Assembly: GCF_032854445.1 (NCBI RefSeq)
Contig: NC_088300.1
Location: 42,004,458 to 42,068,457 of the forward strand
DNA length: 64,000 bases
Reading direction: 5' to 3'
Source of the DNA: Liolophura sinensis
Taxonomy: Eukaryota > Mollusca > Polyplacophora > Chitonida > Chitonidae
Both the position numbers and the translations under genes were made by a program. The number at the start of each line of letters is the position of its first letter. The stretch's first letter is position 1. This document shows positions 1-64,000 of the stretch, piece after piece. The notes under the pieces were generated by a model that saw nothing but the letters and a program-made list of their open reading frames with translations, was not told the origin of the DNA and did no database searches.

Positions 1-2540
1 GCACACTGGAGATTGTAACAATCATACATGACTGGCTGGCCGAAAGAGCATAGGAATATAGTAAGACATACTGTTTAACTTGTTCATATAGATATGTGTA
101 CTGAATTCATCCTGTATTCTAGCCACTTGGTCTGATTGTTGACAGGAGACGGGAAGCTCTTCTGGATGTTGGCCGGTGACATATTGTATAGATGTCTAAT
201 TAATGTATACAAGTTATCAGAATAGGCTCCAATTCAACAGAGTCATTTCTGACCAAATCAGAATTTAAAACTTCATCACATGCCTTGTTTGTGGTATTGA
301 AAATTGGAATTTTGACACATTTGTCTTGCGACGGCTTAAATGAATTAGTCAAAATGTCCAAAAATAAGGTATTAAATCATATTTCAAATGTTGGCTGAAG
401 TCGGAACTAGGTTTGTGGAATCGGCCCCTAGGCCCACATTTATCACACGTCTTAAAGCTTTTAAGTTAAAAACTTAAAACAGCTAACAGTTAAAATGTTT
501 TGCTGCAGAAAATTCAAAATTTGTACATTTTGATTTCTTCGCTGTCCTTAGTTTGTCTTCTTAAGCACTAATTTATGACGTGAGTCGTAAGCTGCTTGAT
601 AAATACGAGCGCTGGCCTAGATTTATCAAGAGTCGTAAGACTTCAGTATAAAATTGTGACAAGCGCTTAAACAGGCAGACTCAAAGAACAGCAAAGAACA
701 GCAAAGAGCTGAAAGGACCATTGGCACATTGCTCTGCTGTACAGAATGTTAAGCTTCCTAGAGAAAAATATTTTAAATGAAGCCTTAGGTCCATAATTTT
801 AGTATAAATGTACCAACCACAGTTTGAGTTCTTTCCTGTTTTTAGTTTGTCTTTTAGAGCACTTGCAATTTATGACATATGTTATAAGTTTTTTTTATAA
901 ATACGAGCACTGGTGATTGTGTCAGTTTTGAAACAATCTATACTGCTGTAGTATTTAAAATGAAAGCGTGAATGTCAGAAACCACGGGGAAATCCACAAG
1001 CATCGGCAGGTTGATGGAGAGTAAGCTCACGTGAGTTGGATTATTGTGGCTGTACACCAGGTCGGTAATATTTCAGCCATATTTTGACGAGAACATTGAT
1101 TGAAAGTAGAAAAGCAATATAAACAGCTGTATACAGATTTCTGCATCATTTTGTTTTATGTCCTTATAAATGACTTGTATTTGAAGAATTTCCATGCGTC
1201 GTTTGTATTGAACCACCCTTACGGTTGATGATTGGCTCGATTAAGGAGTCCACCTGTTTTGAACACATTCTCCCCACGATATGGCTCGAATGTTGCCAGT
1301 CAAGCCATAACCATTCATTCATTCTTTCATTCATTCGATTAAGGAGGCCACTTATACTGAGCTCGTATATAGAGAGCTCTTTTAATTCGTATTGCTGGTT
1401 CTTTAGTTCCAAAACGAAAAGGACCATCATGTGTTCAAAGTCAGGCTTAAAGCGTAAACCTTATGACTTTTTTTTCTCTTCGAAGCATCATTCAAAGTAT
1501 TTCTTTCCTGAATTGTAACTAGTAGAAAACATTACCAGCTAACAAGTACACCATTAAAATAATCTGAACATTTTTAATTTCCATAGTCCACTTGGTTACT
1601 GGACTTTCGAGTTTCAACGTTACATTATTGTGACATTCTATTGTGCCGGTGACGTCGTCGGTTGAGGAGTACACAATATTGAATATTATCCACAAAAGAT
1701 GACTAATTTATTGAATGACTAAAAAAATCCACCAAACTAAATATTTTAGAAATGTCATCGATCATGGATAATATAAATTACTGTGTATACCACCCATGCA
1801 GTTAAACTGCAGATGGACTTCACCATGATGTCTTAATGTCGTAATTTTATCCACATGGGTTGAGAATAAAAAAAACGCCTTTCAAGAAATACCAAGGTAT
1901 AACAGTGTCGTATACCTTGCTGAAACACAATACCAGCGATACGTACGTAAAATTTTGGATAAAATATTAATATATCTGATATTGGATGTGTTTTTTCCCA
2001 TGACATAAGGTGAGTTTTATACGCCTCTGTAGGAATATTTTTACCCCAGAAGTATGAATACTCTGTGGTGTCACACCCGGAATTAAGCATTGTTTTCTAT
2101 GAGCATACTTTAGAAATCGATTTTAGTCACGACTTATCAGATAACGACTGGTCGGATATATGGCGCGCTTTATAACACAGGAAATACACTTTATTACTTC
2201 ATTACCCCAAGTCGATACATGTGGAAATATGCGGAAATATACTTTAATATGAGATTTGGTTGTTTCTCTTGCATTCCCCGTGCACTAAATAAATACATCA
2301 ATCGATTGATCTGTATTTAGTACATGGGACAAATTCAAGGTTTATCCCATTAACATTACGGGATAATAACCAGGGAGCTTAACTATATTTCTAAATGCAC
2401 ACGTCTTTCCAGAACTTTTAAGGTTAACAGAAAGGCAAACATACGTATATGTCAGAATTCACAAAGATACGGTTGACCGCGCAACTATCTGCGCAGTATA
2501 GAGAATCAGTGTATCTATTCACTTTAGGGCGGTGCATTCA
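1..2540. other. Upstream flank without a supported gene
   Basis: No open frame here has splice sites or a family resemblance that I can support. The only structure I see is a diverged direct duplication (about 537-650 and 832-915), described separately, and short ATTC-rich sequence near 1312-1338 next to an old repeat fragment. The rest is AT-rich unique-looking DNA upstream of the METTL24-like gene. Confidence 0.5.
537..915 (+). repeat. Diverged direct duplication
   Basis: Two segments, about 537-650 and 832-915, share the order 'TTAGTTTGTCTT', 'GCACT', 'ATTTATGAC', then 'ATAAATACGAGC' and 'CTGG'. They lie roughly 290 bp apart in the same orientation. They look like an old tandem or dispersed duplication with no coding content. 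The function is unknown. Confidence 0.5.
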
Positions 2541-2554
2541 GGTCAAGGGCGAGA

Positions 2555-2562
2555 TATAAAAA
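2555..2562 (+). promoter_or_regulatory. Possible TATA box of the METTL24-like gene
   Basis: A TATAAAAA sequence lies about 120 bp before the chosen start codon at 2676. That leaves room for a start site near 2590 and a short 5' UTR. The assignment rests only on sequence and position. Confidence 0.35.
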
Positions 2563-2640
2563 AACTTGTTAAGCTGAGCATTACTGTAACCGGGACATGA
2601 GGTAGCACTTCGTCAGTCAAAAGTTTCCACTAACTCAGTA

Positions 2641-2661
2641 ATGTGCGGAAAATACTCATAA
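2641..2661 (+). promoter_or_regulatory. Short upstream ORF before the METTL24-like start
   Basis: A six-codon frame (ATG at 2641, TAA at 2659-2661) ends 14 bases before the main ATG at 2676. If the leader contains it, it could lower or regulate initiation at the main start. Whether it is transcribed is not shown by the sequence. Confidence 0.35.
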
Positions 2662-2675
2662 TCAGAGCTAAAAAG

Positions 2676-5600
2676 ATGAAGATTACAGCAGTAATTTGTG
2701 TAACAGTTGTTACCCTTATTGGGTTGCTGGCCTTACTATATCACACTCCGATGAACCAAACGAGCAGCAAATCGATATTTCCTCAGGTAAGACGTACTTG
2801 GTACAATAAACGGGAGTTTTGTAGTTAAGTTTACTCCTTGGTCCAACAATTGGCAAAGTGGTGTTGGAGAACCAATTAGAACCTGTGTGTATCTGTAACA
2901 TAATGTTCAATTAATATACATTTTCTACAGAATAAAAAAATAATAGATACCTTTTAAATAGCTTAAGAGACAGAATCGCTGACTGGTTGACAGTGGACAT
3001 AGGCTTTCTTGGTTTAATTCTCCTAGCCTTCATCACTCTTGAACATATCATCCATACCTAAAATTTATCTTAAGTCGGGTATAGCCAGTCAGAAAAAAAC
3101 TCCTTCATCCTCCCTGGTGCTAAAATCGGAAATTATTGACAACACGTGATAGCTCGCATTAAGTGTCATTAATGTACATTAAGTATCATTATTAAATTAA
3201 GAATGATATCTGTATGTGCAGTACTAATGGAGATATGGGCCAGACTGCTATTCACAGAAGCGCCTTCTGGTGTCAGAATCGGGAATTATATGCATCACGT
3301 GATAGCTCACATTAAGAGTCATTAATGTACCAAGTATGAGGTACTTGGTACATTAGTAGGTGCAGTATTTATGGATATATGGGCCAGACTGCTATTCAGA
3401 CTGCTATTTCACCAAAGTAATGTACCAAGTATGTTGTCAGTAGGTGTAGTAATAATGGATGTATGGGCCAGACTATACTAAGTATGATGTCTGAAGGTGT
3501 AGTAATGATGGATGTATGGGCCAGACTGCTATTCAGACTGCTATTTCACCGAAGTACGATGTCTGTAGGTGTAGTAATAATGGATGTATGGGCCAGACTA
3601 TACTAAGTATGATGTCTGAAGGTGTAGTAATGATGGATGTATGGGCCAGACTGCTATTCAGACTGCTATTCACAGAAGCGCCCCTAAAATCAAAATCGGA
3701 AATCATTGGCATCACGTGATAGAGGGCATCAATTGTCATTAATGTACCAAATATGATGTCTGTAGGTGCAGTAATAATGGAGATATAGCCGAATATATAA
3801 TTTATAGAAATAATGACTTGTCCCCGTTGAATAGCTAACTGCGAACCGCAGTCAAAAACGTTATTTCCCTACAGATTCTGGAAATCCAAACACCAGGCAG
3901 TGACTACTTGAAAGCTCAGAAAGCTCGGCACGTAAGAATTATGGCCCTGGCTGGTACGGGACGACCATTCAAATTATGACAAGGCAGGGCGTCTCGGGGC
4001 GTAAAAATTACGCGAATGCATAGTGTGCGGCGCGATATTTAAGATGATATACTGATAATGTTTGAACCCTAGTCGATTGAATAAGTCTTGTCTTCTTGTA
4101 TTAATCATGTAGGGCCTTATCTCGTAAGTGTTAAATATACACCTGCTACAGGTAAAAAGGCAGCCAAGCGCACAGCAACAACTACAGTTAATCCTGATCC
4201 GCTCTATAGACAAGATTTTCATCTTAACTTTTACGCTCCAAAATTATTGTCACTCAGCCATATATTCTGTTGTGTAGCTTGATTTCCCTTTGCATTTATA
4301 TGATTTGTAATAAGACTATTTTGTCTTAGAGACTTCAGTATGATTAACAGAGATCAACCACACGTAACTTACAAGCCATTTCTCAATATAAATTTAAATT
4401 GTTTTACTTTTTATTTGCATCAAATAAACTGCTGAAAGGCGCTTGAAGAAGTCACTGCGCTATGTATTGTGAAAAGAAATCGGGCATAATTGCAGACATT
4501 ACATTCTTTTAAACCTGACTAAATGAATGATAAGTAATTCACTTGAAGATGAATCCTTAAGTAGTAGCCTTCACTACCAAGAAAACAGATGATATGGCTA
4601 AATGAGTGACCTTCTTAGAAACAGTATTCCACCTATATATATATATGAAAACATTGGAGATGTAACTTTCACGTGTTAAAATATTCATTCGAACTGGTTT
4701 AAGTTATCATTAAGTACAAAGTTTTCTATTAGTCTAGTTCACAAGTTCTCTTTCCATTCCATTCGCCATCTATAGCAACAGATTAGTTCGAACAGGCCAT
4801 CTCATAGCTCAAGGGACTTGTGGAAACAAAACCATTACCGGTAGCCTACATTGCTGGCCAAGTGGGGCCTGCCCTTCAACGAATTTCATGCGCAGTGAAC
4901 AAGACCTATTGCCGGTAACACAATATCATTTTAGATAAGGAAAGAATTTACACTCGTATAGACACATGTGAACGGCTCGGTCAACCAAAAGGCGGTTAAC
5001 AGGCTAGCTACAATTTTAAACCGGCGGGCAAGCAGGTCTGCAAAAGGCTCATTACTGGTGTTTGACAACTACTTTGTTGTTCATTAGAAATCATGTTGTC
5101 GTTGTTACACTGTTGAATACATACTTTTAGTTTAAGTGCGGTAAAATGAAAATAAAGGAATCAGGGTGACAGCGGGTTTGAAAGTTTTAATGCAGTATTC
5201 AACATCAAACTCTCATCTCACAACAACAATAGAACTGAGCAGATGTGACCAGGCTCAGTGATATGTAGTACTGCATGGTTCTAGACTGCACTGCACCATG
5301 CGGCCTCTACATGACATGAACCAGCCCACACGGCACTGAACAGCACCATACAGACCCAAACCATCTTGAACCACCAAAGATGTCATGCCATTGCTGTATA
5401 CTACATGGTTGATATTCTAGGGCGTGAGGAGAATACAAATGTCTGGATCTCTATTCAGAATGATGCTGAAGATTGTAGTTTGATGGTGACGAGCTCCATT
5501 CTATTAAGTGGTATGCACCAAGCCATTGGTATATATGTTCAGCACAACATATTCATTATAGGTACACTGAATGTACTCACTCTGACGAAAAATAAAACGA

Positions 5601-8600
5601 AATATCTGTTTGTACATGTTCTTAACACTTCTGTACAAATAAAACTGGTCCATTGGTACAGCTGGTACAACTATACGATGAAACAAATATGCGACGACAA
5701 ATCAGTCGAGTTGTTATTTTCATTCTATATTCTTCTCATACACAAAGGCAGTCTTATATTTAAAATACACAGGACTTACAAGTATAAATGCAAACCATTA
5801 AACTGACTGCATAATTCACCTGATTATTATAATGATACAAAATTGCAACCCCATATACTACAACTACACTGACTGTGACGTATACCAAATTAGACTAAAC
5901 CATTCAAAAGCAAACCAAGAAACAAGATCACCCATAACCATGAAAATTCCCTTCATTATGAATCTACAAAAGACACACGTACATGGGCAGGGTATATAGC
6001 TGGATCTAAGTAAAACATAATCAATTTCTCCCATGCGAATGGGTGTACATTATGTGCATATTGGTATACCTTAATAAAGATGTACAACACTCATACGCTA
6101 TTAACCACAGTTAATAGGGCCTACCCGTATATTACGTGACAATAAGCGATCGACAGGACCCGCTTAGGTGGTCGTTCATTGGGGATAAATGTTCTTTCAC
6201 TAATCAACAATATAATATAAGACTTAATTAAGGCATATACAGAGATTAAAAGTCTGATCATAGAACGCAAATGGTCCACATCTAACGCATCTAAGTTCCG
6301 AACTGATCATACTTTTCACGGGAACAGCTGGACGCCAAAATACAGAAAAGTCGCCGATACTTTTGCCGGGTCAACCTATTTCTTCCTATCTTCTTTTAAC
6401 CATGGATACGAGTATGTCGACAGAGTTCGACATTATTGAAGGTAAGGCTTCTAATTCATTTTATATGAGCTGTGATTATCAGCAAGATGCTCAAACGTTG
6501 AAAAAGGGTTATCCAATTAAGACGCACTGTAATTTGTTAAAGAAAGCTCACTGAAATCTGTAAGGGTGGACAGAACGACTGAATCCAAACTGAAAGAGGG
6601 TAAATGGTTTATCTTTTTTCTATCTTATGTTACGTCCACGATCGAAGTTACACTTGAGGTTTATGAATCATGACAGAAAAAGGAGTAAATTGTAAAGCCA
6701 ACAGTGTAAGCTAGTTGATATCGGTGATGCTTCGGTAAATAGACTAGTTTCTGCATACTTTTGGTAATGATGATTATATACGTATCTGCAAGTTTAAAAG
6801 TTACATTTCTTTGTTTTCTAAATATGGTATATCATTTCTGATGTAGGCATATTGTGTTAGATGAGATACTCGCCGATCAACTTGACAAAATAGTAACAAT
6901 ATTGTGTATGAGGAAACAAAGGACTAAAACAACGACTAAGGAACTTGTCTACAAGTATACTGTTGTTTAAATCACATGAATTATTAAATCACATGAATTA
7001 TTTTATATTTGTAAAATGGTTAATGATTTCGAAAGGATGAGGCTACCTCTACTGACTTAAAATAAAACATGATTTAGTGAAATTCACATGCAAAAAAATA
7101 AGGACAGGTTGAAAATCTTACCCACGATACAAATACATGAAAATGAAAACACATTTATACAGGAACTCTTATGAAAAGTCCACTGCATATGAAACGAAGA
7201 CCGTCTAAACCTGTCGTTATTACACGAGTTTAGTAATGATAATGCTTGTGACTTGTTTACAGACAACAACACATCGGAGAATGATGATTCGGAGAAAGAG
7301 AACATTCCTACGCAATCCAGTGGTAAGTTTATAATATTATAATACGAATGAATCTGTATTTTTAACCTTTTGTTCTTTTATAGGGGTTTCTCTCCGGCCG
7401 TACGTGTGAAGGTCTGTTAGCAACCTGCGGATGGTCGTGGGTTTCCCCCGGTCTCTGCCCGGTTTCCACCAACAATAATGCTGGCCGCCGTCATATAAGT
7501 GAAATATTCTTGAGTACGGCGTAAAACACCAATCAAATAAATAAATAAATCTTATAGGGGCCTCGGTGGCCGTGGATTTTGCACGACATTGTTACACGGC
7601 TGAACCTATTCATTCTTTTGTGTAATTCTCGCCACCGTTTAATCTATAACTTATACGCTGGTTGCGCATCGCCGCCACACGAACAAAAGCAACTACATGT
7701 ATTTCTGAAGCTTGGATTGAGGCTATATACCTGAATGGTATGAGACGCCTGTTTCTTCCGTGACCCATAGCCTTGTAAACGATATGAGCGACACTATCTA
7801 GGGGCCATGTGTTTTTTTGTTTGTTTTTTTTTGGATAAAAAACACAGTCCACACTTGTAATATCATGTTTCCGATACAGCCAAGCCTTCAAGCTCTTGTT
7901 TGGCATACTTCACATATATGTGAACTTATACATACATGTCTTCGTGTATATGCATATGGACGCAGTTCCCTTCTAGTTTTTAATTCATATGTTATTTTGT
8001 CGACATGTTGTTCAGCTACTATTCCTAAGTATCTTCACTTTTTCTGTATACTATCTTTAATTGTACAATAGTGTTATATTTTATTAATTGATAAAAATTG
8101 ACGCCTTAGAACGAACGATGTCGTATGATTAAGTTGGTTTTTTAAATATTGCTTTGATTAAATTTCACTTTTCTGCTGCATGTAAAATAAAAATTTTCTG
8201 AGAAAATCAGTACATCCTGCAATAGAATAAAAGTTCGCTCTCTTTATGATTAGTACAAGCAATTTTACATTGTCATGTCACTGCAACATGAAATAATTTG
8301 AAGAGTAAAAAAAATCATTACAAGCTTGGTAGTAGTTCTTGATTGCATAATGGTACAAACAGTAGCGCCAAATTTCTGACATAACTACATTGGAACAAAA
8401 AGGCAATGAAATCGCCAGTCGCCAACCCATATGGCGGGATCTGGTTGATCAAATTATAAGCAAAATGTAAGCTACAGCCACATTCAAATTAGATTTACAT
8501 GTAGATGTTCTACCACAATTGTTTTGTTTACAACTAACACAGGAAATACAAGTCGAGGATGGCGAAGGGCGTTCGATAATCTCGATCTGGAGAATGCAGA

Positions 8601-11600
8601 TTCCTCTATCGATGAACCAAAGACAAGAAAAGGTAAAATTTACACCTATTTTATTGATAGAAGTGCAATGTTAAAATCGACTGCTGTGGAGGTATACTTT
8701 AATCTGTAGATTCAACTCCTTATTGCTTTTCATAACTGTTCACATGGAAGACCACATGTGCCCAAGCACTGACATCTGTTGTATGCTGCAGTCTGATATG
8801 CTTGACTAGAATAGGAACGAGGGAAGTCACCATGGTCACACAAACGTTCCAATCTCTGGGACGACATCAGCAAGCTCATTGGATACTGGATTACCTGACA
8901 TCTCACTCCAACCAACTCAATGGCGCCTTCAGTTACACTTACGTTGTTGGCAGTTCAACCACCTGCTTACTGACATGTATGTTAATTTTTGGAATTTGCA
9001 AGACCAGTTTCTACCTCCTGAAAAGGAAGGTTGAAGATTGGTTAAAATATTTTTAATCACAACTCAAGGGTCACAATATTATTTCACACCAAAATGAGCC
9101 GTGATAATGTAGAATCTCCCTTTCGTTGTTAGTTAGTACGACTTCCTATTATTGATGGATTGAAATCTAGCTTAGGCGTAGTGATATTTTTGCTACAGAG
9201 GGATTCTTAACAGTTTCACCACCAGGTGACCGACGTATGGATAGACTTTCACTGATAGTACAACAGGCCATTGCGTGGTTGCAGGACTATGCAAACTGTC
9301 GGACAAACCCCAGCTACACCCTCCATCATGCATGACCAAGCTTTCTGTGTTTTAAATGTACAGGCTGGACTCAGAGGCACAAAATGAACACGTCATCTTC
9401 AGACCACATTTCTATCGCCTTTGGAAGGAAAAATTCCCACTCGTTTTTGTCCCTAACGTAGGTACAGCCATTTACATTATATACACTTACACTTATTTTC
9501 AGACGGCGCACAGACCCTTGAATATATTACCTATTCAATAAAAGTGTTATTTAAGTTTAAAACAGTTGTTGTGTCATTTGCAGGTCAATCGGTCGCTAAA
9601 TGCAACAAATGTATGGCTCAGGAGACAAGTCTCCAGCAAACCGTGAACAAAGAGGAAAGAGTCTATTAGCGCAATCGGAGGCACAGGTATCTAACAAAGC
9701 AGAACTGTGTCCATTATTAACTGTTTGTGTAAATATTTACATAATATACATGGACCACTGACCGTGAGAGAGCAGGTACACACCTTTTGAAATCAGAAGT
9801 TCTTGGGACACCAAAGCTCTTAAGACCGTCGTTTGAAGAAATTGAGCACTACCGATTGAAGGGCGACATTTCAGCTACATACAGATTTTTTGAGAAGTAT
9901 GAGGGCCCCCAGTGGTGGATGGACTGGTTACAGCCGATGGAAAACGAACTGGAAAGTGCGTATCCCTTTCATTCCCTTTGGCCTAAATAACCTCAGATTG
10001 GGTGACATATACAATAGATTGAAGTATAACTGACATTTTGCTTCAAGAAAAGGAACTGTAAAATGTGTGAACAAAAATCAATACACTTATTTGTTTTTAG
10101 AAAGGTTGTTTTTGAGCCATATATTCTCCAAATTTCACCTCTATTTTATGCGACTTTTGGCAGTGGTCGGAAATGTTCGAGGGACCAGCTTAGCGCGCTT
10201 CATTCTGACTTTCACGCAAATAGGTTTTTTTTGACAAGTATCACCTGAAGGCTAAAGGCTACCTATTTTCTGAACTGACCGCAGAGGGTCTTGGAAAAAT
10301 GTTTTTCATTGTTTTACACCTCCTATGCAAGACTGAGAATTTTAGCTCTTTCACATGAAAGGACACACCCTAAACTGTATAGTATAGTGCATCCTTCTTT
10401 AACAAACACCTATTTTTCTTCATATTTCTACAGACCATGAAGATTTCTAGAGCTCAGATGAAGAAAGTGGGCCGCTTCCATTGATAAGAGAGTCTGTGCA
10501 GAGATATCGGTGCTGCGAAACGCCTCACAAGGTGGAAAGAAATAACATGGCGGAGGCAAATATTTCGAACGATCAAGACATTTTCAGATCAGTATGTTTC
10601 AATAAAAATGCGAGTGAATAATTACACTTTTTCGCAACAATTAAACAAACTTTGACGATAGAATGATCCCGGTGGGGTTTTAGACATAAGTACTAGTATC
10701 ACCTGTTACTTTTCACAGCGTGTCATAATTAAAATATACTGTTTTATTTATCTGTTTTTTTTTCAGGTAAGAATTGGTAGGAAAGAAGATACTGAACGTG
10801 CGTGTCCCAGAAGACAGGCCCTTGACGGTTGGCGACTTGTGTCCTTTGGGTATGCCCGGATATGTGAATAATTGTCCCCAGGTTTCTATGATCAAGGACT
10901 CAACGGTGACAAAGTAACAAAAAAGTGGTATAAAGGGTTGGTTCACTCTATAATTAAACCTTGGATTCACGTTCAAAGTAGCAAAGGGCGTATCGATTGG
11001 ACAGAAGAAGTTTACCAGAACCTTATTTGGTACTTAGGTTGTGAGGTAATAGACAATGGGTACTTGCCAACAGATATCCGACAAGTAAGTCAGAGGTACG
11101 AAGAAACTATGTATATAAGATCATATTTAAATTCACGAGTATGTTCTTCCTCAGACAAGTAAATGTCACGATTAAACTGTTGAAACTAAAATAAACTTTT
11201 TTGAAACAATTTTATACAATAATATACACAATGTACACAGTATGCAAACTGTATACCTCCACCCGTCCTGTTGAATTTCTTTTCATCAAGACTTACTTGT
11301 TAGAAATGCAGTGACAAATTTCTGTAACGTGATGTCTGCAGTTTTATCAGGAAAACGCTCACACGCTTCTTGCCAATTAGCAATATCAGTAATGGACAGA
11401 AAGGTGCTTTTCGCAAAGTTCATCTTTTTCATGGTTGTTGCTTTCTTCCCGGAAGTTTCCAGCTGCAAGAATCCTTCTGCCACTTGTTTCAACAGAGCAT
11501 ACCTATCGGTTTCAGATAAACCTTGAAATGTTTCGAATATCTGTTGAAGCAAGTAATGGTAACATTGCATTCAATCACTAAAATAAAGGTGCTTTGGGTT

Positions 11601-14600
11601 TTCCGTCGTACTTTTTCACTCATATGATGATAAGGAGTCATTATGTGTGTGTACACATATTGTGTCCTTGTGGAAGGACGAGTCCTTGTCGCCAAAGTGC
11701 TGCCGCCACTGAAGTATCATGCCAAAGACACTGAACAGGACATCCCACCCAGTCGCATTATATACTGACTCTTGGCCAACCAGCTATGTTTCTTTGCTCT
11801 AACCTGTCAGAGCTGAACAACAGTGCACCTTTTAAAAGTCTTTGGTATGACCCGACCCGGGTTTGATCCCGATCTGCCGATTTCGAGGTTGACGTTCTGA
11901 CCATTAGGCCACCAAAGCGGTCCAGGAATCTTTTTAGGGAAGAAGGAATCACTTTCTTGCCGTTTGTTTAAGCCCTTTCTGACATCCATAGCTGATTGCC
12001 GTGAGATTTGTAGCTATTGTTTCCAGTTGTTCCCAGCAACGTCGACTGTACTTGGAAACACTGAAGTAAATCACTTTTCTGTCAAAAGTACAAAAGAAAC
12101 ACTTTTTAAAACATGTACCAAACTTGAAGACAGGTATATTTATATGAATGTATCATGTGCTTTATAATGCATATGCAGTGACATAACTTACGCTAAATGT
12201 AAGTTGCAATTATTAGTGTAAAGTTGAAAATTTACATATTGCACATACCGATGGATCCATTGCAATTTCAACCACGAACTTCTTCCTATACCCAGCGGGG
12301 AATTGTTCATCTGCTTGAACAAGAGTTATCTTGCCTGACAAGCTTGATCAAGGAATGAAGAAAGGTTTGTCTGTAATTGTTGGTAGTGTCGGTTGCCGAA
12401 GGTCCTTGCCTTTTCCTTAGACAATCCAGCATACATATTAACGCCTATGAAGCGTGATGGGTATCCGTTTGGGACAGAATTTCTTGTGCTGCTATCCTCA
12501 AATTGATACCGCCTCGAGTAAACAAGGTATACTCGTGGACTCTTTCGGGATCGAAATCCTGAGGACTGCTCAGCTCATTCGGGCCCACTAAACATGGCAA
12601 TACTGCCACGTGTGATGAGGCTGATGATCGCAGTGATGATTTTATATTTTCTACCCAGTTACTGATAATAGGCCGGCAGGAGTACTCTTCTGGAGGAGAC
12701 TGAAGAGATACCATAGACCTCTGATACTTGCCTGTTGAAAATGAAAACGAGAATGGAAACATTGTGATATATTTTTAGTACTAAACTACAGGAATTTTTA
12801 GTACTAAACTACAAATTCATATTTAAAGTTTTCGAAAAGGGGCAAAAATTACCTCAAAGGCCTTTCCCAGCAAAATATTTTACCATCGTTGTATAAATGA
12901 CTATTGGGTATCGTCAGCGAAAAACTTTAGATACACAGTGCAAATTCAAAATACCAATTTTGCAGTCGAGTATCTCTTGGTAATCCATCGACACAACATT
13001 TGAGCTGCTAGAAGAAGCGAGGTGGAGCAAATTGTCAGATCGTAACCGTTTCGACTGTTATTATTCTTTGCCAGCTCTCTTCACAGCCGCTTTCACTACG
13101 GTTGAATTCTGTACCAGCGTTTTAATGAAACTCACGCTCGATTCACAAGCAGAAAGCTCTCTGCATAAGTGGCTTTTAGATGGGTCAAGTGTCGTTCTTT
13201 CAAACCTATTACCAGCTTCACAACAGTGAAATTTAAACGAAGTAAAATAAAATCACACACCTAACGGTATTTATAACTTACTCAGCCTTGAAGATTTATA
13301 AAACTGTACCACATTTTAAGGAAAATTATTAAATTAATTTAGTGACAGGAAAGATAGCACATTTCTGAAAGCGTTCTTTTTAGATATACCGTATCCGCAA
13401 GAGAGACGGTGCCGCCAATGGGCAGGGCAAAATCATACGGCAACAAGTTCATATACCTGTATTTGTGTGCGAGAATCTCCGGACGGAGCAAACGTAACAT
13501 GGCCATATCCTTCGAAGTTCGGTTTGCCTGCCGCCAGTAAGTGCAAGCACATTCCTATTGTTGTCTTGTTTCAATGACCATAAAGCTGCCATATTGCGGA
13601 GACTTATAAGACAATGTTAAAAAGTAGCCTGTTGTTGATACCTCTCCTTCTGAAATTACTACTCTATCCAGAGTGCTTACAGAGCTGCAGAGTCAATAGA
13701 CTTCAGGAAAAGGGACTCTGATTAATATTAATACATCGCAGCGTACTGAATTAAGATTAGAAATTTTTGCAAAACTCTACATGTGACATTGTTTCTCACA
13801 AAAAAATTACACAATCATAATAACATAAATGTTAAATGTTTCATTTTAGCGATATAATTGTTTTTGTGTGAACATTTTCTGATGTGAACAGTAGGGTCAT
13901 CTGAAACCTGATCGCCTCCCTAGATGCCGAACAATAGTCCGGGTCACGGAGTTAACCTTGATTCTAGCGCAGGGTGTTATTGTAACATGAATTAGCATAC
14001 GACCTTGAAACATTCATTATTAATTTTATTACCCGAACATAACACACTTAAAGATATGTCAAAATGTGGTAAGGTTTGTTCTCAGTTTTCTCTAGTGCTG
14101 TGAGAACATAGTAATTGTTACAGTAAATGTAATATACACGCTATTAATAAATATCTTCTGCAGATGTCAATTTATGTACTGCACAGCAATTTTGGTGAGG
14201 TTGACAGGGTAAAAATTTCTTGTATTTCTGGAAACTATGCACATACGATTTGATATGATTTGATCTCTATACCTCCGTTCGACATTAAACTGGTTCGATT
14301 TTACACAACTTGCAGTCGATGTCGAAGTGCTTGTGGATATGTTTGTTACATTCAGCTTGTGAACTGTAAGTTTAACGGACATGTGTGAGGGGAAATGACT
14401 GCATAAATATAAAACTTGTTGTTGTTTCAACATAGGTAGCGTTGATTCATGTATACTAGTTTGTCTGAAGGCCTATTGTATCTTATACATGCAGGTACGT
14501 CGGTAATGTTTGCTTTCATGAAAAACGTACAGGTTCTTTACTCTACTCCTCCTCTCAAAGTAAACTTTCAAAAATGTATCTTTGATTTCTGGTTACTCTT

Positions 14601-17600
14601 ATGGATTTGATTGTAATGAACATTGCCATGTGAAATGTTTTTCCTTGTAGTATTTAGAAACATGTACCTGTCGTTCGCGGCTTTAAAACCTAGATTTACA
14701 GTGAATTCCAGGTGTTCGCGGGGGAAGATCATTAACTCGGAACCGGTTCGATATAGTTGTTCTTGAAAATATTATTGCGCACCATTGTACCCACATCAAT
14801 CTCTCCTCCTAGCGTAGATCGAGGTAATGTATTCCGAATTCTAAGGACGGATACTGTGTGGTCTACACCGATAGTAGTTTAATTAGTTAAATATATTCTT
14901 CGTGTGGATGTTAGAAACGAATGTAAAATTCAAATGATAACGGCAACCAGTGTTTTTTTTCACGTTTACATTCGGCCTATTTTAACCAAGAAACTTGTGG
15001 AAAATTAGTTTCTTTACTAAAACTTAACGTTAAGAGTCAAAAAAAAACAAATCAACAGAAGAAACATCGGTAGCTGATCAACCGAGTATGTGATTCTAGT
15101 GTCTCGCGCCATACACTACGCATGCGCGTAATTATTACGCCTCAGGACGCTCGGCTTAGTCATAATTCAAATTGTCGCCTCATGCCAGCCCGAGACCGTA
15201 ATTCTTACGCTCCGGGTCTGAGAGACCATGAGAAAGGCGGGTTATAGCAAACCGCCTGCCGGGGTTAACATGACAAGCTGTGATACTGTCACGGCAAAGG
15301 TCGCTTACATTTTTTCAGAAATGAGACGGTGTTAAAGTCAAACTAGGATAAACATAAAATTACACATTGGGAAAAATAAAGACGGAACATATTACATGTT
15401 ATATTACATACTAGGTATCATTATCAGAGAGATAAAACTGTAAAGAAATGCCGGGTGCTGAGAATCGAGTCCTCGGGTCTTGACGCAAATGGACTTCAAG
15501 AGCAACTGGGATAAAAGTCAAGAGGCGATTAGCAATAAAAGAGCAGAACAGAAGTCCCAAACACAAGAATGGTGTATATATATGCCGGAACAACATAATA
15601 TAATCCTCTCGTTTCGAAGGACATCAATAGTACTGTTTACAACAAATCATAGTTGATTCTCGAAATGAAGACCTATTTATATACAGAAAAAGCATGTACA
15701 TTTGGTTTCATTGAATCTGGACAGATGTTACTCTGAATGTTTTATTTGTACCTTTTTTCACCCAGTTGTCTGGTCTGGCAGCAATTGTATAAAGGAAATA
15801 TTCTTCAGTACGGCGTAAAACACCAATGAAATGTATAAATAAAAATAAATATTTATTTTATTATTTATTTATTTGTTAATTAATTTATTCATTTATTCCA
15901 TACTTGCTTTTAATCGCTAGCTTTTCCAGTTGTTTGGTCTGGCAGCCGTTGTATAAAGGAAATATTCTTCAGTACGGCGTAAAACACCAATGAAATGTAT
16001 AAATAATAATAAATATTTATTTTATTATTTATTTATTTGTTTATTAATTTATTCATTTATTCCATACTTGCTTTTAATCGATAAATACGACATCGGTCGA
16101 TTTTATTGCTGAAGGAAACTGTGGTGCCCTGAGTAAACCACCGACCTTTGGAAAGTTAATGACGAACTTTTCCTCGTGTGAACTTTGATTTACACACCAT
16201 AACAATATAAGACACGTGGTTTGCAACAAATGTCGACTGTGCAAACGGCCACGTGAGCGTCATTGATTGCTTCTTGTCACCAAGTCTCCATCAACAGTGA
16301 GAACGGGGAAATTCACAAATTCTGTGGACATGTAAGGGTTGAGCCCGCCTCCCTCACGCCCCGGTCTCTCATTGCAGATTGTAAGCTAGCTAAGACTAAC
16401 CCCTTGTTGGCCGCCTTTGTTACTGGTAACCGTCGTCATCGGAGACAATTCGCTCTTGTAATTTTTGCTTCTGTGTAAGTGTACATTTCTGATTCAAATA
16501 GAAACCTCAACCCCACGGCAAGTGTCCAAGTGCAGAACCCGGGCATATTCCAAGTGCAGAAGAAATGGCACCAATGTCAAGGGATTCGCTTCAAGATATC
16601 TTCCACAAGTAAGTCCGGAATCTCAGAAAATGGCTAACGAATGTCTAACATATATTACCTATGGGTAAACAGTGTTTATCAGATATTATGGGCAAACGAT
16701 GTCGGCTACTTATGGTCTATGGTTAAGGGATGTCTACTATACTTATAGTCTATGGGTACAGGGCGTTTATCAGATATTACAACTGTGAGTAAAGGATGTC
16801 TACTAGTTATGATCGATGGGGTAAACAATATCTATCAGAAAGACGAACAATAGGTTTGACAAAGGAACCTTTTTACCATGAAAAAAGCTATTTATTTACT
16901 CTCCTTTTAAATAGCGGAATGTCATCGAAATTCTTCGTCATGTACATGAAAGTTTTTGTTTTATTATTTAATTTTTACCTGTTACATAATTCATCCAAAA
17001 TATGCACTATGATTTATTTATTTCATTGGTGTTTTACGCCATACTCAAGAATATTTCACTTATACGTCAGCGGCCAGAAATATGGTGGGAGGAAACCGGT
17101 CAGAGCCCGGGGGAAACCGACGACCATCCACAGGCTGCTGACGGACCTTCCCATGTACGACAGGAGGATATCTACTATGAAATTTACAAGTTTAAGACGG
17201 TAACTCTTAAGTACAGAGAATGTCTTAATATGTACATTCAGTTTTTGTACATTCGGCTTAAATAGACTAACAGATCGAAAGTGAAGCATCCCAACCACAG
17301 TTTAGGCTGTCTACCGGTAAACCAAGATTCACAGTCAAAGAGGTGTACCGATCAGAAAGGAAAACAATATTCAAAGTCAAGATGAATTATATACAGATCA
17401 GAAAGGAAAACAATATTCAAAGTCCAAGAGATTAATTATATACAGATCAGAAAGGAAAACAATATTCAAAGTCCAAGAGATTAATTATATACAGATCAGA
17501 AAGGAAATCAATATTCACAGTCAAACAGGTTAATTATATAGACATCAAAAAGGAAAACAATATTCACAGTCAAACAGGTGAATTATGTGCAGATCAGAAA

Positions 17601-20600
17601 GGAAAACAATATTCACAGTCAAACAGGTTAATTATATAGACATCAAAAAGGAAAACAATATTCACAGTCAAACAGGTGAATTATGTGCAGATCAGAAAGG
17701 AAAACAATATTCACAGTCAAACAGGTAAATTATATACAGATCAGAAAGGAAAACAATATTCACAGTCAAACAAGTGAATTATATACAGATCAGAAAGGAA
17801 AACAATATTCACAGTCAAACAGGTGAATTATATACAGATCAGAAAGGAATACACCCAATCGGACTTTGTAGGAGTATGGTTAAATCTTAGCCCATCCCTT
17901 TAGTTCGCTATATATATTCAGGTCACCAAAGTTACAACGTCATTAAATATCTTTTAAAACGCAAATATGAAATTGTCAATGTTTTCTAAATGTTAAACTG
18001 ATACATCATATAAGTTTTTTGTTTGGAAATTATGACATAATGGTGTTAGATTATAAGATTTTGAACAATTGTAACACCGAACACAAACCTGAAAGTGTTG
18101 ATTTGACATACGATAGTGTTAGATTATAACAATTTCTAAGTAGTTTGTAAAGAGTAACTGTCTCACACATTAACAAGTGTTACCCTGACATTATCAATGC
18201 TTTCCTTCCTCCACAAATGCCAGAATGTTGGATTTAACATTACTAACGTTTTATGTATAGCATACGAGTTTTAAGAGAGAATTCTAAGCACATGGGATAT
18301 CTGCTCGACTTCGATTTGGAAATACTCTGTTAATATATCATTTTTTGATTTTATTTATTATTGATATTTTTTGATACCAAGCATATACCTGCACACCAAA
18401 AATGAGAGGCTGGCAGCAAAAAAGACTTCACACCCTAAAATACACAGAATTACATTTGTAAGTGCTATAGGAGTTCTGATTCCAGTGACTTATTCCTTAT
18501 TCTCCGTGATTCCAGTGACTTATTCCTTATTCTCCGTGATTCCAGTGACTTATTCCTTATTCTCCGTGATTCCAGTGACTTATTCCTTATTCTCAGTGGG
18601 GTTCTATAGTGCTGCCGACATCCGTGAAGAACCGTTAATTTCATTTCTTTCGTCCATGAACTGGTACTTCATTTTTTTGTTTATAACATAGTTGTTGTTA
18701 ATGTTTACACATAATTTATTTTTGCATTTTAATGCTTGCCTTTCAGCTTTGTATTTTTATGAGTCGTATATTGTTTCATATAAATTTGAAATTTTCGTTG
18801 ACCCATGTTTACGTAAATTATTATGTTCAATTACACAATCGTTATGGCGTGATCTTTACGGACAAATCACGTCATTTAGCCTTCAATGTTTCACATGTAT
18901 TTCTAGATCGTACACAACTAAATTCAATCCAGATATCGCTCAGTGCATCTTCAAATAAGGAGTTTGTATAGTAAAACTACACTGTTAGTCGTCTCTAAAC
19001 CTCTTTTCTCCAAGCTTTCTTACTAGCAAAGGGACTTTTAAAGTGACCTGTTATGATATCGATAGTCATGCTTTTGTACAAGGTGCGTTTTCAACACCCC
19101 TTGATCTTTCTGATTTCAGTTACGGAAGTAACTCCGAGGTTGTCTGTCAGAAGATGTTAAGGATGGGCCTGGTCGGGGACGGGGGCTGGGAGGTGTGCGA
19201 TGACCCCCACGTCAGGCCGCCTCAAAACAACTGTCTTGTGTATTCCTTTGGGTGAGATTTATTATTTGTTTGCTTTTCACCTGTGATTATCTGTTGAAGT
19301 CATTGAACGCGTGGAGGAAATCAATACACTTTGCCAAGTGAAGGCCTCCATGGGAAACAGTATGGCCTATACACCTGCTGACGACTTCGTCCCAAGGGTC
19401 TCAGTGGACCATGGCTATAGAGGTCGTGTCAAGTTATTAGTTACCGTTTGCAGTCACAGTATATGTAGCGTAAAGTTTGTGCTCAGAGTGTCCACATACA
19501 ATTGCTTGAAGAATAAATAAAGCACTTATTTATACGTATTTCTTGGCATTTTGGCGGGCGGAGGGGGGGGGGGACGGAGCGAAAATACAAAAAACGAATA
19601 GTTTACGAGATATTGAGGAGGAAAATTATCACTTTTGCCCAGTCTGTGTGTTGTCTGACGCTTCGATTTCTATATACCAACCTCATAGATACAAGAGAAA
19701 TATTGCAGTTTTATATCATGTGACACACGGATGCAGTTAGGTTTAGTGAATACAGGAGAATGCAGTTAACAGTTACCCTTCAAGGATATGTTGCAATTTT
19801 GTAGCTCTCCAACCGACTGTTGCAGTAACATATATTTGTGTGGCGAGGCCTGATTTGGACACACACATTCCTTGCGTCTCTCCAATATCATTGAAAACTC
19901 TTGACTGCTGCTTTTTACATGACTCCTCCTATTTTTCTTACTTAAAATTTAAGTAACTTGGTCATTTCTATGGTGGTATGTGTTAAACATCGTTCTGGGA
20001 AATGACCTTGCGATTATTGATCCGGAGCGTCCATTATTGTTGACGGCTGTTGTACGAATGTCTTTTGAATCTTACATCCATATCAGGCGAAAAGATGAGT
20101 TAAACGATGAGTTTGTAAAATGCACAGTACAATGAGCTCAGCGAACTTTGAGACTAAAATAAGTAACGATGACTTAAACCGTAAAGCTGTAGTACTTGCA
20201 TTAATTCAACAATTACAACAAATATGGCTGCCCTGGAATGTTCTGTTTATATTATAGCTTATGTGTCTCTGGGCAACATGCTTTAATTATACCTCATATG
20301 TTTTACAGTACATTCCTTAAATACTTCCATTACCAAATGTACTCCTGACAATCTTTGTTATGAAACGATAAACAGTGCTACATAAAAACGCGATGTGAAT
20401 TGTTTGAAATCATTCAGCGTATTTCCGCTTCCATCATATAGAGGTCCCGGTTTCCTTCTTATTTCAGAGTATGCCTGTATAATACAAAATAGCATAGCTT
20501 TACACAAAACAAGAAATAATGAAGGAAACCGAAGAGCAAAATTCTGAGGCGAGGCAGCGATAGAAAAAATGAAAGTAAAATAAAACGATTATATATTATT

Positions 20601-23600
20601 ATTAATAAACCTATCATGTACTGTATAACGTAATATTTTGCATATTGTCTTTATGGTGCTTAAAATAATTTTAACTTACATGTAAAATATAAAATAATTG
20701 GCTTCATTTGCAGTGTGTTTTTTTGACTGAGCTGCCTGTATTTATTTCAGTATAAACAATGACTTCAGCTTTGATGACATGGTGGCTTTACATTATGGCT
20801 GCGAAGTCCATTCCTTTGATCCCAGGTAATTTAGCTCGATGTCTTTCTGGTTATATACCCTAATCACTCCGTGGGGTAGTACCGTGAAGACTCCACTGCG
20901 TTTATACCTTAATCACTCTGTGTACTAGCACCGTGAAGATTCCACCGCGTTTATACCCCAATCACTCTGTGTGATAGTACCGTAAAGATTCCACAGCGTT
21001 TATACCCCAATCACTCTGTGCGGTGGTAACGTGAAGATTTCACCGCGTTTATACCCCAACGACTCTGTGTGGTAGTACCGTGAAGATTTCACCACGTTTA
21101 TACCCCAATCACTCAGTGTGGTAGTACCGTGAAGATTCCACAGCGTTTATACCCCAATCACTCTTTGTGGTGTTACCGTGACGATTCCACCGCGTTTATA
21201 CCCCCAGTCACTCTGTGTACTAGCACCGTGAAGATTCCACCGCGTTTATACCCCAATCACTCTGTGTACTAGCACCGTGAAGATTCCACCGCGTTTATAC
21301 CCCCAATCACTCTGTGTACTAGCACCGTGAAGATTTCACCACGTTTATACCCCCAATCACTCTGTGTAAAAGCACCGTGAAGATTCCACCGCGTTTATAC
21401 CCCAAGCACTCTGTGTGGTAGTACCGTGAAGACTCCACCGCGTTTATACCCCCAATCACTCAGTGTGGTAGTACCGTGAAGATTCCACCGCGTTTATACC
21501 CCCAATCACTCTGTGTACTAGCACCGTGAAGATTCCACCGCGTTTATACCCCAAGCACTCTGTGTGGTAGCACCGTGAAGAATCCACCACGTTTATACCC
21601 CAATCCCTCAGTGTGGTAGTACCGTGAAGATTCCACTGCGTTTATACCTCAATCACTCTGTGTGCTAGAACCGTGAAGATTCCACCGCGTTTATACCCCC
21701 AATCACTCTGTGTGGTAGTACCATGAAGATTCCACCGCTTTTATACCCCCGATCACTCTGTGTGGTAGTACCGTGAAGATTCCACCGCGTTTACACCCCA
21801 ATCACTCTGTGTGGTAGTACCATGAAGATTTCACCGCGTTTATACCCCCAATCACTCTGTGTGGTAGTACCGTGAAGATTCCACCGCGTTAATGCTCCAA
21901 TCATTCTCTGTGGTAGTACCGTGACGATTCCACCGGGTTTATGTCCCAGTCATTCTCTGTGGTAGTACCGTGCCGATTCCACCGGGTTTATGTCCCAGTC
22001 ATTCTCTGTGGTAGTACCATGAAGATTCAACCCCGTGTAAACTATTATACACTCCGCAAGAACGCCATGTTTTGTGAATAGTATGTTTACTATGAAACTC
22101 ATGATAGACGTTGCTTGCATGATAGGCGTTCCTGTTGATTTCCTTGCATGTCTGTGAACAAGCCACCACTGTGTTCACACGGCGTTGTTGCTGCGTCATA
22201 TCAGCGCTTAGTTACGCCGGGTCTGCACAAGTGCAACGTTTTGTTGGACGTCCCACTGCGCTTATGTAAGACTGTACAGTGACCAGTCCAGATGTGATCG
22301 CTGAACACCAAGCGGTGAAGGGGCGAGTACCGTTTGTCGGACAGTGACGGACAACGGTCTGAATGCCTGGGCTTCTTGTACAGCAGACACTGTAAGAATT
22401 ATATTGCGTGCTTGTCTACAAATAATTCAATTCGGCATATTTATTTTTAGATTTTCGAATATCATTCAGTGGAGAATAAAATAAATGCATATTTCTCTCA
22501 AAACAGTCACGTTTTTCAGTCGCAGTCTTAATTTTTAAAAGCTTAATTAAAGGCATATATATCGTTAAAGGGATCTTCAGTTTGGTGAACATTCTCTTTA
22601 AAATTAATCAAACTTTTTATTTCATTAGTATCAAAGTCGTGTTAGGTCTGCAGCAATTCGAGCATCTGGACGTGTTACTCGTGATAATAGTAGGTCTGAA
22701 CAACAGATTGATCACTGTCAACCGAATTCCGCTTTACGTCACTTACGTTCTGGCTGCAGTTTCATGTTTGTTTCCATTATTTGAAGGTCTTTTCTTGTTG
22801 TAAATTTCCCCAATCGAAGTGAATAGTACTTAAACTAACTGCGTTTCAGTAAGTAAACAAAGCAAAATCTTTTATTTGGAAACAGCATGAAAATGAAGAC
22901 TTCTCGCCGAAATGCAAACGTCATGTTTCACCACCTGGGGGTTTCCGGAATGAACGGTCAGATAAAAGGGAAATGGCCTGTGAACACATTATCGAAGATT
23001 CGCCAGGATTTGGGACATTCTCAAGTATGGCTTCTTCTTTGAAACTTTCTAGAAACCTAGTTTATACCAGGCCTTTATATGAATACGACCCCTATTTATA
23101 TATGATATAGATACCTGCTCAACTGAGGGCAGCCAGTCACCGTCACCATGGGTGCAACTTGTTGTGACAAACATACATGGGTCCCTCAGCTGGTACGGAG
23201 ACTGACATCTTCACATCACCAAAAGCGAGACCCGTGATGTGATAGTCAGTTGTATTCAGAAGCCATCATTGCCTGAAGATCAACATTAACTTTGGAAGCG
23301 TCCTCCTCTCTTTCTGTAAACGTTCGTTTTAAACACTGTATACCTTGAACGGTTGTAGCCATGTATATGAAAAATACACCTATGCATATACCTTGATTAG
23401 ACGTTGGTGAGAAGGCCCTTACCAACCGTTCGATAACCCTTACCAATTTCTTAATTCAGCAATGTATTGTGACATAATTGTAAGCACGATATTGCTTCAG
23501 ATCTAATGAATTTTCATGAAAACTATACAACATGTGCACCTGTGGGAAAGGACTCTATCATCAAAAAGTGCCCTTGCATTGTTTTAATGTGATTGTATGT

Positions 23601-24487
23601 TAAATGTGATGACAACACAGCATTTTGAGCAATTCTAGACCAGTGACGCCTAATGAATCGCAATTAACAGCACTGCATTTTTTTTTACCTGATTCTGGTT
23701 CTAGGGGCGTGTAAATTGCTACCATTATGCATTTACGTGAACAGTTAGAATAAAACCCTGACTGAGGTAAACTGACAAGAGGCCATATTTCACCAGTTAC
23801 ATGTGCCCATTTGCCAGCGATCACACTGTTGTGTGCCGCTCTGGTTTTACTCTCTAGGTTGTACGTCTTTAATTATATTCTCGGGTAAATATAAGCCTGG
23901 AACCCACATGCTGCTAGATGAGATATCAACTGGCTGAGGTCAGAAGTGGTATTTAGACTCTTTCTGTCTTCCACATTACGACTCAAACGAACTTCGAACT
24001 GAGAGACGCACAGTAGCAAACCCTTACCTGTTACCATGGCAGCCGATATATTCATCAGTTGGGATTTATTAATTTGATTTTATAGTCGAAGAATCGATAA
24101 CTGTTTTACTTTCATTTATATATAAACAAATAAATATTATATTTTATTTTTACAATTCAGAGACGCATTGATGTATTGAAGATGGATATTGAAAGCAGTG
24201 AATGGCCCACATTGAAAACAGCTTTGGAGGAAGGAGCTTTTGAAAACATAAACCAGGTCCTTTTGGAGATGCACGGTGTTCTGAAAGATTCAAAGTCGGA
24301 ATTGTTAGACCGGCTAAATTATTTGAGAGCATTAAGACTACTTGGTTACAGAATATTTTACGCTCATAAAAACAGTGGATGTATTCCCAAAAAGAAAAAC
24401 ATCGCGAGCGGGTTATCTCCAGGATCCCCAATTAAGGTTAACTGTTATGAGGTTCACATGATCAAAATAGCCTCTTGTGCCAAGTAA
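2676..24487 (+). CDS. METTL24: METTL24-like membrane-anchored methyltransferase, 7 exons, 315 aa
   Basis: Predicted SAM-dependent methyltransferase of the METTL24/FkbM-like family; its substrate is unknown. Exons: 2676-2786, 3875-3931, 16502-16608, 19120-19251, 20751-20825, 22886-23024 and 24161-24487. All have AG/GT borders and all phases agree, giving 315 aa. Residues about 5-22 form one hydrophobic helix after a very short N-terminus, so it is a type II membrane protein or secretory-pathway anchor. The catalytic part begins near residue 92. Family marks are 'VCQKMLRMG', 'DDPHVRPPQNNCLVYSFGIN', 'GCEVHSFDP' (acidic residue after beta 2) and 'DVLKMDIESSEWPTL', the D-x-E-x2-W motif of FkbM-type enzymes. 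The C-terminus closes with 'CYEVHMIKIASCAK'. The start is the ATG that puts the helix at the N-terminus. Intron 2 is about 12.6 kb and hosts other coding remnants. Methyltransferase activity itself is inferred from family. Confidence 0.85.
3190..3790 (+). repeat. Nested tandem repeat in METTL24-like intron 1
   Basis: Blocks built on 'GTAATAATGGATGTATGGG', 'CCAGACTGCTATTCA', 'GACTGCTATTTCACC' and 'ATGTACCAAGTATGATGTCT' recur several times. A unit of about 120 bp is repeated almost exactly at 3455-3545 and 3575-3665. The ends (3240-3330 and 3650-3745) carry a related 'CACAGAAGCGCC...TCACGTGATAG' block. The array ends about 85 bp before exon 2. The short open frames inside it on both strands come from the repeat. 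Confidence 0.75.
3930..4037 (+). repeat. Dispersed repeat carrying the exon 2 donor site
   Basis: This stretch, from 'CACGTAAGAATTATGG' to 'AGTGTGCGGCGCGA', has a close inverted copy at about 15103-15211. Shared blocks include 'CAAATTATGAC'/'TGAATTATGAC' and 'AATTACGCG..TGC'. The donor of METTL24-like exon 2 (GTAAGA at 3932) lies at its left edge, so the splice site is part of the repeat or the repeat ends exactly there. No coding content is seen. Confidence 0.65.
4040..6400. other. Intron sequence with nothing recognised
   Basis: This is part of METTL24-like intron 2. It is AT-rich with no repeat family I can name. A 146-codon open frame (5366-5806) has no splice context, no recognisable motif and a composition like its surroundings, so I do not annotate it. 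Around 5240-5360 there is low-complexity sequence rich in CACTGCACC, CATGCGGCC and CACGGCACTG words. Confidence 0.45.
6402..11084 (+). CDS. Unrecognised multi-exon gene nested in METTL24-like intron 2, possibly decayed
   Basis: I do not recognise the family. Four exons join in phase: 6402-6441, 7263-7322, 8543-8632 and 9797-9955. A fifth, 10434-10591, also starts in phase but meets a TAG at 10448-10450, giving a 121-aa product. Beyond the stop the same frame stays open to a GTATGT donor and reads as sensible protein ('SSDEESGPLPLIRESVQRYR'), so the TAG looks like damage or an assembly error. The N-terminus is acidic and Ser/Asn-rich ('SENDDSEKENIPTQSSG'). Exon 4 is Trp-rich ('RFFEKYEGPQWWMDWLQ'). 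A further exon-like segment (10882-11084, ending at GTAAGT) carries 'KKWYKGLVHSIIKPWIHV' and 'IDWTEEVYQNLIWYLGCEV', but its phase does not link directly to 10591, so an exon is missing or lost. It may be a host gene or part of a large transposon. Confidence 0.4.
7387..7551 (+). mobile_element. SINE (family A), 5'-truncated copy
   Basis: This is the 3' two-thirds of SINE family A, from 'CTCTCCGGCCGTACGTG' through 'CAACCTGCGGATGGTCGTGG' to 'GTACGGCGTAAAACACCAAT' and an AAATAAAT tail. It is flanked by a 9-bp direct repeat TTATAGGGG (7378-7386 and 7552-7560), a target-site duplication, so the truncation happened at insertion. The tRNA-like head is missing. Confidence 0.8.
7560..8540. other. Intron sequence with nothing recognised
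   Basis: AT-rich sequence between exons 2 and 3 of the nested plus-strand gene. The short open frames at 7610-7906 (minus) and 7817-8071 (plus) show no motif or splice context. Confidence 0.4.
9187..9669 (+). pseudogene. Decayed transposon-like coding fragments
   Basis: Three stretches read as protein in the plus direction. About 9187-9332 gives 'DRRMDRLSLIVQQAIAWLQD' and runs into a stop. About 9362-9460 gives 'HVIFRPHFYRLWKEKFPLVF' and ends at a G|GTACAG donor. After a TTTGCAG acceptor, 9584-9669 gives 'VAKCNKCMAQETSLQQ' and stops at TAG. The two last pieces join in phase, and the 'W-x2-KFP...KC-x2-C' arrangement resembles the N-terminal part of transposase-like proteins common in mollusc genomes. 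That likeness is from memory and weak. The region lies between exons 3 and 4 of the nested plus-strand gene and may be an insertion there or a part of it. Confidence 0.35.
11297..13527 (-). pseudogene. Unrecognised, decayed multi-exon gene, convergent with the plus-strand nested gene
   Basis: Exon-like pieces on the minus strand, in order: 13527-13457 ('RTSKDMAMLRLLRPEILAHK'), about 13205-12950 (joins in phase, interrupted by TAATAA), 12731-12249, 12060-11953 and 11540-11297. The borders are AG/GT; the acceptor at 12732 has a good pyrimidine tract. The third piece carries 'CRPIISNWVENIKSSL', 'EYTLFTRGGINLRIAAQEIL', then in another frame 'PSRFIGVNMYAGLSKEKART', then in a third frame 'ITLVQADEQFPAGYRKKFVV'. 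That implies at least two frame changes. A family B SINE (11590-11940) sits between the last two pieces. I do not know the family. The frameshifts and stops say it no longer makes a full protein. It could be one half of a large transposon whose other half is the plus-strand gene. Confidence 0.45.
11590..11940 (-). mobile_element. SINE family B, nearly full length
   Basis: Read on the minus strand, the head is tRNA-like: 'GGTGGCCTAATGGTCAGAAC' resembles an A box and 'GGGATCAAACCCGGG' a B box. The body contains words also present near 46195-46520, 50065-50225 and 32640-32880 (plus-strand reading 'CACTGAAGTATCA', 'AAAGACAC'). The tail side reads 'TCACTCATATGATGA', distantly like SINE family A. 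It separates two exons of the decayed minus-strand gene. Confidence 0.65.
13560..15100. other. Intron sequence with nothing recognised
   Basis: No gene, no array and no repeat family that I can identify. Short open frames such as 14167-14433 (minus) carry low-complexity 'STSTSTSTAS' and are not convincing. Confidence 0.4.
15103..15211 (-). repeat. Inverted copy of the 3930-4037 repeat
   Basis: The reverse complement matches 3930-4037 over about 105 bp with roughly four in five bases shared by eye, including 'GTAAGAATTA' and 'AATTACGCG.ATGC'. Both copies lie in intron 2 of the METTL24-like gene, about 11 kb apart and in opposite orientation. Confidence 0.65.
15762..16083 (+). repeat. 164-bp direct duplication holding SINE tail pieces
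   Basis: Two tandem copies (15762-15925 and 15926-16083) each start 'CCAGTTGT.TGGTCTGGCAG', contain a family A SINE tail ('CAGTACGGCGTAAAACACCA') and end in an ATTTATT-rich stretch plus 'CCATACTTGCTTTTAATCG'. The near identity shows a recent tandem duplication of a locus that already held a short SINE fragment. Confidence 0.75.
16083..16210. repeat. Old SINE-related fragment
   Basis: Words such as 'GAGTAAACCACCGACCTTTG' recur in diverged form near 60108-60124 and 32050-32075. This suggests an old SINE relative whose 3' part resembles family A. No coding content. Confidence 0.35.
17012..17175 (-). mobile_element. SINE family A, truncated, minus orientation
   Basis: Starts at 'TTGGTGTTTTACGCCATACT' after an ATTTATTTATTTC tail and runs through 'GGTGGGAGGAAACCGG' and 'ACGACCATCCACAGGCTGCT'. 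It stops in the middle of the body, so it lacks the tRNA-like head. The overlapping open frames are by-products of the element. Confidence 0.75.
17346..17850 (+). repeat. 49-bp minisatellite, about 10 copies
   Basis: The unit begins 'AAAGGAAAACAATATTCACA' and ends 'AATTATATACAGATCAG'. Copies 4-5 and 6-7 alternate two variants ('TATATAGACATCAA' and 'TATGTGCAGATCAG'), so part of the array grew as dimers. The first three copies carry 'AAAGTCCAAGAGATT' instead of 'ACAGTCAAACAGGT'. It lies in the intron before METTL24-like exon 4. Confidence 0.9.
17880..18470. other. Intron sequence with nothing recognised
   Basis: AT-rich sequence between two minisatellites. No gene or known repeat seen. Confidence 0.4.
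18478..18597 (+). repeat. 30-bp minisatellite, 4 near-identical copies
   Basis: Four head-to-tail copies of a 30-bp unit starting 'GATTCCAGTGACTTATTCC', at 18478, 18508, 18538 and 18568. Only the last differs (CTCAGT for CTCCGT). Because 30 is a multiple of three the array stays open and encodes a repeated 'VIPVTYSLFS', but it lies inside an intron with no splice sites that suit it. Confidence 0.9.
19805..20092 (+). repeat. Dispersed repeat, related to 50870-51150
   Basis: This segment and 50870-51150 share, in the same order, 'CC.ACATTATTGAAAACT'-like, 'GTATTAAATGTCGTT.TGGGA'-like, 'TGCGATTATTGA'/'GTGATTATTGACC' and 'ACGAATGTCT' blocks over about 220 bp. I do not know the family. No long open frame is present in either. 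Confidence 0.45.
20860..22035 (+). repeat. 49-50-bp minisatellite, about 23 copies
   Basis: The unit runs 'ACCGTGAAGATTCCACCGCG' then 'TTTATACCCCAATCACTCTG' then 'TGTGGTAGT'. Variants include a TACTAGC type (several neighbouring copies), one- or two-C insertions after TATACCCC, and drifted copies at the right end ('GGGTTTATGTCCCAGTCATT'). It begins about 30 bp after the donor of METTL24-like exon 5 (GT at 20826) and fills about a third of that intron. Confidence 0.9.
22040..22880. other. Intron sequence with nothing recognised
   Basis: Mixed-composition sequence between the minisatellite and METTL24-like exon 6. The open frames here are short and unconvincing. Confidence 0.4.
23030..24155. 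other. Last METTL24-like intron, nothing recognised
   Basis: AT-rich intron between exons 6 and 7. No repeat family or gene seen. Confidence 0.4.
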
Positions 24488-24538
24488 ACTTGTGAGTATC
24501 ATTAAGCGAGGAAGCCCAAAATTAAAATATAACATGAA

Positions 24539-24804
24539 AAGATTTATTTATTTGATTGGTGTTTTACGCCGTTCTCAAGAATATTTCACAAATACGGCGG
24601 TGGCCAGCATTATGGTGGGTGGAAACCGAGCAGAGCCCGGGGGAAACCCACGACCATCCGCAGGTTGCTGGCAGACCTTCCCACATACGGCCGGAGAGTA
24701 AGCCAGCATGCGCTGGACTTAAACTCACATCGACCACATTGGTGAGGTGCTCCTGGGTCATTACGCTGCGCTAGCGCGCTAACCGACTGAGCCACGGAGA
24801 CCCC
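24539..24804 (-). mobile_element. SINE family A, full length, in the METTL24-like 3' flank
   Basis: Complete element in minus orientation: tail 'TTATTTATTTGATTGG', 'TGTTTTACGCCG', body, and tRNA-like head ending 'CGACTGAGCCACGGAGACCC' at 24804. It is flanked by AACATGAA at 24531-24538 and 24805-24812, a target-site duplication. It starts 52 bp after the METTL24-like stop codon, so it probably lies in the 3' UTR or just beyond it. Confidence 0.85.
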
Positions 24805-24817
24805 AACATGAATAGAC

Positions 24818-24823
24818 AATAAA
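24818..24823 (+). promoter_or_regulatory. Possible polyadenylation signal of the METTL24-like gene
   Basis: This AATAAA is the first one I see after the stop at 24487. It lies just outside the right end of the SINE. If it is used, the whole SINE is part of the 3' UTR. A weaker A-rich site near 24520-24535 could serve instead. Confidence 0.3.
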
Positions 24824-25119
24824 TTGACACTAAAGGTAACTCACATTTTGTGATTAACCAAGAGATTCAACGTGGAGAACATTCGTGCAGAACAGTATAA
24901 TTAGTACAGTGATCAGTGACCGGAACCGGAAGAATCTACTCACCTCGATCGACCAACCAGTTATACTGAACAACAGGCAGTTTTAATAAATACATCAAGT
25001 ATTAAATCGCCGGTATTAGACGGATAGCCAGTTCTTCTGGACTGATTTATTGTACATTCTTTAACGAATTCTTAACATGAGAGAAGGGAGAACGACCTAA
25101 ATCTTAGCGTTACCTGCCT

Positions 25120-26060
25120 ATAAAGCGTGGTAAACCCTAGACCCTAAACTGCTAGACCCAATTATTAGTAACAAACGGGGATTAGTGTCCAACTCTGGAA
25201 CTATGCCTAACTTCTGCAGTGATCACTGTCCGTCTTTTTGTAAACATAAAATCCACGGTGCCAAACCTACAAAAATACAAGAGGAGAGTATGGAAATACA
25301 AGGGCGTCAACTGGGATGACCATCGACAGTTACTATTTCAAACTAACTGGGCTGAGATAGCTGTAACTGATAACGTTGACGACTTGTGTTCCTCAGTATC
25401 AAACCTCATAATGCTGCTAAAACACACATTCCTAATGACTATGTCATAATAAACCCGAAAGACAAACCTTGGGTAACCACCGAGATTAAGAACGAAATAA
25501 AACTACGAAGTAAACTATACAAAAGCAAAAGGCGTTATATGCACCGCATGATCACTTTTCAAAAGCAGATAAATGATCCTTTAAGACGTATCCACCAAGA
25601 TATATTACCGCCCCCATCTCATCAGCACGGTGCCTGTTCAATCAGATTTTCGAATCACCTAACAACATACACATGCAGAAAACATCAACTTTCAGTAAAT
25701 CTTTTTATTCCCAAGCTGTCCGCGATTGAATCGCTTTACTAAAACCTACAAAAAGTATAGAAGATAATAATCAGTTCAAATCTGCACTATGCATGATGCT
25801 TAACAAGCTAATACAAGCTCCCCGTGGTACTATGTGGGAGACCGTACTTCTAATATTATTCTGTGTGGCTTAAGAAACGATTGCAGCTCGCTAAGCGACG
25901 ACCTCTACAATAACTATTTCTGACAATGTCAAAGATGTCAATGTGGCAATTCTCATGAAACAGCCGCTCATTTCCTCTTAGAATGTAGCAGACACACTGT
26001 ACCGAGACAAGCCATGTTAACACTCATACATTCTGAAAATGTACTTACATTTTTCATTAG
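25120..26060 (+). mobile_element. Wrecked LINE (CR1/Jockey-type), reverse transcriptase deleted
   Basis: The left part holds the end of an apurinic-type endonuclease ('NSGTMPNFCSDHCPSF', with the SDH motif, near 25190-25240). The endonuclease-RT linker follows ('WKYKGVNWDDHRQLL' and 'YVIINPKDKPWVTTEIKNEI'). Further right, about 25820-26030, is the C-terminal cysteine/histidine cluster ('QCQRCQCGNSHETAAHFLLE', C-x2-C-x-C-G...E-x2-H-x4-C). The catalytic RT between them is missing. Several stops and frame changes show it is dead. Assignment to the CR1/Jockey side of non-LTR elements rests on the linker and cysteine pattern and is approximate. Confidence 0.6.
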
Positions 26061-26099
26061 CAGTTTCATTAGCAGATTAGAGCCAAATATTTTTCAGTG

Positions 26100-28610
26100 T
26101 GTATATGTACAAGTGTGAGAATTTGAGAATATATATATAATTGTCGAGCAGATAAATATATATGTATATATGTATGTGAGTGCGTTTATATGTGTATAGG
26201 ATTCATTCTAAATTCAATATAGTTTTATGTTAATTATTTGATCAGTCATAAGTGTAATTTTCCATTATATCATTCCAATGTTTTCATTGTTTTACACATT
26301 CACATGTCTGCAATCTAAGTGTTGTATATTTGTTCGTATCATGCGTATATTAATTCATGAAGATCAGAAGAGATTTGGACCTGGGTATTGAATTGGGGAA
26401 TATTGCGCATAGGCTTAAATATAACCGAAGAGAAAACTAAAAATGCTCGGATCGAATTTATTACAGGGTTTCAAATAAAACTTATACCAAGTGGCGCAAC
26501 TTGGCTGGGCTACTGACTGTACATTTCTTGGGATTTAACACTAAAATTGTCACCATGAACTTTTGAAAGATTAACTTAAGGGAAAAATGAGAAACATTAG
26601 AACTAAATGTTCTTAAAATAACTGTTGTTAAATAGGCATATATTGACAATTTAAGAGTGATCTTAATGGTAGGCTTCTGTCACAACAAAGTAGTTCTGTG
26701 CGTCCTAAAAAAGTTCGTAAAACGGGCTGTGGTCAGCGTGTGACTTTGGCCAAATGATGTCTAAAATGAGTGGCATACCATCAAGTCATCGAGCCGTGAC
26801 GAGTTGGGGCTGGGATGAAACGAGGTACAAACGGACCCTGTGTGTGTGTACACGTACTGCAATTGATGCCGGTTGCACGACGTCGTAACACGCCCCTAGT
26901 AGGATCGAAGTACGGCAATTCTGTTCATAGTACGTCCTTCTCGTTTTAAGTATGTTGTCACTGCGTCTATCTACAGAACGGGATATCCCGAGAAAGCCCA
27001 TCCATTAATTCGTATAAAGACCCTAAAAGTTTCTCCAACGTCCCAAAGGTCGCACGCGGTTTGAGCCCGTTTGTCGCTTATTTTAAGAACGTAGTGAGAA
27101 CTTGTTTGGTGTGATAGGGGTATTAAATAACACTTTGACCAAAACGTTGCTTACTCACGTAATGCGCTTTGTTCCGCAACAGTACCAACACAGTATCCAA
27201 ACAGCCTAGTTGGTACCCATTAGAAAACCTGGAACGTACAAATTGGCCAACAAGCACCAGTCGCTTAAATCCATAAGTTAAGGTGTGCAACCCTCAATGG
27301 CACTATCAAAACGGCATCGGCACCGTACTGCAATCTAATCAATGTAACCTGAGGCATTAAAAGCGGGAGTTAAGTTAGTTTACAGCATTGAAGAACTGTA
27401 GCTACGGTTTAGCCCAATTTTTTTTGGCGTAGTATCGTGGTACACTCTAACAGAAGATTTTGAACGTTTCCACCTACATCCTTTGCCCACTGTAAAAAAA
27501 AATGTAGAGTGGCTATAGCAAATTAAATTTAGTTTTAGCAGTACAATAAATGGCTATGTTGGTACTCTTTCAGGTTCAATCTGTATAAATCTCCAAACTC
27601 ACCAATTGTTAAAGCCGTTCGTGTATAATGTCATCCAGTAGTAGTGTCAGAATGTCAGTTACGGAATTACTCACAAATTCATGTTCCGGATTAACGGTAC
27701 ATTATCACAGGTATATAACATTACACTTAAAATATTAATCTGTTAACTTGAACAGAAAGTCTGTTTTCAAATTGTTCTGCTGAATATAACACACATATTC
27801 TATCAATTTGAAATGAAGATTTTATCAGATTAACAGGATATTGTGTTGAATATGGCAGAATATTGCGTTATAATAACAGAATACATTCTAGTATCACCCA
27901 GGCTACAGACTTTCTGTGTATGAATGGATCGTTAAATAAGAAAACTCAAACAGGGACCTGTCAAGTGACGCCGGCTCTTTTACAGTGTCGTTTCGTTATT
28001 TCATGCTTAATTGATTTTTTTCATTGCTTCATCCTTGCTTAACTTAACACTCAGGACGTTCTCACGTAAAATGATGGGATAAGTTTTACGCTGGAGGAAA
28101 TTGTCCACTCCTGATAAGTTATTTATGATTTTTTTTCCCCTCGTGTTACCAATAGACTTCCACACCATACTAGTGGAATAGAAGTGGTGTTTCAGCGAAT
28201 GTGAGACTAGGCAATAGGCCTAAACGAGCACCGATGTCCGCTTATTTACCCTCACTAAGACTCCTCTATCAGATGGGGGAATCAGCCCATTCCCAGTTCA
28301 TACACGTCATATAGTTACTACTGTTTATAAAATATTACGCCTTATGTACGATTATTCGACGTTGAGTTGATTGATAAAGGAAATCCATGAGGGCCCGGTG
28401 GAAACTCACGAGAACCCTGCGGAAAACCACGAGAACCCGAAGAAAATGAGTGAGAACTCGAAGGAAACTACCGCACCGCACCTGGCCCGGAATATCTGGC
28501 TTCAGAAGGCCAGAGCTTCCATTGTCCAATCACGGGACAGTTCATGTCAACGTAACAACCATGACGTGTAGCTGAACGTCGTACGATACGCGTACATCAT
28601 CCTTTCTTAT
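26100..28610. other. Intergenic sequence without a supported gene
   Basis: It contains a TATATATG-rich stretch (26140-26200), a short block shared with 61497-61552 (at 27830-27883), and a stretch around 28370-28470 whose reading frame is Glu/Asn/His-rich but has no support as a gene. I see no introns or known domains. Confidence 0.4.
27830..27883 (+). repeat. Short dispersed repeat, copy 1
   Basis: About 54 bp beginning 'TAACAGGATATTGTGTTGAA' and ending 'GTTATAATAACAGA' recur at 61497-61552 with a handful of differences. Both copies are followed by unrelated sequence. The family is unknown. Confidence 0.5.
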
Positions 28611-28616
28611 TTTATT

Positions 28617-28741
28617 TTTTTTATTTGATTGGTTTTTCACGCTGTACTCAAGAATATTTCACTTATACAACGGTGGCCAACATTTTGGTTGGAGGATAGC
28701 GAGCAGAGCCCAGGGAAAACCCGATGAACCATCCGCAGGTT
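28617..28741 (-). mobile_element. SINE family A fragment, minus orientation
   Basis: Contains diverged tail and body words ('TTTGATTGGTTTTTCACGC', 'CTCAAGAATATTTCACTTAT', 'CATCCGCAGGTT') and stops before the tRNA-like head. Confidence 0.7.
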
Positions 28742-29279
28742 CATCTTTATGCTGTTAAGATTTGTATCTGCATGGGCTTTACGGAAGGCCGTGATAACAA
28801 GTTGCTGGTAAGAGATAGGTGGTGGCAGAATGAACATTGCATATTTCCTGCTGTTAGTAAAACTTTATTTGACAGGTACAGCTGAACTGATATCTCTACT
28901 TTACTCTTTTTATCTTTGAAAGACGTGCTACATTCGTCCCATCCTTCAATCCACACAATGGCAGGGCTGGATAGACCCAGAGTTGATATCGGTTTGGGCG
29001 CCTGGACCTACTTTGGTCCACGTTTTATTATATTGACAGCTGTAGATATCACTTTGTCGAATACATTGGTTCTACAACTGCAACACAAAAATACTCCATG
29101 AAGCGTGCAAGTCACTATAACAATTACGTTCATATTATATTATTTAAGATCATATTCCAGGAAAAAAATTGATAAGCAGTTTCCATAAACAGTGAAAGAG
29201 AGTTTACGTCACGTAGAAAATAGCTTATAGCTAGGAACCCTATTTTGATCTTTAAGCAAAATTTAAAGACTATGTAGTG

Positions 29280-29520
29280 CGGGTTTGGCAAGGGGTTGGC
29301 CCAGTTTCAGTTGCCACGTGGTTAGCCGAAAATTTGGCCAATTTCAGTTGCCGGGTGGTTAGTTGACGATGTGGACAAAAACAGATACCTTGTGGTTAGG
29401 CGAGGATTTCGCACGACTCGTTACGAGACGTTACGAGACGGTTAGGCCAGGATTTGGCCCATTTCATTTACCACGTGATAAGGCGAAGATTTTGCCAAGT
29501 TCAAAGAGCATGTGGTTATA
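29280..29520 (+). repeat. Degenerate tandem repeat of about 60 bp, 4 copies
   Basis: The unit is recognisable by 'TTTGGC...', 'TTTCAGTTGCC', 'CGTGGTTAG' and 'CGA.GATTT'. It recurs near 29285, 29345, 29400 and 29455 with heavy drift. A short GTTACGAGAC direct repeat lies inside (29421-29440). Confidence 0.6.
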
Positions 29521-29539
29521 GGCAATGATTTTAACATTT

Positions 29540-29915
29540 TAGGAGTGAGTGAGTGAGTGAGTGCTTGGGGTTTAACGTCGTTCTCAACAATTTTTCAGTC
29601 ATATGACGACGAAGGAATAATTAGGGTGCATGTACGTGTAATGTGCCTCCTTGTTGCAGGACGGATTTCCACCGCTCTTTTATTTAGTGCTGCTTCACTG
29701 AGACGACTTACCGAAGGCAAGTAAGACGCCCCGCCCGAGCCATTATACTGATACGGGTCAACCAGTCGTTGCACTATCCCCTTCATGTTGAACGCCAAGC
29801 GAGGAAGTTACAACTTCCTCTTTTAAAGTCTTAGGTGTGATTCGATCAAGGATTGATCCTGGATCTACCGGTCCCGAAGCGGACGCTCCACCAACTGTGC
29901 TATCCGGGCCGGTAA
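29540..29915 (-). mobile_element. SINE family B relative, minus orientation
   Basis: On the minus strand the head reads 'GGCCCGGATAGCACAGTTGG' (A-box-like) and 'GGATCAATCCTTGATCGAAT' (B-box-like). The body includes 'TTAAAAGAGGAAGTT' and 'GGGGATAGTGCAACGACTGG', which recur in the 42070-42375 element. The tail side reads GTTTAACGTCGTTCTCAA. A GTGAGTGAGTGAGTGA run borders it. The predicted short proteins here are by-products. Confidence 0.65.
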
Positions 29916-29999
29916 ACATTTTAGGAAGAGGCGTGGAAGATTTGCGATAAATCTGTACCCCATTCAATAAGCCAAAAATCAGACTAAATCTTAGCCTGC

Positions 30000-31080
30000 A
30001 ACTGGAAAGTGACTGAATTAGTGTGCATGGTAGCAGGAACGTGTTGTATTAGATTAGTCTTAAGACTAGATTAGGCCAGATGTTTACTAACATCGATAAA
30101 GTATCCCAAAAGCCGTTTAAAAAGCGTACCTTTCTGTTTATTGTGATATTGCACCACCGAGATACTGTTATTCAATGTAACCAGAATCGTGGCCATGGTG
30201 ACAATCGAAAGCGTCGCCATCCTGCAGCATGATTAAAGCTGCTTTGAGAGTTACCTAGCACATCAGAAAAAAATGTCGGCGACTGTTTCCACTCTTCTTC
30301 CTAAATAACTCAGATTATGTCATTTGTTGTTTTTTCCAACCGATACGGCGTGAAAAGCAACTCTATAATGCAGTTTATATGGTAAAGAAACATAAGCCTA
30401 AAATGAAATCGTTTTGGAGGAATTTTGTATGTCTCAAAATTATCCCTCTATGTTAAGTCTCTTTCCCTACTGGGTTTATCGTAAGCAGAATGCCAATCGG
30501 ATGTTTCCAAGGCAGCGTGGGTCCGAGATTCTGTGGTATGGCTGACAGTGGCACGCTCGGCTCCCAACCTCGACATATATATTGCAAAGTTCATTAGGGT
30601 TTTTAATTTCATTAGGATTTTTAAAAAGAGCGTGCTCTGACGTTGGTTTCTGGATATCCTTGAGCGAATAATATTTTACCAAACCTTACGTCAGATGAAT
30701 GACGTATTGCTTTATGTCTTACTCTCCCCTGAAGGACACGTCACAAACAACTGACCTATCCAAGATATGACACATCAGTCGACTCCGCGCATAAACGTTC
30801 TGAGCCAAACCTTGCCCAACCCGCATTGGTCTCGTTGGGGAAATATTAGAGTGTTTCTGTGAACTGTTACTTTACATATTACTGTGTAAAGTGATAAATT
30901 AAATTTAGCTAATTAAAGTTTTCTAGCATGACATTCCCAGCATTATGGAGCAAGCAGAATACTGAATATGAATTCGGACATAATGTAGCGTGCTCGCTTC
31001 GGTAGTAAAACCTATTAAGACTATTTATGAGTTTGTTATTTTGCTACCGTTTCACGCGCAGACTTATGAACATGTACTTA
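30000..31080. other. Intergenic sequence with nothing recognised
   Basis: No gene, array or repeat family identified. Confidence 0.4.
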
Positions 31081-31087
31081 CAGTAGA

Positions 31088-31309
31088 TTACTGGTAACAT
31101 TCGACCGTGCCCCCACACACTAACTCATTCTCATAGCAAATACAACCCAGTGTACAGTTAGTTTCCTCGTCGGTCTGCGAAAATTCGTCCTCCGGACTGC
31201 AGCCTCTTGTTGTGAAAGCAGGCAGCGTGGTTTGAGGCCATGATGGAGGTTCTTCTGCTCCCAGGAGCACGGCTCCCGTAAGAACCAACAGGATCCACTG
31301 TGACAACAT
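31088..31309 (-). CDS. Small secreted six-cysteine peptide, 73 aa, single exon
   Basis: ATG at 31309-31307 in a fair start context (A at -3), stop TAA at 31090-31088. Residues 1-18 ('MLSQWILLVLTGAVLLGA') are a clear signal peptide. The mature part is acidic and Pro/Thr-containing, then carries six cysteines spaced C-x14-C-x3-C-x-C-x6-C-x5-C ('CTLGCICYENELVCGG'). The C-x3-C-x-C...C pattern is like the second half of VWC or pacifastin-type domains, which are extracellular binding or protease-inhibitor modules, but it is too short for a firm call. A TATATATA at 31415-31422 could be its TATA box. No homologue is recognised, and expression is not shown. It could also be the first coding exon of a longer gene whose frame I cannot follow. 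Confidence 0.45.
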   Translation of the reverse strand: MLSQWILLVLTGAVLLGAEEPPSWPQTTLPAFTTRGCSPEDEFSQTDEETNCTLGCICYENELVCGGTVECYQ

Positions 31310-31449
31310 GGTGCGGTGTCGGTAGAACTAGTAAGAACTGGGGTCGCTGTCCGCACTAACGGCCTCTTACTGTTACTACTTCATTGAACCACGGTGCCAG
31401 ATGGTAACTTACAATATATATATTCACATAAGCTCAACAGACACTGAGT

Positions 31450-32530
31450 AAATAAAACCATGATATCAGTCGGATTTATTAATATTTCAGTTTGAAAATA
31501 CCACTGTTCTTATTTGATCTGTTTGACGACAAGCGTTTGATAAAGACTTCCTCTGAAGGTGGTTTAAGTACACATTTCAATCTCAGCAATAGTACGTCGG
31601 ATCGAATCGGAATATCGAAAATCTGCCGTAATAAAGAACGCCATCGATTCTGGGAGCATAATTAATTCGCGTGTCCCGAACGCTCTCGAGTAAATTAAAT
31701 TTACATTCGGAATCCAGATTAACATGCATGTATTAGCTTTATTTGATGACCTTGAGTCTGAGATATGTTAGACTGCATCATGGTAATATGTAACATTTCT
31801 ATCAAAACATGTTTCGTGGTAACTTTACCAAAAGCCGTTTTGAAGACAGGAAACGGAACAAGACAGAGCGGTATGGGATAAGCAAGCAGAGAGACAGACT
31901 ACCATGCTGACAGGTTTTTTCGAAAAATGCAAAAAAGCAGACTATTGCACTGCACAATGCCAACATTTATTTATTTATTTACATTATTGCTTTACGCCAT
32001 ACACAAGAATTTTTCAATAAACGGTGGCGGTTAACTTTATGTGTGTGGGAAACCTTCGTAAACCACTGACATTTGGCATGTTACTGAAGAGCTTTCTCAC
32101 AAGTGACGTGCAAATATCCACACCTTATTGGTGGAAGACCAATGGTTTTCAGCGAATGTTAGTCCATGGAGGTCACACAAGCAGTGACATCGCGTAATGT
32201 CAACATGAACGTTATGTGTTACAACAATTTTCAGTTTACTATGTAAAACCGTTCAAGTGGTAGAACCGCTTCTCAGATATTCATTGTGAACAGTAAATTC
32301 TCCATTGAATTGACTTACTACATATTTTCTACGCCATGGCCTCATTCAGTAGAAGTCATTACCGGACCCATTAACTAGTACTATTTCCCTCAGAATACCT
32401 GCAACTTTGTAGGGTGCTTAATATGAATATCTTTGACATATCGCCACACTCAAAGAATATTTCATTTATACAACCACCATTTCATTAGATCGATTCTTTC
32501 GCTAATTGCTAATCAAACTGGTGAGGGTCG
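31450..32530. other. Intergenic sequence with a diverged SINE piece
   Basis: About 31968-32075 resembles a strongly drifted family A SINE tail in minus orientation ('TTATTGCTTTACGCCATACA', 'AAGAATTTTTCAATAAACGG'). Beyond it are words also found near 16130 and 28150. No gene is seen. Confidence 0.45.
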
Positions 32531-32539
32531 GTTTAGGTT

Positions 32540-32900
32540 GTCTAGCCGGATATATAGTAATGTCCAGCAGCTCCTAATAAGCTACCAGTTCTGATTTTCT
32601 TTCCTTTCCTTACCGTTTAACATTGCTTTCAACATCATGTGGCAACCACACGACGGTCGTCGCAGACATCTGCATGTATTGTGTGCTACCTCACTGGAAT
32701 GCCATGTCAAAGACACCAGACCCAATATCCTGCTAATCAACGTATTCGGAGACTTGGGCCGCCTAGGTTTACTGTTATTCTGGGCATCTGACGAGTGGAG
32801 TACTGCTTGCCGATTTTGTGGTTTTAAGTTAAATAACCTCATTCTGGGTTGAACCCACACTTCTGTGGGGAACGGCTCTTCCTTTTGAGATGACTCTATA
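32540..32900 (-). mobile_element. Old SINE family B copy
   Basis: Diverged element with the family B words 'GGAATGCCATGTCAAAGACA' and 'CACCAGACCCAATATCC', and a possible tRNA-like end near 32850-32880 ('GGGTTGAACCCACAC', B-box-like palindrome). The open frames on both strands derive from it. Confidence 0.45.
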
Positions 32901-33286
32901 CCATCTCTACCAGTCGATTATCACACAGCAGTTCTTACTCTGAGAGACAAGTGAGAAGGTTCATGTACCAGGAGTACCAGTTTGATCTCTGATGAGGTAT
33001 GTTCTGACGACATAATGCTTTATAATAAGAGTGAGGACAAAAGTTTTAGGCAGGTACATGTAGTAAGTGAATGGATGCGTGATAAAATATTGTCCTGTAA
33101 AATGTTAGCAGAAAAGATCTGATTCTAAGCTTGCCAAGACCAAATCGAACTTTAAAAAAAACAAACAAAAACATGAAAATAAAATTAGTATATCCATAGA
33201 TATTGTTCAAGTATCAAGCATCAAACAAAATAACTACACAATTTATATTATAAGACAGAAGCAGCAGCATTAAGGAGCAATGATTA

Positions 33287-33292
33287 TTTATT
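33287..33292 (-). promoter_or_regulatory. Polyadenylation signal of BDP1
   Basis: AATAAA on the minus strand about 217 bases after the BDP1 stop codon. It is the first canonical signal downstream and implies a compact 3' UTR. Confidence 0.5.
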
Positions 33293-33508
33293 GCTGAGGT
33301 AAAAACTTTCAAAAAGTACTCTTCAGGCAATGATACATGCACTATGTCAAATAAATTAAATCTTCCTCATGATTTCATGGTATTCATGATGATTTCATTT
33401 CAAACCATGATTTTATCTGGAAAACATAAGATGGCCAGAAACTTGACCTGGTTGTAACAGAGTTGTGGAGCAAATCTCTGAGGTAGTTAGAACATAGGCA
33501 GTAGAGTT

Positions 33509-36500
33509 TCACTCTCTCAGGGCCTCTATAACAGCATGTTCCAGACTGGTCACTGTCTCTGATGTAGACACAGTCTCCTCTGCACACACAATTGGCAGTG
33601 CATCCTCAGCACTTGGCTGAGCCTCCTCATCCACAACACCTGATTCCTGCTGGGGCATCACTAACATACTGGATACCTCCCCATCAGACGCTGATCCCCG
33701 GGGAGACACTGAGTACACATGGGGGTTAGTCCTTGGGGAAGTGAGTGGAGAGGCTGGCCACTCTGGACTCCTGTGTGAGCTGGGGGACAGCATGTACACA
33801 TGTATGACAGTGCCCTGCCCCGCAGAGTCCGCACCCTTCTGGGTGACCAGCACTAACTGACTCCCCCCAACACTAGGAATGTTATGAACAGTCTGAATCT
33901 GTACAGGATCAGCTCTCCTCCCTTCAGGGGTCTGGCTTCCCGTAGACTTCACTGAGACGCTTGTTCTATTGTCCGCCTGTGTGATGACACCGGGGTCTTT
34001 CTTCTGCCTTTTTCTGGCAGCTGCCGCTACTGCCTGCTCCTCTGCTGTATAAAAGCTGGTTCTCTTAGGGACGCGTCCTGACCGTGTGGTCTGACACATA
34101 TTCTCCAGAACCCGGGATGTATCCTCCTCATCACTGGAGCTACCAGCATCTTTCTTGGCGATGGTTCTGAACTCCTCATTGTCCTCATCATCATCCTCCA
34201 GGTCTACGGGCACACACGGGCCTTCTAGTACCACCGCACCACCAGGTTCTCTTCATGGCAAGAACAATGAAAAACAAGGTTAGCATAAACTTAATAATGA
34301 TAAAAGAGTTCCAGTGAATACACTTTGGATTCTTTGGTGATGTCATTAGGGGACATGGCGAAAGGTGCTAATGCTTAACATTTCCACTTAGAGCAAGCAC
34401 GACTCGGTCTTCTCATTTTCTTAGAAGAAGGAAGTAAAGTTAGACGTGATTTACCCAGACATTTTTTTTTTTTTTCAGATCGAGAGCTCACCTAGTGATT
34501 AATAGATCAGGACTAGATTCGAAAGAGATGCTTGCAATTTCACAGCACAAGGAAAATACTATTGTTAACTGACTTACAAAATGATCGTTGCGTTGACCTG
34601 TTCTGACCTACAGTGTTATTGACATGATCCTTAGACTGATCTGTTCTGATCTGATGAACCAGACCATAGTAACAGCACTGTAAGCTGTACGTCACCATTA
34701 CAGTTACATGCTAGTATAACAGTACAGACAGCTACATGAATCCAACACCAGCTGTGATCTGACCAAAGAGGACATCAGACTGACCATCTGATGAACCAGA
34801 CCATAGTAACAGCACTGTAAGCTGTACATCACCATTACAGTTACATGCTAGTATAACAGTACAGACGGCTTTGTGAATCAAACACCAGCTGTGATCTGAC
34901 CAAAGAGGACATCAGACTGACCATCTGATGAAACAGACCATAGTAACAGCACTGTAAGCTGTACATCACCATTACAGTTACATGCTAGTATAACAGTACA
35001 GACGGCTTTGTGAATCCAACACCAGCTGTGATCTGACCAAAGAGGACATCAGACTGACCATCTGATGAACCAGACCATAGTAACAGCACTGTAAGCTGTA
35101 CGTCACCATTACAGTTACATGCTAGTATAACAGTACAGACGGCTTTGTGAATCCAACACCAGCTGTGATCTGACCAAAGAGGACATCAGACTGACCATCT
35201 GATGAACCAGACCATAGTAACAGCACTGTAAGCTGTACCTCACCATTACAGTTACATGCTAGTATAACAGTACAGACAGCTACATGAATCCAACACCAGC
35301 TGTGATCTGACCAAAGAGGACATCAGACTGACCATCTGATGAACCAGACCATAGTAACAGCACTGTAAGCTGTACATCACCATTACAGTTACATGCTAGT
35401 ATAACAGTACAGACAGCTACATGAATCCAACACCAGCTGTGATCTGACCAAAGAGGACATCAGACTGACCATCTGATGAACCAGACCATAGTAACAGCAC
35501 TGTAAGCTGTACATCACCATTACAGTTACATGCTAGTATAACAGTACAGACAGCTACATGAATCCAACACCAGCTGTGATCTGATCAAAGAGGACATCAG
35601 ACTGACCATCTGATGAAACAGACCATAGTAACAGCACTGTAAGCTGTACGTCACCATTACAGTTACATGCTAGTATAACAGTACTGACAGCTACATGAAT
35701 CCAACACCAGCTGTGATCTGACCAAAGAGGACATCAGACTGACCATCTGATGAACCAGACCATAGTAACAGCACTGTAAGCTGTACGTCACCATTACAGT
35801 TACATGCTAGTATAACAGTACAGACAGCTACATGAATCCAACACCAGCTGTGATCTGACCAAAGAGGACATCAGACTGACCTGTTCTGATCTGATGAAAC
35901 AGACCATAGTAACAACACTGTAAGCTGTACGTCACCATTACAGTTACATGCTAGTATAACAGTACAGACAGCTACATGAATCCAACACCAGCTGTGATCT
36001 GACCAAAGAGGACATCAGACTGACCATCTGATGAACCAGACCATAGTAACAGCACTGTAAGCTGTACGTCACCATTACAGTTACATGCTAGTATAACAGT
36101 ACAGACAGCTACATGAATCCAACACCAGCTGTGATCTGACCAAAGAGGACATCAGACTGACCATCTGATGAACCAGACCATAGTAACAGCACTGTAAGCT
36201 GTACATCACCATTACAGTTACATGCTAGTATAACAGTACAGACAGCTACATGAATCCAACACCAGCTGTGATCTGACCAAAGAGGACATCAGACTGACCA
36301 TCTGATGAACCAGACCATAGTAACAGCACTGTAAGCTGTACATCACCATTACAGTTACATGCTAGTATAACAGTACAGACAGCTTCGTGTATCCAACACC
36401 AGCTGTGATCTGACCAAAGAGGACATCAGACTGACCATCTGATGAACCAGACCATAGTAACAGCACTGTAAGCTGTACATCACCATTACAGTTACATGCT

Positions 36501-39500
36501 AGTATAACAGTACAGACAGCTACATGAATCCAACACCAGCTGTGATCTGATCAAAGAGGACATCAGACTGACCATCTGATGAAACAGACCATAGTAACAG
36601 CACTGTAAGCTGTACGTCACCATTACAGTTACATGCTAGTATAACAGTACAGACAGCTACATGAATCCAACACCAGCTGTGATCTGACCAAAGAGGACAT
36701 CAGACTGACCTGTTCTGATCTGATGAACCAGACCATAGTAACAGCACTGTAAGCTGTACGTCACCATTACAGTTACATGCTAATATAACAGTATAGACAG
36801 CTACATGAATCCAACACCAGCTGTGATCTGACCAAAGAGGACATCAGACTGACCATCTGATGAACCAGACCATAGTAACAGCACTGTAAGCTGTACATCA
36901 CCATTACAGTTACATGCTAGTATAACAGTACAGACAGCTACATGAATCCAACACCAGCTGTGATCTGACCAAAGAGGACATCAGACTGACCATCTGATGA
37001 ACCAGACCATAGTAACAGCACTGTAAGCTGTACATCACCATTACAGTTACATGCTAGTATAACAGCACAGACAGCTACATGAATCCAACACCAGCTGTGA
37101 TCTGACCAAAGAGGACATCAGACTGCCCTGTTCTGATCTGATGAACCAGACCATAGTAACAGCACTGTAAGCTGTACGTCACCATTACAGTTACATGCTA
37201 GTATAACAGTACAGACGGCTTTGTGAATCAAACACCAGCTGTGATCTGACCAAAGAGGACATCAGACTGACCATCTGATGAACCAGACCATAGTAACAGC
37301 ACTGTAAGCTGTACGTCACCATTACAGTTACATGCTAGTATAACAGTACAGACAGCTTCGTGTATCCAACACCAGCTGTGATCTGACCAAAGAGGACATC
37401 AGACTGACCAACTGATGAACCAGACCATAGTAACAGCACTGTAAGCTGTACCTCACCATTACAGTTACATGCTAGTATAACAGTACTGACAGCTACATGA
37501 ATCCAACACCAGCTGTGATCTGACCAAAGAGGACATCAGACTGACCATCTGATGAACCAGACCATAGTAACAGCACTGTAAGCTGTACATCACCATTACA
37601 GTTACATGCTAGTATAACAGTACAGACAGCTACATGAATCCAACACCAGCTGTGATCTGACCAAAGAGGACATCAGACTGACCATCTGATGAACCAGACC
37701 ATAGTAACAGCACTGTAAGCTGTACATCACCATTACAGTTACATGCTAGTATAACAGTACAGACAGCTACATGAATCCAACACCAGCTGTGATCTGACCA
37801 AAGAGGACATCAGACTGACCTGTTCTGATCTGCAGTCTCCTTCTCTGCTGAATCATCACTTTCCTCGAAGTGTTGAGCATGTGCCCTCCTCCCTGTAAAA
37901 CATAAAACCTTCATTTAGCACTACATGAATATCCCACCCCAACCCTTTACCCTCATTACATTACACTTCCTTGTCACTTTTGCGCTACTGACACATGTCC
38001 ACTGGTTCAATGATGCAGTAGCATGCCAACATGATAACAATGCACATGTATTACACTAAATGGTAATTTTTAAGGAAAGAATTTCAAAAAGTCATACATT
38101 TTTGGACTACTGAATCTGAAAGTGACAAAATATGAAAAACAAGGTTGACATGTATTTAGGCTATGGAGATGTATGTTTATGCCAATTAAATTGCATGCAT
38201 ACAAATGTACATGTATTAAACTTTAACAGAAGACCTTAGTTGTGATACCATTTCAACTTACTTGCAGTTTTCCGTTTTCTGCCCACCTTCTTTGGCTTGC
38301 CCTCAGAGCTCTCTTCCTCATCACCTTGACCCTTTGTCCTCTTTTTAACCCTCCCCTTTCCCTTTCCAGCCGCCTTCTTTCTTGGGGCTTTGTCTTCACC
38401 TTCATCAGATACATTCTCAAACACAGACATGTCGATCTTCTTTCTCTCTTCTACAGATAACAAACGGGACAGACTTAATGATAACTCTGTGATTGTGTAC
38501 TGCTATCATGTATTTATGCCTTCAACTGGACCCACAAAGAAGTTTCCAGATTAAGCAGCGAGAGCTTAGAGCCATGCCCTACATTAAATAATGCTTAACT
38601 GTATACCCCTAAATTGCAATAGAAGGCCAACAGTGGTCGCCCACTTTAACAGATCACATTTAACACTTTTAAAGGTTTATCCAACACCATTTATGCCATA
38701 CTGGAGTTCTGTGCCCTGATAATAAGCCAACAGAAGTCCACTTAGATAACATGCACATTTAGTACTTTATAAAAAGTTTTACCCATGCTGAACATCTAAA
38801 CACTTATCTACATGTAAAATCCTAACACTCTAAAAGTGGCTAAGTTTATACAAACAACTACCGGTATGTTAAAATTCATAAATGCACCAACCACTTACTT
38901 AAAGCCTTGTCTACCTGAGATCTGTTATATTTTTCTTCTCGCTTGAACTTTTTCTGCAATATAAAGTTTACACTGGGTTAATCAACATCTGAAAAGCATT
39001 TTACTCAGCATAAAATATAAAGTATAACTACTAAGTTGGTAGAGCATGACATACACACAGTTACGTGTATAAACAGAGGCCAGAGCAGATAATGGGAATT
39101 TTGAAGACAGTTGCCAAGTTCAAGCCTAAATGCTGAGGACATATTCAGGTGGCTGCAAATAACGAAATGTTTGAGACTGTTGCTACAAGGGGAAATAGGG
39201 GATTATTTGAAGATTGTTGCCATGTTCAGGTGAAACTGTTGCCAGGCTCAGGTGACGGTATATAGAGGGATGTTTGAAAACTGTTGTCAGGTTCAAGTGA
39301 GGTCAAATAGGGGAATGTGTGAAGACTACCACCATGTAAACATTACAGATAGATCAGGCCTGTCCATGGGGTCGTGAAAAGGGTTATCATGTCGTATGAC
39401 CTTTACAGCTGTATTACTAACACTGGGAGTATGAAGTGGAAAAGTGTCTTCTCACCTTGAGATCATATCTGTTCCTCCTCTTGAACAGATTGCTCATCAT

Positions 39501-42500
39501 GGAGAAGTCTGTTCCCACAACACTCAAGGCATAGTAAAATCTTTCTGTCTCTGAAAACACAAATACACTCTGCTACAAATCTGAAGGCTACAGAGTTTAT
39601 ATGGTACAGGTCACCTTTAATGAACTATATTGAAGTTGATCATGAACTATGATGCAGACACCTGCTGTCAGAAGAGCAAGGACGCGACTCATGATTTCTT
39701 CTGATCCGTTTTAGCCGAGTTACATGTGCCTGGTGGTAAATCTGGGGTAGCTAATCAAAGGTTACTCCATCCAGACTCACTAACAACGTGACCCTTGTCT
39801 CACCTTTCTCTGTCCAGTTTTTGCTAAGATGCCTGGTTCTGAAACTGGAAGAGGTGATCAAAGAATCGGTCTCGTCCACAACTCCAATGTCTGACATCTC
39901 TGACTGGTCACTTGGCTTCTCTATCACTAAACTGTTGAATTTGGGAAAAAGGTGAGAGACAAAGAGAAGCAAATGTCCTTACGTACACATACAACATACA
40001 CAAAACCTTTAGTACAGTGATAGGTGGCAATATTACAGCTTTAAAAAATGAGTCATGAAGTAACCACTTAGAAGATACATAATAATAACAAGACCCAACT
40101 TCATAACAAATCTAGTTTTACCACATTGCACCAGTCTAATCTTAATACAAAACAAATGGAAATTTAGTCCAGACTATAGACTACACATTTGAACAAACTA
40201 AGTGCCTTAATACCTTTACCTAATAGATCTGCATTGTATTGAATATAAAAAAAAAAAATACAAAAAACAAACAAGTGAGTTCATCAATACGGGAGTGAAA
40301 TGACATAAAGCTTTAAAGCTGGTAACAGCAAGAGGCATCTACATCCTTCTCATGTATACTGGGCAACATAATATTGTTACATCAATTCTACGTTTTTATT
40401 TTATCTGTTCCTCAGATATCTCAGCATACAAACCTCTCTTCATTCAGTATGATAGAGCCATCCGGCCCAATCTTCACCTGTGGAACAGGCAGCTCTTCAT
40501 CCTTCTCCATCACCTCTTGGGAACCTCCATCTTTAAGTGCATCAGAGACATCATGCCCAGATTCAACGGCTTTCTTTTTCTCACGGACCCTTCAATACAA
40601 GATCGATATCAGAGCTCCTTATGTATACATGTATATTATGACTACATCTGGCACATACTTCAGCCTGTAGCAGCTTCCTACATGTATATCATGACTACAT
40701 CTGGCAGATGCTTCAGCTTGTAGCCTCTTCCTACATGTATATCATGACTACATTGTACATCTGGCACATACTTCAGCCTGTAGCAGCTTCCTACATGTAT
40801 ATCATGACTACATCTGGCACATACTTCAGCCTGTACCAGCTTCCCACACGTATACCAAGACTACATCTGGCACATACTTCAGCCTGTACCAGCTTCCTAC
40901 ATGTATATCATGACTACATCTGGCACATACTTCAGCCTGTAGCAGCTTCCTACACGTATATCATGACTACATCTGGCAGATACTTCAGCTTGTAGTCTCT
41001 TCCTACATGTATATCATGACTACATTGTACATCTGGCACATACTTCAGCCTGTAGCAGCTTCCTACATGTATATCAATACTACATCTGGCAGATACTTTA
41101 GCCTGTAGCTGATTGCTACATGTATCTCATGACTACATCTGGCACATACTTCAGCCTGTACCAGCTTCCTACATGTATATCATGACTACATCTGGCACAT
41201 ACTCCAGCTTGTAGCCGATTCCTACACGTATATCATGACTACATCTGGCACATACTTCAGCCTGTAGCCGATTCCTACATGTATATCATGACTACATCTG
41301 GCAGATACTTCAGCCTGTACCAGCTTTCTCCATGTATATCATGACTACATTTGACAGATACTTCAGCCTACAGCAGCTTTCTCCATGTATATCATGACTA
41401 CATCTGGCAGATACTTCAGCTTGTAGTAGTTTCCTCCCTATATATTTTGATTTATGACATGTACGTGTAGATAGAGAGTGAGTACAAGAGTGTTCAGCAC
41501 GCCATAGCTTCTTATGTTATCACATACTGTAAATCTTCCAGCCTTTTCAAGCACTAAAGTACTTTTTCCAGTGGAATTTAAGCATAAAATTAGTATTGAA
41601 ATGACGACAAAATGATTTGTTTGTGTCATTAAAGATGCAAGTTTAAAAAACTGTGTAAATTAGTTGTCTACGCCCATACCTCTCTCAAATTGTTTCAAAA
41701 TATCGGTTTGAGACATAGCTGAAAAGGTTGTAGATTTACATGTACAGAGGTTGTGACTATAGGATGGTTCATCATGTCACAAACCATGTTACACACCTAA
41801 TTATTTATTTATTTACTGGTGTTTTAGGCCAATTTCATGAGTATTTCACTCATATGACGGTGGTCAGCAATATGGTAAGACACCTTGAAGAGCCTGAGAG
41901 AACTCATAACCATCTGCTCGATGATAACAGCAAAGAGGAAGCCAGCTTGAGCTGGAATTAACTCATAGCAACCACATTAGTGAGATGCTCACAGAGATTA
42001 CAAAAGCTAAGATTACAAGAGTGTCATTCATTCATTTGTTCGTTCATTCACTGTAGCCTCAGCAGCTCAGTCTGCTTCAGGGGCAGCAGATAAAGAGTCA
42101 ATCCTGGGACGGGTCACACCTAAGAGCTTAAAAGAGGAAGTTGTAGCTTCCTTGCTTGGCGTTCAGCATTAAGGGGATAGTGCAACAATTGGTTGACCCA
42201 TATCAGTATAATGGCTCGGGGAAGACTGCATACTTGTCTTCGGTAAGTCGTCTCAGTGAACCAGCACTAGATAAAAGATCAGTGGAAATCCATCTCGGAA
42301 CAAGGAGGCAGCACTCTAAGGACAGCTTCATCGTCACACGACTGAAAAATTGTTAAGTATGGTGTTAAACCCTAACCACTCACTCATTCATTCATTCATT
42401 TATTTATTAATTTATTTGATTGGCGTTCAACGCCGTACTCAAGAATATTTCACTTGTATGACGGTGGCCAGCATTACAGTGGGGCAGAGCCCTGGGGAAC

Positions 42501-45500
42501 CCACGACCATCCGCAGGTTGCTGAAAGACCTTCCCCTGTACGGCCGGAGAGGAAGCCAGCACGAGCTGGACTTGAACTCAGAGCGACCGCATTGGTGAGA
42601 GACTCCTGGGTCATTATGCTGCGCTAGCGCGCTAACCAACCATTCATTCATTCATACAAACATACTTGTACACAGGATCTATGATACAGGTATATAAAAT
42701 ATTGTAAATGCAAAAAAACTATAATGTCCTTAAATCCAATAGCAAACATGGGTCACTATGGGACCTTTACATGCAATTACTTACTTCATGGGATTTTTAA
42801 TGGGATTCCAATATATCAAATCCTTCATGAGCATTTTGAATTTATCAGGTGGTTTGTCAACAGGGGCTTGAACTCTTGGCAGTCTCCGTTTATGTTTTGG
42901 TGCTGGTGGAGGGGACTGAAAAAAATATATCACAATATCACACTGATAATGTACATCAAAATTAAATACTGATCTTTTACAAGTAGAATATGACGTTTTT
43001 TTTATTGCACAACATGTGCAGCACTCAAGTATAACAGCATCAGTCTTACTGTGGTGCATTTTACAGAAGAATGTTAACAACCACATTGCTTGAATGGGGG
43101 GGGGGGTTAATCATTATCTAATACAATGAAATACAGATATACTGCCTCTTTAACAACTCCTTATGCAAAGTACTTCATCAACATTTTGGATGTAACCAAC
43201 ATCACAATTTTTTTTTTTACAAATACTGGTATTACTCATCTAATTTTTTCAGTTTATGTTTCAATCCATGATGAGCAAGCACTATATCTGAAATAATCAT
43301 CTGTAAACAACAGAACAGTATGCAATACATTTCTTAGATCACCTGCTAACAATCTTCCTGTTGGTAACCACAATTTTAATTGCTTTGTTTTAAACAGTTT
43401 CACAGGTCAGCTGTCATGCTTGGAACATCTTTGCAAATCAAAACGGCATCATCACTTACTGATTTTTGGTCACAACATTTGAAAAATTTTTTCAACCAAT
43501 AAAATTGTAGGAGATATGTGTTTTCATGCGATTTCAGCTAATGCATTTACTATGAATGTATTACTGACTTTCTTCATGTTTCATAAATACAATTATATAC
43601 ATGTATGCTGTTTCTTCTTATTTATGTACTGTTACAGTGGATCTCTGTCAAGAGCAAACTGTACCATTTGCCACTTACCCTCATTATATTCCAAGACAAC
43701 CCCATCGTTCATTCATCCACTGCGTATGCCTTACCTCCTTAACCTCCTCTTCATCTTTAGAGGGTTCACTCTCAGCTACTGACCCTGAGGTGGAGAGGCG
43801 GGCGTTGTGGCTGGGTGGAGGGCATTCAGGGTGAGTGGGTGGGAGTGGGGGTGTGAACACTTCATGGTTTCCATACTCAGCCACCTCCCCTGCTATCACA
43901 ACCTCAGCTCCTACTCGCTCTCCACAGCTGTCTACTGCATCACTGTAATATCGGACAGTGATTGTAATATGAGACATTAAATGTAATATCCAAAACTATG
44001 ACATCAGACAGTGACTGTAAGGTCAGACAGTGACTGTACATGTAATATCAGACAGTGACTAATATCAGACATTGACTGTAATATCAGACACTTACTGTAA
44101 TATCAGACATTGACAGTAATATCAGAAAGTGACTATAATGTCAGACAGTGACTATAATGTCAGACAGTGACTGTACATTGTACAGGTAATATCAGACAGT
44201 GACTATCAGCATGACTGCAATATCAGAAGGACAGTAACCTCAAACAGTGACTGTACTATCTGACAGTGACTGTAATACAAAACAGTAACTGTAATATGAA
44301 ACACTGACTATTATATTCGACAGTGGCTATTACCTCAGACAGTGAATGTAATATCAGAAAGTGACCATAATGTCAGACAGTGACTATAATGTCAGACAGT
44401 GACTGTACATTGTACATGTAATAACAGGCAGTGACTATCAGCATGACTGCAATATCAGAAGGACAATAACCTCAAACAGTGGATGTACTATCTGACAGTG
44501 ACTGTACTATCTGACAGTGACTGTAATACAAAACAGTAACTGTAATACGAAACACTGACTATTATATTCGACAGTGGCTATTACCTCAGACAGTGAATGT
44601 AATATCAGACAGTGACTGAAATACCAGGCAGTCACTAACAGGCCACTAAATCTGGCGCAAACGAAGCGATGGTACAAACATTAGCTACGAATGTAATTTT
44701 GCAGACCAATAAATTGGTTGCGCCAATCTGTCCCCCGGAACCCAGAACGTTCCCACAAATGCAGCGCTTGAACTGCGCATCGATTAATGGGTATATATGT
44801 ATTAGAGTTACCCACACAAGGCTGCTGGTCATCCTCAGAGTAAGATGTAACGCCAGCTACCACAAAATAGAAGTCCTGTCAGTTGTTAGAGCTACCTCTT
44901 CCCAAGATGTTTTAATCCAAAACAAGCACTAATCCGACTGTAAACCAAAGTCGTCATTTGGTGGCATGATTCTGCTAGAAACTTGAACACAACGCCATGA
45001 TGCACTAAATGCAGTCATCAGCTTTCTGCTCTCACCAAATTTTGTCGAGGTCTGTGCTCTATTTCTTAATTGGGTTAATACATCTGCGCTGTCTCCTGCC
45101 ATTTGTGCAGACAAGCCCACCCCACAAAACACCATTTAATCTCGCGACTTTCGTGTCAAAACAAAATATTAAAACTTTTGGCAATGAAAGTACTATTCGA
45201 CTTTCAGCCACAATTTCCTGCCGTGAGCGTGCCCACTACATGTTTCCTTGTTATTTTATCACTTTAAAAACATGAATGTACTACAGCTGAAAATCTCCTT
45301 TTGAATTGGTTACCAACAATGTTATAAAAACATTCAAAGTGCCATGCCACTAGCACACCACCTCCACACAGTCAGCTGGCTAATAGTATTCCACTACCAT
45401 CCAAACCATGGGTACGGTCACTGGCTCACAGCAACATTCTTTCTTGTTTGCATTCAGATCAGCTTGTACTACCAGTCAGTTTAACATACCAAAGAACCTG

Positions 45501-47629
45501 TGGAGATGTGGTCCTTTCTGTAGCAGTTCTGGACTCAGAGACTTCATCCTGAGCCACCCTGGGGGTGTCCGACAGATCAGCTGTCAAGTCAGAACCATGC
45601 AAAGGTGTTACAGGTTGGACGTTTAGTTGATTAGAAGTTTGTGTAGTGTCCAATGCTTTATTGGCAGACCTCCTGAAAACAAAATAAATCATGTGTGATG
45701 TACATGTCTGATATCATCAGTATAATGTTTATAATAGTATCACTTTAGTATAGTCCTTAAAATTATATCAGGAATCCTTGAAGGATATTGATATCTTAAA
45801 AGTAAAATGTTTATGTTTTTCTCTGGATGACAGTCCATGTTAAATAAAGTGTTACCCCTCTAGAATACTGCCCTTCAGCAATCACCATATACAAGTACAT
45901 GTATACCTACACAGTGCATGTTCGATTGCATACCCACGGCCAATTATCAAATCCGAAACACGACAAGCTCAGATCGGAGCACCTCACAAACTTATTTCAG
46001 TTCCTAAGCATTACAATAATGCCGTGTCTTTCACAATTTTATCGCATACATTGCAGGCCTGTAATTACTGCATGTTTATGGTGAAAGACAGACAAGCTCA
46101 AAGTCTATATAACTATTTATAACTATAAACTAGACCATGTAGACACATACATATAACAACCATTACACATTTTAAACCATTTATGTATGATACGTGTGTA
46201 TGCTTGGGGTTTTAACACATACATCAAATTTTCAGTCACATGATGACGAGGAGTCAATAGGTGTGTGTACACATATGTATATTGTGTCTTCTTGGGGCAG
46301 GGTGAGTCCATGCTGCCAAAGTACTGCCATCACTGAAGTATCAAGCAGAAGACACCAGACATGACACCCACCCAGTCACATTATACCAACACCCGGCCAA
46401 CCAGTCATTTTTCCTTGCTCTGACCTCTCAGTGCTGAGCACCGAGGCAGCAGCAAGTAACATTTTTAAAATCTTTGCTATGACCCGACCCAGGTCTGATC
46501 CTGAGGTCTCCCGACTTCATAAAGCAATTATGAACAGTACTGGTGACTCAAATCAAAGATTACAGTTTTGTGGGAAATAAAGAAAATTATGCCACAAAAA
46601 GTTATAAAAAATTTTGGGGGCATATTTCATGTCCCAAAAATACTTCCTCTCACTGGCTAGAAGTTTTCAGGAATCACATCAACTTACCGGTTAAGTGGAA
46701 TCAGCTTCACAACGATGATTTAGCCCAAAGAATTGTTTTGACAACTATCACCCTTAATGACATGACTGCAGGTTATTTAATTTCCATACCGACTGCCACG
46801 GCCTTACATAGTCTGCAGACATTTTTAGGTTCCATGAAAAAAACTGAAAACTTATTTTTGTACTTCTTTATGCTACGACACGTCCTCAATTGCATTTAAA
46901 GTCATGAAAAGCCATGTTTTAATCGTATTGCTTAAATTTTTCTGGGCATTCTGTGAACTATCGTATTAGTTATGTCGTCATTATTGTCATAACTATCAAG
47001 CATACACACCTGGTCCTCGATTTACCGGCCTCTGAAAGGTTAGGCTTAACACGGTTGGCAAACCGACTGCGCAGTCTTGCAGCTGGCTTGGTGATCTCTT
47101 TGTCAGTCTTTTCTGGAGATGGTGATTGCACTTTGTTTTGTAGACTGTTCACCTGACCAGAGGATTTCTGTCCTGTGTCCAGTGGTTTTTCTTTTATCTT
47201 CGTTAGTTCTACCTCCTCACATCTGGACTGCTGAGATGTGCATTTAGAGCTGCTGTCTTTGATATTCTCACTGCCTGAGTTAGTCACTATGGCTACATTT
47301 GGCACAGTTGCTGCCTCACACCTCTCTCCATCAAGAGTATTTCCCCTTTGAACAGCTACTTGCTGTACTCTTGATAAGGGGCTGGGTTGTGTGTTTTGAG
47401 TTACTATTGAACCTGCTGGTGGATTATCAGCACTATTCCCTCTGACCTTGTGACCAGTACTCTCCAGGGCTGTCTCATTATCTTTAGCACTGACAGTTGG
47501 TTTGTCTTGAGGTGCAACAGAGGGGCAAGGCTTATCTTCTACTTTTGAAGGTCGGCTACCAGGAGGTTTACCGCCACGAGAACCTAAATTAGGTTTCACC
47601 TGAAGTCTGGACCTCCTCATAGACATCAT
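33509..47629 (-). CDS. BDP1: BDP1, TFIIIB B'' subunit for RNA polymerase III initiation, 11 exons, 859 aa
   Basis: Nuclear protein that joins TBP and BRF in TFIIIB, recruits Pol III and helps open promoters of tRNA, 5S and U6-type genes. Exons (minus): 47629-47010, 45672-45490, 43942-43735, 42915-42785, 40589-40434, 39931-39804, 39550-39456, 38953-38899, 38450-38262, 37892-37820 and 34250-33509. All borders are AG/GT and all phases agree. Family marks in order: N-terminal 'MRRSRLQVKPNLGSRG'; 'RVKPNLSEAGKSR' (near 190-205); 'KFKMLMKDLIYWNPIKNPM' (near 365-380); 'VPQVKIGPDGSIILNEE' (near 415-432); SANT domain about 464-525 with 'WTEKETERFYYALSVVGTDF', 'SMMSNLFKRRNRYDLK' and 'KKFKREEKYNRSQVDKAL'. 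A Lys-rich acidic/basic segment follows, then a Ser/Pro-rich C-terminal exon. Total length is near yeast Bdp1 and far below the roughly 2600-aa human protein. The first of three close ATGs was taken as start; the others would remove 1 or 3 residues. Confidence 0.92.
34600..37833 (-). repeat. 137/144-bp minisatellite, 23 copies, in the last BDP1 intron
   Basis: Copies of 'AGACCATAGTAACAGCACTG' begin at 34661, 34798, 34935, 35072, 35209, 35346, 35483, 35620, 35757, 35901, 36038, 36175, 36312, 36449, 36586, 36730, 36867, 37004, 37148, 37285, 37422, 37559 and 37696. Spacing is 137 bp except for three 144-bp steps. The 144-bp form has an extra piece that on the minus strand reads 'AGATCAGAACAG' before 'GTCAGT', identical to the end of BDP1 exon 10 and its donor (37820/37819). 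Copies are more than 95 percent alike by eye, so the array is young. All three minus-strand frames hit stops within a unit, so it is not coding. Confidence 0.95.
40621..41440 (+). repeat. 53-bp minisatellite, 15 copies, just upstream of BDP1 exon 5
   Basis: Unit 'TACATGTATATCATGACTAC' 'ATCTGGCACATACTTCAGCC' 'TGTAGCAGCTTCC'. Copies of 'ACTACAT' fall at 40641, 40694, 40748, 40808, 40860, 40913, 40966, 41019, 41079, 41132, 41185, 41238, 41291, 41344 and 41397. Two copies carry a 7-bp TTGTACA-type insertion and are 60 bp. The array's left end is about 30 bp from the BDP1 exon 5 acceptor (40591/40590), so it covers the likely branch-point region. Plus-strand open frames here are made by the repeat. 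Confidence 0.92.
41690..41990 (-). mobile_element. Diverged SINE family A copy, minus orientation
   Basis: 'TTTACTGGTGTTTTAGGCC', 'GAGTATTTCACTCATATGAC' and 'GGTGGTCAGCAATATGG' match the tail and body of family A with many changes. 'AGCTTGAGCTGGAATTAACT' and 'GTGAGATGCTC' are the remains of its head. It lies in a BDP1 intron. Confidence 0.65.
42070..42375 (+). mobile_element. SINE family B relative, plus orientation
   Basis: Starts with a diverged tRNA-like head ('GCAGCTCAGTCTGCTTCAGG', 'GAGTCAATCCTGGGACGGG'). It continues with 'TAAAAGAGGAAGTTGTAGCT' and 'GGGGATAGTGCAACAATTGG', shared in inverse orientation with 29540-29915, and ends 'TAAGTATGGTGTTAAACCC' with a CATT-rich tail. The next SINE has inserted at its tail. 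Confidence 0.65.
42400..42641 (-). mobile_element. SINE family A, full length, minus orientation
   Basis: Tail 'ATTTATTTGATTGGCG', 'CAACGCCGTACTCAAG', body, then tRNA-like head 'ACTTGAACTCAGAGCGACCG', 'GCTGCGCTAGCGCGCTAACC'. Both sides border CATTCATTCATTCAT, either its target duplication or the tail of the older SINE it landed in. The element lies in the BDP1 intron between exons 4 and 5. Confidence 0.75.
43945..44640 (-). repeat. 18-20-bp degenerate tandem array abutting the BDP1 exon 3 acceptor
   Basis: About 30 drifted copies of 'ATATCAGACAGTGACTGTA' on the plus strand. A higher-order block of about 250 bp is duplicated: 44125-44375 and 44365-44620 share 'ATAATGTCAGACAGTGACTG', 'GACTATCAGCATGACTGCAA' and 'TTATATTCGACAGTGGCTAT'. 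On the minus strand each unit reads 'TACAGTCACTGTCTGATAT', and the real exon 3 acceptor ('GATATTACAG', ending at 43943) is itself the first unit. Confidence 0.85.
44640..45480. other. BDP1 intron 2 sequence with nothing recognised
   Basis: Several short frames on both strands (for example 44929-45135 minus) have no splice sites that suit them and no family resemblance. Confidence 0.4.
46195..46520 (-). mobile_element. SINE family B, minus orientation
   Basis: Shares with the 11590-11940 copy the words 'GGTGTGTGTACACATA', 'CACTGAAGTATCAAGC', 'GGCCAACCAGTCATTTTTCC' and 'CTATGACCCGACCCAGG'. Minus-strand head 'GAGACCTCAGGATCAGACC' is B-box-like. It lies in BDP1 intron 1. Confidence 0.65.
46540..47000. 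other. BDP1 intron 1 sequence with an unsupported open frame
   Basis: A 118-codon plus-strand frame (46543-46899) is open but has no recognisable motif, no splice context and lies in the intron of a gene on the other strand. I leave it unannotated. Confidence 0.4.
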
Positions 47630-48329
47630 GGAAACCTTTTGTTCTCTCACCTATACTTTAATATACCAAAAAAAAAAAATGAAAACACAAAGAAAAGTCT
47701 TTAGGAAAGTGAACACGGGAAAGGATATCCATATCTTGGCTCTTTGATAAACTTTGTTACTCACACTTGGTTGGTGATTTTATGATCAGCCAGGGTCATG
47801 GTGCATGTCAGCTTGCCACCTGTACATCACACAAAAGAAACCCTAATCTCTATTGAAATATTTTGTGGTGATGAACGTGTCAAACCTAACCGTAAGAGCA
47901 AAACCTTTTTCATAATGTAGCTGCAAACAGGACTGATTTATTTCTTTATATCTATTATTAGGTTTTATAGCCAAGCTCATGAATTTTTCTCTTATATGAC
48001 AGTAGTCACCTTTATTAATGGAAGAAACAGCAGTGGTCATTGTAAACCACCAACTTTTAACTGGCCAACTTTTCCACAGCTCTTATGAACAGATTTTCAC
48101 TCGTAGCATGCTGAAATTGTACAAGTACAAGCATGTATTGTGGGTGGGAGGCTGGTAATTACTGCTTGATTTCTTTCATGTAAATCGTCAGAAAAGCCAT
48201 CTGAGCCTCTTATAGCTACCAAACCATGATAACAGAAGAAATGGAGGATGGTAAAGTCAAAAAGTTTCCACAGAAACCACTTCAGTCTGCAGTTATACAC
48301 ACGATAGATAGCGTGGAAAGTGTTTAATG

Positions 48330-48790
48330 TTACTCACCATGTAGCCCAAAGCTAAGCTGGAAGTTCCTACCATAACACCCAGCTTTGGTCATCTAGACAT
48401 CACGCAGACAATTTCACCCAAAAACCCACCTCGGACACTACTATATGTTTGCTATCCACCGATTCCCTAAAATGCTCAAAATGTAATATGTCCAAGCCAG
48501 AACTGATGAGCCATTTTTCAACAGTAATGTGTGGAATTTTTTTTTATTCACGTTGATTTGAGTTGTCTGATTCGAAAGATTAAAGGCTGGATACTACGGA
48601 AAGATGGTTTACCAAATGCGGGCTTTGACATATTACATTTTGCGTGTTTTAGGGAATCGGTGGATAGCAAAATTACGGTAGGGTTCGTGCTGGGTTTTTA
48701 AGGGAAACTGGCCGCATATAAGTGTATATGATCGAAGCTGGGCGCTATGGTAGGAACGTCCAGCTTAGCTTTTGACTACTCACAATGATG
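48330..48790. mobile_element. Foldback element (MITE-like) with arms of about 170 bp
   Basis: The left arm (about 48345-48500) and right arm (about 48595-48775) are inverted copies. Shared blocks, left-strand reading, are 'AAGCTAAGCTGGA', 'GTTCCTACCATA', 'CCCAGCTT', 'TTGCTATCCACCGATTCCCT' and 'CAAAATGTAATATGTC'. The loop is about 90 bp. The direct repeat 'TACTCAC.ATG' occurs just outside both arms and may be the target duplication. No coding content. The element is about 700 bp upstream of the BDP1 start. Confidence 0.75.
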
Positions 48791-48799
48791 TATGATTCT

Positions 48800-49620
48800 C
48801 TCTAAACCTGTCAGTTCACAATTGCATTACAGTACTCAAAAGAGAGTGGAAGGCCACATGCAACTTTTCACAGCCACCAACGAATGACAAAAAAAAAACC
48901 CTCGAAAATTTCACTTTCCAAGTATATGAACGTTTTGTTTAATTTTGCTACAGGGATTCGACATTTTATGCTCTAATTTCATCATATACCCACAATCATA
49001 TTATACAACATGTCGATTTTATTAGTACTGTGTAACTAATTATTTATGTGCTTTTAACCTATAGCATTCATATGATGCTACGTATAAAATATCGCCACGC
49101 TTTTTAGACGACACAGATCAAGTGCAACAGCGATATCACGCTAGAAATGTTCAGCACTGATCACAAATATATACCACGAAATCTGGGCTCAGAGTGAATC
49201 TTCCCATGCTTGTCCCCGCTCAGGAACTTTAAACGTGTTACCTTCTCCACTAAGTTCTTATGAATATTGGAAAATAGACAGCCTGCTACAATAGATTTAC
49301 CTCATTAATCCACTACAAGTTTACAATTCAGCATATTCAAGAATGGTACACCCTTCAAGAATGAAAGATGATAACTTCACGAATTCGACACTCTCCATGG
49401 AAGCCATTTTGTTTATACGAGTGTAGGTTAACTCATACCTTTACGTCAAACAGCCCAACTCAATTCAACTTCTAGCAGGCCATGAGACCGATATGCAGCT
49501 CCATTAGCGCAATTTTGTGCAAAAAAATGCGACAAAGTCACATGAAGCATGCCTTGATTAGCTGTTTGTTTTCTCATGTCATTTGTGAAACCCCAAACAA
49601 CTTGAATAAACATTTTTACT
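48800..49620. other. Intergenic sequence with nothing recognised
   Basis: AT-rich sequence without repeats or gene signals that I can support. Confidence 0.4.
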
Positions 49621-49640
49621 TACGTGGCAGAGGTGATAAG

Positions 49641-50008
49641 CGTGCCAGCGTGGCGCAATGACTCAGGAGCCTCTCACTTACGCAGTTGCGGCGAGTTCAA
49701 GTCCAGTTCAGGCCAGTGTATGTATGATGGTATGTATGTATATGTGCGTGTGCGTGTGCATGTGTGTGCGCGTGTGCGTGTGTGTGTTTATGCTTGGGGT
49801 TTTACGCCGTGGCAGGTGGAGTCCATGCCTCCAAGGTGCAGCTTAACACGTACGTGGGAAGGTCTCTCAGCAACCTGTGGATGATCATGGGTTCCCCCAG
49901 GCTTTGTCCGCTTTCCTGCCGCCATAATGCTGGCCGCCGTCGTACATGTTTAAGTGAAATATTCTTTAGAACTGGTACGGCGTAAAACACCAATCAAATA
50001 AACAAATG
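49641..50008 (+). mobile_element. Composite SINE: family A interrupted by a TG-rich segment
   Basis: The left part is a family A head ('GCGTGGCGCAATGACTCAGG', 'CGAGTTCAAGTCCAGTTCAG'). At about 49720 it is broken by (TG/CG)n and 'TTTATGCTTGGGGTTTTACG', a family B-type tail with 'GTGGCAGGTGGAGTCCATGC'. At about 49850 family A resumes ('GGGAAGGTCTCTCAGCAACC') and ends 'ACGGCGTAAAACACCAAT'. A family B insertion with later deletion explains this order. Confidence 0.7.
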
Positions 50009-50064
50009 TTGAACCAGAAATACCCTTAAAGCATTTTCAAAAAAAATAAGACTGGTTGGCCCGA

Positions 50065-50312
50065 TGTCAATAAAATGTGACTGGGTGTAGTGTCATGTCT
50101 GGTGTCTTCTGGCATGATACTGCAGTGGGCTCCACCTGCCACAAGAGACACCGTATATGTGCACACATCTAATGACTCCTCGTCGTCATACGAAACATTA
50201 TTAAGCACGGCGTAAAACCTCAAGCATAAACACACACACGCACACGCGCACACACACGCGCACACACGCGCACACACGTGCACATACATACATACATACA
50301 CACACACACCTC
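50065..50312 (+). mobile_element. SINE family B, plus orientation, ending in a CA-rich microsatellite
   Basis: Family B words ('TGTCTGGTGTCTTCTGGCAT', 'GGGCTCCACCTGCCACAAG', 'AATGACTCCTCGTCGTCATA') run into 'ACGGCGTAAAACCTCAAGCA' and then (CACA/CGCA)n to about 50312. The end and microsatellite mirror, in inverse orientation, the insert at 49720-49830. Confidence 0.7.
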
Positions 50313-50319
50313 CGGGGCC

Positions 50320-51680
50320 TCTGTGATTTCCTTCTCCAATGAACGGACATGACTGTCGTCGTATATAACCATATTTTAAGTATGAATATCATATGAATCG
50401 AATCATCAAACAGCCAACCATACATACTGTTATGACGATTGCACATAACGGTGTTAAGCAGACACAGAGTGTTTCACTTCTGACGTAAAAATCAATCATA
50501 TATATAAAAGAAAAATACATCGATCAAGCAACGAACCGCACTTATGGCAATTCTACGGACGTGTTAGATCCTTTGTGTTATGAGACGAATTCAGTCAACG
50601 TCACAAGTTATCACTGCGAAATCTATTATGTCAAGGCTATTCCATCAAACGCTTTCATTTTATGTTTCTTCAGTTTTACAGTGAGTATAATTGTAAGTAA
50701 ATATGAAAAGAGCTTCCAGAATCTCTGGCACTCATGACTGTATCTAATTCCACTTAAGCTGGGGCTACGGGCTGTATATGCATCGTGTTGAATTAGATCT
50801 CTGTACACTGGATATAACTGAACAGTTGCAATTAAACCGCAATTAGGATACATATTTCACTATCGACGACTTATAAACTTGTGTCGTACACAATTTGACT
50901 ACTGATAACTCCTTCGCCTAGAACATACCCTGCGCCTTTCCAACATTATTGAAAACTATTTACAGTTTCTCTTCGCATGATTCCGTCATAATTTCGTACT
51001 TCACATACTTTTTTAGTTCCTTGATGGATTGTATTAAATGTCGTTTTGGGAATAGGCTTCGTGATTATTGACCTGGAATTAACGTCCCTATTGATTGATG
51101 GTTGGTATACGAATGTCTGTTTCGATGCATCCATTTCTAACCAGATCGACACACTGATTCCTAATACACGGTTAGATGTGGTGTGTAATTGCATGTACCC
51201 ATTGCTTATATTTCAGTCCACATCCATACACTCTGGTTCTATACGTCTGCGTCTGTTCGCTTTCTTTCCCACCTCCAAGAGGGCGAGGTGTGCTATATCT
51301 TTATTGAGTATTCCAGGTATAATTGACTTTCCGTTAATATACTAACCCTCGCGTGATCGGACCAAAGACGTGAACATATTGTCGTATGAGATATGTACTA
51401 ACAGATCAGCAAAGGAGCAAGCTAAATATAGCCCTGTATAGACTAGGATTTATTGACGAAAGTCTGTCTACTCTCAGATATCTGTGAACACAGTTCGCAG
51501 TTAGCAGTTATAGCTATTTGCTGGGGAGCAGCTCTTAATTTTCTTTATGTATATAAAGTGCTTTATTACGACTATTCTTAAAACATTTTAGCGGTCTTAG
51601 TCTGCATAAAAACTCAGTTCTAATACACCTACATCTACTAACTGATATTTTTAAATCTGCCCATGCACAGATCTTAAAAC
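50320..51680. other. Intergenic sequence with one dispersed repeat
   Basis: Apart from the 50870-51150 repeat (copy of 19805-20092), I see no gene or known element. 'GTTCGCAGTTAGCAGTTATA' near 51490 resembles, inverted, the 'ATAGCTAACTGCGAACC' word at 3831-3847 and 54170-54190. Confidence 0.4.
50870..51150 (+). repeat. Dispersed repeat, related to 19805-20092
   Basis: Colinear with 19805-20092 over about 220 bp, with clear blocks around 'GGATTGTATTAAATGTCGTT', 'GTGATTATTGACCTGGA' and 'ATACGAATGTCTGTTTCGAT'. The family is unknown. Confidence 0.45.
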
Positions 51681-51696
51681 ATTCCTACTTTGTGCG

Positions 51697-51953
51697 GGGG
51701 GGCCTCCGTGGCTCAGTTGGTTAGCGCGCTAGCGCAGCGTAATGACCCAGGAGTCTCTCACCAATGCGGTCGCTGTGAGTTCAAGTCTTCCTCTCCGGCC
51801 GTAAGTGGGAAGGTCTTGCAGCAACCTGCGGATGGTCGTGAGTTTCCCCCGGGCTCTGCTCGGTTTCCTCCCACCATAATGCTGGCCGCCGTCGTATAAG
51901 TGAAATATTCTTGAGTATGGCGTAAAACACCAATCAAATAAATAAATAAATAA
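51697..51953 (+). mobile_element. SINE family A, full length with 12-bp target duplication
   Basis: 257-bp element. The tRNA-like head has 'GTGGCTCAGTTGGTTAGCGC' (A box) and 'GTGAGTTCAAGTC' (B box), then the family body and 'GAGTATGGCGTAAAACACCA', ending in an AAATAAATAA tail. CCTACTTTGTGC (with the left copy matching) stands at 51685-51696 and 51954-51965. This is the best reference copy in the window. The head makes it a Pol III-transcribed SINE type. It may belong to a broad molluscan SINE superfamily, which I cannot verify here. Confidence 0.92.
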
Positions 51954-51974
51954 CCTACTTTGTGCATAATGTAA

Positions 51975-52022
51975 GTGGCCGGAGGGCTACGTGACAGGAC
52001 CATTAATTCTCATTTCGGCCAC
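51975..52022 (-). repeat. Inverted copy of the 53.4-kb repeat unit
   Basis: 'GGAGGGCTACGTGACAGGAC' followed by 'CATTAATTCTCATTTCGGCC' is the reverse complement, with few changes, of 53380-53424 ('GATCAAAATTAATGATCC' ... 'CACGTAGCCCTCC'). It starts a few bases after the target duplication of the 51697 SINE. Confidence 0.6.
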
Positions 52023-52439
52023 TAGGGGACACTAACATTATTTCACGCCCTTTCTTTCAGATTTATTCTTAGTGTATGAAGTAAGTGTGAAGATGATCCT
52101 CGGACAGGAAAAACGCTGTGACTTGTACCGTTTGTTTATAGTTTTTTTTTTGTTTATATTTAGATATCTTACATAAAACAAAACAAAAGTAGAATTGCTA
52201 CAAAGAAAAATAAATAAATTTAATTGCTCAATACATGTACCTGTATACCATTGATATATAGTGCATGGCGGTGTGAATATAAATATGTGAAACATCGCCA
52301 TTCAGCAAGTTTGACACAGTGTAACCCAACGGGCTGAACAACTTTAACCTGCATGGCTTTACAATTGGGCTGATGCCTATACACACACATATTGTACATG
52401 TGCTACTGATGTCCAGCTTCATCAGCTGTAAAATATCTA

Positions 52440-52825
52440 CATGTATATTTCCATATCCACAATCCCCTTACCCAGTTCGCTCTTCTCAATTCTAAGTTCA
52501 CTTTTACCAGCAACCAAATGAAGTTGGTTCCCTGTACCGACCTAAAGTTCCTAGTTCCAAGTTTCTTGTTCACAGTTCTCCTCCCTATTCCCAGTTCCCT
52601 ATTCCCAGTTCTCCCCCCCCCCCCCCTTTTCTTTGTTCTCTATTCCCAGTTCTCTATTCCTTATTCTCAGTTCACTATTGTCATTCACAGTTCTAGTAAA
52701 ATTTGCAAGCAGTGAGAGATATAGAATATAGAGAGCAGAGAATATGGTACTCAGAACCGAAAAGGGGGGAACTTAGAACTAAGAAAAGGGAACTGGGAAT
52801 TAGGAACTGGGCACTGGAAACTTCA
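52440..52825. repeat. Pyrimidine/purine foldback built from CCCAGTTC-type repeats
   Basis: 52480-52690 is pyrimidine-rich with many copies of 'TATTCCCAGTTC' and 'AAGTTCC', plus a run of 14 C near 52613. 52740-52820 is purine-rich ('GGGAACTGGGAATTAGGAAC', 'GGGGGGAACTTAGAAC') and complementary to it, so the strand can fold back. The open frame at 52518-52715 is a product of the low complexity. Confidence 0.7.
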
Positions 52826-53098
52826 TGCGGACATGTCATGAGAGAGTGTTAATCAGCAGGCACGGTATATGCTCAATGTGAGACGTGTATTGCCAGGCAT
52901 GTCTTCAATCACTTTATTCTTACCAGTCTAACTAAGCCCACAGAGCTACATTTTTCATAAAACATTCCTAATTAGCACATAAAGCAAATTGCCAAAGGGC
53001 TGAATGAGAGGATAACTCAATTCTGGCGTACAAGATGTGTCTGTCGACTCAGTTAGCTATTCGCCGGGTACTGGTAACAGTGGTAACAGAGCCCCCTT

Positions 53099-53365
53099 AA
53101 TTTTTTTTTTTTTTGATTGGTGTTTTACGCCATACTCAAGAATATTTCACTTATACGACGGCGGCCAGCATCATGGTGGGTGGAAACCGGGCACAGCCCA
53201 GGGGAAACCCACGACCATCCGCAGGTTGCTGGCAGACCTTCCCACTTACGGCTGGAGAGGAAGCCAGCATGAGCTGGACTTGAACTCACAGCGACCGCAT
53301 TGGTGAGAGGCTCCTGGGCCATTACGCTGCGCTTGCGCGCTAACCGACTGAGCCACGGAGGCCCC
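53099..53365 (-). mobile_element. SINE family A, full length, minus orientation
   Basis: From a T-rich tail and 'TTGGTGTTTTACGCCATACT' to the head end 'GAGCCACGGAGGCCCC'. Target duplication GAGCCCCCTT at 53089-53098 and 53366-53375. Confidence 0.9.
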
Positions 53366-53661
53366 GAGCCCCCTTGAGGTCGAGATCAAAATTAATGATC
53401 CTATCACGTAGCCCTCCTGCTACTTACTTAATGTACAAAATAGAAATGTTCTGAGGCGAAAAATGTAACTATTAGCCGGGTATAGCTAACAGCGCCCTTA
53501 ATGGCCGAGATCAGATTAACTGGTGCTGTCAGGTAGAACTTTTGATCACAGAGTAGGAATATTCTGTTGTGAAAACTGTAGCTCTGGCGGCTCAGTTAGC
53601 TATTCGCGGGGTATTGCTAATAGTGGCCGAATAAGAATTGATGGTCATGCCAGGCCACTTT

Positions 53662-53943
53662 ATTTATTTATTTATTTATTTATTTATTTGATTGGTGTTT
53701 TACGCCGTACGCAAGAATATTTCATTCATACGACGGCGGTTAGCATTGAGGTGGGAGGAAACCGGGCACAGCCCGGGGAAAACCCACAACCATCCGCAGG
53801 TTGTTGCCAGACCTTCCCACTTACGGCCGGAGAGGAAGCCAGCATGGGCTGGACTTGAGCTCACAAGCGACCGCATTGGTCGAGAGGCTCCTGGGTCATT
53901 ACGCTGCGCTAGCGCGCTAACCGACTGAGCCACGGAGGCCCCT
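53662..53943 (-). mobile_element. SINE family A, full length, minus orientation
   Basis: Begins with seven ATTT units, then 'GATTGGTGTTTTACGCCGTA', body and head ending 'GAGCCACGGAGGCCCCT'. Target duplication GGCCACTTT at 53653-53661 and 53944-53952. Confidence 0.9.
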
Positions 53944-54199
53944 GGCCACTTTCTTTATGAAGAGAGTAAGAATGTCCTGGCGTGAAAACTGTGGCTCTGT
54001 TGGATATGTTAGCTATTTGGTTAGCTATTCGTGAGGCATTGCTAACAACGCCGCCTGTTGTTAGTTTTAAAAATATTGGTGTGTAGATGAAGGTATATTG
54101 AAACTGAGTTTGTATTGTAAGTAGGACCGCTTAAATATGTATAGAATTCTGGACCACTCAGTGGCGAATAGCTAACTGCAAACTGCGAACCACTAACTG

Positions 54200-56080
54200 T
54201 ATTCATAGACATCGTGTCTTTAGAGACATTACTCCAGAAGCCTGCGCTTCGACATGTGACTGCAGGGTCACGTGGATTGAATCGCGACCAGTTAACACAT
54301 TGTCATGTGCAGGTACGCTGATCTGTCCATACCCACCATACATTGTGTCGTGCTTTCTCGCTGATCGAATGGTATTGAGTGTCACTCTTCAGATTATTTG
54401 TATCAGGTTATGACTAATAAGGTCGCGTATTTAGACGGTTAGAAGCAATATCTAGTATGCTTAGGATTTAGTACTACGTGTATAAAACAATTAAAGCAGG
54501 CTCTGTAATGAATGTACATATTAATAAATTATCTGTTTCAGGGCATGACTGCAATTCAACAAATTTTCGCAGCAACATACAATCTTGTTTTAACATTTTG
54601 TCTAAATTATATATCGAAAAATTTGAAACCATATAACCGTCTCCATATTACACACTCAAAATACAACGTTGAAAAAAAAACAGATCAGATTTTAATCCTC
54701 CGCATTCTATCGCAACCAACCACCGTATTGTTTTGAAAATACATGTTCGTCCACAATAAAATGGACGTTCACAATACGTTGCAGACAAATTTCTCCACAA
54801 TACATGTACATTTGTTAACCAGTATGGTCGAATCTTTAACACCACTAATTTAGAGTAAAGATATTTTTAACTGTGTTCAGGTTACTTTGTCCATAAAGTG
54901 TACCTCGAACGATCTTATGATTTTTACTTTGACGGCAAATATATACATGAAATACTTCCTACAACCGTGAGTACTTCAGTTTAAGGAGGCCCATTATGGC
55001 TCTCCTTCCCCAGCATGAAGAGAGGTGATTCACAATTAAGGTAATTCTCTGTTGTCATGGCGACAAGACAATAATCCCTACGTACATAAATAAACATGTA
55101 ATAATAAACGTCTTTCTTGTTTTTGTGTTTTGTGTTTGTATATAACCTGCACCAGAGAACACATATTTTCTCTCTCGGTATTATAAGGGTGGGGTGGGGG
55201 TGGGGGGGGGGGGGGTGGGGGGGGGGGGGGTGGGGGTCGTCAGTGTGTGCTCCACAAGGCGTATTGAGTGAATAACAGGAAGATGGAATTAATCGGTCAT
55301 ACTTGGACGGTGGATCTGAACAAAAAAGTTGGGTGGATGTTTGATATAATACAAAATTCATTATAGACATTGGCAGCTATAGGTAGATTGTTAAGATCCC
55401 GGCTGCTTTGCTGAATTTCAGCCAGTCGGAAGCAATCCTCTATTGCTGGTTATCATGGGGAATTGCATTCACTATACCTATATGTCTGCTGGGTTGTATA
55501 CTAGTGTTAAGAAAGTGTATAGGTCGTAATGGCGTTTATTTGAAGTGTTATGATATCTATATCAGTTTATCTTATCTGTGGTATCTGTCCTGTAGGGACA
55601 CACGATAGCTTTTACTTTCTGGCATTTAGCAATCTTTGATTTTGTATTTTTAATTTACGTGTAAGTTACTCTTAAAACGCATTTGTGAGATGAAAAGCTA
55701 ACTGAATTAACTATTGTTTCAAGGAGAAGAGAACATGGCGGACATGTAGCATGACACAGAAATGTCCTCTGCGATCAAATTGTGATTTACTCCCTACATT
55801 TTTGTAATAGGATAATAATAGGATGTGCTTGCAATAAAGGGCAGAAATATGTGACAGTACAAGGTTATTTTAGTTTTAAACTAGTAAAAATTAGCCCACA
55901 GAAACTGGCTATGGTGGGGAAGTAACCAAATGTGATTTACATGATAGGCACACTCTGCACGATCAGCCTTTGACCAAAGTGCAGCACAAGCCAGCTAGCT
56001 GGTCGCTAGTGGCGGGTGTGTCACAGTGAGATTTTACAGCTGTGATTAGGGTCTTGGATTTTGACTCAGATTATGCCAAG
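54200..56080. other. Intergenic sequence with a G-run, no supported gene
   Basis: Apart from the G-rich tract at 55187-55237, I see only AT-rich sequence and short open frames without support (for example 55408-55608, which reads hydrophobic but has no start context or homology that I recognise). Confidence 0.4.
55187..55237 (+). repeat. G-rich tract with quadruplex potential
   Basis: About 50 bases almost wholly of G with single T interruptions, including runs of 14 or more G. Four G-runs are easily available for a G-quadruplex. The exact run length is likely to be unreliable in an assembly. Confidence 0.8.
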
Positions 56081-56199
56081 GCCAAGGGTACAGAAAAAGA
56101 GGAAACTAATATCTTAGCAAAGCAGTGTTGACGAGCCGACAAGCAAAACAGGCATGTAACCTCTGTCGCCCCATAAGCCAGTGTCTTTTATGGAGGAGC

Positions 56200-59100
56200 A
56201 GCTCAGCTTGATAACGAGTAAACTGAAAAACATTGTGACCATTGAAAACCATTGAAACTGGTAGAGCATCTGACCAATAAGAAGATAAAAATCGTGGGTA
56301 AGCTAACAACACTGATTGGAGTACAAGAGCCTAGAATATTTAATCTTGAAAAGGAAAACGATGACCTAAGAGAAGATGTGAAACAGCTTTCGTATGAACT
56401 CGAAAAAAGTTTGAATGAGATCAAAAGATCTTACACTGAATTAGATGTGGTCGATAGATAGCACACCGACTGGGCCCTGCGAGAACCACTAGTGCACCTA
56501 AACCAAGGGGTGTTACTATCAAATTTGTATCTAGGAAGCTTAAAAATGAGTGCATACACAAGCGACGAGCGCTGAAAGGCACCGGCATTGTGATCAAGGA
56601 AGATCTGACACAACGTAAGCCGGCTGTTATTGAGAACGCGTGTGGCTAATACTACTGTTAGTTTAGCATGATCCAAGGACGGGAAAATATATGTCAAAAC
56701 TGCTCTAGCAATTCCGTGGTTTGTCTGATTTGCACGATTTCACAGGTGGGATGTCCCCGTCTCACAGATCCCCGCACTCTGCTTCACCCCACCCAAACAC
56801 CAGCCCCGGCACTAACCCCATCTCACAATGACTGCTGGAAGGAACTGTTGTAACTGGTACAGCATAATTAATCCATGCTTGCGTGAATGAACCACAACTC
56901 CGAAAACCCATGCGTGAAGATAGCGTTTTTTTCTATCCTCAGGGACCTGTGGTCACAAATAGACTGATCTTCAGGGATTTCCTGCCTTTCTGACCTTATT
57001 TTTGGTCAGCGTATACACATATTCTTTTTAATTTTTTCGTTTTTACTTTTCTCTATTGAAAAACTGCGCATGGGTATATGTTGTGTATGTATATGTGCAT
57101 ATGTATGTGTGTATATGTATGTGTATGTCTATGTATATGTGTGGATGCATGAGAAAGAAATTGAACCACTAGAAAAAGAAATTCAAGGCAATTTTATGAA
57201 TGTACCTGATTTAAAGCTCGACAGAGTGAATAATCTTAAAATAGAATTCGAAAAGCTGAGAGAAAAAGATATGGAAGGTATATTAATCAGATCAAACGCA
57301 AACAAAATTGAATGGGTAGAAAAACAGACAACATATTTTTTGGCACTGGAGAATAGAAATTATACAAACAAACTGATTTCAAAATTAACCATTGGTGATG
57401 GAAAAGAAATATATCAAACGACAGAAATATCAGCCGCTCAAAAACATTCTTACTCCAATCTGTATGGGAAAACAGGTAAGGAGAGAAATGACCTTAGGGG
57501 ATTTCGAATAGGGAGGCAGCCAAGTTAGAAGGCTTACTGACCTTCAAAGAGTTAACGACAGCCTTGAGAAATATGAAAAACGACATCCATTAATGGATGG
57601 TTTTCTGGTTTAATTTTTTAAAATGTTCTGCAAAGACGTTGGACAATTTGTTCTAAGATCAGGGAATGAAGATTTTGCAAAAGGCGAAATGTCAATATCT
57701 CAAAAGCAAGGAATTATAACATGCTTACCTAACCAAATAAACCAAGAGACAACTTAAAAAACTGACGCCTCATTACTCTGTTAAACATAAATTATAAAAT
57801 ATACAGTGCTTGCATTGTAAATAGACTAAAACTTGTCCTTGATGACATCATAAATGAAGACCAGAAAGGTTTTATTTCCGGAAGATGTATCGCAGAAAAT
57901 ATACGTCTAATTTACGACATCATGTTGGAAACCAAAGATAAAGGAATCCCGGAACTTCTACTATCTGTCGATTTTGAGAAAGCCTTCGATTCTATCTCAT
58001 GGAAATACATGGAAGAAGTGCTTATGACGTTCAATTTTGGAAGTGATATGAAATCATGGATTAAATTGTTTCATGCAGATATCTCTGCCCGCATTCTTCA
58101 AAATGACACTGTGTGTTCTGTGTTTAATATTAGCAGGGGCTGTAGGCAAGGCGATCCCATTCCTCCATATCTTTTTCCTTTATGTGTCGAGATTTTGGGT
58201 TCAGTGATACGAAACAATCACAACATAAAGGGACTATCCATAAACGACACAGAATACAACATAAGCCAATATGCTGATGATACTCAGCTATTTTTGGATG
58301 GATCTGAAAAGTCACTTTCGGAGGCACTAACTTGCTTAGGTACATATTATGAATACTCGGCATTAAAAATGAACATAGAAAAAAACAAAGCTGCGTGGAT
58401 ACGATCTCTCTCGGGCTCAAATGTAAAATTATGTCATTTGGTTAAATTAGATTGGGTCGAGACACTAAACATACTGGGCATAAATTTTTCAACGGTGGAT
58501 TTTTACAACATATGGGAAATAAATTATCTTGCCAGAATAGAAGACTTGAAAAATGACCTTCAAAGATGGAGAATCAGGAACCTATCATTACCAGGAAAAA
58601 TAACAGTTATAAAATCCCTAGCTTTGTCAAAATTAATTCACTTGTTTCTTTCCCTCCCAAACCCACCTGATAGTACTCTGAAAGAAATAAATGTACTGCT
58701 TTATAAATTCATATGGAATGACGGTCCCGATAGGATATAAAGATCCATCTTAAACAGAAATTACGATGAAGGTGGACTTCGTATAGTAAATTTAATGCCA
58801 TTTGTACAATCACTAAAAATGTCTTAGATGGCAAATATTTTCCGCCAATACCAATAAGAACAGGCGACCCTTTCTGGGTAGATACATTAAAGGCATAGGA
58901 AGCGTTTACACATAAAAATGGATAATAAATGCATCAGAAATATACTTTATGAACACTTATGGTAAATCCCAGTGGTACGCAAATAATATAAGGTTTTTGA
59001 GGGACCTAGCAAAACCGGACGGACATCTGTTGACATTTACCGAGCAATAATTCAAAGTAAATGGTACATTCCTGGATTATAATGGGCTACTTAAAAGTGT

Positions 59101-59911
59101 TCCAACCGAATGGATTAAACTCATGAAGAATGGAAAAACAGACACCTACTGTCCTTCCTTCCCCGATGTTCTCAGATTATTCGTGAAGCAGAAACGAGGT
59201 ACAAAGATTTTCTATGACCTACTATGTAACGATTCACAGTTTAAGCTAAAAATTCGCGAAAAAATGGGATAAGTCCTTAGGTCTGCAGAGAGAAACAAAT
59301 TGAAAAAATGTTTTCAAATCTATATATGAGTGCACTCAATATACGAAGCTTAGAGATTGTCAATATAAAATTCTACACAGGATAACACCAACAAAATCTT
59401 ATCTCTATAAAATAGGACAGAGAACGGACGACATATGTGATTACTGCAGACTGGACAAAGATCCAGTAGAGCACAAATTCATTGAATGTCACGAATCACA
59501 AAAGCTTTGGAGCGAGTATGAAAAGTGGTTGTCACAAATATGCAAGGTTAATATTAAAAATTACGCCTAAAATTATAATTATGGGATGGGGCGAGACAGG
59601 AAAAAAGACGTGTTTAAATTTACTGATGATTCTAAGTAAAAAGTACATGTCTGATGAAAGACAAAACCAAACCAAAATGAATCTAAAGCATCTGATCAAA
59701 TATACAGCAAACCACTACAGCTTAGAAAAATATATATCTCAAGTAACCGGAAAACAAGATGAATTCTCATAGGGATGGGAAAATTTTGACATTTAAGCCT
59801 CAGAAATATCATAAGCGTGAAGTTTTCAATGTGCGTGGTATGTGCTTGTGGATGACAAAGAATGAAATCAAACATGGAATCTGACTGGTGGAAGAAGAAG
59901 AAGAAGAAAAA
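56200..59911 (+). mobile_element. L1/Tx1-like LINE, decayed, no endonuclease seen
   Basis: Left: ORF1-like coiled coil (56252-56461, 'KENDDLREDVKQLSYELEKS'). In another frame to 56649 is the ORF1 C-terminal part ('GVTIKFVSRKLKNE', 'LKGTGIVIKEDLTQRKPAVI'), typical of L1-type ORF1 proteins. From 57148 comes ORF2: the linker before RT ('ANKIEWVEKQTTYFLALENR'), then frame-broken RT fingers ('GEMSISQKQGIITCLPNQ', 57690), and an open RT core 57811-58740 ('DEDQ/NEDQKGFISGRCIAEN', 'LSVDFEKAFDSISWKYME', 'RGCRQGDPIPPYLF', catalytic 'YADDTQLF'). The C-terminal C-x2-C-x8-H-x4-C cluster is at 59441-59494, the frame ends near 59772, and a (GAA)n tail lies at 59885-59911. No endonuclease is recognisable between 56650 and 57140, where a TATGTG microsatellite lies. 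At least four frame breaks make it inactive. Confidence 0.75.
57922..58740 (+). pseudogene. Reverse transcriptase core of the decayed LINE
   Basis: Longest open stretch of the element (272 codons). It carries RT blocks with 'SVDFEKAFDSISW' (first catalytic Asp), 'GCRQGDPIPPYLFPLCVE' and 'ISQYADDTQLFLDGSEKS' (catalytic Asp pair), then thumb-like 'NIEKNKAAWI' and 'LPGKITVIKSLALSKL'. The usual 'PLSPYLF' reads PIPPYLF here. It ends at a TAA that truncates ORF2; homologous reading resumes in other frames further right. The L1/Tx1 affinity comes from these motifs. Confidence 0.7.
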
Positions 59912-59914
59912 ACA

Positions 59915-61140
59915 CTATTGTTTCGTGTTCGCGAACGTTTTTTTTTTTCGCTACGTAGATAATTACATTTATTTATAATCATTTCTATTCATTCATTTAT
60001 GTATTTATTTGTTTCCTTGTTGCTTAATGCCATAGATACTCAAGAATTTTTCACTCATATGTACGATTACGGTCAGTTTTATTGGAGAGGCAACCAGAGT
60101 GTCAGGCGTAAACCACCGATCTTTGTCAAATTGCATACATGTAACCCACCTACTGGTGGATGTTGTTAATGCTCCATTGAATTCAAACCCTGCAATAACT
60201 ATTGCCACACACATCTAGGGATGAAAGTCGCAACAATTCAATTACAATGACGCAGTTACTTTTTAAGGGAACAAATGGTTACAATATGTTTTAATGACTA
60301 AACGGCCATTGTTGTCGGATTGTATAGCAGCCTGGGCATTGTGTTCCGAAAACTACGGACAATTACGCCGGCATACATTTATGGAAGTAACGTTCCATCA
60401 TATTTCGTTGTGCGCATAACAGCCCTGTTGTGCGCATAACAGATACGATACATAGAAGTATCGTATCCCATTAAACCAAGCTTTTGACCTTCAAACAAAA
60501 ACCGATATCTCTCGCCATACACTGTTAGATCAATTCAAAAACATATGACAATGATCCGAAGTTTACGGTCTATCCTTCATAACGGACCTCCGTTGGATGT
60601 ATATTTATGTATTAAATATTTCACGTATATGACGGCGGCCACCATTATCGCGGGTGGAAATCGGGTGGGTGTATATGAGCCCGAAAAGGAATCCGTTATG
60701 AATACATGCATATCGTGCAGGATAAACTCAAGTTTGACCTATTTTAGAGCAATATCAAACCAATTTTGAACAAATCATGTTTTCTTCTGATAACATAAAA
60801 CCTTTTTTTGACGCTGTTTTCATTGTGTAGACACCTCTTAAAATATTGTTTACATGCTAAAATTATATTGTTTTCCGACCAAACGGCGTCAGCACTTCAC
60901 CAGTATATTCCTACAATGCCAGATGACCACATTATAATCCTTAACATCTTTTTATTATGCGACAAGTCAAACACAAACAAAATATAAACATGTGCATGGG
61001 ATTATAATACAACCACTTGTCTTCTGTGATATGAAGCCATGACATTTTTGGCCCTTGTCAGATTCACCTATAGTACTTATAACATAGTCTTTAACACAAA
61101 CTGATAAAATATATATCTCAAGTATAAGTCAGTACATGTA
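59915..61140. other. Intergenic sequence with SINE remnants
   Basis: About 59990-60180 is a strongly drifted SINE relative in minus orientation ('TGTTGCTTAATGCCATAGAT', 'CAAGAATTTTTCACTCATAT', 'GCGTAAACCACCGATC'). About 60605-60665 holds a short family A body piece ('ATTTCACGTATATGACGGCG'). 'TGTGCGCATAACAG' is tandemly duplicated at 60409-60441. No gene seen. Confidence 0.45.
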
Positions 61141-61284
61141 GTAAGTCTTATAAGGAGCTGTAAGAACTGTAAAATGCGTATAGCCCATAAATGGAATGTA
61201 CGCGGGACCTACAGATAGGCTCTCGGTGCATTGTGGACGGATAGCTGTTCTGATAGGTCAGATTCTCCATTATGGAGACAGAGG

Positions 61285-61475
61285 CTGCATCACATCTGCT
61301 TACAGTCCTACAGGTCCAGTATTTACAATCAACTGCATCAAGTCTCCTTTTTACAGTTCTCCAGGTACAGTATTTACAAGCAACTGCATCAGGTCTCCTG
61401 CTTACAGTCCTACATGTACAGTATTTACAAAGCAACTGCATCAGGTCTCCTGCTTACGGTCATTTGGGTGCAGTA
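61285..61475 (+). repeat. Tandem repeat of about 57 bp, 3-4 copies
   Basis: Unit contains 'ACAGTCCTAC', 'GTACAGTATTTACAA', 'GCAACTGCATCAGGTCTCCT' and 'GCTT'. Copies begin near 61301, 61355 and 61406, with a partial one at 61440. Three overlapping open frames across it are by-products. Confidence 0.75.
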
Positions 61476-61496
61476 TTTAGAGTATTTGCCATTCTG

Positions 61497-61552
61497 TTAG
61501 ACTAACAGGATATTATGTCGAATATGACAGAATGCTTTGTTATAATAACAGA
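61497..61552 (+). repeat. Short dispersed repeat, copy 2
   Basis: Matches 27830-27883 with several substitutions ('TAACAGGATATTATGTCGAA', 'TTATAATAACAGAGCC'). Confidence 0.5.
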
Positions 61553-61559
61553 GCCACAT

Positions 61560-62335
61560 CGTGTGTCTTGCTATATAACATCCCGGACGGATACTCATTA
61601 TATTCAAGCCAAAGATCAACTTTTGTAATTATGTTGAACACAAAACAATATATAATATTCTAAGTGGCTGGCGTTAACATATTAACAGCTAAAAAATATT
61701 CCGACCATAAAAATCCTGGCCGTTTTACTCGATCTGTTAACCACGGAAACACACACTTCTTTCTTGTAGAATTGGATGCCCGCTTGGCTGAGGACACATT
61801 TGCCAAGATTGCAAAACAAAAGTGATATTCAAATACAAAGTGCAAATAATGTACCGGCTAATCAGATTTGCCGGTCCCGCACCCCTGCTTAGTAGCTGAT
61901 TTAATTTGCGTTACGTTCCTTCCCTATACCAAACCACTATATTAACAACCTTGCGTTGAAAACTCAGCGCAGACAGATTCCACCGTTAGAGCGTTAATTC
62001 CACTCATGTACAGGCACATATGACTGGCCAAACGTCGACAATATCCTCGTAAATGTCGCCACCGTTGGACAAATGCGCCCGTCGTCAAGTGGGCGGGCAC
62101 TTGGAACGAGACAGATTTCATTACATTCGCATCACTTATCTAAAACTGCGTTGCTATGGTGCAAAACAGTGGTTAGTATTGAGGAGAAACGTATTTCCAC
62201 TGATATTTATGGAAACGGTCCGTGAAAACGACGCAGATAACTGGAAGAATACAGAATATATAAATATATTGTTTGTGGTGTGTCACTGTGTCATATCAAA
62301 TTAGGTGATCTGTAGGGAGGTTGTCATAATCAGTG
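61560..62335. other. Intergenic sequence with nothing recognised
   Basis: No repeat or gene signal that I can support. The frame at 62053-62304 lacks motif and splice context. Confidence 0.4.
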
Positions 62336-62339
62336 TGGC

Positions 62340-62760
62340 CATCAGGTGGTAGGGTGGTATACTGTGACCTGGTAAAGTGTCACAGGCTGTCGGTGGTGCG
62401 ATAATGGTGGTACAGTGGTGATCAGTGTGACGCTATCATGTGGTAGGCTGGTATATTATGGCCGGGTTAATGTTGTCACAGTGACATAGGCGGTCGGTGG
62501 TGCGATAATGGTGGTACAATGATGGACAGTGTGACGCTATCATGCGGTAGGCTGGTACACTATGGCCGGGTTAATGTTATCACTGACATAGGCGGTCGGT
62601 GGTGCGATAATGGTGGTACAGCGGTGACCAGTGTGACGCTATCATGCGGTGGGCTGGTATACTATGGCCGGGTTAATGTTATCACTGTGACATAGGCGGT
62701 CGGTGGTGCGATAACGGTGGTACAATGGTGGTCAGTGTGACGCTTTCAGGCGTGGAAAAA
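62340..62760 (+). repeat. About 104-bp tandem repeat, 4 copies
   Basis: 'CGGTGGTGCGATAA.GGTGG' begins at 62391, 62495, 62597 and 62701. Each copy also has 'CAGTGTGACGCTATCATG', 'GGTAGGCTGGTA' and 'TATGGCCGGGTTAATGTT'. A partial, drifted unit precedes it. Confidence 0.85.
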
Positions 62761-62769
62761 CGTTTTCAC

Positions 62770-63440
62770 TCAGTCACAGGCTGTCGGTGATCACATAATG
62801 GTTGCTAAATACTGTGGTCTTACAAAGGTTGTCAGTTTGGTACAACGATATTTTTTCTGGCGTGAGGTGGGGGGATGTTAGTTCACCAATAAAATGTTAC
62901 ACTAAAATGAGTACCTGGACACACTGGCTTAACTGAAGGATCTACATGCATTTGTTGTGCTGGTCTCGGTGCGAGTGGTGTGAGATGCTTGCGATATATC
63001 TGGTAACATAGGCAACTTAAAAAAAGAAATTCTACCTTGTGTCTCGGCCTCACTCTGTATGCAATATCTCATCAGTGTTAGTTTTCCAGGACAGGTGTTT
63101 TTTGTGTTCTTTTTTTCATTTTATTTTGTTTTAGTAATTATCGACTGAATCTATAGTGCAAATCATCCAACCTTAGTAACTGCTCCTTGATTTCGTAGAT
63201 TCTGTGTGCAGTTATGTACAAGCTCATTTCACCGGTAAGAATACGTTTTCAGTTTTCCTGTTATGCAAGGGTGACATTTAACATCAAGTATTAATAAAAG
63301 GAAGGAAGATAAAGACTGTCGATCCAACAGGCTGTAAGTCACAAAATATCATCAAATGATAAAAGGCTGTCCAGTTCAGATCACAGCGTATCATTGTTTT
63401 GAAAACGTGTATGCACAACCTATTGGATGGGGAGCCGTTT
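62770..63440. other. 3' flank of the right-edge gene, nothing recognised
   Basis: Mixed sequence. No clear gene. The minus-strand gene at the right edge ends at 63445, so part of this stretch is probably its 3' UTR. Confidence 0.4.
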
Positions 63441-63444
63441 ATGG

Positions 63445-64000
63445 CTAAGACACAAACGGTGTGATACGCGTGCTTCGAATGCCGCGTCTTCTCTTGAGGA
63501 AGTCATGCAGAAGGCAGCTTCCAATCAGAAGCAGTATGGCGCCGATGGCCACAGTAAGCGACGCAATCACCGCGATAATATTGCTATCGACGCCCTCTGT
63601 TGTGTTATCAGAGGTGGCGCTGTTGCTATCTGAACCCACAACTGCCAGTTTTAATTCGTACTCGGTGGTGTCTTCGTCCACCAAGCCGTCGTTGTCATCG
63701 TCTATTTCATTAAACAGCTCTTCATCAACTGCTCCATCACAGTCGTTATCCAGCCCATCACCTAGTCCACCATCAGTCGCTTGCGTCGGAAAACAGGCGT
63801 CGTACAAGCTTGCCATTCGCATTCCTAATGGACGAAAACCATATTCACTTTGGTAACTGGCGTAGGCACAAAAGGAACGAGTAGGGACGGCATGGTCCAA
63901 ATCATGGAAACCGGTGGCTATGGAATCTGCCGCGATGATCGTATAGCTTTTTTGTTCCACAAAAAAGGATAAAAGATTTCTTAAAGAGACCTTCTGACCA
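63445..64000 (-). CDS. C-terminal exon of an IgGFc-binding-like, MopE-motif membrane protein (partial)
   Basis: The minus-strand frame is open from the window edge to TAA... stop at 63447-63445, giving at least about 184 residues. In order: the end of a beta-rich extracellular region ('FCAYASYQSEYGFRPLGMRM'), then two Asp/Asn-rich calcium-binding-like motifs ('GDGLDNDCDGAVDEE' and 'IDDDNDGLVDED', MopE type). A Ser/Thr/Asp stalk follows, then one transmembrane helix ('IIAVIASLTVAIGAILLLIG') and a basic cytoplasmic tail ('FLKRRRGIRSTR'). In molluscs this order is typical of proteins named IgGFc-binding-like, cell-surface proteins of unknown ligand. The upstream exons lie outside the window, so I cannot confirm the N-terminal domain. 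Confidence 0.7.
   Translation of the reverse strand, partial: GQKVSLRNLLSFFVEQKSYTIIAADSIATGFHDLDHAVPTRSFCAYASYQSEYGFRPLGMRMASLYDACFPTQATDGGLGDGLDNDCDGAVDEELFNEIDDDNDGLVDEDTTEYELKLAVVGSDSNSATSDNTTEGVDSNIIAVIASLTVAIGAILLLIGSCLLHDFLKRRRGIRSTRITPFVS

Follow-up and report, generated by a model that had tools for sequence, protein, structure and literature searches.

A mirage-like minisatellite across the exon 10 border of a chiton BDP1 gene

Minisatellite-like repeats that straddle an exon–intron border, be it at a 5′ or at a 3′ splice site, are known in amphioxus as mirages. They are described at Adh, the globins BflGb6 and BflGb9, troponin C and PGBD5, with reported units of 10–160 bp, many of which carry AG/GT signals (PMC3087553, PMC3902484); RT-PCR suggested that mirages leave splicing undisturbed (PMC3087553). 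In human IFI6 (G1P3), the downstream units of a repeat are described as donors that give rise to three mRNAs (PMC4526556).

The array considered here is of the mirage kind already described, this time in a chiton. It lies in BDP1, encoding TFIIIB component B″, a gene of 11 coding exons with a complete 859-aa frame, whose principal features within the window – the whole 64,000-nucleotide stretch that was analysed – are as follows (a slash in a sequence marks the splice junction).

33509–47629, minus strand: BDP1 gene, exon joins preserving a single frame of 2580 nt
33511–33509, minus strand: BDP1 stop codon
37820–37892, minus strand: exon 10 (73 nt), its final 13 nt (37832–37820) forming the start of the repeat unit
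37814–37822, minus strand: true 5′ splice site of exon 10, CAG/GTCAGT, junction 37820/37819, its GT at 37819–37818
34641–37819, minus strand: intron 10 minisatellite array (19 units of 137 bp and 4 of 144 bp, 23 in all)
33509–34250, minus strand: exon 11, whose acceptor TTGCCATGAAG/ before 34250 is separated from the array's last full unit by 390 nt

The start was taken as the first ATG of the open frame (47629), and the exon–intron borders were derived from the complete reading frame rather than from cDNA. The identification of the gene as BDP1, already made by the sequence-only reading of this DNA, is borne out by a Pfam match to PF15963 (E=4.2e-26) and by the match of the predicted protein to the human BDP1 chain 9fso_T (E=7.9e-34).

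Both TRF (34649–37820, period 137, 23.0 copies, 96% matches) and a unit-by-unit reading return the 23 copies counted earlier, with units 5, 8, 14 and 23 as the 144-bp ones and, once the 7-bp block that separates the two forms is set aside, a mean pairwise identity of 97.4%. The array occupies 89% of intron 10. Its first copy begins 13 nt inside exon 10, which is where identity between exon and unit ends; the exon end and its 5′ splice site are thus part of the repeat, as had been proposed when the unit edge was first placed at the end of this exon. The 13-nt exon end, CAGATCAGAACAG, occurs five times on the minus strand of the whole window and never on the plus strand. When the genome was searched with a two-unit query, all 22 matches listed fell within this array, a lower bound obtained on one haploid assembly; a dispersed satellite or mobile family is accordingly unsupported. 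As a separate observation, TCAGAACAGGTCA is present also just beyond the array, at 34606, so that short direct repeats exist in this region anyway; this, and the shortness of the 13-nt overlap, speak against a duplication of the border.

Head-to-tail units of minisatellite size (23 of them, of 137 or 144 bp) that combine exon and intron sequence (the 144-bp unit holds 13 nt from exon 10) and in many cases keep the splice dinucleotide are features of a mirage, and GT is retained in 21 of the 23 extra copies at BDP1, the partial last copy being counted. The donor copies of most interest are the following.

36704–36712, minus strand: intact donor copy CAG/GTCAGT, closing a 144-bp unit
35875–35883, minus strand: intact donor copy CAG/GTCAGT, closing a 144-bp unit
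37122–37139, minus strand: damaged donor copy AGATCAGAACAG/GGCAGT
34633–34640, minus strand: partial last copy ATCAGTCT, with AT in place of GT at the donor position

The motif AGATCAGAACAGGTCAGT is found three times on the minus strand of the window, at the true exon end and in the two intact copies, whose exon-like sequence ends at 36710 and 35881; AGATCAGAACAGGGCAGT and AGATCAGAACAGATCAGT, which are damaged, occur once each, beginning at 37139 and 34652. The two intact and two damaged copies noted earlier are therefore real, at positions that had been correct to within a few bases. The shorter units had been said to read CAGATG/GTCAGT, and GTCAGT is indeed present in all 19 of them, preceded by either ATG or TTG: these weaker donors, left by the 7-bp deletion, correspond to CAGATGGTCAGT (18 occurrences in the window) and CAGTTGGTCAGT (one). 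A search of the whole window for AGATCAGAACAGGTCAGT to CAGTTGGTCAGT found none outside 34590–37850.

Such an array, a mirage in the sense above, was probably duplicated from the border segment itself and is probably mostly neutral. The source would be a 144-bp segment that joins the final 13 nt of exon 10 to 131 nt of intron 10. Its tandem duplication, most likely via unequal exchange or slippage, was probably followed by amplification to 23 units, during which a 7-bp deletion (CAGAACA) that had arisen in a single unit would have spread to give the 137-bp majority form. That the shorter form is the derived one is suggested by the presence of the 144-bp form at both ends of the array and in three further inner units. 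The exon-proximal copy presumably remains the working 5′ splice site and, since the other copies all lie downstream in the intron, the protein would be unchanged. Singleton variants are few (6 in 23 x 137 sites, or 0.19%) and the remaining variants widely shared, which points to recent amplification. We infer the order of these events, the sole use of the first donor and the neutrality of the array, and at BDP1 the direction from exon to array rests on parsimony.

Border-spanning arrays recur elsewhere in the genome. A control sample of 84 loci with myosin, kinesin or SNF2 exons, chosen regardless of arrays, supplied 168 borders, of which 157 were callable after 11 with a best splice-site call below 0 had been dropped. 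At two borders the automatic best call departed from the position indicated by the Pfam match and reading frame, and for the final count the L041 acceptor was moved manually to 1507 and the L054 donor to 1658. Arrays that copy exon together with splice site span five of the 157, three at donors (L023, L054, L075) and two at acceptors (L041, L076), with 16–54 nt of exon inside the repeat and the exon side within Pfam-matched coding sequence; the array at L083, which begins 5 nt into the intron, was excluded. Of the matches behind the dropped borders, some run through short introns, and one (L064), a large open frame, may be intronless. The same anatomy at other genes supports duplication across the border, raised as a possibility by the sequence-only reading, as the best explanation at BDP1. 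As a whole, exon borders are avoided by arrays, which counts against our reading: coverage near sampled exons is 4.0% at 1–20 nt, against 15–17% at 401–1300 nt, in figures for which overlapping loci contribute some bases repeatedly and other exons in the flanks are unmasked. Of the 72 extra donor copies in four arrays, 69 have an intact GT, and purging of donor decoys is thus not apparent; among acceptor copies AG is intact in 18 of 26 (Fisher P=0.0009, on which nothing rests, copies within an array not being independent), and at L041 it is damaged more often than its surroundings (0.15 vs 0.094). This poorer retention could mean that acceptor decoys matter.

Alternatively, an ordinary intronic minisatellite may have come to lie against the exon edge by coincidence, its 13-nt match stemming from pre-existing short direct repeats. 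Two further arrays in BDP1 bear on the question.

43942–44636, minus strand: intron 2 array, 19-bp units, 38.2 copies (TRF), degenerate (67% matches)
40626–41435, minus strand: intron 4 array, 15 units of 53 bp, stopping 36 nt before exon 5 and excluding its splice site

The former, a second case in this gene of an array at a splice site, ends on the acceptor of exon 3, whose first base is 43942, and leaves a gap of 853 nt to the donor of its intron. When each array is placed at random within its own intron, a position as near to an exon edge arises with P=0.007 (intron 2), 0.071 (intron 4) and 0.134 (intron 10), a post hoc test, made with the arrays already seen, to which we give little weight. 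Arrays are common, covering 11% of the window as well as the 15–17% of sites cited above, and as the intron 10 array fills 89% of its intron, contact with the exon would on this view be expected. We nonetheless think coincidence unlikely, as it leaves unexplained both the exon bases inside the unit and the five further borders with exon in the repeat.

Decidedly unlikely, in our judgement, is a functional role as a reservoir of poison exons, in which acceptors TCCTCTTTGGTCAG and array donors would be usefully spliced into stop-bearing exons of 111 or 118 nt, copy number setting the BDP1 mRNA level through nonsense-mediated decay. The AG sites originally put forward for cryptic micro-exons, TGTACAG (scores −3.7 to −6.0) and CTTACAG (−2.0 to −4.3), are poor on our vertebrate-type matrix in all 23 + 23 cases, each below −1.9, and micro-exons from them were set aside. 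Cryptic exons are possible on paper with another acceptor, TTGGTCAG/ATCA in 21 units or TTGATCAG/ATCA in two, which scores 4.21 and would give a candidate exon of 111 or 118 nt per unit. This score exceeds that of the true exon 11 acceptor (1.70) and of seven of the ten real BDP1 acceptors, so the array might not be silent; that the scores come from vertebrate-type frequencies speaks against this role. Acceptor–donor pairs (acceptor at least 4.2, donor at least 2.4, 25–300 nt apart) number 43 in the array, against means of 1.7 (maximum 7) for 18 minus-strand windows of equal size and 2.2 (maximum 6) for 17 on the plus strand, an excess that is inevitable when one unit repeats 23 times. All 241 single cryptic exons tested (acceptor at least 0, donor at least 1, 20–300 nt, starting at least 60 nt past exon 10; non-independent, as the units repeat) contain a stop codon or create one at the exon 11 join, and therefore yield no new protein; in-frame extension is thereby rejected for the exons tested, which could poison BDP1 mRNA but not lengthen the protein. 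Read-through from exon 10 likewise reaches a stop after R-S-V. A 30-nt in-frame candidate micro-exon at 34607–34578 (GTAG/...TTTT/GTAAGT) has an open frame, RSEQVNATIIL, and an acceptor score of −2.04. Against a regulatory role, too, amphioxus mirages are reported to leave splicing undisturbed.

Finally, it is highly improbable that intron 10 was itself gained by tandem genomic duplication, with GT from the first copy and AG from the last – a well-described model (PMC4974935), and one that suits the CAG/GT at the unit edge by the exon and the CAG that ends the last full copy – because 390 nt separate the array from the frame-keeping acceptor at 34250, exon 10 joined to the last copy's CAG reads AGA TCA GTC TAA, a stop, and the intron 2 array also falls short of its donor.

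In our reading the BDP1 array, probably duplicated from its border, is largely neutral and a by-product of a genome rich in repeats. A broader proposition strikes us as doubtful: that border-spanning arrays are a genome-wide and still active class at about 1–7% of chiton borders, with some copies spliced, so that differences in array length would alter splicing or mRNA amounts from one individual to the next and occasionally seed an exon or intron. Were that frequency true, thousands of splice sites would have been copied into introns; and if arrays do stand at several per cent of borders in a chiton and occur in amphioxus genes too, genomes rich in tandem repeats may produce them again and again, with a lasting supply of material for new exons and introns. 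Such arrays make gene annotation harder in these genomes, and the serial copies that they hold of working splice sites, 5′ and 3′ alike and close to exact, offer a natural test of how the splicing machinery chooses among many sites.

Set beside the systems described before, the BDP1 array resembles the introns formed by tandem genomic duplication (ATP2A1; potato RdRp) in that a duplication carries AG/GT signals (PMC4974935), and differs in that its acceptor lies outside the array: an existing intron has been enlarged and none created. As with the human IFI6 minisatellite, the repeat lies at the end of an exon and its units contain putative donors, described as used in IFI6 and donor-like in BDP1. 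The amphioxus mirages belong to another phylum; common to both are tandem units laid over a border together with its splice signals, in BDP1 extended to 23 units over 3.2 kb, compared with six and three units in two BflGb6 haplotypes.

The array in intron 10 of BDP1 is a mirage-type minisatellite, one that spans an exon–intron border as in amphioxus, and apparently one of many such in this genome. Rebuilt from predicted exons, BDP1 would comprise 11 coding exons on the minus strand in a single frame of 2580 nt (859 aa), the product of which matches Pfam Myb_DNA-bind_7 (E=4.2e-26) and, in part, human BDP1 chains (7.9e-34). The exon 10 end and exon 11 start proposed in the sequence-only reading recur in this model, and the 23 copies it had counted are recovered both by TRF and by splitting the array at the donor position:

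37892-37820, minus strand: BDP1 exon 10, predicted from the reading frame
34250, minus strand: first base of BDP1 exon 11, predicted from the reading frame
34649-37820: BDP1 intron 10 minisatellite (TRF: period 137, 23.0 copies, 96% matches)
43942-44636: BDP1 intron 2 array, 19-bp unit, degenerate (TRF: 67% matches)
17346-17853, 20854-22036, 61296-61479 and 62376-62752: further minisatellites

Nineteen of the 23 units are 137 bp long and four (units 5, 8, 14 and 23) are 144 bp, the longer form having ATCAGAACAG where the shorter, through a 7-bp deletion, reads ATG. The 144-bp form is probably the older one, since it adjoins the exon, recurs in three inner units and also closes the array at its far end. 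When these 7 bp are left out, the units have a mean pairwise identity of 97.4%; singletons account for 6 of 17 variants (0.19% of sites), and 5 of the 23 units are identical to the consensus. Judged by these figures, the array is recently amplified. Among the matches listed for the unit across the genome, 22 of 22 fall in this array.

The exon 10 end and the 144-bp unit have 13 nt in common (CAGATCAGAACAG), which bears out the earlier claim that the unit edge is the exon end with its donor; upstream of this block, the two have no further matching run. The same reading proposed that the tandem duplication arose over the exon–intron border, which is also the likeliest explanation here. The true donor, CAG/GTCAGT (slashes mark splice borders), has intact copies at 36710/36709 and 35881/35880 and damaged ones in one unit (GT to GG) and in the partial last copy (GT to AT); 18 units read ATG/GTCAGT and one TTG/GTCAGT. 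Since it is the outermost copy that ends the real exon, splicing presumably relies on that one. On a vertebrate-type matrix, the true site has a score of 4.56 and the ATG form one of 2.43, the latter exceeding two of ten real BDP1 donors (2.14 and 0.58).

Cryptic micro-exons had also been envisaged, opening at TGTACAG and CTTACAG. These acceptors score poorly on the vertebrate-type matrix (-2.0 to -6.0). The top acceptor of each unit is another site, TCCTCTTTGGTCAG/ATCA; all 23 units, two of which carry a G to A change, reach 4.21 there, a score higher than those of seven of the ten real BDP1 acceptors, exon 11's (1.70) among them. Together with the next donor, it would delimit a putative exon of 111 or 118 nt. 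At thresholds of 4.2 for acceptors and 2.4 for donors, the array holds 43 acceptor–donor pairs; 18 further minus-strand windows, each as long as the array, averaged 1.7 pairs and had at most 7. A stop codon results from each of the 241 single cryptic exons tested (241/241), and read-through from exon 10 meets one after three codons, so splicing of array copies could reduce BDP1 mRNA, and single insertions would not lengthen the protein. Just past the array, at 34607-34578, lies a putative 30-nt in-frame micro-exon (GTAG/GTCAGAACAG...TTTT/GTAAGT) that has TCAGAACAGGTCA in common with the exon 10 end; its acceptor scores -2.04 on the vertebrate-type matrix.

Eight arrays of at least 3 copies, those of BDP1 included, make up ~11% of the window. 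The intron 2 array stops exactly on the first base of exon 3, the only exon base inside it, and its unit (...TTACAG/T) is the acceptor itself. The two units nearest that acceptor lack AG (TTACAT and TTACAA), which leaves 51 nt without AG before exon 3, the longest such stretch among ten BDP1 acceptors. The reading frame would also allow another acceptor, 15 nt deeper into the exon (GTAGACAG). The intron 4 array stops 36 nt short of exon 5.

How common border-spanning arrays are was gauged in a control sample drawn blind to arrays, from the top-scoring exon hits to three Pfam families (30 myosin-head, 28 kinesin and 26 SNF2 loci, forming ~47 clusters under 50-kb grouping). A splice site was callable at 157 of 168 borders, and arrays span five of these 157 (3.2%, 95% interval 1.0-7.3%):

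L054 (G000:C11), donor: the last 54 nt of a kinesin exon, coding PASYNESETKSTLMFGQR, plus GTAAGATAGTGTG; unit of 73 bp, 21.6 copies within the locus, which truncates the array
L075 (G000:C1), donor CAG/GTAACT: 29 nt of an SNF2-family exon; 65 bp, 22.6 copies, cut by the locus end
L023 (G000:C12), donor CAG/GTATGT: 16 nt of a myosin exon; 66 bp, 8.1 copies
L041, acceptor TTGTACAG/: 23 nt of a kinesin exon; 64 bp, 11.8 copies
L076 (G000:C1), acceptor: 37 nt of an SNF2-family exon; 88 bp, 2.6 copies

Since the exon parts lie within Pfam matches, conservation suggests that at these five borders the intron copies descend from the exon. L075 and L076, ~3.4 kb apart, are probably exons of one gene, with a donor-spanning array at one and an acceptor-spanning array at the other. 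In L023 (oriented 1673-3131), the 66-bp donor-copying array continues into a 25-bp x 38 array with CAG/GTATGT-like sites, and arrays occupy ~75% of the intron. The 73-bp unit of L054 (oriented 1605-3168) is largely exon (54 nt); its 20 matched donor positions, the true one included, read GTACGA in 12 cases and GTAAGA in 4.

Taken together, exon borders are protected from arrays, as seen from the fall in coverage near exons: 15-17% at 401-1300 nt, 4.0% over the 20 nt next to exons and 2.7% over the 30 nt at exon ends (some loci overlap). Array edges that face an exon cluster slightly around borders: 10 fall within the first 100 nt and 5 inside exons, and the following 1200 nt hold 48. Such a pattern would be expected of arrays that fill introns as far as selection permits. 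Across four donor arrays, 69 of 72 extra copies keep GT, and in all four the donor core has suffered less damage than the sequence around it, giving no sign that donor decoys are removed. Across three acceptor arrays, 18 of 26 copies keep AG; in L041, one of the three, the core has suffered more damage than the sequence around it, and acceptor decoys may thus be under some pressure. That the BDP1 array is mostly neutral appears quite probable, slightly less so because acceptor copies are less well kept than donor copies.

Among known systems, the closest kind is the amphioxus mirage (PMC3087553, PMC3902484). In a limited search of open-access full text, no account of arrays of this kind came up for molluscs, chitons included, so a mirage-type array now stands in a phylum for which that search found none; a cone snail study describes microsatellites in introns (PMC3862624). 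In human IFI6, repeat units reportedly act as alternative donors (PMC4526556). Intron gain by tandem duplication, a related model (PMC4974935), was considered for intron 10 and rejected: in BDP1, the acceptor in use lies outside the array, 390 nt past it.
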